Shown in pieces: positions 1 through 64,000 of a DNA stretch of 64,000 bases (position 1 is its first letter; each line of letters opens with the position of its first letter). Source of the DNA: Chloroflexus sp. Y-396-1 (GTDB lineage: Bacteria > Chloroflexota > Chloroflexia > Chloroflexales > Chloroflexaceae); NCBI RefSeq assembly GCF_000516515.1, contig NZ_KI911784.1:806001-870000 (forward strand), given 5' to 3'. The notes beneath the pieces were generated by a model. That model saw only the letters and a program-made list of their open reading frames with translations, made no database searches and had not been told where the DNA came from. A program made the position numbers and the translations under genes.

Positions 1-2529
1 GCGTCCACCACGCCGACGGATGAAACCTAGGCCGTGACCGGCATCAACGAAAGCGAGCGTATGCGTGTGCAGGTTCAGTTGTAAGTGACACAAAGTGACA
101 AAGCTGCTCGTCCGATCAAGATCGGGATGCAAAGCGTTTACCGCATAGCGCATGTTCACTTCCGGTGGTGTATCGCGAGCGACCGAACGAATTACTGCGC
201 GAGTAGTGGTCATCAATAGTGCTGCCGACATTCCCTTGCCCATCACATCACCGAACGTCAGATTGAACAGATGGGGTGCCGGAAAGTGCCAGTCGTAAAA
301 GTCTCCGCCGACCTCACGCGCCGGGATACACCGCGCCGCAATACTGTACCCTGGCAAGCGTGGAATCTGTTGGGGCAGCATTTCAGCTTGAATTTGAGCC
401 GCATGCTTAATTTCAGCTTCTAGTTCACGGCGCTTTTGATCAAGTCGGCGTTGCAACGCCATATTCTCACGTCGCAGCCGCAGATTCGTCAGGGTACGAT
501 CAAGAACGAGTAAAAGCTCGTGGCGATCAATCGGTTTCCGCAAATAATCGTCGGCACCGTGCCGGATGGCGTTAACAGCAATCTGCTCGGAACCAAATGC
601 AGTGGTCATAATCACTGCTGGCTCCGGCCCATGCCGACGAATCTGATCAAGCACCTCCAGTCCGCTTATCTCTGGCATGAGAATATCGACCAGCGCTACA
701 TCAATATCACCCTCGGCAATGCGCTGGAGTGCTTCAGAGCCACTCTGCGCAACTTCTACGCGATAGCCAGCTTCAGACAACCAAACCTGTAACAGGCGGC
801 AGATGTCGGGGTCGTCATCTACGACCAACACGACCGGCGCCTGGCTGAAACGGGATGCTATCAACGGCAGGGTATGACGGAGTGGTGCTTGACCGATGGT
901 GCTATCGGCAACAACAACCTGATTACGTCCATTCTGTTTAGCCCGATACAGTGCTGCATCGGCCTTTTCAATCAAGACACCGGCCTCTAGGCCCGTACTC
1001 CATTCGGCGACACCGGCAGAGAAGGTCACTCGCAACGGATCACCCTCGCGTTGATGCTCAATGTTAGCAAACCGTTCGCGCAAACTATTAATGACCATTG
1101 CAGCACTGTTGGCGCGAGTATCAGGCATGACAATCAAGAATTCTTCACCGCCGTAGCGCCCAACGACATCGGTTGCCCGCAACCGCTGGCGTAACAGACG
1201 GGCAAGACTTTTCAATACCCGATCACCTACCGGATGGCCGTACTGATCGTTCACGTGTTTGAAGTGGTCGATATCAATCAAAACAACCGAGAGAGGTTGC
1301 GAAAGACGCTGTGCCCGCGCTATTTCGCGCATCAACAGCTCTTGCGTAACGCTATGATTGAAGAGGCCGGTCAGGCTATCACGCACCATCAGGCTACGCA
1401 TCGTGCGCGCCCGTTGTATCCGCGAACTAACGGCGGCGACCAGATGATCCAGATTAATAGGTTTAGTCAAAAAATCGTCACCACCCCGCGCTAGAGCTGC
1501 CAACTGCGCCGCTCGATCGGTCTCACCAGAAAGAAAGACGATCGGGATGCCGTGATACTCGGGTTGTTGACGAATAACGGCAGCTAGCTCCTGCCCATTA
1601 CAGTCAGGCATATACATATCGAGCAAGATTAAATCAGGTTGTAGTTCAGCCAGCAAATTTGATGCCTGCATCGGATCGGTTGTTGACACAACATGCATCC
1701 CGGCAGTACGCAGCGCAAGTGCGTAAACTTCGGCCATCAGGGGTGAATCGTCAACGACGAGCACTGTATATGGCTCACTATGCAATCGTTGGGTCATCTG
1801 ATCGATGTGATCGATCAGCAGACCAATATCGACGGGACGAGTAAAATAGCCACGTCCACCAGCTCGTACCGCTGCCAGGCGTAAGCTAAAATCGGCGGAA
1901 CTGGCCGTGAAGATAATCGGCAATCCTTCCCCATACCGGTCGCGCAAGAGAGCGGCTGTCGTGATCCCACTTTGCGCGCCTTCTTGCAGATCAACATCGA
2001 GAATAACGAGCTGCGGATGTTGACGTTCCACGGCTGCCACGACATCGGCCCCGCATAAAAAACTCTCGGTCGCATAGCCAAAATATGCGATCTGGCGGGT
2101 CAATTCAGCAGTCTCTTCAGCATTGCGACCGGCAACGTAGATCAGAGTCGCCTCATGAACGGCCAGCTCAGATTTGATAGGCGCCGCCGATTGCAGCGTG
2201 CGTTCGCGCAGCGCTGAGAGTAATCGATCCACCAGCGGTACCAGATCAGGCCGCTCACTCATCGGATCAGTAGGATTGATCCAGGCTTGCAGAGCAACAT
2301 CAAGCGCACGCGCCGCCTCACTCACTTCCTTCAGACCAAATGTCGCCCCTGAACCGGCCAGATTATGCACAATCCGTTGTAAATGAGTCAGATCGCCTGC
2401 TGACAGAGTACCGGTCTGCCACTGCGACCAGATAGTTTCAATCTGCGCCACCTTACTCGCGAGCTGATCAAGGTACTGTTGTTGCAACGCAGCAAAACGA
2501 GCGTGGAGATCGTTGACACTTGTGCTCAT
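1..2529 (-). CDS. Hybrid phosphorelay protein Hpt-REC-REC-GGDEF-REC-PP2C (partial, C-terminus outside window)
   Basis: Reading the minus strand from the ATG at 2529 gives 843 uninterrupted codons running off the window edge. Domains in order: an Hpt domain with the phospho-acceptor motif HNLAGSG (His55); a receiver with Asp178 but Arg where the conserved Lys of the KP motif is expected (TRPV); a second receiver (Asp304, intact TKP); a GGDEF diguanylate cyclase with an intact GGEEF site near residue 460; a third receiver (Asp615, RKP); and from about residue 700 an RsbU/SpoIIE-type PP2C phosphatase with GGDFYD and GDVMGKGM metal-binding motifs. It probably joins a multistep phosphorelay to c-di-GMP synthesis and to dephosphorylation of an anti-sigma-antagonist. 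No membrane segment is visible, so it is likely cytosolic. The partner kinase is not in view. Confidence 0.9.
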   Translation of the reverse strand, partial: MSTSVNDLHARFAALQQQYLDQLASKVAQIETIWSQWQTGTLSAGDLTHLQRIVHNLAGSGATFGLKEVSEAARALDVALQAWINPTDPMSERPDLVPLVDRLLSALRERTLQSAAPIKSELAVHEATLIYVAGRNAEETAELTRQIAYFGYATESFLCGADVVAAVERQHPQLVILDVDLQEGAQSGITTAALLRDRYGEGLPIIFTASSADFSLRLAAVRAGGRGYFTRPVDIGLLIDHIDQMTQRLHSEPYTVLVVDDSPLMAEVYALALRTAGMHVVSTTDPMQASNLLAELQPDLILLDMYMPDCNGQELAAVIRQQPEYHGIPIVFLSGETDRAAQLAALARGGDDFLTKPINLDHLVAAVSSRIQRARTMRSLMVRDSLTGLFNHSVTQELLMREIARAQRLSQPLSVVLIDIDHFKHVNDQYGHPVGDRVLKSLARLLRQRLRATDVVGRYGGEEFLIVMPDTRANSAAMVINSLRERFANIEHQREGDPLRVTFSAGVAEWSTGLEAGVLIEKADAALYRAKQNGRNQVVVADSTIGQAPLRHTLPLIASRFSQAPVVLVVDDDPDICRLLQVWLSEAGYRVEVAQSGSEALQRIAEGDIDVALVDILMPEISGLEVLDQIRRHGPEPAVIMTTAFGSEQIAVNAIRHGADDYLRKPIDRHELLLVLDRTLTNLRLRRENMALQRRLDQKRRELEAEIKHAAQIQAEMLPQQIPRLPGYSIAARCIPAREVGGDFYDWHFPAPHLFNLTFGDVMGKGMSAALLMTTTRAVIRSVARDTPPEVNMRYAVNALHPDLDRTSSFVTLCHLQLNLHTHTLAFVDAGHGLGFIRRRGGR

Positions 2530-3157
2530 AATTTTAGTTACTCCCTCGGCTAGACATAGCCGAGATCAGGCGACATTATGACGTTTCTGTTATCATACCC
2601 TATTGAACGTTATTTCACATAGGCAGTGATCCGGCAGTGGGAAATTCCTAATTACAAAATGCTAACACAAGTGGATTGTCGTACAGGGCTTGTTGGTCGA
2701 TCTTGGTTGGGGTTACCGAGCTTTTCGACCACCCTACCTTGCAGAAGTGGGGAAGAAGGGAGATGAAAGCGAAGAGGAAGCAGAGGCGGATACCCAACCT
2801 ATCTGCAGCATGTGCAGAGAAACATTGCTTCCCATTCCGACGCCAGTCTATGACCAGACCCTCGTTGGCACGCTGATCCTGTCAGTTACTGCGTTGGTCG
2901 GGGCGGGTTTAGAACCTGACCTCATAGTGTGCTCCCGAAACGGGTGCAGGTTCCACGGCTGCCATAGCATAACGCGGGCCAGTGGCCCGCAATCCATAAT
3001 GTAGATAGGCAATGGCTATGAGAGTGTTGATGAGGTTAGTCGGCATGCTAACGATAACCGCAAACCAGAAACTTTAGAAAACTCAAGTGTCGGTCGGGTT
3101 ATGCAAGTGCATCCCCAACCGACAGCGAATCGAGCTTGTCATGATCTTACGACGACG
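2530..3157. other. Intergenic region with small palindromes, no convincing gene
   Basis: Short open frames here lack a ribosome-binding site and any recognisable domain. The stretch holds a perfect hairpin at 2974-2990 (GCGGGCC-AGT-GGCCCGC) and a near-perfect one at 2903-2917, both related to hairpins elsewhere in the window. It separates the phosphorelay gene from the 3' end of the RCC1 gene. Confidence 0.6.
2974..2990. repeat. Dispersed intergenic hairpin, family GCGGGCC-n3-GGCCCGC
   Basis: A perfect 7-bp stem with loop AGT. The same element occurs at 24422-24438 (loop AGA), and a variant with a paired base change lies at 52049-52065, so it is a dispersed structured repeat rather than a gene-specific terminator. 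Confidence 0.7.
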
Positions 3158-5458
3158 TTACGATTTGTATACGGCTGGAAGCCACAATCGATACGGCTTC
3201 AAAACCGGCACGGGCGATGTAGAGTACCCTAACACTCCATTACCAAGCTGACCAAATAGATTGCGGCCCCAACACCGTACTGTGCCTAACACTAGAGCAC
3301 AGTTATGAGCAGCATAGGATGTCAAGTATCCAACAGATTGCAACCCAATAACTGATACTGGAGTCAAGCTATTCGTAGTCGTACCATTCCCTAGTTGTCC
3401 AGCGCCATTTCCACCCCAGCATTTCACCGTGCCATCATTCAGTAGTAAGGCGCAGGTATGGGAACTGCCTGCGGCCAGAGCCTTCACCCCACTCAGGCCG
3501 GTTACCGGTACCGGAGTTGTCTTATCAACAGTTGTACCATCTCCTAGTTGACCGGCACTATTTCGGCCCCAGCACTTCACCGTACCATCATTCAGTAAGG
3601 CGCAGGTATGAGAGCCGCCTGCGGCCAGAGCCTTCACCCCACTCAGGTCGGTTACCGGTACCGGAGTTGTCTTATCAGTAGTTGTACCATCTCCTAGTTG
3701 ACCGGCACTATTTCGGCCCCAGCACTTCACCGTACCATCATTCAGTAAGGCGCAGGTATGAGAACCGCCTGCGGCCAGAGCCTCCACCCCATTCAGGCCG
3801 GTTACCGGTACCGGAGTTGTCTTGTCAACAGTTGTGCCATCCCCTAGTTGACCCGCATTATTCCCACCCCAACACTGGACTGTACCATTTGCCAATAGAG
3901 CACATGTGTGCGAGTCTCCTGCTGTTAGCGATTTTACAGCACTCAGTCCGCTGATTGCTGTCGGAATTAAGCGATTGATCGTTGTACCATTCCCCAATTG
4001 GCCCGCATTATTCCCACCCCAACACTGGACTGTACCATTTGCCAATAAAGCACATGTGTGCGATTCTCCTGCTGTTAGCGACTTTACATTACTCAGTCCA
4101 CTGGTTGCTGCGGGATTTGGCCGATTGTTCGTCGTATCATCCCCTAGTTGACCTACATTATTCCTGCCCCAGCATACTACTAAGCCGGTGGATAACAGAA
4201 CACACGTGTGCCAGCTACCTGTTGACACTACGTCTACTGGGTCATACACCCCCTCTAACCCAACTACCATAACCGGTATTGAACGATTGACAATGGTCCC
4301 ATTCCCTAGTTGCCCAAGGCCATTGTTTCCAAAGCATCGGGCCTCGCCACTATTCAAACGGGTACATACGTGAGAACTCCCTGCCGTTATAGCAGCTACA
4401 TTACTCAACCCACTCACCGCTACTGGAATTAGTCGGTCAGTCGTTGTGCCATCGCCAAGTTGTCCAACTTCATTGCTCCCCCAGCAATACACGTTACCCG
4501 AACCCTGTAGTACCGCGCAAGTGTAATTGTAGCCTGCGGCCAGAATCGCAACATTACTCAGGTTACTTACCACTACCGGAATTGAGCTATCATTGGTTGA
4601 ATTGTTGCCCAGTTGTCCAATGCTGTTGTCTCCCCAACAATTCACTTCGCCTGTACCCTGCAAAACTGCACAGGTATGTTCATAGCCTGCACTTAGGGCT
4701 GTTATATTATTCAGACCGCTAACTGTTACTGGTGTCGAGCTATTAGTAGTTGTGCCATTTCCTAACTGCCCACTACTGTTGCGACCCCAACATTGTACGC
4801 TTCCGGTATTAAGAACGGCACACGTATGATCGTAACCTGCAGCTATAATTTTGACATCGTTCAATCCGCTGACCTGCACAGGAGCCGGGCTATTAGTAGT
4901 TGAATTGTTGCCTAGTTGTCCGAAACCGTTTGCCCCCCAGCATTTTACCGTTTTGTCGTTCAACAATGCACAGGTATGCAAATAACCCGCTGCTAAGTCT
5001 GTCACTCCGCTCAATCCACTGACCGATACCGGCGTAGAGCGATTGGTGGTCGTTCCATCACCGAGCTGACCAGCCACGTTCCATCCCCAACATTTGACTG
5101 TGCTGTCACTCAATAGTGCACAGGTATGACCATAACCAGCCGCCAGTTTTGTTACACTCCCGATGTCAATGACCGGAACGGGCAAGACTCGATTGTGCGT
5201 TGTCCCATCACCTAGTTGCCCATACCCGTTCCATCCCCAGCACTCGACAGCAGCTGTCGTTAGCAATGCACAGGTATGAAAACCACCCGCAGCGATCGCA
5301 CCGATTCCGCTCAATGGTTGCATTGAGGCAAGGGTGCTATCAGTTCCAGTTTTCGGTTGAATGGTATGTACTGTATCGATAACTGTCTTTGCCTGCATTG
5401 GTAAAGCCAGGAATGGCAAAGTCAGGCAAAGTAAGATGAGGATGTGCTCTTTTCGCAT
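3158..5458 (-). CDS. Secreted RCC1-repeat protein, 14 blades (two predicted seven-bladed propellers)
   Basis: 766 residues with an N-terminal signal peptide (hydrophobic core ILILLCLTLPFLALP, then AKT), so it is exported. The body is 14 repeats of about 50 residues, each with HTCALL, CWG and GQLG motifs typical of the RCC1/ATS1 beta-propeller family. Fourteen equals two complete seven-bladed rings, and a longer linker after repeat 7 (around GVYDPVDVV) marks the likely boundary. Each blade carries one or two Cys, which may form disulfides outside the cell. The tail ends in WLPAVYKS, resembling aromatic-Leu-Pro tails I associate with exported Chloroflexota proteins. Start ATG follows GGAG. It sits last in the secretion block; whether it is a substrate or merely adjacent is unknown. 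Confidence 0.85.
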   Translation of the reverse strand: MRKEHILILLCLTLPFLALPMQAKTVIDTVHTIQPKTGTDSTLASMQPLSGIGAIAAGGFHTCALLTTAAVECWGWNGYGQLGDGTTHNRVLPVPVIDIGSVTKLAAGYGHTCALLSDSTVKCWGWNVAGQLGDGTTTNRSTPVSVSGLSGVTDLAAGYLHTCALLNDKTVKCWGANGFGQLGNNSTTNSPAPVQVSGLNDVKIIAAGYDHTCAVLNTGSVQCWGRNSSGQLGNGTTTNSSTPVTVSGLNNITALSAGYEHTCAVLQGTGEVNCWGDNSIGQLGNNSTNDSSIPVVVSNLSNVAILAAGYNYTCAVLQGSGNVYCWGSNEVGQLGDGTTTDRLIPVAVSGLSNVAAITAGSSHVCTRLNSGEARCFGNNGLGQLGNGTIVNRSIPVMVVGLEGVYDPVDVVSTGSWHTCVLLSTGLVVCWGRNNVGQLGDDTTNNRPNPAATSGLSNVKSLTAGESHTCALLANGTVQCWGGNNAGQLGNGTTINRLIPTAISGLSAVKSLTAGDSHTCALLANGTVQCWGGNNAGQLGDGTTVDKTTPVPVTGLNGVEALAAGGSHTCALLNDGTVKCWGRNSAGQLGDGTTTDKTTPVPVTDLSGVKALAAGGSHTCALLNDGTVKCWGRNSAGQLGDGTTVDKTTPVPVTGLSGVKALAAGSSHTCALLLNDGTVKCWGGNGAGQLGNGTTTNSLTPVSVIGLQSVGYLTSYAAHNCALVLGTVRCWGRNLFGQLGNGVLGYSTSPVPVLKPYRLWLPAVYKS
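3440..3880 (-). repeat. 150-bp tandem repeat inside the RCC1 gene
   Basis: The block containing GTTACCGGTACCGGAGTTGT recurs at about 3501, 3651 and 3801 with very few differences, an exact 150-bp (50-codon) period. This indicates recent duplication of propeller blades at the C-terminal end of the protein, whereas the N-terminal blades have diverged. Confidence 0.85.
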
Positions 5459-5499
5459 CTTACGTCTCCACAGAGTAACATGGGACTAAAGATTGAACC

Positions 5500-6291
5500 T
5501 CACCCGGCATCAGATGAACGCATAAAGCCGCAGAGATTGGTAATGAATTCCTGTGCTGACACACTACTTACCTGGAATGGTCCGTCACCACCTTGCTGTT
5601 CTAACATCCAGACCGTTTGCTGATCGACGATTAATCCCAGGCTCTTTCCTGAAACTGAACTGTTAGGTGTTGCAATGCTCACCGTACTGACACAAACAGG
5701 ATTGACGAAAGATTGTGATAGTGGGTGAGCTAGTATCTCTGGCATACCCTGATCAAGCAGAACTTTCAAGGCAGCATCTGCAGAAGTAGCATTACGTGCT
5801 GCCTCCATTGCTGCCGGTGATAACAAACCGACAGGCATATCAGCTAATGCTTGCTGACCATCAAGATGCATAAACTGCTTCATTGGTTCTACCAGATCGT
5901 CAATTGCAGGTGCACCGGTAAAACGGTGTAATCCTTCTTCAGGAAATGCATGCTCAACTGCCATATACGGTGAAACATAGTAATACCGTGCGTCTGTCGG
6001 TTTATCTAGCGGTTGTGTGATAATCATTGCAATGGTTTGCGCCAGTTTACACGTTCCAATTAAGGCTAGGACTGGTGAATAGACCACAGGTGGTTTTTCA
6101 GGGCCTTGCGATTGTAGAAAGCCCCGCGCTCGCAATGAGCGCTCAGCGGCTGCCAGTGCTCCCAATGCTCGTTCCTCTGAAACGCCCTCGAACGGATTCA
6201 CCGGTAGACTTGCCAGTGTAGGTAGATCGGCGATACGCATCAGCAGAATCAATTCTTCTAGACTGAACGTGAAAGCGTATGTGTCGGCCAT
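5500..6291 (-). CDS. EspG-like protein (candidate T7SS chaperone)
   Basis: 263 residues, no signal peptide or membrane segment. The N-terminus has the layout of actinobacterial EspG proteins: a short aromatic strand followed by an acidic helix (FSLEELILLMRI), an LP-containing turn, and a long amphipathic helix (ALGALAAAERSLRARGF), then a beta-rich centre (ARYYYVSP) and a C-terminal half of alternating strands. EspG binds PE/PPE-type secretion substrates in the ESX system. Here the gene follows two large WXG-domain proteins in the same direction, which fits a substrate chaperone. The assignment rests on length, layout and context rather than a decisive motif. Start ATG is preceded by GGAGG with a usable gap. 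Confidence 0.5.
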   Translation of the reverse strand: MADTYAFTFSLEELILLMRIADLPTLASLPVNPFEGVSEERALGALAAAERSLRARGFLQSQGPEKPPVVYSPVLALIGTCKLAQTIAMIITQPLDKPTDARYYYVSPYMAVEHAFPEEGLHRFTGAPAIDDLVEPMKQFMHLDGQQALADMPVGLLSPAAMEAARNATSADAALKVLLDQGMPEILAHPLSQSFVNPVCVSTVSIATPNSSVSGKSLGLIVDQQTVWMLEQQGGDGPFQVSSVSAQEFITNLCGFMRSSDAG

Positions 6292-6312
6292 AATTGGTTT
6301 CCTCCTCTCCGA

Positions 6313-7458
6313 TTATCGCTTGAAAATTGATGAAAAGAATCGCCTCGCCGGTTCGAATGCTTGCCGTGCTTGTTCCTGAACTTGATTGAAAGTATCCCTT
6401 CCTTTCTCCATCGTCGTTGCTAGCGCTTCACGTGTCTGATCGATCACCGGAGCAAGTTTCTCATTCGTTGCAGTTGCAATGATTGATATCTGATCGGCAG
6501 TGGCGCGTCCAAACTCTCCAGCGCCTCTCACAATGTCTACTGTAGACTCCCAGAATGTAGGAATTGCTTTGTCGAATTCACCCCTCCACATTACCTCGAT
6601 CGTTTTATTAATTGGATTCATTAAATCCATCTTTTGCAAGGCCTCGGTCATGTTTTGCGCATTTTTTGTAATTCGCGCATCGTACTCAGGTCCGGCGACT
6701 AACCTGGCAAGGGACTCTGTACCGGCGCTGAATATTGAACCTGATACCTGAATGCCTGCGTTCACTGCTGCGAAATATGATCCTCCTGGAATGAAGCCGA
6801 CAAGCCATTTAACCCCAACCTTAGTCACCTCAGACCCCGCAACCTGCCAGTTCAACTCTCCACGATGGTATTTTTCAGCAAGCGTAAGTCCGAGCGAAGC
6901 AATATCCAGAAAAGGGCTGGTCTGCCTAAAGAGTCTAAGCAACGTGCTCGTTCCTCGGTACAGGACGGACAAATCGCCTACATTACCGAAGTGTTCTGTA
7001 TACCATCTATTCTGAAGCTTAAGTCGTTCAAATATTGACTTAAGCCAGTCGGGGTTTATGGGGTATCTTGGCAAAGGTGGTAGAGGTACCGGTGGTATCG
7101 CCGGCATCGGAGCAGGTCGTGGAGGTGTCGGAATAGTCGGAGGATTTGGTGGGCGTATTCCAGGTGCAGCCACACCCCCATCACCAAACACACGCCCTGC
7201 CTCCTCAAGTGCATTGGTATAGCGCTCGGTGCGTGTTGTAAGCTGATGTAATGCTGCAATAGTGGAGGCAAAGCGCGGTTGCAAGCGATCCCAAAGTTCT
7301 TCTGCTTGCTGTCGATGCTGACCGGCCCAACCATTACTTTGCAACGAGTGCATTGCCTGACTCGCCTGATTAAACGCCTGCTCTATAACATCGCCACCTT
7401 GCCGCATCGCTGCAATCGCTGCTCGTAAAAGATCAGTATCTGCTCCTATTAGCCCCAT
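6313..7458 (-). CDS. Large WXG100-domain protein, candidate T7SS substrate/effector
   Basis: 381 residues. The first 95 form a WXG100-like helical hairpin: helix 1, the turn NGWAGQ with the WxG motif, then helix 2 rich in Gln, Leu and Arg. A proline linker (residues about 98-135, with PPVPLPPLP) follows, then a C-terminal domain of about 240 residues with a hydrophobic stretch (VGFIPGGSYFAAVNAG) and amphipathic helices at the end. No catalytic motif is recognised, so the C-terminal activity, possibly membrane-active, is unknown. The N-terminus is clearly related to that of the neighbouring frameshifted gene, beginning MGLI and carrying NGWAGQ or RSWAGR at the same point. Long proteins with an N-terminal WXG/LXG module are typical T7SS cargo. 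Confidence 0.75.
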   Translation of the reverse strand: MGLIGADTDLLRAAIAAMRQGGDVIEQAFNQASQAMHSLQSNGWAGQHRQQAEELWDRLQPRFASTIAALHQLTTRTERYTNALEEAGRVFGDGGVAAPGIRPPNPPTIPTPPRPAPMPAIPPVPLPPLPRYPINPDWLKSIFERLKLQNRWYTEHFGNVGDLSVLYRGTSTLLRLFRQTSPFLDIASLGLTLAEKYHRGELNWQVAGSEVTKVGVKWLVGFIPGGSYFAAVNAGIQVSGSIFSAGTESLARLVAGPEYDARITKNAQNMTEALQKMDLMNPINKTIEVMWRGEFDKAIPTFWESTVDIVRGAGEFGRATADQISIIATATNEKLAPVIDQTREALATTMEKGRDTFNQVQEQARQAFEPARRFFSSIFKR

Positions 7459-7577
7459 TGTATGATTCCTTTCTCACAGAAGCATTCATGCACCAGCTTA
7501 CCTTATTCTTCGCGATCGTTGCACGATACAATTATTTCTTCCGAATTCACTACCGTTCGTGGATGCCTTCCTGAAAC

Positions 7578-8626
7578 TCAGTCGTGGATGTAGTAACGTG
7601 GTCTAAAGGGTCCACCCAAACCTGCGTCTCTCAGCCTGATGTCGTTGACATTACGTGCACCGGCCTGAGCAATACGAATATCACCAACGTTCTCGGCAGT
7701 TTGTCCAGGTCGAACAACGACAACATGCCCCGGATCAGCAGCTAATGCAGGTTTGCCAGCATTAACATGTTGCATTAATAATCGGAGACCGTCAGGTTTA
7801 CTCGGATCAATTTCCCGCCATCCCCGTTCCCGCGATTGCGGTGAGTTTAGCCAGTTGTACAAGTGTTGAGTACCAACGGTAGCTCGATCATTAGCAGCCA
7901 CGCCTAGCTCCATTTTCATCGGTAGTGGCACACCCATTGCTCGCATAACATCACCGGCAAACGTGTTGCAGTACGTGTAGTTGTCAGGTGCATAACGTGG
8001 ATTCCCTTCTACCCCAAACTGCTCGATAACTGCCTCGTAGAGTTGTGGATGTCGATTGTTGGAATCGCTGGTAATAGGAGCCTGCAGGGGTAACTGTCCT
8101 GGCTTCCCGTAAACGCTATCCAGCCAGCAACCGGTGTACGTCCATCTAGCTCGGTTGGCAGTACTTCGGCTCCGTTTCGCAGACGCACTCTCTGATTCAA
8201 CACCGGCGGCAGAGGAGAAGATGGCGGCGCCGAATCTGATGGCGAATTGGTTGGAGAGTCGGTACCGCTATTACCACTGTTGATGCTTCCAGCAATCCCT
8301 CGCTCAGGTGCTCTGACGTCGGGAGACGTAGGAACAATACCCTTGCCACTATCGAACCGGCTACCTGCTGCTTCAAAAGCATCGGTAAACCGAACTGTAC
8401 GGTCACTAAGCTGCTGTAGTGCATCGAGTAATGGTGAGAACCGCCCCTGTAGTTGATTCCATATCACTTCTGCTTGTTGGCGATGTCTTCCTGCCCATGA
8501 CCGATTTTGCAAGGCATTCATCGCTTGACTAACCTGTCGAAGCGCACTCTCAATCTCGCTATGTCCTTGTTTTAGCGCCCCAATCGCTGCCCGCAGGCGT
8601 TCTACGTCAGCCTGAATCAATCCCAT
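7578..8626 (-). pseudogene. Frameshifted WXG-domain effector with cysteine-peptidase/amidase-like C-terminus
   Basis: The gene starts at 8626 after GGAGG and encodes a WXG100-like module (SWAGR) and a Ser/Pro linker. Around 8110-8130 the reading frame must shift by -1: frame one reads RTPVAGW and then nonsense to a stop at 8009, while the other frame continues WLDSVYGKPGQ into a conserved domain ending at 7578. That domain has YCNTFAGDV (Cys codon 7968-7970) and GHVVVV, the Cys and His blocks expected of NlpC/P60-, CHAP- or Tae-like cell-wall cysteine peptidases. The intact product would be about 350 residues. No slippery heptamer is obvious, so this is a mutation or a sequencing error. It is most likely a T7SS cargo toxin acting on peptidoglycan, although a signal-less housekeeping amidase cannot be excluded. 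Confidence 0.75.
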
Positions 8627-8629
8627 GGC

Positions 8630-9554
8630 TTATCTCCTCCACTCTCCGATCATAATGTCACGACCTTTTGCCGGTACCCCACTGCCACCTGGCACGACCT
8701 GACCACTCTGGTTGTATACGGTAATTGTTACCTCCTGATCGGGAGCCAATCCACACAGACGGGCGTTACCAGCATTATCAAAAGTGCCTATCAGGTTCAT
8801 GCCATCTACTCTAAAACTCCATCCCGCCGTATTAATGCCGATAATTTGCATTGAAATGCAATGTGGATCATCATTTTCATTCAATTTCCGCACCCATAGG
8901 TATTCACGGCGTGGCGTTGGAGTTGGTAGGGGTGGGGGTACGTTCTGATCGGTGATCAACCATAGCGGTACGTAACCTGTTGCCCCGATAACTATCGGAT
9001 CTTCTGGATCAAGTGCATTCGTAACAATCCGTACTTCGGCAATACCATCAGATTGGTTGAGGATTACAACCTGATCGCCGTTGCTAATCACAGCATATCC
9101 ATTACTTGCCGGAGCTTTCACACTTAAGGCAGGATCGCTCCAGAGATAAGCTCCAAAGCTACCACTCTGACTCTGGAAAAAGTAACGACTACCACGATTC
9201 AGATACTCACGCTTGACACCTAACACGACAACCGCTTCCACATCTGGTATTGCCACGGTCAATGTTGGCACCTCAGCGAGCGTTGGTACCAGTGTGGCAA
9301 TTGGTCGCGATGTTGATAGTGGCGCTAGCGTTGTGGACGGCATGACTATCCGGAATTCTTCAACTAGATTTGATGGAGTGACGGTATTGACAGATACTCC
9401 TGCTGGTGGATCGTTGCCAACAGACGGCGTAAGCCACGTATACAACAGCAGACCGGTCAACGCTATCACCAGAGCGACTGCTCCGCATATAGGGAATCTG
9501 CGTAGGTTGATCTAGTGAGATTTCAAGCTCTTTTTTCTCATCTGAATCAATCAT
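8630..9554 (-). pseudogene. Frameshifted membrane-anchored protein with SH3-like extracytoplasmic region
   Basis: A well-placed GGAGG precedes the ATG at 9554, which encodes an acidic cytosolic start (MIDSDEKKELEISLDQPT). Near 9500 a +1 shift is needed to enter the frame with a transmembrane helix (ICGAVALVIALTGLLLY) and a 280-residue outer part ending at 8630. That part has a Thr/Pro linker, an SH3b-like stretch (VVVLGVKREYLNRGS), a short proline linker and a C-terminal beta-rich domain. The restored product is about 307 residues. A GTG at 9469 could restart translation, but inside the membrane helix. The topology matches the two neighbouring proline-rich membrane proteins, which suggests an envelope component of the secretion locus. 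It is the second frameshift in adjacent genes. Confidence 0.65.
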
Positions 9555-9828
9555 AGCACTTGCCTCCTTTGCCAGACGGTAACTCTATTCTATTTTTGTT
9601 ACAACGTTGATCTAGTTTATAGCGTCGCATTTCATCATCCACAACTACGTTCGGGTGCCGACAAGTATCATCAGCCATTCGGTAGCCGTAGAAGTAGGGG
9701 CAAGGCAGTGACCTGCCCCTCCATGCGATTTCGTTGGCATTAGGTTGGTTGCAAACTACGTTGTATCCATCTTCGGACTTCATCTGTTGCAAAGTTTTTC
9801 AAGTACTCACGTGATTCATGTCCCTAAT

Positions 9829-10707
9829 TTAGCGCCATGGATATGGCGCAGGTGGGTTCGTCGGCGCAGGCGGTGGTTGCGGCGTTGGCGCCGGTGGGTT
9901 CGTCGGCGCCGGTGGGTTCGTCGGCGCCGGTGGGTTCGTCGGCGCGGGCGGCACGGTCGGCCCCGGATAGATCGGTGGTGGCGGCGTTGGCGCCGGTGGG
10001 TTCGTCGGCGCCGGTGGGTTCGTCGGCGCCGGTGGGTTCGTCGGCGCCGGTGGGTTCGTCGGCGCGGGCGGCACGGTCGGCCCCGGATAGATCGGTGGTG
10101 GCGGCGTTGGCGCCGGTGGGTTCGTCGGCGCCGGTGGGTTCGTCGGCGCCGGTGGGTTCGTCGGCGCTGGTGGCGGGTTCGCCGGCGCCGGTGGGTTCGT
10201 CGGCGCCGGTGGGTTCGTCGGCGCCGGTGGCGGGTTCGCCGGCGCTGGTGGTGGTGGCACGGTCGGCGATGGCGTATCCGTTGGCACTGGCGCCGGTGGT
10301 GGCGTATCCGTTGGCACCAGCGTATCCGTTGGTGCTAACGGCACCGGCGTATCCGTTGGTGCAAGATAAATCGGTGGCGTCCTCGGTGCAGGTGGTGGCG
10401 GTGGCACAGGTGATGGTAACACCGCAGGCGGTCTCGTTCCTGTTGGCATTGGCGCTATAGTGGAGGTTGCCTGCACCACCACAGAAAGTTGTGTGGCCGT
10501 TGCCATGCTACTCAGAGTTACAGTGGGAACACCTGCTGGACGAGGCGACGCCGGCAACGGATAAAGGACCGGAGATGATATTTCTGATCGGGCTGTCGGT
10601 ATACCTTTAGGATATTCTCGCGGTTGCAGAGTATACAGTATCAACACGCCTAAGACTACTACTATCGCTCCTATACCCATCCATTGGATAAATTTGACAA
10701 CAGGCAT
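9829..10707 (-). CDS. Membrane-anchored Pro/Thr repeat protein
   Basis: 292 residues: a short N-terminal cytosolic end, one membrane helix (IGAIVVVLGVLILYTL, about residues 12-27), a Ser/Thr/Pro spacer, and from about residue 100 a low-complexity tail of repeated PTNPPA hexapeptides interrupted by PPPIYPGPTVPP blocks. The tail ends PYPWR. Such sequences form extended polyproline rods, which could span the cell wall or bind SH3-like domains; SH3-like regions occur in neighbouring proteins. There is no catalytic domain. The start ATG follows GAGAGG. The repeat number is likely to vary between strains, and the region is prone to assembly collapse. Confidence 0.7.
   Translation of the reverse strand: MPVVKFIQWMGIGAIVVVLGVLILYTLQPREYPKGIPTARSEISSPVLYPLPASPRPAGVPTVTLSSMATATQLSVVVQATSTIAPMPTGTRPPAVLPSPVPPPPPAPRTPPIYLAPTDTPVPLAPTDTLVPTDTPPPAPVPTDTPSPTVPPPPAPANPPPAPTNPPAPTNPPAPANPPPAPTNPPAPTNPPAPTNPPAPTPPPPIYPGPTVPPAPTNPPAPTNPPAPTNPPAPTNPPAPTPPPPIYPGPTVPPAPTNPPAPTNPPAPTNPPAPTPQPPPAPTNPPAPYPWR
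9835..10250 (-). repeat. 18-bp coding tandem repeat with 120-bp higher-order duplication
   Basis: The unit GGTGGGTTCGTCGGCGCC (18 bp, six codons) is tandemly repeated. A larger block containing GGCCCCGGATAGATCGGTGG occurs at about 9958 and again about 10078, a 120-bp period, showing segmental duplication. It lies inside the Pro/Thr repeat gene and encodes PTNPPA units. Confidence 0.85.
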
Positions 10708-10797
10708 TGCAACCTCTCTTGTAGCATCACATCCTCTGCCAGATGGACGAGGAACGGATAATTATCGTCGATGACGGATTGGAGGAAGTATCAATAA

Positions 10798-12567
10798 TTA
10801 TGTTCCAGGATCTATCGGCGCAGGCGGGTTCGTCGGCGCAGGCGGGTTCGTCGGCGCAGGCGGGTTCGTCGGCGCAGGCGGGTTCGTCGGCGTAGGCGGG
10901 TTCGTTGGCGCGGGCGGGTTCGTCGGCGCGGGCGGGTTCGTCGGCGCAGGTGTTTCCGTCGGCGCGGGCGGGTTCGTCGGCGCAGGCGGCGGTGGCGGCG
11001 GGTTCGTCGGCGCGGGCGGCGGTGGCGGCGGGTTCGTCGGCGCGGGCGGCGGTGGCGGCGGGTTCGTCGGCGCGGGCGGCGGTGGCGGCGGGCTCGTCGG
11101 CGCGGGCGGCGGTGGCGGCGGGCTCGTCGGCACGGGCGGCGGTGGCGGCGGGCTCGTCGGCGCGGGCGGCGGTGGCGCAGTCGGCGATGGTGACAATGAT
11201 TTAGCGACTTTCAGGGTGATAATTGTTCCCTGTTCTACCTCTGCTCCAGGGGATGGACTCATTTCAAACACATGCCCTGGGTTGCCGTCAGGTTTTTCTA
11301 CTTCTTCAACGATCGGCTGCAAGCCGAGATTTTTCAGTTCCTTCTCAGCGTCTGCTAGTGGCTTTCCTATGACACTTGGAACTACAACCTTCGTTGTCGG
11401 AGTATCTGTAGCAAGCACTGGCTGCGTTACAGTCGGTGATACAGGTGATCGGATTAGTGACGGTGTTGAAATCGGTCTTACAGAGCCAGGGCCACTACCA
11501 CCCTGTCCGCTGGTCTGCATTACCGTTGGTGTAACAATAGTTGGTGTGATTTCAGGCGGTAACGCACCTAAAGTCGAAGTAGGTACAATACCCAAGACAG
11601 GGTTACTATTCGATCCGTTATTTGTAAAAACTGTTGGTGCGAATTGTGTAGCATGAGTAACAGTTGTTGAAGACCCCGATCCACTGTTAGGTCCCACCAC
11701 TGACAGAAAGCCAATGATCGAAAGTACAGACAACGCAACGAGGCCAATAACTGCCAGGAATTGCGTCCGTGTCGGGATTGGCACTGACCATGATCTATCT
11801 ATCACCTTTTCGCCAGTTGGTGGTGCATGACGCACCACAACCGCACTGATATTGTCATGACCTCCACGCTGGTTTGCAAGGTTGATCAGCTTGCGAGTTG
11901 CCTGACGTGCATTAGGTGTGGAAAGAACGATATCTGCAATTTCCTCCGGTGTGACAAGATCAGTTAATCCATCAGAACAAAGTACAATAACGTCATTTTC
12001 ACGCCATTCGGTAGAATAGAGCGATGGATAAACCTGCTTATCTCCCATTGCCTGGGAGAGGGCTTTCCCTCCATCTTCACTACGTCGGATATGCGCTTTG
12101 ATCAGAGTTCTAGGTTGTTCGTTAACGCGACATAGAATAGCCGGACTATCGCCAACGTTAGCAACTGTGAGTGTATTGCCGTGGATCAAGGCTGCAACAA
12201 CGGTGGAAGCCATATTGTTTCGTCGTCGCTTGGCTTCGGCAAACACTTGACGCGATGCGTACTCAATCGCTGCCTTAAGGCGGTCTACTGGTGCTTCAGG
12301 GAACTGATCATCACCAGTACCGTAATAAAACGCATTGATCACTTCGTCTACAACAATTCGGCTAGCATCAGCACCATCTGCATTACCACCAACACCATCT
12401 GCTACGACATACAGCCGCCCATAACGCTCTCGTAAATCACGCTCAACACTAATGCCATCTTTTCGGTGCCATTGATCGGCCCGTCCAACATTATCCTGAT
12501 TATTGGCACGTTGACGACCGCGATCAGTGCGAGCATCAACATCAAATGTAGAAGTACCCATATTCAT
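10798..12567 (-). CDS. Membrane PP2C Ser/Thr phosphatase with PASTA domain and proline-rich tail
   Basis: 589 residues. Residues 10-255 form a PP2C phosphatase with every metal-site motif present: NNQDNVG, VADGVGG (Asp56), VGDSPA, CSDGLTD (199-203) and GHDNIS (226-231), so it should be active against phospho-Ser/Thr. A membrane helix follows (269-291), then a Ser/Thr linker, one PASTA domain (about 393-456, VPSVIGKPLADAEKEL) and a tail of PAPTNPP and PPPPPPAPT repeats to the C-terminus. The catalytic part is cytosolic and PASTA plus tail lie outside. PASTA normally sits on the partner kinase (PknB/PrkC), so its presence on the phosphatase is unusual. The neighbouring kinase is the obvious antagonist. 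Start ATG follows AGGAG. Confidence 0.92.
   Translation of the reverse strand: MNMGTSTFDVDARTDRGRQRANNQDNVGRADQWHRKDGISVERDLRERYGRLYVVADGVGGNADGADASRIVVDEVINAFYYGTGDDQFPEAPVDRLKAAIEYASRQVFAEAKRRRNNMASTVVAALIHGNTLTVANVGDSPAILCRVNEQPRTLIKAHIRRSEDGGKALSQAMGDKQVYPSLYSTEWRENDVIVLCSDGLTDLVTPEEIADIVLSTPNARQATRKLINLANQRGGHDNISAVVVRHAPPTGEKVIDRSWSVPIPTRTQFLAVIGLVALSVLSIIGFLSVVGPNSGSGSSTTVTHATQFAPTVFTNNGSNSNPVLGIVPTSTLGALPPEITPTIVTPTVMQTSGQGGSGPGSVRPISTPSLIRSPVSPTVTQPVLATDTPTTKVVVPSVIGKPLADAEKELKNLGLQPIVEEVEKPDGNPGHVFEMSPSPGAEVEQGTIITLKVAKSLSPSPTAPPPPAPTSPPPPPPVPTSPPPPPPAPTSPPPPPPAPTNPPPPPPAPTNPPPPPPAPTNPPPPPPAPTNPPAPTETPAPTNPPAPTNPPAPTNPPTPTNPPAPTNPPAPTNPPAPTNPPAPIDPGT
10805..11180 (-). repeat. 18- and 30-bp coding tandem repeats in the phosphatase tail
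   Basis: Two arrays: an 18-bp unit (GGCGGGTTCGTCGGCGCA, encoding PTNPPA-type hexapeptides) up to about 10985, then a 30-bp unit containing GGCGGTGGCGGCGGG (encoding APTNPPPPPP) to about 11180. The units are nearly identical, implying recent expansion. Confidence 0.85.
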
Positions 12568-12596
12568 TGATGCTGCTCCTCAATCGAGTGGCTATA

Positions 12597-13979
12597 CTAA
12601 TTAGAAATACAGAATATACTTCGACACCAGCCGACCTGATCATTGTAGCGAATCTCATACCACGTAAACGAACCCTGCTGTTGTTCTCGTCCGGTGCGTT
12701 CAGCTCGCGCCCCTTCCGGCATCCATAGTAGAATGCGCGTCTCAGTTGAAGGTCCGGCGCGTAGTGGTTCTCGTTGTCTCATTTTCACAAAACCCATACC
12801 ACTCGGCACAAGTGTACTCTGTGGTAACACCGGGGCCAGTGTCGATACAGGTTGGGACGGTGCAATGGTGCTCGTAGGAGCTGATGTCGGTACAATAGAT
12901 GTTCCTACCCTACCTGTAAACTGATTTGATGGTACCAGAGTAGATGTAGGCATATCTTGAGCTGTAATAGTCTGAGTGCCTAAATTACTGGAAATTGCAA
13001 AGGCAAGTAACAGGATTGCCATTGCCACAATGAGGCCAACTGCAATCCACGATGATCGAGCAGGTAATTGTGCAGGGGTCGATGAAGGTTCAGGGAGTTT
13101 CAGCCTGATCTTCTCGGAAACCTTTTCCCCATCCTGTTCGAGTGCCGCTCGGAGAGAGTCAGCAAACTGTTTACACGATGGGAAACGCTGTTGGGGATCA
13201 ACCGACAGCGCCTTGCACACGATGTTAGCAGTATGGGTACGCTTGCCCAACCATTGTCGGATGTCGGCGTAGTTAGTACTTTGCCATTCTTCGATCTGTT
13301 TTCGCCAGGCTGTAGCCCCACTTGGTCGCACGCGCCGACCGGTCAACATTTGGAGTGCCACCATCGCCAACGCAAACTGATCTGACGCTGGCTGTTCCTG
13401 ACCGATCAATTGTTCAGGCGCCATATAGCCTAACGTCCCCATCACCTTCTCATCAGTCAAACCGTAATAAGGGTGAGTTGCGATACTGAAGTCAATTAGT
13501 ACTGCCCGTCCATCTTTTCCAACCAGAATATTATCTGGCTTCACATCACGGTGCACAATCGGGCTATATTCAGGAACACCGGTGTGTAGGTAATCCAGCG
13601 CATCAGCGATATCTGTGATCACCCGCACAACCAATGATGGATGTTGGGGTTTCCCAATAGTGAAGGCTAGCGTCTGCGCATTGAGAATGGTACTCAAACT
13701 GACTCCGTCCACCAAACGGGTGGCTAGCCAGAAAGGTGGCTTGACGAAATTGTCCGCCACATACTCCACGATATGGGGATGACGCCGATGATCACGAATT
13801 CGCTGCAAAACTACTTTCTCGTTGGTAAAGTAACCGAACACCATCCGGTCACGCCGTTTATCCTCATCTAGAACCTTGTGTGCAACTAGCGTTCCGTCGC
13901 GCATCCGTGCTCTGTAGACCGTACCGGTCAGACCACGACCGATCACACCAAGCTGTTCAAATGTATTTGATCGAGTCAT
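12597..13979 (-). CDS. Membrane Ser/Thr protein kinase with SH3b-like extracytoplasmic domain
   Basis: 460 residues. The N-terminal 285 residues are a Hanks-type kinase: Gly loop GRGLTGTVY, catalytic Lys35 in VAHK, HRDVKPDN (143-150), IDFS (162-165) in place of the usual DFG, GTLGYMAPE and SDQFALAMV. The Asp of DFG is kept while Gly becomes Ser, so activity is likely but tuned. A membrane helix spans about 310-330, a Thr/Pro linker follows, and residues 397-460 form an SH3b-like domain (RQREPLRAGPST..WYEIRY) that could sense wall fragments. There is no PASTA here. Located between the VWA gene and the PP2C gene, it probably phosphorylates FHA ligands of the secretion apparatus. Start ATG follows GAGG. 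Confidence 0.92.
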   Translation of the reverse strand: MTRSNTFEQLGVIGRGLTGTVYRARMRDGTLVAHKVLDEDKRRDRMVFGYFTNEKVVLQRIRDHRRHPHIVEYVADNFVKPPFWLATRLVDGVSLSTILNAQTLAFTIGKPQHPSLVVRVITDIADALDYLHTGVPEYSPIVHRDVKPDNILVGKDGRAVLIDFSIATHPYYGLTDEKVMGTLGYMAPEQLIGQEQPASDQFALAMVALQMLTGRRVRPSGATAWRKQIEEWQSTNYADIRQWLGKRTHTANIVCKALSVDPQQRFPSCKQFADSLRAALEQDGEKVSEKIRLKLPEPSSTPAQLPARSSWIAVGLIVAMAILLLAFAISSNLGTQTITAQDMPTSTLVPSNQFTGRVGTSIVPTSAPTSTIAPSQPVSTLAPVLPQSTLVPSGMGFVKMRQREPLRAGPSTETRILLWMPEGARAERTGREQQQGSFTWYEIRYNDQVGWCRSIFCISN

Positions 13980-13995
13980 ACGTTACCTCAACGCA

Positions 13996-15204
13996 TCATC
14001 GTTTAGTAGTAGTGTTCGCCGCACCACTCCCTGCGAATCCCCCCATCGCAAGTTGCAGCACAAATGACACCAGAATGGCAATCGGTAGCGCGAAAATCAG
14101 ATACTGACGCACTAACACATCATAGAGCGGTACGAGCACAGTAGTCGCCGTACCGTTGTACCGTAGGGGTAGGGTATAATTCTGCGTTCCACCTGGAATA
14201 CTGATTTCCAGCGTCATCGAATGGTCTTTGCCATCATCGATAATCCGTGAGTTGTAGGTCAGGGTGTAGAGCGCAGTTGGCTGCGGCTGCACCAGTGACA
14301 GAAACGCCTGCCCGGCTTCCACCTCACCTGGACGTTCAAAGTAGATACCACCGGTCGACTCAGCTAACTGCTTCAGTCGAAATCCATTATTGCTTAGGGC
14401 TTTGTCAGTTCCAATCCCGAACACAATCACTTTCACGTTCTGTTGATTGGCATAAGCGATCAGACTGTTGAAGGTATCACCGGTGAGCGCATCACCGCCA
14501 TCGCTCACGACGAGAACGATAGCATTGCCACCATTCTGACGTGCATCACGAGCGGTTGCGTCAATCGCTGTCTGAATAGCAGCCGCCAGGCTGGTCTTGC
14601 CTTGCCGAATCGGCAAATCCTGGCGCAGCGTATTGATCACCGCATAGCGATCCTGCGTAAATCCCGGCAACGATGATGGAAATAAGGACTGGGAGGGCTG
14701 TTCAACCGGAATGAACAGAGCGACCCGTTCGGGATTGGCTGGTGACTTCGTGCGCGGTGGCGGCGGGTCACCCATTTCCAGCAAAAATGCTTCAATCGCT
14801 TGCCGACCAGCGCCGATATTATCGCGCACATCTGCCCCACTCCCGTTGAGTAACTGAGAGGCATCAAACACGATTCCAATACTGGCGCCGATTGCGGTCA
14901 ATGGGTACTGGGCGCCACTGACCAGGGGTACATTCAAGATCGGTTGATCAACACTTGCGATCTGCGAGTCTAGGGTATAATCGGCTACTGCGGTTCCATC
15001 TTCCAGCAACCGTATTGCACCTCGGTTCAGATCCACAATTGGATTACCCTGCTGGTCACACAGTCGGAACTGGACGGTCACTTTAGGAAATGCGACCTGA
15101 GCTGCCAGCACCTCAATCCCACGACAGCCAGTAGACTGAGCAGCTACTGACGTCCCCACCAGTAAAGATAGGACAACGCTGATAATAACCAATCCTCGTT
15201 GCAT
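13996..15204 (-). CDS. Secreted/membrane von Willebrand factor A (VWA) domain protein
   Basis: 402 residues from the ATG at 15204, chosen because GGAAGG precedes it; an in-frame GTG lies 12 bp upstream. A signal peptide (RGLVIISVVLSLLVGTSVAAQ) is followed by a beta-sandwich-like segment (about 30-120) and a VWA domain from about 130. The metal-adhesion site is partial: FDASQ replaces DxSxS, whereas VVSDGGDAL is well kept. A C-terminal membrane helix (LIFALPIAILVSFVLQLAMG) near residue 375 anchors it, giving a large outer domain. It lies between the FHA membrane protein and the kinase, and probably scaffolds protein contacts at the cell surface. It has no recognisable enzymatic motif. Confidence 0.85.
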   Translation of the reverse strand: MQRGLVIISVVLSLLVGTSVAAQSTGCRGIEVLAAQVAFPKVTVQFRLCDQQGNPIVDLNRGAIRLLEDGTAVADYTLDSQIASVDQPILNVPLVSGAQYPLTAIGASIGIVFDASQLLNGSGADVRDNIGAGRQAIEAFLLEMGDPPPPRTKSPANPERVALFIPVEQPSQSLFPSSLPGFTQDRYAVINTLRQDLPIRQGKTSLAAAIQTAIDATARDARQNGGNAIVLVVSDGGDALTGDTFNSLIAYANQQNVKVIVFGIGTDKALSNNGFRLKQLAESTGGIYFERPGEVEAGQAFLSLVQPQPTALYTLTYNSRIIDDGKDHSMTLEISIPGGTQNYTLPLRYNGTATTVLVPLYDVLVRQYLIFALPIAILVSFVLQLAMGGFAGSGAANTTTKR

Positions 15205-15237
15205 AATACCTTCCACCCCATGCGTATGCTTAAGAAA

Positions 15238-16077
15238 TCAACTACGCTCATATTTCAATATCACTGCCTCTGGCGCCGAAGGATGACCGAGATAAATTTT
15301 GTCACCGTGCTGTATTTCGTAAGGCGTTCCATCAAGCTGATGCCGCTGACCATCCCGCTCGACAAACGTGCCATTCCTACTACCAAGATCGTGGAGATAC
15401 ACTTTGTCATCCCGTACCTCAAACTGAGCATGCCGACGGGAAACATACTCATCGGTAATCAAAATGGTCGCCTCACCAGCTTTGCCAATGACTGCGCCGT
15501 GCACAATACCGAATTCCTGACCGAACGATGCCCTGCTTTCTACTACCTGTACCTTGCCATATTTTGAATTGACTCGGGATTTACCCCCACCACTTCCCAT
15601 TAGTGCTGTAACTCCACTGATCGTTTTCGTAAACCGTTGTGAGATATTGCTAAGAGTTTGCACCACAGTAGGGGGAGCATAACCACCAACAATGATAGCT
15701 GCGATCAGGACAACAACGGCCAGTGCAGCGCCAATAATCCCAAGCGTAGCGAGCTGGGACAAATATCCACCAACCTGTAGCCCATCAACCCGACTCATTT
15801 GCTGGATATTTGCCGGAACTTGAAAGTTGATCCGTCGTAAAGCATCAGTCAGGTTGATACTAACGTAGAACGATGGACCAACTAGAATGATCGGCAGACT
15901 GGCGAAACATAGCCAGAAAAAGATTTTGAACCCCTTTGATCGCCGCAGTGCAAATGCCATTAAGAAGTAGGCCCCTCCTGAGATCACCGTTGCTGGCAAG
16001 ACTGCGACGGAATACCACCAGATGTTACTAACCTGTGCGTATTGTTCAAAGTAACGCCACAATTCATACTCGCTCAT
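15238..16077 (-). CDS. Membrane protein with C-terminal FHA domain
   Basis: 279 residues. Three hydrophobic helices (about 21-43, 50-73 and 106-131) precede a cytosolic linker and a canonical FHA domain (about 190-270) with the phosphothreonine-binding signature: SRRHAQF (213-219), HDLGSRNGTF and a closing GDKIYLG. It should bind a phosphopeptide made by the neighbouring kinase and recruit it to the membrane. It lies 19 bp downstream of the EccC-like ATPase gene in the same direction, so it is likely co-expressed with it. In Firmicutes T7SS the FHA domains are on the ATPase EssC; here one is on a separate membrane protein. Confidence 0.9.
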   Translation of the reverse strand: MSEYELWRYFEQYAQVSNIWWYSVAVLPATVISGGAYFLMAFALRRSKGFKIFFWLCFASLPIILVGPSFYVSINLTDALRRINFQVPANIQQMSRVDGLQVGGYLSQLATLGIIGAALAVVVLIAAIIVGGYAPPTVVQTLSNISQRFTKTISGVTALMGSGGGKSRVNSKYGKVQVVESRASFGQEFGIVHGAVIGKAGEATILITDEYVSRRHAQFEVRDDKVYLHDLGSRNGTFVERDGQRHQLDGTPYEIQHGDKIYLGHPSAPEAVILKYERS

Positions 16078-16096
16078 TGGCGTTCTCCTTTTCTAC

Positions 16097-19000
16097 TTAC
16101 TGTTCAACCCGCTCAACCTGCAAGGGATTCGTATTCGTTTCGACTGTTACTGTACGCTGGCTTGTTCCATTCAGGGCAACCGAACTAAGAAGCTGCATTG
16201 GATCAGCGATGTGCGCAACTTGGGTGAGCATCTGCTGACCATACCACAATACTAGACTACGTCCTGGCGGGAATGCAGCGCTAGCTAACGACTTTGGCCA
16301 CTTAATACCAACACTCTCTACCTCTTTGGGATCAGCTTTTGTCGCATCCGATGGCGGTTTACCTAAGTACAAACTGCATCGAGACGTTTTCAGCGTCTTG
16401 ATAAGCTGGTTATTCTGCCAGGGCGAAAAATCAGTAGCGGTCATAATGACATGGAAGCCTAACTCATCACCTCGCATTGCAAACGGTGTGAGCAAAGTCA
16501 GGTAGTTTACTTCCTGACCAATCATAAGATCAAGATCATTGACTACCAAAATAAGCCGTGGTCGATCTACCTGATAATTGCCTTGACCATCAAGATTACT
16601 CAAAAGCTGCAACCGCTGATTGAGTTCATCACGTAAATGCAGACAAAGGCCGGCTACTTGACCCTCGGTGACAGCAACCCCGAGCGACTTCGCATGTTCA
16701 GGTGCTTGTAAACCCTTGAGAGCAGTTTGCATCTGTGATGAATTTGGCGGAAATGATATAGGAGGAACATCTCCCTCAAACACCCTCACCGGTTTATCGT
16801 ATTTGAACGGTACATTGGCAAAGGGTAGGAGCGTCTGACGGCGATAGTCAATCAAGATGAACCTGGTCTCATCAGGGTGTGAGCGCAGCATAATAGCAGT
16901 CAGTATCGATTGCAACGCCGTCGACTTACCGCCACCAGACCCGCCTGCAATCAACAAATGTGGAATCTCGTTGCTCAAGTTGAAGGAAATCGGCTTGAGA
17001 CGCAGACCATCGCGAGCAAACGGCGCGAATGGTGCTTCTACTTCCGTCAGTAATTCTTCGAGGCGAATCTCTGCTGGCAAGAGGCGAAGTGGTTGAGGTA
17101 AATTGTTTAGAGAAGAGCGCTGCCACTTGTCAGTAATCACCTCTCTTGCCCGATCAAGGTCTGCTCGGAGATCAGGAGCAAATCCACTCTCACCATTCTT
17201 GATCGGTATACTCATTTCTGGTAACACTGGTAATGCAACTTGCAGCTCCACTGGACCTTCACCGGTACGCAAGAAGGCGCGACCTGGTTGTCGAATACGG
17301 AAAGCCACGGGCTTCCCAACCAGCATCGTCGATTCGTCATCGCTATTAACCCGCAGTGCGATTTTCGTTTCAAAAAAGGTCTGAAATCGCCCCATATCTT
17401 TGAGCAAGCTAGTTGTTGCAACAACACTGATCCCCAACGCACGTCCGCGTCGCATCAGGGCAATAATTGCTTCAATCGTAGACTCTGGTTGCGCATTGCT
17501 CAATTCGGCAAAATTGTCAATGACTATTAGAATGCCAGGAGGCGGTGGTAGTGAACGATCAGGCGCACGCTGGTACAGGCGACGATAGTCAGTTAGCGTA
17601 TCAACCCCGTATTTGCGGAGGAGTGCTGTACGCTCTTCAACAGCAGACTCAAGTTCGAATAGTAAACGTTCAATTCGTTCGCTGTCTTGAGGGATCAACG
17701 TATCGGCAATATGAACCAAACGGCCCTGTGGCGTTGCTAACCCACATCCTCGGCCACTACCATCAATGGTGTAAATCCATAGGTCATCTGGTGAATGATG
17801 ATAAGCGAGCGAAACCATAAGGGTACGGAGGAAGAATGTTTTACCGGAACCTGCCGCGCCAACCACCAAAACATTCCCATGTTGACCTACGAGATCGAGG
17901 ACAAGAGGCTGTTGCTCAGCCAGAGTCGGGTAGTCGAGTAAACCGACCGGAGCCTGCATCCAAGCATTATCTGCCACTGAGAACACCTTTTGCACCTCTG
18001 CCAATGTCAACTGTTCTGGCAGCGGTTCCATCCAAACTTTGTACGTCTCAGCAGCATAACGACGCCGATTGTACACCTGCTCCATAGCGTCAATCAGCAA
18101 TTTGAATTCCGTTACTTCATCGTGCTGAGCGTGCAATCGAGCGATCATCTCATCGATCACTGCGCTATCTGAACGTTCAAGGTATCGCTGCACCTGCTCA
18201 CGAATAATCACTTCTGCTTTACCTATATTCGATGGAGTTGGCAATGTACCACGTTCTACCGCTTCTTTGTACTCTTCGATAATCAGAGTGATCAGTCGGT
18301 CACTGCTGTTATAGGCTTTGCTACATAATTCCTCGACCCTCCTTCTGAAATCGGCGGCAATATTTTGTACAACGTAACGCCGCCCAGTCTCATCAATAAA
18401 TCCACCAACGTCACCTTGCTGCTGGGGTTGATAAGGGATTGTTACACGGGCCGACTGAAAAGCTATTACTTCCTTGTTTACACGGAAATAGCCACGTCCT
18501 GGAGTTTCAGTAGTCAGATATGCTGCATCAGGAATTTGTACCATCAACTTACTATCATCGGTTGAAGTAACACGCAGTGCAATCCAGTACGTGAGGTTAC
18601 GCAATAAACCCTCCTTAACCATCGATGGCTGCTGAGTGGCAAAAAGGAGGTGAACGCCGAGGCTCCGACCTTGTTTCGCAACCCGAATCAATTCAGTAAC
18701 AAAATCGGGATAATCACGCACCATTTCGTCAAACTCGTCAATCGCGATCATCAGATTCGGAATTGGCGGCAGAGCCTTATCTTTCGCCAACCGACGATAC
18801 TCACGAATATTCGAAGTATTGTAATGCTGCAACTTCCGCTTCCGGCGATCAAGTTCACTGTTGATTGCAATCAGCGCCCGTTCAGCCTGATACCCCTCAA
18901 GATCTGTAACAACACCTACCGTGTGTGGAAGTGTTTCCAGGATCTTAAATGTTGCACCGCCCTTGAAGTCGATCAGCATCAAATTGAGCCGATCAGGACT

Positions 19001-20536
19001 ATGATAAACAGCCAGTGACATCAAGAACGTCAACAGGAATTCACTCTTGCCTGAACCAGTGGTGCCTGCGATGATCCCATGTACGCCGTGGTATCCTTCA
19101 TTGAGGTTAATTTCAAAACGGTCACGGCTCAGTTCAGGACCAGTTACCCCCACTGGAACGGGATGCCAGCTATCCTTCAATGATTTCAGCCGCTCATCCC
19201 AATACTCCTTCGGGTTGAACTGCTTCACATCGCCAAGATTAAGCAGAGTAGAGAATCGTACCTGCCGTGGCAATTCACGTCGAGTGGCGATAGTGACATC
19301 ACTAACGCGAGCAAGAGTTCGCGCCAAACGTACACTATCTTCTAACGAAACTGCGTCCTCCCTAAACGTTTTTCTCCCACCCTTGTTCCCTGTCAGTGCG
19401 AGCACTGCTTGGGAAGGCTGTATATCGATGTACCCGCCACAAGCATCAGGGGTCTGCCGCGACTGTTGCACCAGGAAAAAGAAACTAAAACCCAATTCAC
19501 GACCTTTCGTCAACAATTCGAGGAAAGTGTCACACTGAGACTTAAACTTCGGATAGCTATCGAGTATGATCACGACCTGTGGTCGCCCTTTGACACCATG
19601 CTCAATACGCTGACGTAGTTCATTTTTTAACACTCCAACTATTTGTTCAAAATGACTTTGATTAACATCGTAGCGCGCTAGTAAACGATAAGAGACATCT
19701 TCAAAAGCCCGCGTATGTGGCAAGTAACGTAACCACGACCAGTGGCGATCAAAGACCGACGACCAAAACATCGCTAGTCGTACTTCGTTGGGAGAGTGAT
19801 GAACTGCGATTTGCCAGATCAAGGATCGGGTAAAGGCAACAACTTTCTCATCGCTCCCGGCAATACCTAGCGAGCCACATTCACGAAGAGGGAGGGTAAT
19901 TGGTACATCGCGTACTTCAGAGAATTCCTTTACCAATTCCAGTGCTTGCTTCAACTCAGGGGAAAACTGAAGGAGATCAACCCGAGGCGGCTTAATTTTA
20001 AAGGCGGGAGGTACAGCACCAATTCCAATCCGCAAAAGAAGGAAATCATCATCATCTGGACGCCGTTCCCACAATCGCGACTGCGGAAGTACACCATCAC
20101 CTGTTGCAATTTCAAGGAGCTTCATCGGAGCAGGGTCGTTTTCTGCCATAACCCGTCTCTGCTCATCTGTCAGGTACTTTAATCGTGTTCGAATCTTATT
20201 CAGTACCTCGTTATACGTGTTCTCATAATCTCGCTTTGCTTTCTCCTGCTCACGAAGTTGCTTCCGATAATTCCATATCCCAATACCGACACTGATAAAC
20301 GAAATCACCACAATAGGCAAGGAAAGCCAAATATTTCCACCTTGATCGCCACGGGCAATCAATGCAATAAGGTAAAAGATACCAGTAGCAGCCGGCAGAA
20401 TTACGTAAGCGAGCGATGGTAGACTCGCGAAAGAGGAACGGTTCGGTGGATTCGGTATTTCAATTTCTTCAGCAGGTAGTTGCCGAAGAATACGAGGTGG
20501 ACGATTAAAATTCTCAACTTCTTCTACACTCATCAT
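16097..20536 (-). CDS. EccC/EssC-type triple FtsK/SpoIIIE ATPase, T7SS motor
   Basis: 1479 residues from the ATG pair at 20536/20533. The N-terminus has the RPPR motif and two membrane helices (about 35-80) typical of EccC, then a basic coiled segment. Three FtsK/SpoIIIE ATPase domains follow, each with a Walker A site: GTTGSGKS (Lys about 497), GAAGSGKT (about 899) and GGSGGGKS (about 1204). Walker B-like strands are MIAIDEF, LIVIDNF and LILVVND; only the first keeps the DE pair, as in EccC/EssC, where the first domain drives transport. A GTG at 20638 overlapping the upstream WXG stop could give 34 extra residues, but they resemble nothing in the family. It directly follows two WXG100 genes, the classic arrangement for their export. 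Confidence 0.95.
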   Translation of the reverse strand: MMSVEEVENFNRPPRILRQLPAEEIEIPNPPNRSSFASLPSLAYVILPAATGIFYLIALIARGDQGGNIWLSLPIVVISFISVGIGIWNYRKQLREQEKAKRDYENTYNEVLNKIRTRLKYLTDEQRRVMAENDPAPMKLLEIATGDGVLPQSRLWERRPDDDDFLLLRIGIGAVPPAFKIKPPRVDLLQFSPELKQALELVKEFSEVRDVPITLPLRECGSLGIAGSDEKVVAFTRSLIWQIAVHHSPNEVRLAMFWSSVFDRHWSWLRYLPHTRAFEDVSYRLLARYDVNQSHFEQIVGVLKNELRQRIEHGVKGRPQVVIILDSYPKFKSQCDTFLELLTKGRELGFSFFFLVQQSRQTPDACGGYIDIQPSQAVLALTGNKGGRKTFREDAVSLEDSVRLARTLARVSDVTIATRRELPRQVRFSTLLNLGDVKQFNPKEYWDERLKSLKDSWHPVPVGVTGPELSRDRFEINLNEGYHGVHGIIAGTTGSGKSEFLLTFLMSLAVYHSPDRLNLMLIDFKGGATFKILETLPHTVGVVTDLEGYQAERALIAINSELDRRKRKLQHYNTSNIREYRRLAKDKALPPIPNLMIAIDEFDEMVRDYPDFVTELIRVAKQGRSLGVHLLFATQQPSMVKEGLLRNLTYWIALRVTSTDDSKLMVQIPDAAYLTTETPGRGYFRVNKEVIAFQSARVTIPYQPQQQGDVGGFIDETGRRYVVQNIAADFRRRVEELCSKAYNSSDRLITLIIEEYKEAVERGTLPTPSNIGKAEVIIREQVQRYLERSDSAVIDEMIARLHAQHDEVTEFKLLIDAMEQVYNRRRYAAETYKVWMEPLPEQLTLAEVQKVFSVADNAWMQAPVGLLDYPTLAEQQPLVLDLVGQHGNVLVVGAAGSGKTFFLRTLMVSLAYHHSPDDLWIYTIDGSGRGCGLATPQGRLVHIADTLIPQDSERIERLLFELESAVEERTALLRKYGVDTLTDYRRLYQRAPDRSLPPPPGILIVIDNFAELSNAQPESTIEAIIALMRRGRALGISVVATTSLLKDMGRFQTFFETKIALRVNSDDESTMLVGKPVAFRIRQPGRAFLRTGEGPVELQVALPVLPEMSIPIKNGESGFAPDLRADLDRAREVITDKWQRSSLNNLPQPLRLLPAEIRLEELLTEVEAPFAPFARDGLRLKPISFNLSNEIPHLLIAGGSGGGKSTALQSILTAIMLRSHPDETRFILIDYRRQTLLPFANVPFKYDKPVRVFEGDVPPISFPPNSSQMQTALKGLQAPEHAKSLGVAVTEGQVAGLCLHLRDELNQRLQLLSNLDGQGNYQVDRPRLILVVNDLDLMIGQEVNYLTLLTPFAMRGDELGFHVIMTATDFSPWQNNQLIKTLKTSRCSLYLGKPPSDATKADPKEVESVGIKWPKSLASAAFPPGRSLVLWYGQQMLTQVAHIADPMQLLSSVALNGTSQRTVTVETNTNPLQVERVEQ

Positions 20537-20634
20537 AATTGTTTTCCATAACAAAGGCTTTTTGATACTGTACTGTTGATGAGACAAATGGGTGGGGTAG
20601 CGGTCAGGAACACCGTCCACCCCAGCCATCACAA

Positions 20635-20916
20635 TCACGCGCTAATAAATGAACGATCAACGGCTTCAAACTCATTGACTTCCCGACGGATGCCGTTTGC
20701 CAAACCTTGCAGCAACTCCAGCATCTCATTCAGGTTCGTGCGCCAATCATTCCATTCATTTGCGAACTGTTGGCTAGACGCACCTTGCCATACTGCCAGT
20801 GCAGCATCTACGGCACTAACCATATTACGCAGCGCCGACTCGATAGAGCTGTGACTGCTATCAAAAGTGGAAGCAGTGGCACGAGCTTGATCAGTATCGA
20901 TACTGATAAGTGGCAT
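20635..20916 (-). CDS. WXG100 family protein (EsxA/EsxB-like)
   Basis: 93 residues, the usual length for the family. Two helices are joined by a turn with WQG (Trp43-Gly45), the WxG signature, and the second helix is rich in Gln, Asn and Trp. It pairs with the neighbouring WXG100 protein, probably as a heterodimer exported by the downstream ATPase. Its TGA stop overlaps a possible GTG start of the ATPase frame (GTGA). The C-terminal end (NEFEAVDRSFISA) lacks a clear YxxxD/E export motif. Confidence 0.93.
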   Translation of the reverse strand: MPLISIDTDQARATASTFDSSHSSIESALRNMVSAVDAALAVWQGASSQQFANEWNDWRTNLNEMLELLQGLANGIRREVNEFEAVDRSFISA

Positions 20917-20963
20917 AGCTGTTCCTCCTCATGTAGAATTAGCGTTCTACCGACACGACCGTA

Positions 20964-21236
20964 CTAGCGATCAAAGCTTCGCGTAGCTTCTTCGAGCTGA
21001 TTTGCCTCGGTACGTAAGCCATTAGCCATCGTCTGCAAATCGTTCAACATTTGGGCCAGACGCCGTCGCCATTCTTCCCATTGCGTATCAAATTGCTGAC
21101 GAGCCTGACCAGTCCAGGTCGTACCACTGACAGCATTCATCATGCGATTGACTTCACCTTCAATCGTGCCCCGACTGTTGTCGAACGTCGATGCTGTTGA
21201 GCGAATTTGCTCTACTATTTCAGGAATTGATGCCAT
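20964..21236 (-). CDS. WXG100 family protein (EsxA/EsxB-like)
   Basis: 90 residues from the ATG at 21236, which follows AGGAGG; a longer upstream frame exists but lacks a ribosome site. Trp41-Thr-Gly43 forms the WxG turn between two amphipathic helices. It is similar in size and layout to the next WXG100 gene (shared ASTFD and ROUGHLY the same helix spacing), so the two look like an ancient duplicate pair. It is expected to be secreted or to act as partner for secretion. Confidence 0.93.
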   Translation of the reverse strand: MASIPEIVEQIRSTASTFDNSRGTIEGEVNRMMNAVSGTTWTGQARQQFDTQWEEWRRRLAQMLNDLQTMANGLRTEANQLEEATRSFDR

Positions 21237-21421
21237 AGAGAAAATCCTCCTACACAGTTTCACGCATAGACTGAATATCAGTCAAAAATGAGATCGATCA
21301 TAGGTAGAGATTGGTGTACTTATTGATATTCGGTTATCACCTCCTGTCAAAAACTTACTTTATCACTCACTCTACACCCTGAATCAAAGATACTAATCAG
21401 GATGTAGAGTAGATAATGATT

Positions 21422-22162
21422 CTAAGGTAGACTCTCGGACGGAAGAATTTCCACCGTTATCTTCCATCCTCGCTGGCGTGCACCGAGCACAAGTGTTATC
21501 TGAGGTCTGTCCAGCAATTTCACCTCACCCTGAGAGATAAGTTCATTGTCAACATACGTATCACGTCGCGCTTTCAGGTACCATTGCTCGTTGTGTCGAA
21601 AGATCGTACAATGTTCAGTACGACTTACGTAGTCAAGAGGTGATTCACCATAGGTAGCACGTCGCAGTGTCTCTTTTAGCTTAATTTCACTTGATAAGTT
21701 TTGCAGCAGATATTGACGGTTCAAGACCACCTTATTACCAGTAACCGGTATCGGAGGGGATTTTGGCGCCAGATACATCCTACAGACAGACGAAGAAACT
21801 GGTCTTGGCTTTGGGTATGAGTCGGGATTCGGTGGCGGGGGAAGTTGTCCCGTTTCCGATAACGATTTGGGCAAATTGCGAAGCTCGGAGACATACCACC
21901 AGGGAGCCGTTTTATCAGCAAGATATATTGTGCTTCCAGTCCGAATCCCGGCTTGACGCAATGTCTTGCCTGGATCAAGGGGTAGTCCTTGCTTGTCGAG
22001 AAACAGTCCATATTCAATACGCATACCCTGGCTGCTTGTATCGGGCAATCTGAAACGTGAGACGAGGAAGTTTGTAAGCCTACTAACCGTTTGCATCTCT
22101 TCAAAAAATACTCCGTCGCTTCGCTCTGGAGCGTAGTACACGTCAAACTCTATCTCTGCCAT
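21422..22162 (-). CDS. Ubiquitin-like (EsaB/YukD-type) and FHA-like fusion protein
   Basis: 246 residues from the ATG at 22162 (GGAGAG upstream; an earlier in-frame start has no ribosome site). Residues 1-84 have a ubiquitin-like beta-grasp pattern with YGLFLDKQGLPLDPGKTL and GSTIYLADK, as in EsaB/YukD, the small T7SS component. A proline-rich linker follows, then an FHA-like domain (about 145-240) with YVSRTEHC, a Trp-Tyr strand and VDNELISQGE. The SR..H pattern of phosphothreonine-binding FHA domains is recognisable (VSRTEH), but the later SxNG turn is weaker. First gene of the block, downstream of the palindromic promoter. In Firmicutes the ubiquitin-like part is separate and FHA is on EssC, so this is a rearranged version. 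Confidence 0.7.
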   Translation of the reverse strand: MAEIEFDVYYAPERSDGVFFEEMQTVSRLTNFLVSRFRLPDTSSQGMRIEYGLFLDKQGLPLDPGKTLRQAGIRTGSTIYLADKTAPWWYVSELRNLPKSLSETGQLPPPPNPDSYPKPRPVSSSVCRMYLAPKSPPIPVTGNKVVLNRQYLLQNLSSEIKLKETLRRATYGESPLDYVSRTEHCTIFRHNEQWYLKARRDTYVDNELISQGEVKLLDRPQITLVLGARQRGWKITVEILPSESLP

Positions 22163-22269
22163 TGCTGTATTCTCTCCTGCAAACACCTAGATGGATGATG
22201 CAGAGCAACTATTACCAAAACATTACCAGCAGAGCCAATTTGTGCTTTGATCATGATAGTCAATCCGAT

Positions 22270-22298
22270 TTTAAATCGCTCTCTGATAACGTTATCAA
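22270..22298 (-). promoter_or_regulatory. Predicted sigma-70-type promoter for the T7SS-like block
   Basis: On the minus strand TTGATA (22298-22293) is followed by a 17-bp spacer and TTTAAA (22275-22270). The -35 box overlaps the palindrome TGATAACGTTATCA, so a repressor bound there would block polymerase. Position fits the first gene at 22162. Confidence 0.5.
22284..22297. promoter_or_regulatory. Perfect 14-bp palindrome, candidate operator
   Basis: TGATAACGTTATCA is a perfect inverted repeat lying between the divergent XRE regulator and the secretion block, and overlapping the predicted -35 of the latter. Dyads of this size are typical for dimeric HTH repressors. Confidence 0.55.
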
Positions 22299-22481
22299 TA
22301 CACCCTCATGTTTTGTCAGCAGTAATCTCTCCTGCTTGACTTATAAACTATGGCACTGTAGGAGACAATCTTCTATGGATGCATACTAGCTGCAGGGTAT
22401 GGCAGCACATACAGGGAATTTTCCAACCCTGGGAAAGCTAGAACTTCGTTCGAGTAGAACCGTTTTATCACGCTTGTCAAC

Positions 22482-22508
22482 TAACGAGCGTTACTCACTC
22501 ACTCGTTA
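22482..22508. promoter_or_regulatory. Inverted repeat before the XRE gene, candidate autoregulatory site
   Basis: TAACGAG (22482-22488) and CTCGTTA (22502-22508) form a 7-bp inverted repeat with a 13-bp gap, ending just before the AGGAGGAG ribosome site. It could be an operator or a weak mRNA hairpin. Confidence 0.35.
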
Positions 22509-22527
22509 CTAGGAGGAGAATCAAGGT

Positions 22528-22770
22528 ATGCACCGAAACGAACTAGATCGTCGAAAACAATTTGGAGTGACGTTAAAGTATTTTCGGGAGAAACGAAATA
22601 TTTCTTTTAATAAAGTGGCTCTCGAATTATTGGGGTTTAATGGCGTAACCCCCTTAATCGAAAATGAGAGATGTAGACGCCATCCTACATTACAGACACT
22701 ACGCAAAATCGGTGATGCATTACAGCTCACTACTGCAGAACCATCCGAACTTGAAGGTTTAGTAGGCTAA
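22528..22770 (+). CDS. Small XRE/Cro-type HTH regulator
   Basis: 80 residues, essentially one HTH_3 domain: FGVTLKYFREKRNIS (helix 1), KVALELLGF (helix 2), VTPLIENERCRRHP (recognition region) and LQTLRKIGDALQ (helices 4-5). No other domain is present. The AGGAGGAG site lies 11-18 bp ahead of the ATG. It is divergent from the T7SS-like block, and a palindrome lies between them, so it is the obvious local regulator of that block. The low GC content and AT-rich codons (for example AAATATTTCTTTTAATAAAG) differ from neighbours, which may point to a separate origin. Confidence 0.85.
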   Translation: MHRNELDRRKQFGVTLKYFREKRNISFNKVALELLGFNGVTPLIENERCRRHPTLQTLRKIGDALQLTTAEPSELEGLVG

Positions 22771-23519
22771 CGTCCGGCGACACGCTTACCCCCACTCACC
22801 CAAATCAAGGTATTTCTTGCACGTGTGGAAACAGTACTGGGCAAACATCTATGTTGCACGGAACGTGGAGGTGCTGGTGGGTAATGCTGGCCGCAGCACT
22901 AACGTGGCCCTCACTGTAGTGATCGCCGTCCGCCAAGGTCAAGGTATGTCCGAACGATTCACCGCACCCATATTCGCCAATAGCGGAGATGTGGTGGGTA
23001 AGTAGGATCACGACAGCACCGCATCCTTCATAAGTCATCCGTTCAGCATCCAATATGGCAGTCATCCAATGAGAGGCATCCATCGTGCCCTGGCAACACG
23101 GGATTCGGAAGGCGCCCCTCTCAGCATTGGCAAGCAGCATCTGAATCTCATCGTGCGCACCTCGGGCAGCACTTGTTCCGGTCTGTTCATCGCCTTCCGC
23201 TCGCTGACGCATGCATTTGGGAGGAATGGTATCCGCTTGTCGCAGAAAGGATTGTTATTATACCAACCCCTTCTGTGAAAACCGTGTCGCTTCGACTACA
23301 CTACTGCGCCAACCGGCAGACAGCACGTAAGCGATGCAACCAGCGGTTGGCAGGATCATGCAAGGGTCACCGTGACAGAACTAATATCAGTAGATAAGGT
23401 TTGCTTTTTCATACACCTTGTTTTCCTTTCCGCAAATCCGTTATACATCAATGATTTATTTTGTGCTACACTAGGAATGTGCCGAATATCACACACTGAC
23501 AACATGGAGGAGGTTACAG
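22771..23519. other. Intergenic region, possibly degraded coding sequence
   Basis: About 750 bp. Open frames up to 135 codons exist on the minus strand (22805-23212), but they have no ribosome site, no domain I recognise and odd composition (many His/Cys), so I do not call a gene. The last 60 bp before 23520 carry the auracyanin upstream region with a GGAGG site; TACACT near 23465 is a possible -10. Confidence 0.4.
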
Positions 23520-24230
23520 ATGAGCTGGCGAGGTTCTGGAAGAAGCAGTTTCCGTTCACGCAGCAGCGGTAATGGCGGTTCTACCTTTTCAGGCGGAAGT
23601 GCTGGCGGTCCACCGCTCATTGTGATGATGGGTCTGGCATTTGGCGCAGGTTTGATTATGCTGATCGTGATGATTGCCTCCAATGCAAGCGCAGGCGGGT
23701 TTGTCGCTGCTGGCCCACGTCCTACGGCTATCCCGCGTCCTACAGCTACCCCTCGCCCGACGCCTGCTCCGGCGGCTGCCCAACCGACGCGGCCTCCAGC
23801 AGCCCAAGCAGCAAATGCTCCTGGTGGCTCGAATGTAGTCAATGAGACACCAAACCGCACAATTGAAGTGCGTGCTGATCCAAATGCGCTAGCCTTCGTA
23901 GAGAAATCACTCTCTGTACCGGCAAATACTGTTGTGCGCCTTGATTTTATCAACGAGAATAATCTGGGCGTCCAACACAACTGGGTGCTGGTGAATGGCG
24001 GCGACGATGTGGCGGCGGCCGTGAATACTGCTGCACAGAATAATGCTGATGGCCTCTTTGTGCCGCCGCCTGATACACCAAATGCGCTGGCTTGGACGGC
24101 AATGCTCAATGCCGGTCAGACGGGAAGTGTAACCTTCCGCACACCACCGCCTGGGACGTATCTGTACATTTGTACGTTCCCTGGTCATTATCTGGCCGGG
24201 ATGAAGGGAACGTTAACGGTTACTCAATAA
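23520..24230 (+). CDS. Auracyanin B, membrane-anchored blue-copper protein
   Basis: 236 residues. A Ser/Gly/Arg-rich cytosolic start, one membrane helix (LIVMMGLAFGAGLIMLIVMI, about 32-51), a PRPTA-type proline linker and a C-terminal cupredoxin domain of about 140 residues. Copper ligands are visible: His in GVQHNWV, then Cys, His and Met in CTFPGHYLAGM. The sequence matches my memory of Chloroflexus auracyanin B, with substitutions. Auracyanins carry electrons between alternative complex III and the photosynthetic reaction centre on the periplasmic side. The ATG follows GGAGG, and the gene stands alone, followed by a strong hairpin. It is the best taxonomic marker in the window. Confidence 0.96.
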   Translation: MSWRGSGRSSFRSRSSGNGGSTFSGGSAGGPPLIVMMGLAFGAGLIMLIVMIASNASAGGFVAAGPRPTAIPRPTATPRPTPAPAAAQPTRPPAAQAANAPGGSNVVNETPNRTIEVRADPNALAFVEKSLSVPANTVVRLDFINENNLGVQHNWVLVNGGDDVAAAVNTAAQNNADGLFVPPPDTPNALAWTAMLNAGQTGSVTFRTPPPGTYLYICTFPGHYLAGMKGTLTVTQ

Positions 24231-24286
24231 GTTTAGACCCGTTTCCAAATATTCTTTGCCCGAAGATCAATTGCATTCCACCTTAA

Positions 24287-24316
24287 CCCTTCTACTCCCA
24301 AATGGGAGTAGAAGGG
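24287..24316. terminator. Strong hairpin after auracyanin B
   Basis: CCCTTCTACTCCCA and TGGGAGTAGAAGGG form a perfect 14-bp stem around AA, and partial pairing continues outward. It lies about 55 bp after the auracyanin stop. It lacks a U-run, so it may stabilise mRNA or block 3' exonuclease rather than terminate intrinsically. Confidence 0.55.
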
Positions 24317-24421
24317 GTTCAGGGTGAAGACGAGATTATCAGGTACGCTCGCACTGCGAAGCATCTTTGGACAATACCTTACCGAGACAAGGTTCCGTAT
24401 CATTCATGGTCAGATCAATAT

Positions 24422-24682
24422 GCGGGCCAGAGGCCCGCGCTCCCAGGTAGGAGCGCATGATCGGGGCCAGTTCCACTCCCCCCGCTTGCGGGGGGCAGGG
24501 GGGTGCCGGAGGCCCACGCTCCCAGGCGGGCAAGGTTCCGTTCGTTCACGTAGGAGCGCATGATCAGGGCCAGTTCCCCCCGCTTGCGGGAGGCTAGAGG
24601 GGTGCCGGAGGCCCGCGCTCCCAGGTAGGAGCGCATGATCGAGGCCAGTTCCTCCCCCCGCTTGCGGGGGGCTAGGGGGGTG
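24422..24682. repeat. Three-unit GC-rich intergenic repeat
   Basis: The core TAGGAGCGCATGATC begins at 24448, 24551 and 24626, each time followed by GGCCAGTTCC, a CCCCGCTTGCGGGG hairpin and GGTGCCGGAGGCCC. The block opens with the GCGGGCC hairpin family (24422-24438). Units are 75-103 bp and slightly different, so they have diverged since duplication. Confidence 0.85.
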
Positions 24683-24781
24683 GTAGTAGGCTATTATGCT
24701 GCACGCTGACGTATGAGTTTGGTGGCTAGGACACGAGTTTCACAGTCAAGAGCATATCTAACAATCATGGGCCTGAACTAT

Positions 24782-24810
24782 GGACTGCTGAAGCCATGCT
24801 TCAGCAGTTC
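24782..24810. repeat. REP-like palindrome, family GGACTGCnGAAGC
   Basis: GGACTGCTGAAGC, loop CAT, GCTTCAGCAGTTC: a 13-bp stem with one G-T pair. A second copy at 52158-52188 carries T-A to G-C changed on both arms. Confidence 0.8.
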
Positions 24811-24946
24811 AATGTAACAAGTGCAATCCGATCTCAAACCAATTCGGTCACACCAAGCCGGGCGTTCTATTGCCAACGTGTGCAGCATTACCTCTTACTC
24901 CCCCCGGCCCACCGGACAAGGATTCCAACACGCCTACGGAACGTGT

Positions 24947-26161
24947 TCAGGCACGCTCTAATACAGCCATTGTTTCCACATGCGGAGTATGGGGAAACAT
25001 ATCATACCCCCGCACATTGAGTACACGATAACCAGCCTGAAGAAGACGTATATCGGCAACCTGGGTGAGTGGATTACACGAGATATAGATAATCCGTTGT
25101 GGCGTGATGCGCAACAGTTCGTTACAAACCTGTGGGCCAAGGCCGGTACGTGGCGGATCGGCGACAACAACTGACAAACTACCGGTCGGCTGTGCTTGCA
25201 AATATGCCAGGGTGTCAGCACAAATGGGATTAAAGTTGGTTACGCCATTAGCGAGCGCATTGCGTGCTGCAAAATCGACACTCTCGGCTACTGTTTCTAC
25301 GCAATCCACACGATCTGCATGCGGTGCCAGATGTAAACCGATCGCGCCCACACCACCATACAGGTCTGCTACCCGCAGCGCTGGTTCGGGTACTGCGGCA
25401 GCAACTGCATCGCGAATCAAGCGTGGCGCCAGGTAGATATTGTTCTGAAAAAAGGTATTGGGGCCAATGAAGCAGGTGATGTCACCGATGCGCATCGCTA
25501 ATTCGGCGGCACCCCAATGCCGACGTCGTTCACCGAACGAGACGTCGGTGAGGGTGTCGTTGATCAACCAGTGAAAACCGATCACACCGGGCTGACTCAA
25601 CGCAGTTGTTGCCAGTTCCTCCATCGCCTGCTCATCACCCCCAGCAGTGGTTACCGCAGCCAGCAGTAGTTCGTCATTGGGATTACGCCGCACCACAATG
25701 TAGCGTAAGCAACCAGTATGGGAGCGGATATCGTAATCGGGTATTCCCAGCGCGACAGCGCGTTGCCAGACATGCAGTGCCGCTGTAAAGGCTGGCGGCG
25801 GAAGCAAATGACAGGTTGTTAGTTCAACAATGTAATTGAACCGACCACGTGCACGTAGCCCGAAACGTCCTTTCGTTGCCACATAATCCATGCGTGTGCG
25901 ATAGCCAAACGGATCAGGTGAAGGCACGACGGTCATCTCATCAAGGACTATGCCACTCGCTGCATACAGCTCGCGCAACACCGCTGCTTTCGCTGCAACT
26001 TGATCGGCATACGCTCGATCCTGGAACGCACAGCCCCCGCACTCCCGCGTATGCGGACAGCGCGGCTCGATTACGTGACCGGCTAACGTGTGGTTGATGA
26101 TAGACTTGTGAAACGTTTTAACAGTAAAAGATGTCATACACCAGTCACGAAAAGAGAGCAT
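24947..26161 (-). CDS. TrmA/RlmD-family rRNA/tRNA (uracil-C5) methyltransferase
   Basis: 404 residues. An N-terminal iron-sulfur motif (CPHTRECGGC) with a later Cys (TTCHLLPP) matches the four-Cys cluster of RumA-type enzymes. SAM-binding motifs follow: QNNIYLAP, ADLYGGVGAIGL, DCVET, VVADPPRTGLG, and the catalytic Cys in YISCNP with Glu near the end (HVETMAV). It methylates C5 of a uridine in 23S rRNA or tRNA using SAM. No TRAM domain is present, and the exact target cannot be read from the sequence. The start is uncertain: 26161 has a weak AGGG, and 26137 is an alternative. Confidence 0.88.
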   Translation of the reverse strand: MLSFRDWCMTSFTVKTFHKSIINHTLAGHVIEPRCPHTRECGGCAFQDRAYADQVAAKAAVLRELYAASGIVLDEMTVVPSPDPFGYRTRMDYVATKGRFGLRARGRFNYIVELTTCHLLPPPAFTAALHVWQRAVALGIPDYDIRSHTGCLRYIVVRRNPNDELLLAAVTTAGGDEQAMEELATTALSQPGVIGFHWLINDTLTDVSFGERRRHWGAAELAMRIGDITCFIGPNTFFQNNIYLAPRLIRDAVAAAVPEPALRVADLYGGVGAIGLHLAPHADRVDCVETVAESVDFAARNALANGVTNFNPICADTLAYLQAQPTGSLSVVVADPPRTGLGPQVCNELLRITPQRIIYISCNPLTQVADIRLLQAGYRVLNVRGYDMFPHTPHVETMAVLERA

Positions 26162-26481
26162 TAGACCCTATCGAAACATCCTGTTATCGGAGGAGAAGTG
26201 AAGTGCGCACTGCCCCTATGAGAAGGCAGAGTAGTGATCACGAGATCAGGCTATGCAAATTGTCGGGTACTGCCGGGCAGTACCAGCCCCACCCGTCGAG
26301 GTGCAGTGCACTGTGTCCATCGGTCGGAATTCACTTGTCGGCGTAAAGTGCCATCTTGCCTCACTATGCGACACCATCGGAATCACTGATTGTCCATCGC
26401 CTGAATTCATTCGTTGTGACGACAAGCATCCAGACAGGTGCTTATTGTCGTTCCGAGCGTTCTTCAGAAGGGATCGCTCTT
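26162..26481. other. Intergenic region, nothing recognised
   Basis: 320 bp between the methyltransferase start and the STAS gene stop. I see no ORF with a ribosome site and no clear repeat. A CCTCAGC/GCTGAGG inverted repeat at about 26495-26517 overlaps the end of the STAS gene and may be part of its termination signal. Confidence 0.4.
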
Positions 26482-27489
26482 TCAATTTAAGGTATCCTCA
26501 GCATTGTTACGCTGAGGACGAATAACCGACACCTGAGATGCCATCCAACGCTGCAATGCTTCTTGGGGTGAGGAGGCAACATCGAGTTCGCGCAGATCGA
26601 TCCCTATATGTGTTAACGTGAGAGCCACCTGTGATGAAATACCGGTCAGAATCACCTGACAGCCCAGCAGCCGTAGCGCCCGCACCGTTTGGGTCAAAGC
26701 ATTGGCGACGGCAGTATCAATCACCGGTACACCGGCGACATCGATGATCACTAGATTGACACGACGTTCGTAGACCAGCTCTAGTAAACGCGACGTGATC
26801 TTCCCGGCGCGTCGGCTATCGATACCGCCCACCAGTGGCGCCAAGAGTACGCCATCGGCAATACGTACCGCCGGAGTTTCGAGCTGGCTTACCAGTTCGA
26901 GCAGCTCTTGCTGGCGTTGATTCTGTTCGGCCAGCTCACGCCGTTGCTGTTCAATAGCAGCAGCCCGTGTTTCGCTTTCAGCACGGGCTGCTTCAGCCTG
27001 AGCGGCATTACGTTCAGCCTCGATCCGGGCTGAGTCGAGCGCAAAGCGCGCAGCCGAGAAGGCTGTCACTTGCACCAGATAGCTGGCAAGGATGGGTATA
27101 TTAGCGTATATGCTGTCTATGGAACCATTTTCGAGCACATCGCGACTGAGCAAAATCACAAGTATTGCTAACCCAACACCGGCGACCCATTGCGTGTTGG
27201 TTATGGCAACTGCAAATGCCAGTGGGGTAAAAATCACTATTGTCTCTTGCGTTAGGGGTAACGCAGCCGCCACGACCAGGGTTATGCCGGCTGTGGCAAA
27301 GAAACGGGCACCGTCCCAGCCCCGCCAGTAGAGCCAGGTAGCCAGGCCAAAAATAGCCGAAACAACCCATGTCAGGACGATGGTGAAGATCGGATCACCG
27401 AAGACGAGATTTAGCAGCCCTCGCACAAAGGTATAGGCTGCCATACCTGCCATGAGAATGAACGCCAACTGTCGTTGAGTAATTTTCAC
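26482..27489 (-). CDS. Membrane protein with C-terminal STAS domain (RsbR-like)
   Basis: 335 residues. Residues 1-150 hold about five membrane helices (for example FILMAGMAAYTFVRGLLNLV and ILVILL). A long Ala/Glu/Arg coiled coil (about 160-210) leads into a STAS domain (about 215-330) with LVGGIDSRRAGKI, NLVIIDVAGVPVIDTAVANAL and LLGCQVILTGI. This last part resembles RsbR-type stressosome antagonists, where Ser/Thr residues near VIDT and GI(S/T) are phosphorylated. A membrane-linked STAS sensor could connect to the PP2C phosphatase at the start of the window, but no kinase of the RsbT type is seen. Start follows a GGAGG. Confidence 0.85.
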   Translation of the reverse strand: MKITQRQLAFILMAGMAAYTFVRGLLNLVFGDPIFTIVLTWVVSAIFGLATWLYWRGWDGARFFATAGITLVVAAALPLTQETIVIFTPLAFAVAITNTQWVAGVGLAILVILLSRDVLENGSIDSIYANIPILASYLVQVTAFSAARFALDSARIEAERNAAQAEAARAESETRAAAIEQQRRELAEQNQRQQELLELVSQLETPAVRIADGVLLAPLVGGIDSRRAGKITSRLLELVYERRVNLVIIDVAGVPVIDTAVANALTQTVRALRLLGCQVILTGISSQVALTLTHIGIDLRELDVASSPQEALQRWMASQVSVIRPQRNNAEDTLN

Positions 27490-27507
27490 GTAGCCTCCTC
27501 ACTGTTT

Positions 27508-29287
<1,780 letters not shown>

Positions 29288-29639
29288 CGTCTTCTCCGTA
29301 TGAAACGTCACCAGACAAAACTGATGCACGAGTGTTATCATACCATTGAACGAACAATGTGTGGGCATAACCGGAGAGGCTATTCAGGGCTTTTCGCGGC
29401 GCCTGGAGGGGCACGGCGGCACCGTGCTTCCGCTACGACACGTCCACAAGGTGGTGCGGCACACGGGTGGTACGATAAGATCCGACTTTTCGTGTCAGAA
29501 TTGGTATAACACCCTGGGTCTGCTATAATTGCTCTTGCATTGTGAACGGTTTTGGATGCAGATCGCTGTGCTATTCCACAACAACAGATGATGCAACACT
29601 GAATCGGCCGATCGCGCCGATGTTAAGGAGGGATTACCA
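29288..29639. other. Divergent intergenic region with a plus-strand promoter
   Basis: 352 bp between the TPR gene and mltG. It contains GGCACGGCGGCACCGTGCTTCC (a GCACGG/CCGTGC dyad) at about 29416 and the promoter listed separately. A GGAGG site lies just ahead of mltG. No tRNA or small RNA is recognised. Confidence 0.5.
29501..29529 (+). promoter_or_regulatory. Predicted sigma-70-type promoter of the mltG operon
   Basis: TTGGTA (29501-29506), a 17-bp spacer and a consensus TATAAT (29524-29529). Transcription would start near 29536 and leave a leader of about 100 nt before mltG. Confidence 0.65.
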
Positions 29640-30710
29640 ATGCGGCATGTCCGCGCGCTATTGCTCGCTCTCTCATTGTTGGCGCTCGTGGTCTCGTGTG
29701 GCAGTTATGTCCTTCTCGGCGAATTACGGGCAACACCATCAACCACTGTTGAGCCGGTTGAATTCGTTGTTGCACCCGGCGAAACGGCCAACGATATTGC
29801 TAGCCGGCTTAGTGCCGCTGGTCTGATCCGCCAGCCAATGTTATTCCGCATCCTAGTGCGCTGGCGTGGCCTGGATCAGCAAATTCAAGCCGGTCGCTAT
29901 GTGCTCAGCCCGACAATGACGATGAGTGAAATTCTGATGGTCTTGCAGAGTGGTAAGGTGGTTGACGACATTCAAATTACGATACCAGAAGGATTACGGC
30001 TGGAAGAGATAGCAACGATTATTGCTGCAGCCGGTCTGGTCAGCGAAGCGGAGTTTCTCGAGGTTGCCCGCGACGGTGACCGTTTTCGCGATGACTACTT
30101 TTTGCTCAACAGCCTACCCTCTGGAGCGACTCTGGAAGGATACCTCTTTCCTGACACCTACCGTTTTGCGCCATCAGCAGATGCTGAGACGATTGTGCGC
30201 AAACTGCTTGATCGCTTTGTCGAACAGTATAGCACGATTGAGCGTTCGGTACGTGTCCCTGGCGTAACCGTGCATCAGATTGTGACGATGGCGTCGATTA
30301 TTCAGCGTGAAGCAGTGCTACTAAGCGAAATGCCTAAAATCAGTGCGGTGTTTTGGAATCGACTCAAGCCACAATTCGCGCCAACCTTCGGTGGCGGCCT
30401 CCTCGGCGCCGATGCGACGGTACAATATGCCTTGGGTTACGATCCGGTCGAGGGCACCTGGTGGCAACGTGAGTTGACCGTGGAAGAGCTAGCAATTCAA
30501 AGTCCGTACAACACTCGCGTCACGCCCGGTCTCCCACCAGGGCCAATTGCCGCTCCTGGTCTGGCAGCACTAACTGCGGCTGCTCAACCTGATGAGTCGT
30601 CGCCATATCTCTTTTTTGTCGCCAGTTGTGAGCGAGATGGTTCACACAAATTTGCAACGACGATCGAAGAATTTCGTATCTATGAAGCGGAGTGGCTAGC
30701 GTGTCAGTAA
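29640..30710 (+). CDS. mltG: Endolytic murein transglycosylase MltG (YceG-like)
   Basis: 356 residues with an N-terminal membrane anchor (ALLLALSLLALVVSCGSYVLL). A LysM-like segment (VAPGETANDIASRLSAAGLI) leads to the YceG domain with EGYLFPDTY, the catalytic Glu in ASIIQREA, SPYNTRVTPGLPPGPI and SPYLFF. It cuts nascent peptidoglycan strands in the membrane-proximal zone and limits glycan length. It heads a compact operon with aroE, the prepilin peptidase and a nucleotidyltransferase. The ATG follows GGAGG. The Cys after the hydrophobic run (VSCGS) could suggest a lipobox but is poorly placed. Confidence 0.93.
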   Translation: MRHVRALLLALSLLALVVSCGSYVLLGELRATPSTTVEPVEFVVAPGETANDIASRLSAAGLIRQPMLFRILVRWRGLDQQIQAGRYVLSPTMTMSEILMVLQSGKVVDDIQITIPEGLRLEEIATIIAAAGLVSEAEFLEVARDGDRFRDDYFLLNSLPSGATLEGYLFPDTYRFAPSADAETIVRKLLDRFVEQYSTIERSVRVPGVTVHQIVTMASIIQREAVLLSEMPKISAVFWNRLKPQFAPTFGGGLLGADATVQYALGYDPVEGTWWQRELTVEELAIQSPYNTRVTPGLPPGPIAAPGLAALTAAAQPDESSPYLFFVASCERDGSHKFATTIEEFRIYEAEWLACQ

Positions 30711-31558
30711 CATCAACAACCACGGCTGAGATTTGGTTGATCGGTGACCCGGTAGCCCATTCACGTTCGCCAGCAATGCACAACGCTGCCCTGGCTGCAT
30801 TGGGCATTGCCGCTCGTTATCGGGCTGTTCAAACAACTGCTGCTGAACTGGCCAGCCGTCTTACCGAGTTGCGTCAACCAACATTTCTTGGCGCTAATGT
30901 AACGCTTCCGCACAAACAAGCGGTGATACCGTTTCTTGATGAGATTGAACCGGCAGCCGCCAGAATTGGCGCTGTAAACACGATTGTGCGGCTATCTGAT
31001 GGCCGTTTGTTGGGCACAAATACCGATGCACCAGGGTTGCTGGCCGATCTGGCAGCAGCCCGGTGGACGCCGACCGATCAAGAGGTGGTTATCCTAGGTG
31101 CATCAGGCGCAGCACGAGCAGCAGCATTTGCTTTGGCCGATGCTGGTGTAAGCAGCATCACCATTGTGAATCGGAGCTTGATGCGGGCTATCGATCTGGC
31201 AGCAGCGACCGCGGCCAACCAGCCGGCGTTACGTGTGCGAGCATTAGCCCTGAGTGATCCGGCGGTGGATGAAGTAGTCGCTCGTTGCACGCTCTTGATC
31301 AACGCAACGGCACTGGGCTGGCGCGACGATGAGACGCCCCTCCCCGATCCACCGGTTGGTACGCATTGTCTGGTCTACGATATGGTCTACCGTGAGACGA
31401 CCCTCTTACGAGCAGCAGCCGCTCGTGGCGCACGAGTACGTGATGGGCGGGGGATGCTGGTGGAACAGGGAGCACTGGCTTTTGAGCGCTGGACAGGGTA
31501 TCCGGCGCCACGAGCGTTGATGTGGCAGGCTGCCTTTGGTGTGGAGCACGGGCCATGA
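30701..31558 (+). CDS. aroE: Shikimate dehydrogenase
   Basis: 285 residues from the GTG at 30701 (GGAG eight bases upstream); its start overlaps the mltG stop. Reduces 3-dehydroshikimate to shikimate with NADPH. Shikimate-binding residues are in AHSRSPAMHN, NVTLPHKQAV (catalytic Lys) and GTNTDAPG (Asp); the NADP fold begins at GASGAARAAAFAL, followed by NRS, which favours NADP. The C-terminal block has LVYDMVYRE and GMLVEQGALAFERWTG. All key residues are present. Confidence 0.95.
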   Translation: MSVTSTTTAEIWLIGDPVAHSRSPAMHNAALAALGIAARYRAVQTTAAELASRLTELRQPTFLGANVTLPHKQAVIPFLDEIEPAAARIGAVNTIVRLSDGRLLGTNTDAPGLLADLAAARWTPTDQEVVILGASGAARAAAFALADAGVSSITIVNRSLMRAIDLAAATAANQPALRVRALALSDPAVDEVVARCTLLINATALGWRDDETPLPDPPVGTHCLVYDMVYRETTLLRAAAARGARVRDGRGMLVEQGALAFERWTGYPAPRALMWQAAFGVEHGP

Positions 31559-32298
31559 TGGATGCATTGGTGATTGTGATTGGTCTGGTGCTGGGAAGTT
31601 TCCTAAATATCGTCATTATTCGCTTACCGCGTGAGCGACGGTTACTGGGTTGGCCGCGTTGTATTCGTACCGGCCAACCATTGCAATGGTGGCAGTTGTT
31701 ACCGGTGTTGGGATGGCTACTACAACGTGGCCGGGCCGCCGACGGTCGATCATTACCCGTCATCTACCCGCTCGTTGAGATTGGCAGTGCGCTCTGGTTG
31801 TGGCGGCTCTACGATGTATACGGTTTAGGGCCACTGTTTGCGTATCTGACGTTTGTTGGAGGAATCTTGATTATCACCGGTGTCGTTGACTGGCTCTACC
31901 GCTGGATCTATACGGTTGTTATTTTGGGTGGCGCCGTGGTTGCCTTTATTTGGGGGTCATTTGTTGGAGCAGGCTGGCGTGAATTGCTACTTGGGGGACT
32001 GATCGGTGGTGTTGGCTTCTTTTTTCTGTATCTGCTCGCGTTGATCTTGTTTCCAGGAAAATCAGCACCGTTTGGCCTGGGTGATGTCTATCTTGCAATC
32101 TTTATCGGGGCAGCACTTGGTCTGCGCCACCTTGGCCCGGCATTGTTGTACGGTGTGTTTATGGCCGGGTTTGTGGCTGCCGGTATCTTGCTAGCCCGAC
32201 GCTTCGGGCGTCAGACACCAGAATACCTGCCTTACGGCGCGTATTTATGCCTGGGTGTGTTACTCTACATTGCCCTGGGTGGGTACCAGTTGACATGA
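31555..32298 (+). CDS. Type IV prepilin peptidase lacking the zinc cysteines
   Basis: 247 residues, polytopic. The ATG overlaps the aroE stop (ATGA), so the two are translationally coupled. It matches the A24 aspartyl prepilin peptidase family: an N-terminal GSFLNIVIIRLPRE, a catalytic Asp in TGVVDWLYRWI and the second in FGLGDVYLAIF. The cytoplasmic loop normally carries two CxxC pairs; here it reads RCIRTGQPLQWWQLLPVLGW with only one Cys, so no zinc site can form. It probably cleaves, and perhaps methylates, type IV pilin-like signal peptides. No pilin gene is close by. Confidence 0.87.
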   Translation: MMDALVIVIGLVLGSFLNIVIIRLPRERRLLGWPRCIRTGQPLQWWQLLPVLGWLLQRGRAADGRSLPVIYPLVEIGSALWLWRLYDVYGLGPLFAYLTFVGGILIITGVVDWLYRWIYTVVILGGAVVAFIWGSFVGAGWRELLLGGLIGGVGFFFLYLLALILFPGKSAPFGLGDVYLAIFIGAALGLRHLGPALLYGVFMAGFVAAGILLARRFGRQTPEYLPYGAYLCLGVLLYIALGGYQLT

Positions 32299-32304
32299 GG
32301 GGAG

Positions 32305-33075
32305 ATGATGATCGGCTTGATTCCGGCAGCAGGTATGGCTACTCGTCTAGGCGCGTTACCGTGTAGCAAGGAACTTTTACCGGTCGGTGCTTTTACCACA
32401 CCGAATGGCTCGCGACCTCGACCTGTGATCACCTATCTGCTGGCTCAATGGCAGCTTGCCGGTATCGAGCGGGCACTGATTGTAGTACGACCCGGTAAAT
32501 GGGATATTCTGAATTATTTGGGTGACGGTACTGCTTTCGGGCCACGCCTAGGCTATTTGATCGTCCACGAACCGTATGGTGCAGCGTATACGCTTGCCGC
32601 CGCTCTACCATTCATACAAGGGCAAACAGTTGTCCTCGGTTTACCCGATGTCATTCTGGAGCCAGCAAACGTGTACGCGACCCTTGTCGCTCACCATACC
32701 ACGAGACAGCCCGATCTCACACTCGGTCTTTTTCCCTGCCCAAACCCGCAAACAGCCGATATGGTCGCTTTAGATACCGATGGCCGTCATGTAACGGCCA
32801 TTGAGATTAAGCCTACCCACACCGATTTGCGCTGGACATGGATGGCTGCTATCTGGTCGCCAGCAGTGACAGGCATTCTGAACGAGGTGGTAGCGGATGA
32901 TCGAGCCGCTCGTCGGCGTGGTGAAGAGCGGCCAGAATTGCACATCGGCGTCGTTTTTCAAACGGCAATCGTGCGCGGTCTGAACATCGAAGGAGTGATT
33001 TTTCCGCACGGTCAGGCGCTCGATATTGGCACCCCAATGGGTTGGGAGCAGGCCTGTCGGTTGATGGGAGCGTAG
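32305..33075 (+). CDS. Sugar-nucleotide (NTP) transferase
   Basis: 256 residues. The NTP-transferase signature LIPAAGMATRLG..CSKELLPV begins at residue 4, followed by PVITYLL, GYLIVHEPYGAAYTLAAA and VLGLPDVIL (metal-site Asp). The fold is that of RmlA/GalU-type nucleotidylyltransferases making an NDP-sugar from NTP and sugar-1-phosphate, but the active-site loops differ, and neither nucleotide nor sugar can be named. It is the last gene of the mltG operon, with a GAGG site 6 bp ahead of the start. Confidence 0.82.
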   Translation: MMIGLIPAAGMATRLGALPCSKELLPVGAFTTPNGSRPRPVITYLLAQWQLAGIERALIVVRPGKWDILNYLGDGTAFGPRLGYLIVHEPYGAAYTLAAALPFIQGQTVVLGLPDVILEPANVYATLVAHHTTRQPDLTLGLFPCPNPQTADMVALDTDGRHVTAIEIKPTHTDLRWTWMAAIWSPAVTGILNEVVADDRAARRRGEERPELHIGVVFQTAIVRGLNIEGVIFPHGQALDIGTPMGWEQACRLMGA

Positions 33076-33529
33076 GATCAGGGCTTTTCAACGTTTTCAA
33101 CCTAACTGGCACAAAAGAGAGCAGAAGCGTGGGCGGAAGAGGCGAGTTCCCGGTCTGATTCTGGACGATAGCCTGTTCCCTGGTAACTCGCGATCATGTC
33201 CATCACTGTCGCGGTAGGAGCGGGTTCCAAACCCGCCCCTGATGGTGTTTTGACAGACCAAACAATGGTTTTCAGCCGTGCATCCAGGCGACCGCAAGAT
33301 TGCGCCTCAGCGGAAGCAGGTAGGTGATGTTTATCGGTATTGCTCGGTTTTGAATAGTCTATGTATCAAAAGTCATCCAAAGCTGAGAACTCCGAAAATC
33401 CCTTTTCTAAACGCGGCCAGTGCCTTCAGCTCGCTGTAACCATTGCTTGCGCTAAAGCAGAAGCTCTCTTCCGAGAACTTGGAGCCACGCGACGATGACC
33501 ACCCAGGTCGGAGACGTCATAACAATCAT
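33076..33529. other. Intergenic region with dispersed hairpins
   Basis: 454 bp between the convergent nucleotidyltransferase and purA genes. It contains GCGGGTT-CCA-AACCCGC at 33220-33236 and a CCAAACAATGGTTTTCAGCCGTGCA block at about 33256-33282 that recurs in altered form at about 52017-52041. No gene is supported. Confidence 0.6.
33220..33236. repeat. Dispersed hairpin GCGGGTT-n3-AACCCGC
   Basis: A perfect 7-bp stem. A near copy with loop TAG and one mismatch is at 2903-2919. Both lie in gene-free DNA. Confidence 0.6.
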
Positions 33530-34822
33530 TTAAAACACATCGGCGACCATAATCGTATGATCACGACTGGGACCAACTGAGACAATACCCAGCCGGGCGC
33601 CTACCAACTGACAGATTCGTGCGATATACGCCTGGGCTGCATCGGGAAGATCGGCAAAGCGCCGTATATGGCGGGTAGGTTCTGACCAACCCGGCAACTC
33701 TTCGTAAACCGGTTCAATCTGCTCGAAGAGAGCGGTCGTCGTTGGTGGATATTCCAGAATTGCGTCATTCAATTTATAGCCAGTGCAAATTTTAATCGTC
33801 TCTAACCCGTCGAGAACATCGAGTTTCGTAATTGCCAGGGTATCGATCCCATTGACTTGGGCCGCATAGCGTGTCATGACCGCATCGAACCATCCAACCC
33901 GCCGCAAGCGACCGGTCGTTGTCCCAACTTCAGCCCAGGGTGTACCGATCTGCCGCAAGGTATCGGCTACAGCGCCATCAACCTCTGTTGGAAATGGCCC
34001 CTCGCCGACACGAGTCGTGTATGCCTTGACCACCCCGATCACCGAATTGATGCGCGTTGGCCCAATGCCACTACCCTGACAGGCGCCGGCTGCGCCGGGC
34101 GGCGAAGAGGTCACGAAGGGATACGTCCCATGGTCAATATCAAGTAATGCACCCTGTGCACCCTCAAGTAACACCGGTAGGTCCTTCTCTAATGCCCGGT
34201 GAATGATGGGATGAACATCGGTAATATGATTAGCCAGTCGTCGTCCATACTCTAAGTAAGTCAGATACGTATCGTGCAATGAAAGCGGACGGGCATTGTA
34301 CAACCGGGTCAACAGACGATTCTTCTCTTCCAGTACCAAGCGTAAGCGGTTGAGCAGAGTCTCTTCGTGCAGGAGATCGCCCATCCGTATCCCTGAACGG
34401 CTCATCTTATCGGCGAAAGCTGGCCCAATACCACGACCGGTCGTACCAATCCGGCCCTCACCACGAGCCTCTTCCTGCAACTGGTCAAGCTGAATGTGAT
34501 AGGGCATAATCACGTGGGCGCGATCACTGATAAACAACTTCGCCGTTGATACGCCACGTGCCTCAAGATCGTCGATCTCTTTGATCAAGACTTCTGGGTT
34601 GATCACGACGCCAGGACCGATCACATTGACGATGCCCGGATCAAAGATACCTGAGGGTACCAGATGCAGCTTGAAGGTACCGAGGTGATTAACAACGGTA
34701 TGACCGGCATTGTTGCCACCACCATACCGAATAACCAGGCGTGCACGGGCTGCCAGCAGATCGACCAAATGACCTTTGCCCTCATCACCCCATTGAGCAC
34801 CAATTAATGCAACAACAGGCAT
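33530..34822 (-). CDS. purA: Adenylosuccinate synthase
   Basis: 430 residues, full length. It joins IMP and aspartate with GTP in AMP synthesis. Signature motifs: GAQWGDEGKGHLVDLLA (catalytic Asp and P-loop), NNAGHTVV (catalytic His), GPGVVINP, TTGRGIGPAFADK, EGAQGALLDIDHGTYPFVT and TKLDVLDGL (GTP-binding). An AGGAGTGAG site precedes the ATG. It is a single gene with its own upstream region toward argD. Confidence 0.97.
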   Translation of the reverse strand: MPVVALIGAQWGDEGKGHLVDLLAARARLVIRYGGGNNAGHTVVNHLGTFKLHLVPSGIFDPGIVNVIGPGVVINPEVLIKEIDDLEARGVSTAKLFISDRAHVIMPYHIQLDQLQEEARGEGRIGTTGRGIGPAFADKMSRSGIRMGDLLHEETLLNRLRLVLEEKNRLLTRLYNARPLSLHDTYLTYLEYGRRLANHITDVHPIIHRALEKDLPVLLEGAQGALLDIDHGTYPFVTSSPPGAAGACQGSGIGPTRINSVIGVVKAYTTRVGEGPFPTEVDGAVADTLRQIGTPWAEVGTTTGRLRRVGWFDAVMTRYAAQVNGIDTLAITKLDVLDGLETIKICTGYKLNDAILEYPPTTTALFEQIEPVYEELPGWSEPTRHIRRFADLPDAAQAYIARICQLVGARLGIVSVGPSRDHTIMVADVF

Positions 34823-34891
34823 CGTCTCACTCCTTTTTATGGTAGCATGCGTAGTACGTCTATATCCTTCAGCTATCCACCTGAACCACGA

Positions 34892-36094
34892 TCAGGAACG
34901 CAACGCTGCACGCAGACCCGCTAACGCCTCGTCAACATGTTCTGGTTGAATGATCAGCGGTGGCAGCAAGCGAATAACATCTTCACCTGCTGTCGCAACG
35001 AGGAGACCGTGGCGATGGGCAGCTTCTCGAACAGCACTAGCCGAACCAGCAATCCGAATACCACGCATTAACCCACGTCCACGCAATTCAAGCACCTGGT
35101 CGGCGTGGTCGGCAGCGAAATCGTGTAAAGCTTCGTCGAAATAGTTACTCACCTGCCGGACATGGTTCAAAAAGGATGGATCGCTAATCTTGCGGAATAC
35201 CACTGTTCCGACCGCAGTGGCGAGAGGATTCCCACCAAACGTTGTTCCATGGTCGCCAGGATGGATCGTATCTGCCACGTGTTGCCCCATTAGCACAGCA
35301 CCGATGGGTAGACCACCGGCCAGCGGCTTCGCGACAGTCATCATGTCAGGGTATACACCGAGCTGTTCATGGGCCCAGAGCGTACCGGTGCGACCGACAC
35401 CACACTGTATTTCGTCAAATATCAGGAGCGCACCGTAACGATGACAGAGATCGCGTACCCCCTGTATGAAAGCTGGCTCAGCCGCACGCAAACCACCTTC
35501 ACCCTGCACCGGTTCGATCACTACAGCGCAAACGTCATCACTCATAACCTCCGCCAGTGATACCAGATCGTTGTAGCGAGCAAAGCGCACGCCAGGCATG
35601 ACCGGCATAAAGGGTTCACGGTATTTCTCGCGAGCCGTAATCGCCACCGCTCCCATAGTACGACCATGGAAGCTACCATCGAACGCGACAATGGTCGTTT
35701 TGCCTTCACCAAAGTGAGCGCGTGCATAGCGACGTGAGAATTTGATCGCACCTTCGATGGCTTCAGCACCGCTGTTGCAAAAGAATGCCTTGGCAAAGGC
35801 CGGACTACTTTGCACCAGCAGCTTCGCCAGCTCAATAGCCGGTCGGGTGTGGTAAAGGTTAGAAACGTGGATCAGCCGTTCAGCCTGGGCATTGATCGCC
35901 GCAAGTACATCTCGATCACCATAACCGAGCGCATTCACGGCGATTCCAGCCACAAAATCGAGGTAGCGACGACCTTCGCTATCGTAGAGATAAACCCCTT
36001 CACCACGTTCGATAACGAAATCGGCCCGCACATAGCTCTGCAAGAGATAGTCGTGATCGGCCTGAATAATATCTGCGGCACGCTCGCCGGTCAT
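34892..36094 (-). CDS. argD: Acetylornithine aminotransferase (class III)
   Basis: 400 residues from the ATG at 36094, which follows AAAGGACAGG; the open frame continues upstream without a site. A PLP-dependent class III transaminase: NSGAEAIEGAIKFSRRYAR, FHGRTMGA, VIEPVQGEGG, LLIFDEIQCGVGRTG and the PLP lysine in TVAKPLAGGLPIGA. Length and motifs fit ArgD of arginine synthesis; ornithine or succinylornithine aminotransferase are close alternatives, and no other arg gene is nearby. Confidence 0.88.
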   Translation of the reverse strand: MTGERAADIIQADHDYLLQSYVRADFVIERGEGVYLYDSEGRRYLDFVAGIAVNALGYGDRDVLAAINAQAERLIHVSNLYHTRPAIELAKLLVQSSPAFAKAFFCNSGAEAIEGAIKFSRRYARAHFGEGKTTIVAFDGSFHGRTMGAVAITAREKYREPFMPVMPGVRFARYNDLVSLAEVMSDDVCAVVIEPVQGEGGLRAAEPAFIQGVRDLCHRYGALLIFDEIQCGVGRTGTLWAHEQLGVYPDMMTVAKPLAGGLPIGAVLMGQHVADTIHPGDHGTTFGGNPLATAVGTVVFRKISDPSFLNHVRQVSNYFDEALHDFAADHADQVLELRGRGLMRGIRIAGSASAVREAAHRHGLLVATAGEDVIRLLPPLIIQPEHVDEALAGLRAALRS

Positions 36095-36340
36095 AGCCTG
36101 TCCTTTCCGTTCGGTGAGAACACACAGCGCAATTATACCACCGGCAGCCGCTTGTAGAGCATGATCTAAAACCTGGGCTTTTGATGAGGCTCTACGATAA
36201 CATCTATTCACTTGGTCTTTCTAATGAGAAGTGTTGGCGGGCAATGCGTGCGTCGCCCCTATGTGATGGATGGGGGGTTCGCCGTCTTCAGTGAACGTGC
36301 TGTGGAGTATGCCTGGTACCCCTCACCTTCCCCTGACCTC

Positions 36341-36369
36341 CCTTCCTCTCCCACCAGCAGAGAGGAAGG
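36341..36369. repeat. Dispersed hairpin family CCTCACC...CCTCTC-n9-GAGAGG
   Basis: CCTTCCTCTC and GAGAGGAAGG form a 10-bp stem with a 9-nt loop, preceded by CCCCTCACCTTCCCC. A second copy at 51949-51975 has the same leader and loop length with a paired base change in the stem. Confidence 0.75.
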
Positions 36370-36588
36370 AGTAACGTGCGGCGATGCATGCGTCATACCT
36401 TCACCATAGTTCAGAGGGAGATTCGTTGCAGCGTCATGCCGTAGATGGTCACGCCCAAGCAGAGACCACGTATGTGGAACCCGATAGGTATGACGCAAAC
36501 CATATGGCGCTGGGATCCGGATGATGGCGGGGCGGGTGCAATCTCGGGATAGACGATGCCGGATACCAACGTGGACGATGAACAGTAA

Positions 36589-36609
36589 GGGCGAAAAAAT
36601 TTTTCGCCC
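36589..36609. repeat. Perfect AT-core palindrome
   Basis: GGGCGAAAAA-A-TTTTTCGCCC, two 10-bp arms. It resembles a bidirectional terminator stem, or the terminal inverted repeat of a small element, but neither neighbour ends here. Confidence 0.5.
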
Positions 36610-36923
36610 CTACCGTCCATCCATCCCATCCATCCTATCCATCCCATCATCTCGACATCCTGTCATCTGCTGGCATGATTGATACCGACGATGCAATGGG
36701 AACAATGGGAATCGACGGTGGCAATACAATTATTGGTGCTGTACCCATCAGCGACAGCAGTTCACCTAGTTCTGGCGTCAGATCGTACATCAGGAACGCC
36801 AGCGCCACGTTGAAGTTACAGATAGTCCTACCCGGAAATCACCCCGTGGTACTATAGACGCTGCGCAAAGTTTCAACTACGATACTGTGTAGTGATCGCA
36901 TTCTATATGCAATGAGGATTGCC

Positions 36924-37502
36924 GTGACAGCCATCATCCTTCAAACCCCTGCTGCTGATCCGCTCAACCAGATCATTACGCTGCTTGAGCAATTACGGAA
37001 CCGATTGCCATTCGCCGAAGAGGAATTAGCGTATCACACCCAACTGCGGGCGATGCTGGCCGAACAGCAAGAACAAAGCGCAGCAGCATTAGCTGCATGG
37101 CGGACAGCGCTGGCAAGACGTTGGGAATGCGAGGTGCAGGCTCAACGCCTCTACACCCATGTGCGTCAGCAGGTGATTGACGCTGTCGGCACCGATGCAC
37201 CATGTTGGCAGCTTGTGGAAGAGGCGCCAGCCGACGGTGCCTGGATGGCAACCGATCTGCTGAACAACCTACGCCGGCTGGCAATCGTTGTCGATCTGAT
37301 CCAACCTGCACTACCGTCTCACGAGGCGATTCAGGCAGAGTTGCAGACGATGGCAGCGAGGTTGGCGCACGCAATTCAAGAGACAGAAAAGTGTGAGGAA
37401 GAGCGCCGCAGAGTACAGGCCGAGCAGCGGATGCTGAACGAGCTATGTCAACGGTCATACCGACGCACACGCCAACGGATCGCCACCCATTTAGGTGGGT
37501 AA
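36924..37502 (+). CDS. Uncharacterised coiled-coil protein
   Basis: 192 residues from the GTG at 36924 (GAGG 6-9 bases upstream); an ATG at 36912 is the alternative start. No family is recognised. The sequence is helical throughout, with Gln/Glu/Ala/Leu-rich heptads (for example EEELAYHTQLRAMLAEQQEQSAAALAAWR and LAHAIQETEKCEEERRRVQAEQRM) and no signal or membrane helix. It converges on the his/prsW operon with an 12-bp gap. It may be a cytosolic structural or regulatory protein. Confidence 0.6.
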   Translation: MTAIILQTPAADPLNQIITLLEQLRNRLPFAEEELAYHTQLRAMLAEQQEQSAAALAAWRTALARRWECEVQAQRLYTHVRQQVIDAVGTDAPCWQLVEEAPADGAWMATDLLNNLRRLAIVVDLIQPALPSHEAIQAELQTMAARLAHAIQETEKCEEERRRVQAEQRMLNELCQRSYRRTRQRIATHLGG

Positions 37503-37514
37503 GCGACTGTTGGG

Positions 37515-38498
37515 TTAGGTCGGTACTTCTGGCGCCAGGCGGGCCAATTCACGGCGTAGCTGGTTGATACGGGCAATGGTGTTACGCTGATCACCAATAC
37601 CAGTGATGAGATGGTGTTTTTTGTGGGCCAGTTCGGCGCAGGCCTCGTAAAAGCGGCTGGCTGCTTTGCTACGCATACGGTTGCGGAGCTGACCGCTAAA
37701 CGATTTAGCAGCAAGATAATGTTTTGGCGAGATGATGCCAGCCGCAACCTCCTCGGTCAGATACGTTTCAATATGCTTTTGTTCGCGCCGAATTTCCCAG
37801 ATGACCAGCCCCAAGACGACAATCCAAGATGACCAGTCAACCAGCAAGGTCAGACCGAGACCGGTCAGGCCAAATTCACCGGCCAGGAAGACTGCCATTG
37901 TGTTGTGAAGGGCATGTAAACAAACCGCCAGCAACCATCCGGCAAAGGGAGAGATGAAACGGATCAACCGATTGGGATGCAGACGAAACATTGCCAGTCC
38001 AAGCCCAATCCATGCTGTGTACACTGCATGCCCCCAGCCGCCCAGGATGACTCGTAAAATGAAGAGTGAGATCAGCCCACCAACACCATTTTCACTGTAA
38101 CCAAAGAAATAGAGGTAAAGCAGATTTTCAGTAGCCGCGAAACCGAGTGCAGTAATCGCTGCATAGAGCATGCCATCAAGGCGTGAGTCAAACTCTTCGG
38201 GGAAGGCAAGCATAATGATGACGACCGCAATCCCCTTGAGACTCTCTTCGACCAGCGGTGCCAGGAGCGTTGTTCCTGCCAGCTCGGCTGAGGCTTCACC
38301 GATAAAGATAGCCAGTGAGGCCTGTGCCAGACCCGTCCAGACAATTGCGCCAAGTGTTGCCACAAATGCGCCCCACAGAAAGGCGCCAAACAGCAGACGA
38401 CGCGGCTCCTTCTCGAAGCGGTCGAGCCAGTAGGCAATTGCAGCGTATATAAAAGCCGGTACAAAGCTGAGGATTGCCGCAGCGATAAACCCGATCAT
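37515..38498 (-). CDS. PrsW-type intramembrane protease
   Basis: 327 residues with about eight membrane helices. The PrsW-family motifs are present: PLVEESLKG (Glu-Glu), [10 protein letters not shown] (Glu), and a downstream HALHN, which line the membrane active site. PrsW of Bacillus starts regulated cleavage of an anti-sigma factor. A positively charged C-terminal tail (about 250-327) is cytosolic. Its ATG overlaps the hisB stop by 4 bp, so it is translated with the histidine operon, although no functional link is obvious. The target is unknown. Confidence 0.87.
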
Positions 38499-39112
38499 AT
38501 CACGCCCTTTGTACTCGGTACCGTCTCGCCAAGACGCGGATCGATACGGGTAGCAGCATCAAGTGCGCGTCCACATGCCTTAAACAACGCCTCAATCTTG
38601 TGATGATCATTGCGCCCGTACAACACTTGCGCGTGTAGATTGAAACGACCATTGAAAGCAATACTCTCAAACAGGTGAGCAATCAGATCGGTCCCTAACT
38701 GTCCTACCCGTGGGGTAACAAAATCGGCCTGCACGACACAGTAGGGGCGTCCCCCCAGATCAATTGCAACCAGGGCCAGAGCTTCATCCATCGGCACAAA
38801 GCTATGGGCTGTGCGAACGATCCCAGCCCGCTCGGCCAGCGCCTGATCGATTGCGCGTCCCAGACAGATGCACACATCTTCAGCCGTATGATGTTCATCA
38901 ACCTGAAGATCACCCTGTGCACGGACGGTAAGGTCAAAGAGACCGTGACGAGCCCACAGGGTAAGCATATGATCGAGGAACCCAATTCCGGTCTGTACAT
39001 CGGCGTGGCCACTACCATCGATGGTAAGCGACAGCACAATACTCGTTTCGCCGGTGGTACGCTCGATGGTTGCCCGCCGAACCCTATTCACTGCGCTGCT
39101 GACTTCGCTCAC
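38495..39112 (-). CDS. hisB: Imidazoleglycerol-phosphate dehydratase
   Basis: 205 residues from the GTG at 39112, chosen for GGAGGG 8 bases upstream; the open frame extends further but overlaps mazG. Sixth step of histidine synthesis, a manganese enzyme. Metal-binding His clusters DEHHTAED and [16 protein letters not shown] are present, with [20 protein letters not shown]. It is the single-domain form without a histidinol-phosphatase part; that role is taken by hisN upstream. It overlaps mazG by 29 bp and prsW by 4 bp. Confidence 0.96.
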
Positions 39113-39410
39113 TGCTAAATCCCTCCGGATAACGACGACGTAATTTTTCGATATTAGCCGCCATGACCGCCCCAAGCGAAGTATCAAGCGCATCGCAGGC
39201 CAGAGCGGCGTACCAGAGAATATCGCCTACCTCTTTCAGCAGTGCTTCGCGCTCAAGAGGGTGACCGTGGAAAAGGTGTTTTTTGACCGCGTCAGCAAAC
39301 TCCCCAGCTTCACCACTCAGACCGAGCGCTGCATTGGTCAAACGTTCACGAGCATCCAGACCGGCTGCCAAAGTACGCAGCGCCAGTTGTTGATATTGAT
39401 CGGCGTTCAT
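39084..39410 (-). CDS. MazG-like nucleotide pyrophosphohydrolase
   Basis: 108 residues, all alpha. The metal motif [14 protein letters not shown] and [17 protein letters not shown] fits the MazG/dUTPase superfamily (ExxE..ExxD). Such enzymes hydrolyse NTPs to NMP and pyrophosphate. It lies between hisN and hisB, overlapping both, within a histidine operon. HisE, phosphoribosyl-ATP pyrophosphohydrolase, belongs to the same superfamily, so a HisE-like role is conceivable, although the motif spacing looks like house-cleaning MazG. The start overlaps hisN by 4 bp. Confidence 0.85.
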
Positions 39411-40192
39411 ACCTGTTCCTCGCCCGAGATAAGAGCTAACAGTTCAGGTAAGACGTGTTTATTACTACCGATGCCTTCATGATTGTAAATGGTCGGTGTG
39501 CCCTGCCAGTCGGTGTACGTCCCGCCAGCTTCAGTCAAGATCGGCAACAGTGCTGCGGCATCCCAGACGTTCATTGCCGGATCAAGGGCAACCTCGGCCC
39601 GACCGGTTGCGACCAACACATAGCCATAACAATCACCCCAGGTGCGGAAAAGCGCAGCACGGGCCAGGATACGCTGGAAGGCAGCCTCTTTTGCGTATCG
39701 TTCGTAATCGTGAGCGGTGGTTCCGACGACCAGACTCTCGCGGAGGGTAGAAATCGACGAGACACGGCAGGGCTGATTGTTCCAAAAGCAGCCAAGGCCC
39801 TGAGCAGCCGCCACCGTTTCAGCGAGCGCTGGCAGATGGATCACGCCAAGGACCGGCTCGCCTTCGCGCAATAGACCGATTAACACCCCATAGAGCGGCA
39901 CTCCGCGCACAAAGCTCTTGGTACCATCGATGGGGTCAAGTACCCAACGGTAGGTTGCATGTTCGCTCCCACTCAGACCGTCTTCCTCACCGAGTACTGC
40001 ATGATCGGGGTACGCTGCCTGGATCATGGCCCGCAAATGGCGTTCGGCAGCGCGATCGGCAATAGTCACCGGCGATTCATCCACTTTACGCTCAACCGTG
40101 ACCCCCCGTTGAAAATACTGAAGCGTGATCTGACCGGCTTCGTAAGCAATCTGACGGGCAAAATCGAGCATTTGTTCAAGCGACGTGCTCAT
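39407..40192 (-). CDS. hisN: Inositol-monophosphatase-family histidinol-phosphatase (HisN-like)
   Basis: 261 residues. Metal-site motifs of the IMPase family: [15 protein letters not shown] and [12 protein letters not shown]; the sequence also has [13 protein letters not shown]. In this family the HisN type removes phosphate from histidinol phosphate, and the position between hisC and mazG-hisB supports this over inositol phosphatase or CysQ. Its ATG overlaps the hisC stop by 4 bp and its stop overlaps mazG by 4 bp, so it is translationally coupled on both sides. Confidence 0.85.
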
Positions 40193-41295
40193 TGGATCAC
40201 CTCGGCAAGCGTTGTGAGGAGGGTATCGGTCTGGTCTGGGGTACCGACACTAATCCGAATATAGCCGTTCAACAGTGGTGTCTGGTAATGCCGTACTAAC
40301 ACCCCACGTCGTTCGAGCGCCAATTTTAGCTGACGGGCATCACGCCCTTCGACGCGACAGAGAATAAAGTTCGCCAGACTGGGGAAGGGGGTTAGGCACG
40401 AAAATGTCTGGAGGCGGGCAAAGAGACGCTCGCGTTCGGCGACAATCGCCCGTACTCGCTGACGCAACTCGTCAGCGACGGCAAGCGAGGCAACTGCTGC
40501 CGCCTGCGCCGCAACCGATACATTGTACGGTTGTTTGATTTTCCAAAGCTGCTCGCTCAGCCAACGCGGGAAGAGACCATAGCCAACCCGTAACCCGGCC
40601 AATCCGGCCCACTTGCTGAAGGTGCGCAGAATTGCCAGATTAGGGTAGCGGTCAAGCAAATCGCTCGCGCCCACCGGTGCACGATCCGGTTCGGCAAATT
40701 CAATGTAGGCTTCATCAACAACGACCAGTAGGGGTAATGCGAGAATCTGCAACAACTCGTCTCGTGGCAATGGATTACCGGTTGGATTATTGGGTGAAGT
40801 GAGAAAAATGGCTTTTGCGCCCTGCGCCGCAGCCTGAACAATCGCCGGTAGATCGAGACTGAAATCGGCGCGGCGCGGAACACTGATCACCCGACCACCA
40901 CAAATACCGGCATCAAACCGGTACATCCCAAAGGTGGGTGGACAATCGATAATGGCATCACCGGGATTGATGATCAGACGCAACACCAGATCAATCAGTT
41001 CATCGGCGCCGGCGCCACAGATAATTTCATCGGGTGAGCGCCCCGTATACGCAGCCAGTGCAGTGCGTAACGCTGTTTGTTCGGGGTCAGGGTAAATATG
41101 GTACGTCGTCGTCATCTGGAGAGCAGCCAATGCCGCTGGCGCCGGACCATACGGATTTTCGTTTGCATCGAGTTTCACGATCTGCTCAACCGGCAGACCG
41201 AGACGGGCAGCTAATACCTCGAGCGGCACAATCGGCGTATACGCCTCGAGGTCAGCAATCTCAGGACGAACAAGATGGGGCATAACGGACATCAT
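40189..41295 (-). CDS. hisC: Histidinol-phosphate aminotransferase
   Basis: 368 residues, class I/II PLP aminotransferase. Seen: [45 protein letters not shown], the PLP lysine in [17 protein letters not shown] and a C-terminal [10 protein letters not shown]. It makes histidinol phosphate from imidazole-acetol phosphate and glutamate. First gene of the overlapping hisC-hisN-mazG-hisB-prsW unit. It is divergent from the fabF-like gene, with a short shared upstream region. Confidence 0.95.
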
Positions 41296-41358
41296 AGCAA
41301 CTCCGTGGCGGCAAGACAGAGCACACCGAGGTGTATGATACCATAGGCCAGCGGAGCG

Positions 41359-41367
41359 TGGTATAAT
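41359..41367 (+). promoter_or_regulatory. Extended -10 promoter of the fabF-like gene
   Basis: TGGTATAAT combines the TGn extension with a consensus TATAAT (41362-41367). No good -35 box lies 17 bp upstream, as expected for extended -10 promoters. Transcription would start at about 41374, roughly 30 nt before the ATG. Confidence 0.5.
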
Positions 41368-41404
41368 TCAACCCTTGAACAGTTGAATGACAGGGAGGGA
41401 AGTG

Positions 41405-42820
41405 ATGACCTCACGAGCATTAGATCGGCGCGCAGCGTTGCGGGCCGAATTGCTCGGTCTCGTGCGAGAGCATGTGCCCGATGAAGCAATAGAAGCGCAA
41501 ATTGAAGCATTACTGGCTGAAGTGCTAGCTGATGAACCGGTTGCTGACCCACAGCCGGTCGTATCTGACCATCTCCCTCCCGATCAACGGATTGTCGTTA
41601 CCGGTATGGGGGTCATCTCGCCGTTCGGCGTTGGGATTGAACCATTTTGGTCTGGTCTGGCAGCCGGAAGAAGTGCCATTGGGCGGATTACCTTTTTTGA
41701 TCCGAGTGACTACCCCTGTCAGCTAGCCGGTCAAGTAAACGACTTTCAGCCCCAGATGTTTATCGAGGCCAAAGAGGCACGCCGGATGTCACGGGCCGGT
41801 CAGATGGCTGTTGCCGCAGCACGTATGGCTGTCGAACACGCTCGTCTCCCACTCGAACGAATGGCCCGTGATGAGATCGGGGTCTTGATTGCCAGCGGGA
41901 CGACCTCGATGCCAGACGTTGAACAGGCAATGATTACGTTAGTTCAGCGTGGTGGCATGAAAATCAGCCCCTTCTTCATTCCGGCAGCGTTACCGAATAT
42001 GCCCTCCAGTCAGGTCGCAATTCAATTAGGTCTACGCGGTTACACCACAGCGATCTGTACGGCCTGTGCAGCCGGTGCTCAGGCAATTGGTGAGGCCGCC
42101 GAGGTGATTCGCCGTGGCGATGCCGAAATTATGCTGGCCGGTGGTACCGAAGCACCGATCACCGAACTTAGTCTGGCAGCATTTTGCGTGTTACGAGCAC
42201 TCAGTACACGTAGCAACCACGAACCCACCCGAGCGTCTCGACCATTCGACGCACTCCGTGATGGGTTTATCCCCGGTGAAGGAGCGGCTGTATTAGTACT
42301 GGAACGGTTAAGTAGCGCACAACGACGTGGAGCGCCCATTCTGGCCGAATTGATCGGGTACGGTGTCTCGGCTGATGCTTATCACGTGACGGCGCCCGAC
42401 CCCGATGGCGAGGGGGCGGCGATGGCGATGCGACGAGCATTACAACAGGCGCGCCTGGCGCCACAGCAGGTCGATTACATTAATGCCCATGCCACCAGTA
42501 CGCCAGCCGGCGATATTGCCGAAACTCGTGCGATCAAAAAGGTATTCGGTGAGTATGCCTATAGTGTCCCCATAAGCTCAATTAAATCGATGATTGGTCA
42601 CCTTACCGGTGCCGCCGGTGCAGTGGAAGCAGCAGCAACTATTCTGACCCTTCACCACGGCTTGATCCCACCAACGATTAATCTCGAACATCCAGACCCC
42701 GAATGCGATCTCGATTATGTTCCGAATATCGCACGTCAGGCGGAGTTACAGGTCGCTATTTCTAATTCGTTCGGATTCGGTGGCGTGAATACCGTCCTGG
42801 CTTTTCGCAAAATGTCATAA
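41405..42820 (+). CDS. Beta-ketoacyl-ACP synthase II (FabF-like) with N-terminal extension
   Basis: 471 residues from the ATG at 41405, preceded by AGGGAGGGAAG. Residues 1-60 are an acidic, Ala/Glu-rich helical extension not usual in FabF. From about 63 (RIVVTGMGVISPFG) it is a KAS enzyme: the catalytic Cys in CTACAAGAQAIGEA, His in NAHATSTPAGD, Lys in SIKSMIGHLTGAAG and the closing NSFGFGGVN. It elongates acyl-ACP in fatty acid synthesis. The extension may be an interaction domain resembling an acyl-carrier-like helix, which is an inference. Single gene, near holB. Confidence 0.9.
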   Translation: MTSRALDRRAALRAELLGLVREHVPDEAIEAQIEALLAEVLADEPVADPQPVVSDHLPPDQRIVVTGMGVISPFGVGIEPFWSGLAAGRSAIGRITFFDPSDYPCQLAGQVNDFQPQMFIEAKEARRMSRAGQMAVAAARMAVEHARLPLERMARDEIGVLIASGTTSMPDVEQAMITLVQRGGMKISPFFIPAALPNMPSSQVAIQLGLRGYTTAICTACAAGAQAIGEAAEVIRRGDAEIMLAGGTEAPITELSLAAFCVLRALSTRSNHEPTRASRPFDALRDGFIPGEGAAVLVLERLSSAQRRGAPILAELIGYGVSADAYHVTAPDPDGEGAAMAMRRALQQARLAPQQVDYINAHATSTPAGDIAETRAIKKVFGEYAYSVPISSIKSMIGHLTGAAGAVEAAATILTLHHGLIPPTINLEHPDPECDLDYVPNIARQAELQVAISNSFGFGGVNTVLAFRKMS

Positions 42821-42864
42821 TCAGATACACTGAACAACAACAGGATTCCTTTAGACCTTAATCC

Positions 42865-43887
42865 ATGTGGCACATACACGGTCACGAATGGGCTATTGAA
42901 CAACTGCGGAGCAATATTCGCACTCAGCGTGTTGCCCACGCCTACCTCTTTGCCGGCCCATCAGGGATCGGTAAATCGTTGCTGGCCCTTCGGATGGCCC
43001 AGGCGTTGCTATGTGAGGAGCAAACAGGCGATCCCTGCTTGCAGTGTCGAACCTGTCGTCGCATCGAACGCGAGAGCCACCCCGATGTTCGGATTGCAAG
43101 TATGGCAACACAGGCCGCCGCTGCCAAAGCCGAGGAAGCAGCCCGCCAGAAAGAATTGAAAATTGCGACTATCCGCGAATGGCAACGCGATCTGGCTCTG
43201 CGTCCGTATGAGGCGTCACGCCGGATTTTGATCCTCTACGATGCCGAACGGCTGAGCGAGGAAGCGGCTAATGCGATGTTAAAGACTCTGGAGGAGCCAC
43301 CCGATTACGCTACCCTCTTGCTGGTAGCGCACAGTAACGATCTCCTGCCAACGATTGTCTCACGCTGTCGGGTCTTGCGTTTACGCCCGTTACCACGTGA
43401 GCAGGTAGCAGCCGCCTTGCGCGCCCGCGGTGCGTCTCCGGATCAGGCCGATATACTGGCAGCTTGGAGCAATGGTCGGATCGGGTGGGCAATCAACTTG
43501 ATGAATGATCCGGTAGCGCAAACGACCCGCCGTGAGCGGTTAGACGTATTCATTGGATTGCACAAGGCTGATCTGATCACTGCGCTGCAATGGGCGGAAC
43601 AGCGAGCAAAAGAGTACCGGGCTGGCGATCAGGCAACAGTGCTGGAATGGCTTGAACTATGGCAGAGCTGGTGGCGCGATATGCTCTTTATTACGGCAGG
43701 TTGTGCAGAAGCGATAACTAACATTGACCGACGCGCAGAATTGACCATGCTGGCACAGCAGATACCACCGACGGCGGCGTTTGCCTTCTTGCAAAAGATT
43801 ATTACGGTGAGCCAGCAACTGAATGAGAATGTGAGTCCGCAACTGGCACTTGAACATCTGGTATTACATCTTCCCCGCTCTGGCTGA
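42865..43887 (+). CDS. holB: DNA polymerase III delta-prime subunit
   Basis: 340 residues. AAA+ clamp-loader protein: Walker A GPSGIGKS, a zinc module CLQCRTCRR with an upstream Cys (about 48-62), LYDAERLSEEAANAMLKTLEEPP (sensor-1 region) and VSRCRVLRLRPL (arginine finger region). It opens the sliding clamp with the tau/gamma and delta subunits. Residues 80-100 are rich in Ala/Lys/Glu. Its TGA overlaps an ATG for the helicase frame (ATGGAGGAAT), but the helicase more likely starts 15 bp later. Confidence 0.92.
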   Translation: MWHIHGHEWAIEQLRSNIRTQRVAHAYLFAGPSGIGKSLLALRMAQALLCEEQTGDPCLQCRTCRRIERESHPDVRIASMATQAAAAKAEEAARQKELKIATIREWQRDLALRPYEASRRILILYDAERLSEEAANAMLKTLEEPPDYATLLLVAHSNDLLPTIVSRCRVLRLRPLPREQVAAALRARGASPDQADILAAWSNGRIGWAINLMNDPVAQTTRRERLDVFIGLHKADLITALQWAEQRAKEYRAGDQATVLEWLELWQSWWRDMLFITAGCAEAITNIDRRAELTMLAQQIPPTAAFAFLQKIITVSQQLNENVSPQLALEHLVLHLPRSG

Positions 43888-43901
43888 TGGAGGAATCTGA
43901 T

Positions 43902-46900
43902 ATGAATACGACCTCGATTTTCGATCTTCATGCGGCTGTGATCGACGATTATCGTCAGTTTGTCGAGTCGTTTATTCATATTGCCGATGATCGGATTCGC
44001 ACGATGGTGGAACAGACCATCGCTGATCAACGACTATGGCCAGAGCCATTGGTGCAATTAAGCCCGGCATACGCTGCGGCGCCTACCGTTGACGAGCTGG
44101 CGCAACGTGGGATCATTCAGCCAGAAACGGCTCACTTCTTCCGCACGCCGACGAACCAACCATTTCGTCTCTATCAGCATCAGTACGAAGCACTCCAGTA
44201 CGCGAAACAGCGAAAGAGCTTTGTCGTTACCAGTGGTACCGGTTCTGGTAAAAGTACATGTTATTTCTTACCAATTATCGATGATCTGTTGCGTTCCCGT
44301 GAACCCGTCAGTGGTGTGCAGGCTATAATTATTTATCCAATGAATGCGCTGGTAAATTCGCAAGAACAGGCGTTACAGCGTTTGGCAAACCAGTATCGTG
44401 AACAGTACAGTCGCGAGTTCCCGATCCGATTTGCGCGCTATACCGGTGAGACCAGCGAAGAACAGCGCGAGCTGTTGCGCCGTGATCCGCCACATATCTT
44501 GCTCACGAACTTTGTGATGGCAGAACTGATGATGGTGCGACCCGATGATCAGCGGCTGATCGGCGGTGCTATGCAGGCGTTGCGTTTTTTGGTGTTCGAT
44601 GAGCTACATACCTACCGTGGTCGCCAGGGGGCCGACGTGGCGATGTTGATCCGACGTTTGAAACAACGGTATGCGGCGCCGGATATTCTACATATCGGCA
44701 CCTCAGCCACTATGGTTGCTGGCACGAACGCATCTGCTGCTGAGCGACGTCGCGTCGTAGCTGAGTTTGCATCACGTTTCTTCGCACACTCGATGACCGC
44801 CGATCAGGTGATCGAAGAGACTCTCGAACCACTGACAATTGGGGGGCCACCAACGAATGCTGAGCTTCAAGCAGCATGGGAAAATCCTCTGCCATCAGCC
44901 GATGATGGTACGGGTTGGGAGATTCTGCGACGTCATCCACTGGCACGCTGGATCGAATTTGCCCTTGGTGTGCAGACCGATACCGATGGCCGCCTGGTAC
45001 GTCGTACACCGCGCACGCTTAGCGAAGCCGCGCAAGAACTAGCCGAACAAGTGAGTCGAACACCAGAGGAGTGCCGGCAGAAGATTCAACAGATGCTGGA
45101 ATACGGTAGCACGATCAATCGTCCTGGCGGCGGTATGGCATTTGCGTTTAAGTTACACCAGTTCATCTCACAGAGCAACCGGGTGTATGCCACGCTTGAA
45201 GACCGTCAAACCCGCCAAATATCACTCGATGGTCTGATCCGTACCAGCAATCAGCGACTGTACCTCCCCCTTGTCTTTTGTCGTCATTGCGGTCAGGAGT
45301 ACTATGACGTTCTCGTTTACAACCGTGATGTGCTGCCCAACCTGAATGAGCAGATGCTCGTCAACGGTATCGACGATAACGATGACAGCCAGCAACTTGG
45401 TTATCTGATGCTGCCCCTGGAATCGGACGACTGGAGTGATGAAAAGATCCCTGATGAGTGGTACGACGCGAAGGGCCGCATCGAAAAAAACTGGCGCACA
45501 CGTGTCCCCAGACAGGTATGGGTGTCGCCAGATGGTCGATTCAGCGAACAGCCATTCCCTACAGGGCAACGAATGTGGTTTCAACCACGTCCTTTTACGA
45601 TCTGTCTGCGCTGTGAAAAATGGTACCAGGGCAGAACAAGTGAGTACGCGAAACTCAGCTACCTCTCCAGTGAGAACGTATCGAGTGCGACTTCCATCCT
45701 CGCGATCTCGCTCTTACGGCGTGCCGCCGATACTGGCAATAGCAACACCGTATACGACCGCCTGCTTTCGTTTGTCGATAATCGCCAGGATGCCGCATTA
45801 CAAGCCGGTCACTTCAACGATCTCGTCCATATTGCGGTGATTCGAGCCGCCTTGGTCGAAGCCCTGCGCACCCATCACAAGCTACGCGACAGTAATGTCG
45901 CCAGGGAGGTAGTGAAATCAAGTGGTCTTACCTTGCGAGATATTGCCAGAAGCACAGAACTGCGCGAAGGAACGCCAATGGCGCGCAAAGTCTGGCGAAC
46001 GTTCACCGATCTGATCGAGTACTGGCTCTACGAAGACCTCCAGCGCGGCTGGCGGAGTATTGTCCAGCCTAATCTCGAACAACTTGGTCTGCTCCGGATC
46101 GAATACGATGGACTGCACGAGTTCTGTACCGATGAGCAGGTGTGGCGGGAGTCGCTGCGGTGTATTCAGCCAGAACAGCGGGCAAGCATTGTGCGCCACC
46201 TGCTCGATACCATGCGTCAGCGGCGAGCAATTGATACGCGCTGTCTGCAAGAAGATTACCAGCGTGAATTGCGCAAACGGGTCGAGAGCGATCTGAATGA
46301 GTTCTGGGGTTTTGACTCCGAGGATGGAAACGATTTGCAGACGGCGACGTATGTGAGGATCCGTGGGACAGCGAGCAAGCCGGTGGGCGGTATCTCGCTA
46401 GGCTGGCAGAGCGCATTTGCCCGGCAATTACGCAAGGTTATGCGGCTTGACCAGGATACGTATGAAGCCATCATTCGCGAGCTGCTCGAACAACTGGTCG
46501 CTTATGGGATGGTTACCCGCCTCCGTCCCATTGCCGATCATCAACGCTTTCAACTCAACGCCGCCTGTTTGTGCTGGCAACCAGGAACAGACGAATTGGA
46601 AAACACTGGAACGAACGGTATCGATGATCGGCTTGATGGTAGTAGGCATACCCGTCGACCAAATTCCTTCTTCCGTCATTTTTACCTGCAAAAAGCCGAA
46701 GCGCTTGCGGCATTGGAAGCCCGTGAGCACACTGCACAGGTTGTAGCCCCGGGAGAGCGTGAGCGACGGGAAAAGCGCTTTCGCTGGACAAAAGCTGATC
46801 AGAATGATCCGACGCTGAACCGGCGTTTACCGTTCCTGGTCTGTTCACCAACTATGGAATTAGGCATTGACATTGCCGAACTTTCTCTGGTTCATCTGCG

Positions 46901-49007
46901 AAACGTTCCGCCGACACCGGCCAACTACGCACAACGTAGTGGTCGCGCCGGTCGTCAGGGACAACCAGGATTGATCATCACGTACTGCCGGGCCAATCGG
47001 CCACACGATCAATATTTCTTCCGCAATCGCAAAGAGATGGTGGCCGGAAGCGTGCAGGCGCCGCGCATTGATCTGACCGGTGAAGCACTGGTGCGCGCCC
47101 ACCTCCACGCAATATGGCTGGCCGCAGTACGCCTGCCACTCGGTAACTCGATTGGGAACATCATTAATCTCGATCACCCTGATCTGCCGCTCAACGAAAA
47201 TGTTTGGCACCAGATTCGGCTTGCACCGGCCGGTTTGCGTGAGGTACGTGAACAGGTCGTTGCTGCGCTCTTAAGCGAAGATTTGCGGCGTGATGCACCG
47301 TGGTACAACGAGCGTTGGCTCGAGGATGAGCTTACCGAAGTTCCAAGACGATTTGATGAGGCTTTTAATCGCTGGCGTGAATTGTACCGAATCGCCCTCC
47401 GCCAATTAGCAGAAGCAAATGCGCTGATCAACAGTAACGACAAAGATAATCAAGAGCGCGGGAAACGTCTTCAGGACGAAGCATTACGACAGCGAAACTT
47501 GCTCCTACAGACCGATGTTGCCAGCGAGGAGAGTGACTTCTATCCGTATCGGTATCTGGCCAGCGAAGGCTTTCTGCCTGGATATAACTTCCCGGCACTC
47601 CCGGTACGAGCCTGGATCAGACGTGGTGAGGGCGAGTTTATTCCCCGACCTCGTGTTCTGGGGTTGCGCGAATTCGCACCGGGTAACTACATCTACCACG
47701 AAGGTGCAAAATGGGAAGTAACCGGTTTTCGAGTAACCTCCTCTGGTCTGGTAGACCGTCGGATGGATCGGAAGCTCTGCTATACCTGTGGTGCGTTTAC
47801 CACGCTCGAACACGATATGTGTCCAGTCTGTCAGACCCGCTTCGATGGCAGTAACAGTTATCTGGCCCCACTCCTCGAAATGCCAAATGTAACTACCCGT
47901 CGTCGCGAGCGGATTACCTCGGACGAAGAGGAACGACGTCGCCGTGGGTTCAACATTATCACTAAGTTCCAGTTCGCCCCGCAGACAGCGCGGCAACTTG
48001 AGGCGAAGATTGTCGATGAGAATACCACCCTGCTCGATTTGATTTACGCCCCTGCAGCAACCGTACTTACGATCAACCGGGGATGGTTGTTAGCTCAGGA
48101 AAGAGGTTTTCTCGTCGATCTTAGTAATGGCGAGATCATTAGTGAACAGAAAATAGCTCAATTGTATAAGCAGGAAGGACCACCACGCACCGAGCCTTCA
48201 GGAGAACGAGTGTTCCTTTGTGCTCAGGAGACCAAAAACATTCTCTTGATACGGCTTCGTGCGCCAGGTTGGGGTAACGACTCCAGGTTCTGGACGAGCC
48301 TGAAATATGCGTTGCGTTTCGGATTGGTCGAGGCATTCCAGCTTGATACCAACGAGATTGCTGCTGAAGTCGTAGGGCGTGATGATTGGTGCTCACTCAT
48401 GTTCATTGAAGAAAGTGAAGGTGGTGTTGGCGTGTTACGGCGGCTGATAGAGGAACCAGACGCATTTCAGCGTATGGTTCTGTCTGCCCTCGATCTCTGC
48501 CATTTCACGACCGAGGGTGTGGACATGAAACCTGAATGCACCACGGCATGCTACGACTGCTTACTCAGTTTCTCGAACCAATATGAAATCTTGCAGATTG
48601 ACCGTCATCACATTCGTGACGCTTTAATCCGGTTACATCGCGCTCGGCTTCAGCAAATCTACAATCGGCGCACGTATGATGAACAGGTTGCCCGCCTGCT
48701 GGCGCAGATCGATCCGCAATCCGAGCTTGAGCGGCGATTTCTGAAAACATTGCAAGCACTGCGTGCGCAACTCCCCGATAGTGCGCAAGAGCGGATTGGT
48801 GTGGCGAATTGTGTCGCTGACTTTTTCTACGATCCTAATATCTGTGTCTTTTGCGACGGGAGTGTTCACGATGAACCACACCAGCGTGCGCGTGATGAGC
48901 AGGTGCGACGGGAACTGCGTGCGTCTGGGTATCGGGTCATTGTTATCCGCTACGACCGTAATCTGGAAGAACAGATTCGGTCATACCCTGATGTGTTTAA
49001 GGTGTGA
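43902..49007 (+). CDS. Large DEAD/H helicase with DUF1998-type zinc region and C-terminal nuclease-like domain
   Basis: 1701 residues from the ATG at 43902, chosen because GGAGG lies 8 bp ahead. An SF2 helicase core with Walker A TSGTGSGKS (Lys about 117), FDELHTYRG (Walker B, about 232-240), PTMELGIDIAEL and the motif VI region QRSGRAGRQGQ (about 980-1015). Cys pairs FCRHC and CLRC (about 460 and 566) and CYTCG..CPVC (about 1294-1310) suggest zinc sites. A DUF1998-like cluster (CTTACYDCLLSF, about 1547) follows, as in MrfA/DrmA helicases. The last 80 residues (from about 1634) carry ADFFYDPN..FCDGSVHD..RRELRASGYRVIVIRY, the layout of Vsr/PD-(D/E)XK nucleases. It probably unwinds and cuts damaged or foreign DNA. 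Confidence 0.8.
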   Translation: MNTTSIFDLHAAVIDDYRQFVESFIHIADDRIRTMVEQTIADQRLWPEPLVQLSPAYAAAPTVDELAQRGIIQPETAHFFRTPTNQPFRLYQHQYEALQYAKQRKSFVVTSGTGSGKSTCYFLPIIDDLLRSREPVSGVQAIIIYPMNALVNSQEQALQRLANQYREQYSREFPIRFARYTGETSEEQRELLRRDPPHILLTNFVMAELMMVRPDDQRLIGGAMQALRFLVFDELHTYRGRQGADVAMLIRRLKQRYAAPDILHIGTSATMVAGTNASAAERRRVVAEFASRFFAHSMTADQVIEETLEPLTIGGPPTNAELQAAWENPLPSADDGTGWEILRRHPLARWIEFALGVQTDTDGRLVRRTPRTLSEAAQELAEQVSRTPEECRQKIQQMLEYGSTINRPGGGMAFAFKLHQFISQSNRVYATLEDRQTRQISLDGLIRTSNQRLYLPLVFCRHCGQEYYDVLVYNRDVLPNLNEQMLVNGIDDNDDSQQLGYLMLPLESDDWSDEKIPDEWYDAKGRIEKNWRTRVPRQVWVSPDGRFSEQPFPTGQRMWFQPRPFTICLRCEKWYQGRTSEYAKLSYLSSENVSSATSILAISLLRRAADTGNSNTVYDRLLSFVDNRQDAALQAGHFNDLVHIAVIRAALVEALRTHHKLRDSNVAREVVKSSGLTLRDIARSTELREGTPMARKVWRTFTDLIEYWLYEDLQRGWRSIVQPNLEQLGLLRIEYDGLHEFCTDEQVWRESLRCIQPEQRASIVRHLLDTMRQRRAIDTRCLQEDYQRELRKRVESDLNEFWGFDSEDGNDLQTATYVRIRGTASKPVGGISLGWQSAFARQLRKVMRLDQDTYEAIIRELLEQLVAYGMVTRLRPIADHQRFQLNAACLCWQPGTDELENTGTNGIDDRLDGSRHTRRPNSFFRHFYLQKAEALAALEAREHTAQVVAPGERERREKRFRWTKADQNDPTLNRRLPFLVCSPTMELGIDIAELSLVHLRNVPPTPANYAQRSGRAGRQGQPGLIITYCRANRPHDQYFFRNRKEMVAGSVQAPRIDLTGEALVRAHLHAIWLAAVRLPLGNSIGNIINLDHPDLPLNENVWHQIRLAPAGLREVREQVVAALLSEDLRRDAPWYNERWLEDELTEVPRRFDEAFNRWRELYRIALRQLAEANALINSNDKDNQERGKRLQDEALRQRNLLLQTDVASEESDFYPYRYLASEGFLPGYNFPALPVRAWIRRGEGEFIPRPRVLGLREFAPGNYIYHEGAKWEVTGFRVTSSGLVDRRMDRKLCYTCGAFTTLEHDMCPVCQTRFDGSNSYLAPLLEMPNVTTRRRERITSDEEERRRRGFNIITKFQFAPQTARQLEAKIVDENTTLLDLIYAPAATVLTINRGWLLAQERGFLVDLSNGEIISEQKIAQLYKQEGPPRTEPSGERVFLCAQETKNILLIRLRAPGWGNDSRFWTSLKYALRFGLVEAFQLDTNEIAAEVVGRDDWCSLMFIEESEGGVGVLRRLIEEPDAFQRMVLSALDLCHFTTEGVDMKPECTTACYDCLLSFSNQYEILQIDRHHIRDALIRLHRARLQQIYNRRTYDEQVARLLAQIDPQSELERRFLKTLQALRAQLPDSAQERIGVANCVADFFYDPNICVFCDGSVHDEPHQRARDEQVRRELRASGYRVIVIRYDRNLEEQIRSYPDVFKV

Positions 49008-49078
49008 GCGCATAACAGATGCACATTTCAGATGTGCCCTTTCGTAGTACGTTGCAAGCGGATACCAGATGGAATTGT

Positions 49079-50671
49079 ATGCAACCCCTGCTGAGTGTAC
49101 GTGAACTGAATATAACCCTTGCCACCAAACCAATCCTGAGCGGAATCACCTTTGATTTACAAGCGGGTGACATCCTGGGAGTGGTTGGTCTGCGCAGTGC
49201 GGGGAAATCGGTGCTCTTGCAGGTGCTGGCCGGTATCCATCCACCAACTAGCGGTGACGTGCAGATTGAGGGTATTACGCTGGAATGGCGAGCGCAAATA
49301 GCGCAACGGCTCGGCATTGAGTTTGTGCCCCAAACCCCGCCCCTGGTTGAACTCATGCCGGTCCTCAACAATATCTTTCTGGGGCGTGAATATGGCCGCA
49401 GACGGCTCGATCAGGCAGCAATGGCAACCATTGCGTATCAGTGGCTAGAACGATTTGGATTGCCGCGCAGCCTCGCTCACCAGCGCGCCAGTGATCTGAA
49501 CGAAGAAGAACGGCAACTGGTTGCACTTATTCGGGCGTTTGTGCGTCCGTTCCGCATTCTGATCCTCGATGAATCGTTCTCAGCACTGAGTTTCGCCCGC
49601 CAGCAGGTTGTCTTGCAGTATCTGCGTGAACGGGCAGCAACTGGCGTTGGTATCATTCTCAGCAGCGACGATCTCAACCTGATCTTCAGCATTACCAATC
49701 GGCTGCTGGTCCTGTACCAGGGTCGGCAGGCCGCCTTACGTACAACCGTCAACACGACACCGCGCGAAGTCGTCGAGCTAATGGTCGGTTCAGTCCGTCA
49801 GGAGCGCGTCACACCCCTGATCTGGGCCTTTGAGAATTACTATCAGGCCCAACAACAAGCCGAGTCGCTTCGTCAGCGCCAACAGCAACTGCAACACAAC
49901 CTGGCCGAACAAGACTCGCTCAATCGGGAGTTGGTACGGCAATTACAGACCCAAATGATTGCGCTTGATCAACTCAATCGGGCGTTGCAAGAAGCCAATC
50001 ACCGGCTCATCGTCGAACGCGAGGCCGAACGCAAAGCGCTGGCCCGCGAGTTGCACGATCAGGTCATTCAAGACCTACTCAGCTTTAACTATCAACTCGA
50101 ACATGTTGAAGAGGAAATAGAGCAACCAACTATCCTGACCGAGTTACAGAACATTCGGCACGGTATTCGCGAAGTTGTCGCGATGTTGCGGCAGATGTGC
50201 AGCGATCTGCGGCCTCCCACTCTCGATAGTCATGGCTTGGCGGCTGCACTACGTTCCCTGGTAAGTCAGTGGAGTGAACAAACCGGCATTCGCGTTGAGC
50301 TGAATCTAGTTGAACCGCTAGATCGCTGGTCAGAGACCATCGAACTCACCGTCTTTCGCATCGTGCAAGAAGGGTTGAACAATGTACGTAAACATGCCCG
50401 TGCCAGCCAGGTATTCCTGGAGGTACGTCGCACCTCAGCCGCAGGGATTATGGTTCGCCTGGCCGACAACGGACGGGGGATGGAGACACCGCCTGATTTA
50501 CGCAGTCTGTCAGAGCAGCAACACTTTGGCTTGATCAGCATCAGCGAACGGGTTTCCCTATTGCGTGGGACACTCCAAATCGGCCCCTCAGCCTGGGGAG
50601 GGTTGGAACTTCAGGTGGAGATTCCTAACCCGGCGCCCTTTCCAACCAGCGAAGGGATCGGTGTCAACTAG
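49079..50671 (+). CDS. Fusion of sugar-type ABC ATPase domain and NarL-class histidine kinase
   Basis: 530 residues from the ATG at 49079; an earlier in-frame start at 49019 would add 20 unrelated residues. Residues 1-235 are an ABC ATPase like those of sugar importers: Walker A GLRSAGKS (37-44), a Q-loop FVPQ, and Walker B LILDES (161-166). The LSGGQ signature is replaced by LNEEE (140-144) and the switch His is Ser (ILSSDD), so hydrolysis is doubtful. A coiled coil (about 255-320) leads to a HisKA_3 box with His326 (ALARELHDQVIQDLLS) and an ATP-binding domain with NNVRKHA, DNGRGM and GLISISERV. It is cytosolic, and likely senses the state of the nearby sugar transporter and phosphorylates the convergent response regulator. 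Confidence 0.9.
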   Translation: MQPLLSVRELNITLATKPILSGITFDLQAGDILGVVGLRSAGKSVLLQVLAGIHPPTSGDVQIEGITLEWRAQIAQRLGIEFVPQTPPLVELMPVLNNIFLGREYGRRRLDQAAMATIAYQWLERFGLPRSLAHQRASDLNEEERQLVALIRAFVRPFRILILDESFSALSFARQQVVLQYLRERAATGVGIILSSDDLNLIFSITNRLLVLYQGRQAALRTTVNTTPREVVELMVGSVRQERVTPLIWAFENYYQAQQQAESLRQRQQQLQHNLAEQDSLNRELVRQLQTQMIALDQLNRALQEANHRLIVEREAERKALARELHDQVIQDLLSFNYQLEHVEEEIEQPTILTELQNIRHGIREVVAMLRQMCSDLRPPTLDSHGLAAALRSLVSQWSEQTGIRVELNLVEPLDRWSETIELTVFRIVQEGLNNVRKHARASQVFLEVRRTSAAGIMVRLADNGRGMETPPDLRSLSEQQHFGLISISERVSLLRGTLQIGPSAWGGLELQVEIPNPAPFPTSEGIGVN

Positions 50672-50690
50672 AGCGCTTTTAGAGCGCTTT
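50672..50690. terminator. Candidate bidirectional terminator between convergent genes
   Basis: AGAGCGCTTTTAGAGCGCTTTG lies at the junction of the kinase gene and the convergent regulator. The two AGCGCT units pair to form a short stem with T residues after it on the plus strand. The gap is only 7 bp, so the structure overlaps the coding ends. Confidence 0.35.
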
Positions 50691-51752
50691 GTGCTTACGC
50701 TGGATGGCGTCCTCGACAACCTGACGAACTGCGGCGGCGTCGAGGTCTTTCTTATCAAGGAAGGCCAGTGCTCCAGATTCCAGCCCTAAACGACGAAACT
50801 CGCGATCTGGATATGCACTGATCAGGACAACTCTTGATCCAGGCTGAAGTGCCTTGATTCGACGCAAACATTGAATTCCGTCACCATCGTTTAGAATTAG
50901 GTCAATAAAAATGAGATCGGGCGTTATCTGTTGCAGCAACCGCACCGCTTGGTGACAGTCCTCTGCGTCGTACAACCGGGCATCGATACAAGCTTTCGCG
51001 ATCATCCGCTTGAGTTGCACACGATACCGTTCGTTATCGTCGATGACCAAAACTGTCAGAGGTACTGTACTGGTCGTTGGTGGTTCACGATGCTGAACAA
51101 CCTCGAAGCCTGTCTCGGCAATAAGTTCGGGATGCTGAAGGGCAAACTGATAGGCTTCAAGCCGACTACTCACGTTAATCGCCCGGTAGAGCGCTGTCAG
51201 ATGATTCTCGACCGTCTTCACGCTGAGACCCATCTCCTGGGCCATCCGCCGATTATCATACCCCTGCACAATCAGCCGTAAGAGTTCGCGTTGACGACGG
51301 GTCAGGGCCGTCTGCGGCGAATGGGTAAGCTGAGGGGTGGCCTGAATGAGACGGCTTAGCAACGGGCCGGATATCCAGTTACCGCCAGCGATAATCCGTT
51401 GGACTGCCAGTTGCAGGTCACTAAGCGGCTGATCTTTCAGGTGATAACCATGGACACCGGCTGCTAGCAGGCCAATGACATAAGATTGATCATCGTAGGC
51501 GCTAACCACCAGAATCTTCATTGCCGGATAGGTCGTATGAATATGGCGGATGGTCGCAATGGGATCGAAGTCCGGCATCGCTACATCAACAACCAGCAGG
51601 TCGGGTTGATGTTGGGCTAGAACAGCCAGCAGTTGCGGGCCATTTGATGCTTCACCAACCACCTCACATTCAGACACACTGGTCAATGCACTGCGCAAGC
51701 CAGCGCGCACCACGGCATGATCATCAGCCAGTACTACGCGAGTCGTTCCCAT
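50679..51752 (-). CDS. Response regulator REC-LuxR HTH-REC
   Basis: 357 residues. Residues 4-120 are a receiver (ADDHAVVRAGL, VVDVAMPD, VSAYDD, LKDQ), then a LuxR-type HTH (LTRRQRELLRLIVQGYDNRRMAQEMGLSVKTVENHL) at about 150-210, then after a short linker a second receiver (about 230-350; VIDDNERYRV, IDLILNDGDG, ISAYPD, DKKD). Both receivers keep the acidic pocket, Asp and Lys. NarL-type regulators normally stop after the HTH, so the extra C-terminal receiver is unusual. It converges on the ABC/kinase fusion gene, its likely partner, with 7 bp between them. Target genes are probably the sugar importer. Confidence 0.9.
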   Translation of the reverse strand: MGTTRVVLADDHAVVRAGLRSALTSVSECEVVGEASNGPQLLAVLAQHQPDLLVVDVAMPDFDPIATIRHIHTTYPAMKILVVSAYDDQSYVIGLLAAGVHGYHLKDQPLSDLQLAVQRIIAGGNWISGPLLSRLIQATPQLTHSPQTALTRRQRELLRLIVQGYDNRRMAQEMGLSVKTVENHLTALYRAINVSSRLEAYQFALQHPELIAETGFEVVQHREPPTTSTVPLTVLVIDDNERYRVQLKRMIAKACIDARLYDAEDCHQAVRLLQQITPDLIFIDLILNDGDGIQCLRRIKALQPGSRVVLISAYPDREFRRLGLESGALAFLDKKDLDAAAVRQVVEDAIQRKHKAL

Positions 51753-51948
51753 TGCCAGTCCTCACCAGGGTTGATGCACGCTTCACTGCGTCACATGTTG
51801 CATCACGATGAGGAGTATTATCGCTGAAAAAGGAATGTAAGGCAAGGAGGGGCGACCCGCGATATGGCCATGCATCTGGATGATCGCGTGGCGGCCAGCG
51901 CACCTCTCATCAGTACGTCCGGCGCCCCCTCACCTACCCCCAAGTCTC

Positions 51949-51975
51949 CATCCTCTCGCCTGGTGGGAGAGGATG
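51949..51975. repeat. Dispersed hairpin, second copy of the CCTCACC...CTCTC family
   Basis: CATCCTCTC and GAGAGGATG form a 9-bp stem with a 9-nt loop, preceded by CCCCCTCACCTACCCCC. Relative to 36341-36369, the A-T pair replaces a T-A pair in the stem. Confidence 0.75.
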
Positions 51976-52048
51976 AGACAGGGTGGGAACCCGCACCTAG
52001 TGGTATACTGACGCGCCAAACGATGGGTTCCAGCCGTACACCGCAAAC

Positions 52049-52065
52049 GTGGGCCAGCAGCCCAC
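52049..52065. repeat. Dispersed hairpin, variant of the GCGGGCC family
   Basis: GTGGGC-CAGCA-GCCCAC: relative to 24422-24438 a C-G pair is changed to T-A on both arms, and the following GCTCTCAGG matches GCTCCCAGG there. Confidence 0.65.
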
Positions 52066-52157
52066 GCTCTCAGGAAAGCGGTACGGGGCAGAGATCGTCC
52101 TGAGGGTATCACACGACCAAAAACTGAGGGGGAAGGCGTACTCTACCGCACCAACTC

Positions 52158-52188
52158 TGGACTGCGGAAGCATAGCTTCCGCAGTCCA
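52158..52188. repeat. REP-like palindrome, second copy of GGACTGCnGAAGC
   Basis: TGGACTGCGGAAGC-ATA-GCTTCCGCAGTCCA, a perfect 14-bp stem. Compared with 24782-24810 the stem base pair T-A is replaced by G-C. Confidence 0.8.
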
Positions 52189-52327
52189 CAAAAGGAATGA
52201 GCAAGATTCGCCAATTATGCTCATCATCGCACCGGCCGGGGCGGAGGGTTGCGCTGATTTCACCTGTACCTGTCGGATGCAGGCCTGCAACCCGCGATGA
52301 ATCCTCTTGCCGGTAGGTCTACCAGAT

Positions 52328-53542
52328 TTACCCTGCCCGACCACGCCGACGAGTTGTCACATCAAAGATCACCGCTGCGACCAGCACCAGACCGCGCACG
52401 ATATATTGATACGCAATATCGATACCCATCAGGTTCATACCGCTCGTTAATGATACATAGACCAGTGCACCGATGATTGAGCCAATGACATTCCCGACGC
52501 CTCCGGCTGCCGACACCCCCCCGATGTACGCTGCTGCAATTGCATCAAGTTCAAATAGCGTACCAGCAGTGGTCGTTGCCGAGCGCAAGCGCGAAGCAAA
52601 CAACACCCCCGACAGCGCCGAGAGCATGCCCATCGAAGCAAAGACAATATAGGTAATCCGCTTGACACTGATCCCGCTCAACTCAGCAGCTTCGGGGTTA
52701 CCGCCAACCGCATAAATGTGGCGACCAAGGACGGTCTGGGTGGTGACAAAATGATAGATTGCGACAACAACCAGCACAATGACCATCGTCCACGAAAGGC
52801 CATTGTAACCAGCCATGATCCACGCCAGTAGACCAATAAGGGTCGAGATGAAGACCAGTTTGAGCACAAACATATCGAGGGGCAACACCTCGAAATTGTA
52901 CGCCAGTTTCTTGCTGCGGGTGCGTACCTCGCTCACAATATAGGCCACAATTGCTACTAGACCAAGCAACAGCGTGAGCGTATGGTAGCCAGGTACCAGA
53001 CTGAATGGCACGTCAGGAATAAACCCATTCCCAATCGCGTTGAACGTTTCGTCTTCGATAATAATCGTGCCAGTACCGGCGGTAACCAGTTGTAATGCAC
53101 CACGGTAAATTAACCAGCCGGCCAGCGAAGCGACAAACGACGGTATCTTCAACTCCGCCACCGGCAAAGCGGTCAGTAAACCGGCAAGCATGCCCATCAC
53201 CATGACCATCGGTACCACAACAATGGTTGGTAATTCCCAAAAACGCAGAGCAATTGCTGCCACTGCACCAAGAAAACCGGCCAGAAAGCCAACCGAGAGG
53301 TCAATATGGCGGATCACGATCACCAGCGTCATACCCACCGCTAACACCGCGATGTAGCCGGTCTGGTTGATTAAATTACTCAGATTACGGGATGAGATAA
53401 AGATACCATTAGTTGTGATCGAAAAAATGATCATGATGATGAACAAGGCAATAAACATGCCGTATTGCCGAATATTTTGTCCCAATACTCGTTGTAGATT
53501 GTTCAGAAACGTTGTCTGTTTGACCTGTGCTCTGGTCGTCAT
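52328..53542 (-). CDS. Sugar ABC transporter permease (XylH/GguB-like)
   Basis: 404 residues, about ten membrane helices (for example MFIALFIIMIIFSITTNG, YIAVLAVGMTLVIVI). The family signature is RHIDLSVGFLAGFLGAVAA followed by LPVAELKIPSFVASLAGWLIYRG, and near the end DAIAAAYIGGVSAAGGVGNVIGSIIGAL, as in BPD_transp_2 permeases for xylose, galactose or multiple sugars. It forms the channel of the import system with the ATPase and binding protein upstream. The length suggests the XylH/GguB type rather than the shorter RbsC. Start ATG follows AGGAGAGG. Confidence 0.92.
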   Translation of the reverse strand: MTTRAQVKQTTFLNNLQRVLGQNIRQYGMFIALFIIMIIFSITTNGIFISSRNLSNLINQTGYIAVLAVGMTLVIVIRHIDLSVGFLAGFLGAVAAIALRFWELPTIVVVPMVMVMGMLAGLLTALPVAELKIPSFVASLAGWLIYRGALQLVTAGTGTIIIEDETFNAIGNGFIPDVPFSLVPGYHTLTLLLGLVAIVAYIVSEVRTRSKKLAYNFEVLPLDMFVLKLVFISTLIGLLAWIMAGYNGLSWTMVIVLVVVAIYHFVTTQTVLGRHIYAVGGNPEAAELSGISVKRITYIVFASMGMLSALSGVLFASRLRSATTTAGTLFELDAIAAAYIGGVSAAGGVGNVIGSIIGALVYVSLTSGMNLMGIDIAYQYIVRGLVLVAAVIFDVTTRRRGRAG

Positions 53543-53609
53543 AGAACCTCTCCTGCTACATTCGTTGACAATATTTCAGCTACTATGTCAGTCGGTAACT
53601 TGCTCAGCA

Positions 53610-55133
53610 TTAATAATCAACTGCCAGCGCCATAATCTTTTCCTGAGTTGCCTCAGCGATCGGTAATTCACCCTTGATTCGACCCCCAGAGACGACGTAG
53701 ACCCGATCACTCATGCCAAGGACTTCTGGCAATTCTGATGAGATCATGATGATGCTCATGCCATCTTCGACCAGCCGATTCATCAACTGGTAGATTTCAT
53801 ACTTCGCTCCTACGTCAATACCGCGGGTTGGTTCATCGAGGATAAGGACATCAGGCTGCACAAAGAGCCACTTGCCGAGACACACCTTTTGCTGATTACC
53901 ACCACTGAGATTCCCGACCGGCTGTTCAATGGTGGGAGTCTTTATATTCAGTGACTGACGATATTTCTCGGCGATTTGAATTTCGGCATTCCGGTCGATT
54001 ACCCCGTTGTTCGCTAGTGCTCTCAGGTTAGCCAGGGTGAGGTTCTGGCGTACATCCTGAATCAGGATCAGACCTTTGGCCTTGCGATCCTCGGACACAT
54101 AGGCCATTCCGGCAGCAATGGCTTCACGCGGATGGTGGAAGGTGCGTTTGCGACCTTTAAGCCATAGTTCGCCGCTGATGTGATACCCCGGTGCGTTCCC
54201 AAACAGGCTGAGAGCCAGTTCTGTCCGACCGGCGCCCATCAATCCAGCCAGACCAACGATCTCGCCACGACGGACGCGCAGATTCACATCACGCAACAAA
54301 TAACGTCCGGCCTCCGGGGAATAGACTGTCCAGTTGCGTAATTCAAGCACGACATCGTCACTGACCCGGCGACTGCGTGGTGGATAGATATTGGTAATTT
54401 CACGTCCGACCATATTCCGAATCAGCGCCTGTTCGTTGACCTCACCTTTATGGGCGTCAAGCGTGCAAACCGTCTTACCATCGCGGAGCACGGTAACAGT
54501 GTCGGCCACCGACAAAACCTCTTTGAGTTTATGTGAGATAAGAATGCACGTCACACCCTGATCGCGCAGTTCACGCAGCAAATTCAACAGGTTCTCGCTA
54601 TCATCCTCATTGAGAGCTGCCGTTGGTTCATCGAGAATGAGAATCTTGACTTCACGACTCAATGCCTTGGCAATTTCAACCAATTGCTGGATGCCAACCC
54701 CCAGATCACGAATTTTGGTTGCCGGATTCACGGATAAACGCACTTTGCGCAGGACCTCGTTAGCCTGACGGATGGTTTCATTCCAATCGATAATACCATT
54801 CCGACAGATTTCGTGACCAAGAAAGATGTTTTCGTAGATTGTCATTTCTGGAACGAGCGCCAGTTCCTGATAAATAATACCAATTCCAACCCGCTCACTA
54901 TCGGCGATCCCCAAAAAACGCTGCGGCTGACCATTAATGAGAATTTCGCCACTGTACGATCCGTATGGATAGACGCCACTTAAAATTTTCATCAACGTTG
55001 ATTTACCGGCGCCATTTTCGCCCACCAGACAGTGAATTTCGCCCCGTTTAACACTGAAAGTAACGTTATCAAGCGCACGCACACCGGGGAATTCTTTGGT
55101 AATCTTGCGCATTTCCAGAATCGGGGTTTCCAT
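53610..55133 (-). CDS. Sugar ABC transporter ATPase with two ABC domains (XylG/GguA/MglA-like)
   Basis: 507 residues, two tandem ABC domains. First: Walker A GENGAGKST, a degenerate signature (DLGVGIQQLVEI), Walker B ILILDEPTAAL and switch His in LISHKL. Second: GLMGAGRTE in place of the usual Walker A (degenerate Lys, as in the MglA family), signature NLSGGNQQKV, Walker B LILDEPTRGIDVG and SSELPEV. The asymmetry is normal for this family. It powers sugar uptake together with the adjacent permease and periplasmic protein. Substrate cannot be told from the sequence; xylose, arabinose, galactose or mixed sugars are all possible. Confidence 0.94.
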   Translation of the reverse strand: METPILEMRKITKEFPGVRALDNVTFSVKRGEIHCLVGENGAGKSTLMKILSGVYPYGSYSGEILINGQPQRFLGIADSERVGIGIIYQELALVPEMTIYENIFLGHEICRNGIIDWNETIRQANEVLRKVRLSVNPATKIRDLGVGIQQLVEIAKALSREVKILILDEPTAALNEDDSENLLNLLRELRDQGVTCILISHKLKEVLSVADTVTVLRDGKTVCTLDAHKGEVNEQALIRNMVGREITNIYPPRSRRVSDDVVLELRNWTVYSPEAGRYLLRDVNLRVRRGEIVGLAGLMGAGRTELALSLFGNAPGYHISGELWLKGRKRTFHHPREAIAAGMAYVSEDRKAKGLILIQDVRQNLTLANLRALANNGVIDRNAEIQIAEKYRQSLNIKTPTIEQPVGNLSGGNQQKVCLGKWLFVQPDVLILDEPTRGIDVGAKYEIYQLMNRLVEDGMSIIMISSELPEVLGMSDRVYVVSGGRIKGELPIAEATQEKIMALAVDY

Positions 55134-55252
55134 GCTACACCGCCTTATCCATTTTTACCGGAATGTAAAGGAATTGTATCGCCTGTGCTGGTACGTTTGA
55201 GCGACCGGGATCGTCTCTCAACAATCCCGATCTCTTGCCGGTGGAGCTACGA

Positions 55253-56401
55253 TTAGGGTAGGTTGGTGAAATCGCTGGCGCTATAGTAACCCGAGTCGAT
55301 CAGTGCAGCACGCACATTCTCACGAGTTACCGTCACAACTGGCGATTGGATAGCGGGCACATCTTTCTTCCCATTGTTGTAGGAACCACGCGCTTCAGGC
55401 TGCTTATTTTCGAGCAGAGCAACCGCAGCCTTGATCGCATCTTTCACCAGTGTCCGCACATCCTTGAACACGGTCATCGACTGGCGGCCATCGATGATAT
55501 ACTGCACCGAAGCCTTCTCAGCGTCCTGGCCGGTCACAAAATACTGGGTGACATCTTTATCTGCGGCAAAGGCATCGGCAATCGCCCGTGCCGTACCGTC
55601 ATTTGGGGCAAGGATATAGACCTTGCCTTTATCGGCGGCAGTAACAGCGGTCAGGTTAGCTTCGGCCAGATTCTTCGCCGTGTTGAAATCCCAGTTCGTC
55701 GTGATCTGACCAATAATCTTTGCCATCTCGTCACGAGTCAGATCGAGCTTATTCTGCAAGGCAACCGCCTCGCTGGAGTTCTTGATCACAAAGGTACCAT
55801 CAGCGATCTTGGGCTGAAGAACCTTCCAGGCACCCTCAAAGAAGAGGAAGGCATTGTTGTCAGACGCAGCACCGGCGTAGAGGTAGAGTGGATTGCCACT
55901 GCCACTAGCACGATCAACAAGGTATTGCGCCTGCTGTGCGCCTACCGCAATGCTATCAAAGGTCACATAATAATCAACTGCCTCAGTCTCGCGGATCAAG
56001 CGGTCATACGAGATGACCTTTACACCAGCAGCACGGGCAGCCTCGGCCGCAGCGGCAGCGGCTGTACCATCGTGTGGGCAGATGATCAGTACCTTGATAC
56101 CCTTAGAAATCAGAGCCTCAACATTCTCCTTTTCCTTCGCCGATGAACCCTGGCTGAAGAGAATTTCGACCTGATACCCGGCCTGCTGGAGCGCCTCACG
56201 GAAACGGGTCTCATCCTGAATCCAGCGGGGTTCATCTTTAGTCGGCAGGACGATACCAACCGCGAGTTTTTGGCTCGATCCACCGGTACTACCACCACTG
56301 CTCCCACCGGTATTACCGGTATTACTGCCGCCACAGGCAGTTAACAGGAACACAAAGGCTGTCAACAAAGACAGCATGAACCACAGAGTCTTCTTTGACA
56401 T
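55253..56401 (-). CDS. Sugar-binding lipoprotein (ChvE/XylF-like)
   Basis: 382 residues from the ATG at 56401, preceded by AAGGAGG. A lipoprotein signal peptide with lipobox LLTAC (Cys about 22) and a Gly/Ser spacer anchors it outside the membrane. The body is a Peripla_BP_4 domain: LAVGIVLPTKDEPRWIQDE, EALISKGIKVLIICPHDG, GVKVISYDRLIRE and YILAPNDGTARAIADAF, typical of ChvE/XylF. It captures the sugar for the permease and ATPase encoded downstream. It is the first gene of the importer operon and is divergent from the MalT-like regulator. Confidence 0.93.
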   Translation of the reverse strand: MSKKTLWFMLSLLTAFVFLLTACGGSNTGNTGGSSGGSTGGSSQKLAVGIVLPTKDEPRWIQDETRFREALQQAGYQVEILFSQGSSAKEKENVEALISKGIKVLIICPHDGTAAAAAAEAARAAGVKVISYDRLIRETEAVDYYVTFDSIAVGAQQAQYLVDRASGSGNPLYLYAGAASDNNAFLFFEGAWKVLQPKIADGTFVIKNSSEAVALQNKLDLTRDEMAKIIGQITTNWDFNTAKNLAEANLTAVTAADKGKVYILAPNDGTARAIADAFAADKDVTQYFVTGQDAEKASVQYIIDGRQSMTVFKDVRTLVKDAIKAAVALLENKQPEARGSYNNGKKDVPAIQSPVVTVTRENVRAALIDSGYYSASDFTNLP

Positions 56402-56776
56402 CACATTCCTCCTTGAGATAAAAAGGCAACACAACATAGCAATGCGCTACACCACAAACAGCGTTTCTTTACCGGTAGATACACCTCCTTGTGTCGATTG
56501 CAGAGTAGCATTCAGATAGTGCTATTGAAGCACGATACATGCGGCTTGCCTAGCTGCCTAACCCTGAAATTAGTTAGGGAGTCACCCCTAAGAAGAAATT
56601 AGGGGAAAACCCTTTAGTTGTGAGGCGTGAGAAGAGAGAACATCGAGAAGCTTGAAGGGTTTCGGCTGGCCCGCTGGCAATGACCTACCGTTCTACCATC
56701 AGCTATGGTAGACTAGAGGATGCAACGATATTTCAACCTGTTACCGTCCTACCAATGATCATTGCACGGAGGTGGC
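56402..56776. other. Divergent regulatory region between importer and MalT-like regulator
   Basis: 375 bp. It holds two tandem CCTAA/TTAGG inverted repeats (56557-56578 and 56585-56605) and an AT-rich segment. A GGAGG site precedes the regulator start at 56777. No gene is seen. Confidence 0.55.
56557..56605. promoter_or_regulatory. Two tandem CCTAA/TTAGG inverted repeats
   Basis: CCTAAC (56557-56562) pairs with GTTAGG (56573-56578), and CCCCTAA (56585-56591) with TTAGGGG (56599-56605). The shared core and equal orientation suggest repeated operator sites or mRNA hairpins controlling one of the divergent genes. Confidence 0.45.
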
Positions 56777-59533
56777 ATGATGATGCCGCTTGTGCGCACC
56801 AAATTACAGCCACCAGAAGCTCTCCCTTTCTTACTCACCCGCCCGCGTTTACACGATCGTTTACGACTGGCCCTCCATAGACGACTCGTCTTGATCGCAG
56901 CTCCGGCAGGCTATGGGAAGACCTCACTGCTGGCCGAATGGCTGGTTGAGGCGCGTAAAGAATGGTCGCACATCGCCTGGGTCAGTCTCGATAGTACCGA
57001 TAATGATATTCGCCGTATGCTGGCGTACCTGCTCGAAGCACTGCACCATTTGCCGGAAGGGCAACGTGAGCGATTACAATCGTTCATCAACAAAGATAGC
57101 GAGATCGATACCGAACAATGGTGTGCCGAATTGCTCAACAATCTGGCCGAAACGGCTAGCTCCACAATTATCGTGCTGGATGATTACCATCTGATCAGCG
57201 ACTCGCACATCCATCAAGCAATTACATTTCTGGTTGATCATCTGCCGCCACATTGTCGTTTGATCATTCTTAGCCGCAGAGATCCACCGATCCCCCTGGC
57301 CCGCTGGCGAGCACGCGGTCATTTGGCTGAATTGCGTAGTTTTGACCTGGCTTTCAGTCCTGAAGAGACGGCCACATTTCTACTGGAAACGATGGATCTT
57401 CCACTTAATCGCGAACAGATTGTTACGTTGTTAGAGAGTACTGAGGGTTGGCCGGCTGGTTTACATTTGGCTGCCCTAGCATTACGTGATCGTATAAATC
57501 GGGGAGAAGTAATTGATGATCCTATTCCCAGTAATCGTTACGTGGCAGATTATCTGATTGAAGATGTCTTCAACCAATTACCCCCTCATCTACAACAGTT
57601 CCTGTTACAAACCTCGATTCTCGAACGGTTATGTGGTGCACTGTGTGATGCAGTGCTTGGCGTAAGTGACTATACGACGGGTGGACAATCGGCGCAATCG
57701 TACAGTCAATCACTCCTCACGGAACTGGAACGCAACAATCTTTTCTTGTTTCCACTTGACACCGAGCGCATCTGGTACCGGTACCATCGTTTGTTCGCCG
57801 ACGTCTTGCGTGAGCGGTTAGTCGTGGGTTGTTCGCCAGAGCAGGTCGCCACGCTCCATCGTCGCGCAGGCGTCTGGTACGCCGCCCATGGAATGCTCGT
57901 TCAGGCAGTTCATCACGCCTTGCAGGCGCAGGCCATCGATGACATCGTAGCGATGCTCGAACCAAATGGCCTGTCAATTATTTCACAGGTTAGTGAGGAG
58001 ACTCTTCGTCGATGGTTACCTGCTATTCCAGAAGAGGCTTTTGAACAGCATCCCCGCATAGCTCTGTTGCGAGCCTGGCTGGCTACCACCAATTATCAAG
58101 CTGAAGAAGCATCCCATTGGATTGCAGTGGCCGAACGTGCATTAGCCGATGTTGCGAGCGGTACCGCCACACCGATTGGTCTGATTGCAAACTTACGTGG
58201 CGAACTGAGCGCTGTACGTTTGCGACTGGCAATCTTACAGGGCAATATCGCACAGGCGCTCAGCGAAGGAAAGCAAGCCCTGAACTGGTTACAAAGTGAC
58301 TATCAATCGTTACGAATGCGAGTGGCTAAAGACTTAGGTTACGTCTATCTCGCCCAGGGCCATCTATCGCAGGCCGAGCAAGCTTTCAAGGAAGCGATGA
58401 TCAATGGTTTGAACGCTGGCCTGCCGTATATTTCTGCACTGGCAAGTAGTGATTATGCCTATACCCTTATGCTGCGCGGCGCATTCAGTACGGCAATTCA
58501 CGCCTGTCGCGATACACTCGAACAGACTATGCGTCGCTATCGCCATCAAACGGTACCAGGGATTGGATTAGCGTTGCTAGGGCTTACCGAACTCTACCAT
58601 ATCCGCCACGAGTTTGCTGGCGCGTTACCAGCACTTGCCGAGGCTGAAAGTTTGATTAAATCAGGGCAGATCACCAGCTATCTCTGTCTCTTGATTGTGA
58701 TGGCACGAGTTGCCCGATCACGGGGCGATCTGACCGGTGCGCTACGTGTGATCCGTCAGACCCGCTTTCTGGCTCAACAACGTCAGGTTCATTGGGTACT
58801 AGCAGTACTAGATGGTCTGGAAGGACAAATCCTGCTCGAACAGGGAGATATAACGGCGGCCAGACAACTGCTGACAAAGAGCGTATCGATAGCGCAAGAA
58901 TTTTACTACTTGCCGACGGCCATCTTCTACGCACGCGAGCACATAACCCGTGCGCAGTATGAATGGCGACTAGCTCAAGGTGCTGCGAATGGTGATGTGC
59001 AGGCCCTCCGTGAACTGGCCGCTGAATTGAGAGAACCGTCGGGAACAGCACTGTGGCAGACCCTGCTACCCTTTGATGCGGCACTACTGCGCGGGTTAGC
59101 GCTGTCAACCGCCGGTGAAGATGCCACTGAATCGATCATGTCGGCACTCGAGCTGGCCGCCAGTGAACGAATAGTGGCACCATTTACACAAGCAGGTGAA
59201 CCACTTCGCCGCATCCTCAGCCAGCTCGCGAATCTTCAACAGCTATCATCGTTTGGCGAATATATTTTCTCGCTGTTTGAAAACGACAACCTATCGTCGA
59301 TGGTCATCCCCCCCTCACCCACATCGAACAACTTGTCCGAACTATTGAGTCAGCGTGAAATCGAGGTTCTGCGTCTAATGGCAGAAGGACGCAGTAACCA
59401 CGAGATTGCTGCCAGTTTAATTATTGCGGTCAGTACGGTGAAATCACACATTAACAACATTTTCGGCAAATTGGGTGTTGCTTCACGCACGCAGGCAGTG
59501 GCTCGTGGTCGTCGGCTCGGTCTTATCCCTTAG
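56777..59533 (+). CDS. MalT-like large LuxR-family transcriptional activator
   Basis: 918 residues from the ATG at 56777 (GGAGG upstream; the earlier TTG frame start is less likely). Walker A LIAAPAGYGKTSLL (about 40-50), a STAND-type NTPase with VVLDDYH and LSRRDPP, then a long array of TPR-like helices (about 350-840) and a C-terminal LuxR HTH (LLSQREIEVLRLMAEGRSNHEIAASLIIAVSTVKSHI). In MalT, ATP and an inducer drive assembly and activation. Its divergence from a sugar-binding lipoprotein gene implies it activates the importer. The 3' end overlaps the homoserine dehydrogenase gene by 11 bp. Confidence 0.93.
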   Translation: MMMPLVRTKLQPPEALPFLLTRPRLHDRLRLALHRRLVLIAAPAGYGKTSLLAEWLVEARKEWSHIAWVSLDSTDNDIRRMLAYLLEALHHLPEGQRERLQSFINKDSEIDTEQWCAELLNNLAETASSTIIVLDDYHLISDSHIHQAITFLVDHLPPHCRLIILSRRDPPIPLARWRARGHLAELRSFDLAFSPEETATFLLETMDLPLNREQIVTLLESTEGWPAGLHLAALALRDRINRGEVIDDPIPSNRYVADYLIEDVFNQLPPHLQQFLLQTSILERLCGALCDAVLGVSDYTTGGQSAQSYSQSLLTELERNNLFLFPLDTERIWYRYHRLFADVLRERLVVGCSPEQVATLHRRAGVWYAAHGMLVQAVHHALQAQAIDDIVAMLEPNGLSIISQVSEETLRRWLPAIPEEAFEQHPRIALLRAWLATTNYQAEEASHWIAVAERALADVASGTATPIGLIANLRGELSAVRLRLAILQGNIAQALSEGKQALNWLQSDYQSLRMRVAKDLGYVYLAQGHLSQAEQAFKEAMINGLNAGLPYISALASSDYAYTLMLRGAFSTAIHACRDTLEQTMRRYRHQTVPGIGLALLGLTELYHIRHEFAGALPALAEAESLIKSGQITSYLCLLIVMARVARSRGDLTGALRVIRQTRFLAQQRQVHWVLAVLDGLEGQILLEQGDITAARQLLTKSVSIAQEFYYLPTAIFYAREHITRAQYEWRLAQGAANGDVQALRELAAELREPSGTALWQTLLPFDAALLRGLALSTAGEDATESIMSALELAASERIVAPFTQAGEPLRRILSQLANLQQLSSFGEYIFSLFENDNLSSMVIPPSPTSNNLSELLSQREIEVLRLMAEGRSNHEIAASLIIAVSTVKSHINNIFGKLGVASRTQAVARGRRLGLIP

Positions 59534-60593
59534 CGCATCGCAATCGATGCCTGATGTCGATGACATCGCGCAACATCGCCTGACATGTCCCTAGTGGGCC
59601 GTCTTCAAGACTGCTGAGCGTTGAGCGACCAGCAGTATCGCTATAGATCACCAGCCCCATCTCGCCACGTGAAAGACGAGCAAGCGGATGATCGGCAGCC
59701 AGCCTGGTCGGTGTAACCGAGAGAACGTATCGACCATCTGTCTGCCGGTCGGCGCATGCGACTAGTGAGATACGGCCACCAGCACTCCACGCCGCTGCCA
59801 GCTCCTCTGCCGTCACCTCACGGATGCCGCGTATGTTTACATCGGTCAGTGTAGTTGGTTGGCGCAGCACCGCGTTAGCAAAGATGACCAGCTTACCGGC
59901 AGCATCCCAACCATCAACATCGAGAGACGGGTCAGGCTCAACGATGCCCTGACGCTGCGCTTCGGCCAGAGCAGTAGAAAAATCAGCACCAATTGCCATC
60001 TGTTCGAGAATCACCTGCGTGGTACTGTTAACTACCAGCTCTGCCCGTTCAATACGGGCGCCGGCCAGATCACGAAGACCAACATTGATGGTTGGCAACG
60101 CACCGCCAACGGCACCAGAAAACCGCAACGGCGGACGCACACTATACGGCGAGAGATCATCAGCCCAATCGCTGAGAGCAGCTAATTCGGCGAACGCCAG
60201 TACCAGTGGCCCCTTACTGGCAAGGACAGCAGCTTTGCCGCGTTGCAAAGCCGCCCGAACAATGTCAAGCGCTGGCTGACCATCACGGAGATTGGTAGGA
60301 GTTGCTTCTAACAGCAGATCATAATCAACAGTCCGTGCAAGATTGATCGGATCGAGATCCGATCGGAACGTTGGTAACACTCGTACACCAAGCCGACGAC
60401 GCTTACAATCAATAATGGCCGGGAGGTCAAGACCGTCAGGATCAAACGCAACGCCTGTCGAATCGGCAACCCCAATAATCCGCAACTGGAAACCGTAACG
60501 AAGTGCAAAACGCTCCGAATCGGCCACCAGCAGTTCGAGTAAAGTACGGCCAATATTGCCCAAACCGGTCAAGATTGTCTTGAAAGTGTCCAT
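59523..60593 (-). CDS. Homoserine dehydrogenase (short form, no ACT domain)
   Basis: 356 residues from the ATG at 60593; an earlier in-frame GTG has no site. NAD(P)-binding GLGNIGRTLLELL at the N-terminus, then LLLEATPTNLRDGQPALD, ASKGPLVLAF (catalytic Lys) and SGAVGGALPT, with AELVVNSTTQVILEQM and DVDGWDAAGKLVIFANA, all features of Hom. Length is shorter than the usual ACT-bearing enzyme, so feedback by threonine may be absent. Converts aspartate-semialdehyde to homoserine for threonine and methionine. The partner thrC is at 27508. Confidence 0.9.
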   Translation of the reverse strand: MDTFKTILTGLGNIGRTLLELLVADSERFALRYGFQLRIIGVADSTGVAFDPDGLDLPAIIDCKRRRLGVRVLPTFRSDLDPINLARTVDYDLLLEATPTNLRDGQPALDIVRAALQRGKAAVLASKGPLVLAFAELAALSDWADDLSPYSVRPPLRFSGAVGGALPTINVGLRDLAGARIERAELVVNSTTQVILEQMAIGADFSTALAEAQRQGIVEPDPSLDVDGWDAAGKLVIFANAVLRQPTTLTDVNIRGIREVTAEELAAAWSAGGRISLVACADRQTDGRYVLSVTPTRLAADHPLARLSRGEMGLVIYSDTAGRSTLSSLEDGPLGTCQAMLRDVIDIRHRLRCAKG

Positions 60594-60637
60594 ACATACT
60601 CTCACACAATTCTAATCCAGGCATGTATAATGTAAGA

Positions 60638-60660
60638 CTACACATCTATAACACGTGTAG
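60638..60660. promoter_or_regulatory. Inverted repeat upstream of homoserine dehydrogenase
   Basis: CTACAC (60638-60643) and GTGTAG (60655-60660) form a dyad with an 11-bp centre (ATCTATAACAC) in the divergent gap. It is a candidate operator. No regulator is evident nearby. Confidence 0.35.
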
Positions 60661-60721
60661 ATTACCACACATTCTGTCGTAGAGGCTTTATAACAACGAC
60701 GTTATATCGTAGGAAAACCCC

Positions 60722-61471
60722 ATGAAACAGTGTCCGGTACCGTGTCTCTTTGTTGCACAACATCAACAAGATATGGCAAGTATCCGCAAGCACTTGCTAG
60801 AGGGTCATCAATGCCGAGATGCATGGTTAGCTCTAAGCAAATTAGTGCATGATCCGCGACAGCGCAAAGATTGTCTCGAACGGGCATCGATCTTAGCACC
60901 TGATGATGAAGAGTTGCTCATCGCCTACCTTGAGGCACGGTTAGCGATAGACCCGGCAGACCGCTTTGCCCAACAACGCCTGAATGAGATCCGCACAATG
61001 CGTCTGCTTTCGGACGTGAAAACACCATACTTTCATGAACAACCGAAACCCCGGTTAATTGGCGATATTCTCGTCTCGATTGGCGCCATTACCGAAGCCG
61101 AACTACAAGAGGTATTGGCCGAGCAACGTCGGGGTAGTCTCCTGGTTTCCGACCGACGGATCGGACAACTATTATTACGGCGCGGATTAATTACACCATC
61201 AAAGCTGGCAAAGGCATTGATCATTCAACAGCAAGAACGGAGCCGGGCCCGTACTGCACCACAGGTTCTAGGGGAGTATCTGGTTGAGCACGGCTATATT
61301 ACTGCGGCTCAACTCGAAGCAGTGCTCACCGAACAGATTCGTCTCGATCAGCAAGGGAAGCGTTACAGTTTAGGCCAATTGCTGGTACGGATGAACATGT
61401 TGTCGAAGGATGAGGTGGAACGGGCCGCAAAAGAGTACGAGAAAGCGTTCTGGACACAGTTTAATGCGTAG
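60722..61471 (+). CDS. Stand-alone protein with four MshEN/GspE-N-like repeats
   Basis: 249 residues, soluble. After a helical N-terminus (about 18-105) come four repeats of about 35 residues starting at 111 (RLIGDILVSIGAIT), 146 (RIGQLLLRRGLIT), 182 (VLGEYLVEHGYIT) and 216 (SLGQLLVRMNMLS), each with a following AL..Q helix. This is the pattern of the GspE N-terminal/MshEN domain, in which two such motifs can bind cyclic di-GMP. There is no ATPase domain attached. It may be a c-di-GMP adaptor for type IV pili or gliding, which is an inference. Start ATG follows AGGA. Confidence 0.7.
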   Translation: MKQCPVPCLFVAQHQQDMASIRKHLLEGHQCRDAWLALSKLVHDPRQRKDCLERASILAPDDEELLIAYLEARLAIDPADRFAQQRLNEIRTMRLLSDVKTPYFHEQPKPRLIGDILVSIGAITEAELQEVLAEQRRGSLLVSDRRIGQLLLRRGLITPSKLAKALIIQQQERSRARTAPQVLGEYLVEHGYITAAQLEAVLTEQIRLDQQGKRYSLGQLLVRMNMLSKDEVERAAKEYEKAFWTQFNA

Positions 61472-61639
61472 CTTTCTCTGACAAGATAAGAACTGTACCA
61501 TGTGGTCTGTCATTGTGATCACAGAGTTTTTTGTGGTACCTGATAATGATGCAGCTACCTGGACCCTTTTGCACGTCGTGTCAAGAGCCATGCTACAATA
61601 AGCACGCTTTTCTATGGCTGACATCATGAGGATCGATGC

Positions 61640-63658
61640 GTGCTCGTTGCAGGTAAAGATATATCATCCCGCTCGACAATCTGGTTGGCTGTGATCTGGT
61701 TGGCGGCTGTCGTGAGCATGGCAGCGCCGGGGTTGATCTGGTGGCTACCACAAACGTTGCTGTATGCACCGCTAACGCTGCTCAGCGGTATCATCCTCTT
61801 CACGCTCCCTGGCCTTGCTGTATTACGCTGGCTGTATCAGGCTCCTCTCATCTGGTTTGAACGGTTGATATATGCAGCCAGCCTCAGTTGCGGCGTGCTC
61901 CCGCTGCTACTGCTTGTGAGTGATCTGATCGGATGGCGCTGGAATAGTGTCTCGGCCTGGATAATGATGCTGATGCTTTCCATCCTTGCTTTCTGGCCCC
62001 AACCCCCACGCACATTGCGTCAAAATCACCACCGAAATCTGATTGGCTTGGCTATCGCTTTACTCACAATTACTGCTCTAGCTATTCGCTTTTTTATTGT
62101 ACGTGAAGTACCAGTTGGTTTTTTTGGTGATTCATATCATCATACTGTTATCACTCAGTTGCTGATAGATCACGGCGGCCTTTTCCATTCCTGGCAACCG
62201 TATGCGCCAGCCGTGACCTTTACCTATCACTACGCCTTCCATACAATGGCGGCCTGGTGGCACTGGTTAAGCGGTCTATCGGCCGCGCAGGGCGTCGTTC
62301 TAGTTGGGCAGGTGATGAACGGCTTAGCAACACCATTGACATTTCTGCTAACAGCACAACTAACCAATTCGCGGCTGACCGGTCTCTGGGCAGCCCTGAT
62401 GGTCGGATTCCTCAGCATCTACCCGGCATATTACGTAAATTGGGGACGATATACACAACTAGCCGGGCAAACCGTTTTGCCGGCAGTGGCTCTGGCCTGG
62501 ATGACCTTACTTGATCGAACGTTACAGCCTCATCTTTCGTGGCGTACCCTGCTTAGACCATTATTCCTGACCAGTATTGCCAGCGCTGGCCTATTACTCA
62601 GTCACTATCGAGTAGCAATACTGACGATGTGCTTTATCCTTGCCTACGCAATGACAGCCTTTGCCCTCTACACATCGCACCAGTGGCAGTATTTGCTGCG
62701 TATGAGTGTAGTCGGCCTGCTCGGTGCTGCCGGAACAGGTCTTCTGGTCGGACCCTGGCTATGGCGTGTACAACAAGGGCAGATCATGCGTCTGGCTTCC
62801 ATTCTCTTGAATACCAGTTCTGAAACGAGCAATCCCATCTCGCTCGACATCATTGGAGCAGCATTTCGCACGGGTCTTTTCCTGCCGACAGTTCTGGGTC
62901 TGGCGAGCCTGTTGTGGCGGCGACAAGCGGCTGGTATTGTCCTGACGCTCTGGGCGATCTTCGCCTGGCTGGCGGCAAATCCGCAACTGATCGGCCTGAA
63001 TGGTCAAGGCTTGATCACTACATTTACGGTGTTAATCGGTGCATACGTAGCTATTGCGCCGGCGGCTGGAGCTGGTTGGCTGACACTGATACGCCTGTTT
63101 GCCACCCTGATACAATCAGCCTGGCAGTGGAAGGATAGTTCCATCATCGCGGTTCAGATCATACTGGCACTGATCCTACTGGGCTGGGGTACCTCGATCC
63201 AGGTCAGCATTCTTGATCCCTCCTATCAACTGGCAACTCCGGCTGATATAGCGGCTGCCGAGTGGATTCAAACCAATCTACCGGCAGATGCGGCGATCTT
63301 TGTGAACGGATTTCCCGCCTACGGTGGTTACGTGTATGCCGGTAACGATGGTGGATGGTGGTTGAGCTTTCTTACCGGACGCCGTACCAATTTACTACCA
63401 ATGGCTGTAGGATTTGAAGCCACTGATCCGCCCGATACGCTGCGACAGATTGCCGCACTTCATCAGTCAATTCAGCAATTCCCAATAGGCAGTGCCGAGG
63501 CAGCAGCAGCATTGCGTGCATCTGGCTTTCGTTTTCTCTACGATGGACCGGCTGCCAATCCTGGTGGCGAGTACCTTGATCCAGCACAGATCGATACTTC
63601 ACCATTTTACGAATTAATCTACCGCCAAAACGGGGTAAGTATTTGGAGGATTCGCTAG
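61640..63658 (+). CDS. Polytopic membrane protein, possible glycosyltransferase-like
   Basis: 672 residues from the GTG at 61640 (GAGG upstream). It has about 12 hydrophobic helices and an outer loop with FFGDSYHHTVITQLLIDHGG and YHYAFHTMAAWWHWLS, then a C-terminal soluble part from about 540 (AAEWIQTNLPADAAIFVNGFPAYGGYVY). The Asp-rich first loop and overall plan resemble membrane-embedded polyprenyl-sugar-dependent (GT-C) enzymes, but no catalytic motif is certain. The stop shares its last base with the start of the next gene, a GT4-type glycosyltransferase, so both probably act in envelope glycan synthesis. Confidence 0.65.
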   Translation: MLVAGKDISSRSTIWLAVIWLAAVVSMAAPGLIWWLPQTLLYAPLTLLSGIILFTLPGLAVLRWLYQAPLIWFERLIYAASLSCGVLPLLLLVSDLIGWRWNSVSAWIMMLMLSILAFWPQPPRTLRQNHHRNLIGLAIALLTITALAIRFFIVREVPVGFFGDSYHHTVITQLLIDHGGLFHSWQPYAPAVTFTYHYAFHTMAAWWHWLSGLSAAQGVVLVGQVMNGLATPLTFLLTAQLTNSRLTGLWAALMVGFLSIYPAYYVNWGRYTQLAGQTVLPAVALAWMTLLDRTLQPHLSWRTLLRPLFLTSIASAGLLLSHYRVAILTMCFILAYAMTAFALYTSHQWQYLLRMSVVGLLGAAGTGLLVGPWLWRVQQGQIMRLASILLNTSSETSNPISLDIIGAAFRTGLFLPTVLGLASLLWRRQAAGIVLTLWAIFAWLAANPQLIGLNGQGLITTFTVLIGAYVAIAPAAGAGWLTLIRLFATLIQSAWQWKDSSIIAVQIILALILLGWGTSIQVSILDPSYQLATPADIAAAEWIQTNLPADAAIFVNGFPAYGGYVYAGNDGGWWLSFLTGRRTNLLPMAVGFEATDPPDTLRQIAALHQSIQQFPIGSAEAAAALRASGFRFLYDGPAANPGGEYLDPAQIDTSPFYELIYRQNGVSIWRIR

Positions 63659-64000
63659 TGCGACTTGCAGTGGTTGGCCCAACCTATCCTTTTCGAGGTG
63701 GAATTGCCCAGTACAGCACCATGCTGGTTTATTACCTTCGTGCGGCTGGTCATACGACGTTCTTCTACTCGTTTACCCGTCAGTATCCCACCTGGCTCTT
63801 TCCCGGTCGTAGTGATCGTGATCCGAGTCGCACTGCACTCCGGGTCGATTGCGAGTATCTGCTCGATCCAATGAATCCGTTGACCTGGTGGCGATTAGTG
63901 CGTCGGGTACGCGCCGATCAGCCTGATCTCTTGCTCTTGCAGTGGTGGGTTCCATATTGGACACCTAGTCTGACGGTTATTTCGAGTCTGCTGAAGCGCC
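63658..64000 (+). CDS. GT4-type glycosyltransferase (partial, C-terminus outside window)
   Basis: Translation from the GTG at 63658 (GGAGG 7 bases upstream, start overlapping the previous stop TAGTG) gives 114 codons open to the window edge. It begins RLAVVGPTYPFRGGIAQYST, the typical N-terminal GxxxPxRGGIA loop of GT4 family retaining glycosyltransferases, followed by LVYYLRAAGH and a DLLLLQWWVP strand. The second domain with the nucleotide-sugar site is outside the window, so donor and acceptor are unknown. Confidence 0.85.
   Translation, partial: MRLAVVGPTYPFRGGIAQYSTMLVYYLRAAGHTTFFYSFTRQYPTWLFPGRSDRDPSRTALRVDCEYLLDPMNPLTWWRLVRRVRADQPDLLLLQWWVPYWTPSLTVISSLLKR

Follow-up and report, generated by a model that had tools for sequence, protein, structure and literature searches.

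The 64,000-nucleotide stretch of Chloroflexus DNA analyzed here (hereafter the window) encodes a histidine kinase whose input half is derived from the ATPase of a CUT2 sugar importer. Together with the response regulator encoded beside it, this kinase probably forms a two-component system for a CUT2 monosaccharide importer, in which the ATPase-derived domain reads a CUT2 permease and does not drive it. Regulation of the importer by the kinase-regulator system is well supported, and we infer that the ABC half docks on the permease. The evidence consists of the motif pattern, the co-occurrence with the regulator, the linkage to importers, and a repeat in front of the importer, all of which were observed in the sequences. 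The genes concerned are as follows.

49079..50671, forward strand: ABC-histidine kinase, ATG start, 530 aa
49079..49798, forward strand: ABC domain of the kinase, of CUT2 descent, with Walker A/B and Q-loop kept, LNEEE, and Asp197
Residues of the kinase: ABC 1–240, coiled coil about 241–316, HisKA_3 317–382, HATPase_c 422–516
50679..51752, reverse strand: response regulator, REC-LuxR HTH-REC (Pfam domains)
52328..53542, reverse strand: CUT2 permease, GguB-like (Pfam and NCBIfam)
53610..55133, reverse strand: CUT2 double ATPase, GguA-like, switch region ISHK (Pfam and NCBIfam)
55253..56437, reverse strand: monosaccharide-binding protein, ChvE-like (Pfam and NCBIfam)

The genome, a single contig of 4.89 Mb, contains one full-length copy of the fusion. 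An alternative in-frame ATG at 49019 would give a protein of 550 aa, but the start at 49079 is favored because the alignment of relatives begins there. Pfam matches were found to ABC_tran (residues 20–167, 1.7e-19), HisKA_3 (317–382, 7.8e-14), and HATPase_c (422–516, 9.7e-6; its 26.4 bits just reach the cut-off of 26.4). The predicted structure (mean pLDDT 77.6, pTM 0.48) has an ABC fold to about residue 230 (mostly 85–93), helices at 241–274 and 280–346, and then the kinase core. The best 50 of 1428 Foldseek matches of this model (E <= 0.001) were all ABC proteins, and PDB sequence and fold searches with the kinase gave generic ABC proteins only among the matches listed. No transmembrane segment was predicted in the kinase (maximum 19-residue hydropathy 1.72 among 26 sequences), so a membrane partner would be needed for reading a sugar outside the cell.

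A preliminary description of this DNA, made from the letters alone, had called the protein a histidine kinase with a degenerate sugar-type ABC half, and the Pfam domains, the motifs, and the grouping with CUT2 proteins confirm that assignment. The retained ATP site that it described is seen in the window kinase (Walker A GLRSAGKS, Q-loop Gln85, Walker B ILILDE) and in the relatives. Among the 24 of 26 sequences in the motif alignment (two near copies, L059 and L062, were omitted and read separately), the Walker A residues GKS are invariant, as in a CUT2 ATPase, and the Q-loop Gln is present in 22. The Walker B Asp is also invariant and is followed by Glu in 21 sequences and Asp in three; in one copy outside the alignment (L108), Gln replaces the catalytic Glu.

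The motifs associated with hydrolysis have a different fate. The signature region of the window kinase reads D-LNEEE-RQ, as had been noticed before, with LNEEE at L140–E144 and the fourth residue being Glu143. Glu occupies this fourth position in all 24 aligned kinases and in 34 of 34 when the other copies are included, so that none has an LSGGQ-type signature. Likewise, the switch His is absent from all 24 and from all 33 readable copies overall. Its place is taken by Asp (10 of the 24), Gln (5), Ser (4), Asn (3), Lys (1), and one other residue. The earlier assignment of Ser to this position in the window kinase was wrong: against the neighboring importer ATPase (ISHK) the position aligns with Asp197, and Ser196 precedes it. 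The two single-NBD ATPases first read have LSGGQ and ISH intact. In the kinase half, His326, Asn435, Gly465, and Gly467 are invariant in the 24 sequences, as in a HisKA_3 kinase. Some copies are imperfect. The G405 kinase is frameshifted, in two parts, and its motifs were read only as far as the signature; the L109 and L113 translations have one stop each within the aligned stretch; and the L063 frame, which runs for 1175 codons, was trimmed. ATP-binding motifs are thus retained and hydrolysis motifs lost across the kinase family.

Comparisons of the window with six Chloroflexus relatives gave dN/dS values of 0.05–0.14 for the ABC half, with synonymous sites near saturation, and these ratios indicate that this half is under purifying selection. 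Given the relatives in 34 genomes (see below), the purifying selection, and the signature Glu in 34 of 34, the fusion is not a chance product. One may ask whether the ABC domain is a relic retained for dimerization, the true input being supplied by a different protein or by the coiled coil. The loss of the catalytic motifs would fit such a relic, as would the dN of the ABC half, which exceeds that of the kinase half by a factor of 1.4–2.4 in the six Chloroflexus comparisons. Against it, ATP binding looks selected, judging from the invariant Gly, Lys, and Ser of Walker A and the low dN/dS, and the same Gly-to-Glu change in every copy does not resemble random decay. This explanation is thus highly improbable.

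Regarding the origin of the ABC half, its best NCBIfam matches are the first halves of CUT2 ATPases. A midpoint-rooted tree was drawn from CUT2-type ATPases and kinases alone, containing the kinase domains, eight single-NBD ATPases, and 12 double ATPases split into their two halves. The kinase ABC domains form one clade (0.967), which is joined with the single-NBD CUT2 ATPases (0.998). An origin from the first or second NBD of GguA was rejected on account of this placement. The sugar-type origin proposed in the preliminary description therefore stands, but the kin are single-NBD ATPases and not the double ATPase next door. As the exact source they are candidates only, since a Paraburkholderia ABC protein scores 228 bits against the kinase profile, much like the single-NBD ATPases (208–241 bits).

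The suggested survey of ABC-HisKA_3 fusions and their neighbors was carried out, and 34 Chloroflexota genomes were found to carry the fusion. Among a sample of 400 Chloroflexota genomes, 26 have, at E <= 1e-35, a relative in which both halves are present (36–88% identical, the window's own aside). Another eight, which are close relatives and not a random sample, came from searching 61 close genomes with a profile. A single-sequence scan of genome contigs gave 10 loci, namely five Chloroflexus-type fusions (81–84% identical) and otherwise plain ABC matches. Among the best 5000 records of a plasmid search, none covered 80% of the kinase query, and 398 genomes from the phylum of a Paraburkholderia genome, searched with no positive control, had no kinase matches at E <= 1e-90. 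Searches of such coverage are a weak test of occurrence beyond Chloroflexota.

The neighborhoods of these kinases point to sugar importers. CUT2 genes adjoin the kinase in 27 of the 34 genomes, including all eight genomes that were found after the pattern had been noticed. Linkage of the orthologues to importers, on which the preliminary description had staked its idea, was thus found directly in these 27 and through a regulator located elsewhere in six more; the remaining genome (G367), with kinase and regulator on a 3.5-kb contig, cannot be judged. The kinase neighbors are CUT2 importers with a periplasmic binding protein, not Bce-type transporters, and the neighboring genes scanned gave no clue to the transported sugar. 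In 12 genomes (eight Chloroflexus, G168, G343, G224, and G080; in the last two, the ChvE gene alone is visible, at a contig end), the kinase adjoins a ChvE-type importer without the extra permease and binding protein described below. In three others (G088, G070, and G421), it follows genes for a XylF-like binding protein, a single-NBD ATPase, and a permease.

Six genomes (G034, G043, G078, G102, G110, and G274) have a lone kinase, flanked by a radical-SAM gene and RNase H; the 20 kb around it contain no match to an importer or to the regulator. The regulator orthologue of these genomes lies elsewhere. In the four whose neighborhoods were read, it is divergent from a XylF-type importer with a single-NBD ATPase, and in the other two it lies, by coordinates, within 3 kb of a single-NBD ATPase. 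These lone kinases bear on a different explanation, in which the ABC domain is a soluble sensor of nucleotide (energy charge) with no permease contact, the importer being merely a regulated target. Such a sensor would accord with the ATP-binding motifs kept in 24 of 24 sequences and with these six kinases, whose 20-kb surroundings gave no match to an importer permease, a binding protein, or the regulator.

The genomes that speak against a soluble sensor are those in which the kinase is encoded with a second transporter pair. In 12 genomes (G302, G142, G061, G238, G094, G216, G401, G402, G404, G405, G407, and G415), the kinase lies downstream of, and on the same strand as, genes for an extra RbsC-like permease and an extra RhaS/RbsB-like binding protein, a pair that a pure ATP sensor would not need. 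A few of the genes in these blocks are in two pieces (the G405 regulator, the G404 extra permease, and the G402 extra binding protein). Strict family members (>400 bits) of the extra binding protein occur in six of the 400 genomes, always beside the kinase. Weaker relatives (260–288 bits) occur in eight other genomes and as a second copy in G142. Of the loci that carry such relatives, six were fetched; four of them (L084, L085, L087, and L088) have, in this order, a double ATPase, a permease, and a binding protein. L086 starts with the end of an ATPase gene and continues in the same order, and L083 has only a weak ABC match near the pair. The kinase follows the extra pair in all 12 blocks, and in the canonical operon the ATPase precedes the pair; in G216 and G405, it is the regulator, not an ATPase, that precedes the extra pair. 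This block of extra pair and kinase, with a real ATPase accompanying the same pair elsewhere, favors the idea that the kinase sits on the permease as a surrogate ATPase. The differing gene order and the L083 locus speak against it. Alternatively, the double ATPase of the importer could supply the energy for the extra permease as well. A search of four Chloroflexus genomes gave no strict relative of the extra binding protein, and no dedicated permease was seen with the kinase in Chloroflexus or in G168 and G343.

The extra pair also bears on the proposal that the kinase ABC domain and an importer ATPase (GguA or single-NBD) pair on the importer as a mixed dimer that would slow transport and report its flux. 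The sister relation to single-NBD ATPases, some of which are encoded beside the same regulator, agrees with this proposal. Yet GguA already has both NBDs in one chain, the kinase itself should be a dimer, and a separate permease and binding protein go with the kinase in 12 genomes. We consider a mixed dimer quite unlikely.

The second component of the proposed system is conserved together with the kinase. A regulator orthologue (E <= 1e-75) is present in 27 of the 400 genomes, comprising all 26 kinase genomes and G024 (Fisher p 6e-40, relatedness uncorrected). Thus, a LuxR-HTH regulator, the partner expected of a HisKA_3 kinase, accompanies the kinase in 26 of 26 genomes. The phospho-acceptor Asp residues of both receivers (D56 and D284) are invariant in the 28 regulator copies that were aligned, which are not all the copies met. 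A complete second receiver behind the HTH gives one kinase two receivers, which may serve as a phosphate sink or allow a branched output. The preliminary description had remarked that the adjoining importer and regulator fit its idea, and the co-occurrence and the importer linkage support such a functional tie.

G024, the one genome with a regulator and no intact kinase, is a draft of 480 contigs. Its importer (ChvE, GguA, and GguB) looks complete and has an exact copy of the repeat described below in front. Downstream of the importer lie a decayed extra permease and a kinase remnant of roughly the 90 C-terminal residues (L116, 6155–7337). The extra binding protein had no match in this draft. 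Judging from these remnants, G024 appears to be a natural loss, a single case in which the extra pair and the kinase have gone together and the importer has stayed. Since a soluble nucleotide sensor would have no need of the pair that was lost or broken along with the kinase, this case weighs against that explanation as well, and we regard it as unlikely.

The importer promoters of seven Chloroflexus genomes have a common inverted repeat, TAGGGG-N4-CCCCTA. Two putative operator copies lie in front of the importer in the window.

56575..56590, no strand assigned: putative operator copy TAGGGAGTCACCCCTA, one mismatch to TAGGGG-N4-CCCCTA
56600..56615, no strand assigned: second putative operator copy TAGGGGAAAACCCTTT, two mismatches, 25 bp further

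With up to two mismatches and within 500 bp of the importer start, the repeat was found in 26 of 28 loci, and in 19 of 21 outside Chloroflexus. These 28 loci include the seven Chloroflexus source loci and L115, a second G404 importer located beside a regulator without a kinase; the two importer promoters that lack the repeat are those of L063 and L065. The density is 33 sites in 14,028 promoter positions versus 6 in 490,244 positions elsewhere in the same loci. Omitted from the count were six kinase loci without an importer (L056, L057, and L059–L062) and seven with the importer start missing (L069, L101, L102, L107, and L110–L112). Of these seven, L111 has one two-mismatch match before the regulator and L112 has one far from the importer. 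The repeat occurs neither in the six loci that carry relatives of the extra pair nor in the six lone-kinase loci, and it is present in four of four separate regulator-importer loci of the lone-kinase genomes.

Exact copies with an A/T spacer are present in seven of 35 genomes, once each and always before such an importer; six are at importer promoters of kinase loci and the seventh is at the G024 importer. None was found in the nine scanned genomes without the regulator, and the exact form is missing in 19 of 26 regulator-bearing genomes, including that of the window. The window has three matches at <=2 mismatches (56575, 56600, and 38742) versus 3.4 expected, a chance level, so that the repeat is not detectable from the window alone. 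The conserved repeat seems to mark one target promoter, and the REC-HTH-REC regulator is the likeliest candidate for its reader. Promoter-like sites near the importer operon were not above those in shuffled sequences, and Rfam gave nothing above threshold in the window.

The intergenic region that contains the repeat is shared with the gene for a MalT-like regulator (56762–59533; AAA, TPR, and LuxR HTH), which is divergent from the importer. This regulator cluster is present in six of the seven Chloroflexus neighborhoods, and in Chloroflexus it could be a user of the repeat.

Under the reading that we prefer, of a permease-reading kinase, the input domain would be paralogous to a single-NBD CUT2 ATPase and, judging from its motifs, would hold ATP. 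With the signature Gly changed to Glu and the switch His lost, the ATP sandwich and the hydrolysis cycle could presumably not be completed. A kinase dimer would sit on a CUT2-type permease at the place of the ATPase. This permease would be the dedicated, co-encoded one in the 12 genomes with the extra pair and the importer's own (GguB) in Chloroflexus and others. Docking of the sugar-loaded binding protein would move the ABC pair, and this movement would pass through the coiled coil to the HisKA_3 pair. The kinase would then phosphorylate the REC-HTH-REC regulator, which would bind TAGGGG-N4-CCCCTA before the importer operon, and uptake would be adjusted. ATP occupancy, the direction of the signal, and regulator binding to the repeat are the conditional steps in this chain.

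In known ABC importers, the C termini of the NBDs face the cytoplasm, and the two-fold arrangement of two NBDs below a pair of permeases would presumably match that of a kinase dimer. The stretch from the Q-loop to LG.E, which is permease-facing in known importers, keeps on average 0.46 of the positions conserved in the single-NBD ATPases, with 0.24–0.63 in other regions. This moderate conservation does not single out a docking face; a conserved docking face was rejected as proof of docking, the figures being too even, and the lack of special conservation agrees with a soluble sensor. Furthermore, one docking mode may not suit all genomes, given that Chloroflexus, G168, and G343 have no dedicated permease.

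A related and more tentative possibility, which we rate at somewhat below an even chance, is an importer turned receptor kinase. Here the permease and the binding protein would retain the layout of a sugar importer, both motors would be replaced by ABC kinases that hold ATP and do not hydrolyze it, and the complex would signal sugar with no transport. The signature Glu corresponds in position to the CFTR gating mutation G551D, and a uniform Glu at this position would uncouple ATP binding from closure under such an arrangement. Whether an NBD dimer reports transporter state could be tested on this system with one soluble protein and a single reporter promoter.

Several other features of the window were observed. 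Between the DNA polymerase III delta' gene and the kinase, 43887–49007 encodes a 1706-aa DEAD/Helicase_C protein with an MrfA Zn-binding domain, whose best PADLOC match is DruE3 (Druantia helicase, 3.2e-104). A 70% match to its first 335 residues was found in another place, at the end of locus L050. A link between this helicase and the kinase was rejected, as an ORF of the helicase cluster is present in just two of seven Chloroflexus neighborhoods. G+C-rich tandem arrays of 18-bp and 30-bp units lie within two reverse-strand ORFs (9845–11177), and 150-bp tandem repeats (3377–4211) lie inside a reverse-strand ORF of 766 aa. A lower-G+C stretch includes 16097–20638, which encodes a 1513-aa FtsK/SpoIIIE ATPase (three matched stretches) that presumably resembles a type VII secretion ATPase, with a Ser/Thr kinase gene nearby (12597–13979).

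Among known systems, the proposed one is similar to BceAB-BceS in that a histidine kinase is tied to an ABC transporter whose operon it regulates. BceS of Bacillus subtilis is described as receiving input from the ABC transporter BceAB and regulating the operon of that transporter (PMC8534201, PMC10314905). However, BceS has two membrane helices, and a separate ATPase (BceA), and the substrate there is an antimicrobial peptide, whereas the kinase described here has a fused ATPase-derived domain and no predicted helix; the two-helix architecture of Bce-type kinases is not found in any of the 26 sequences. The 5TMR histidine kinases with an S-component fold have a receptor input related to part of ECF transporters (PMC11109136). 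In those kinases, the input is a membrane subunit of a transporter, whereas here it would be the cytoplasmic motor domain. With GguA, RbsA, and the single-NBD relatives, the ABC half shares direct homology, and RbsA is itself described with one degenerate site (PMC11466899). Unlike CUT2 ATPases, the kinase combines the signature Glu and the lost switch His in one domain and has a histidine kinase C terminus. The HisKA_3-HATPase_c module and the REC-LuxR HTH regulator resemble NarL/UhpA-type systems, from which the present case differs by its ABC input domain and by the second intact receiver after the HTH of its regulator. In ChvE-VirA, a kinase takes its input from a sugar-binding protein of this kind, but VirA has periplasmic and membrane parts and none was seen here. 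An ABC-histidine kinase fusion was not described in the titles or abstract openings among the matches listed from the open PubMed Central literature. To our knowledge, most work on signaling readout of the conformational state of an ABC importer has used kinases that are separate proteins, BceS among them. Here, transporter motor and kinase form one protein that has lost the hydrolysis motifs, and a probable natural loss case is available in G024. If the proposed reading is true, the ABC motor domain joins the list of kinase input domains.
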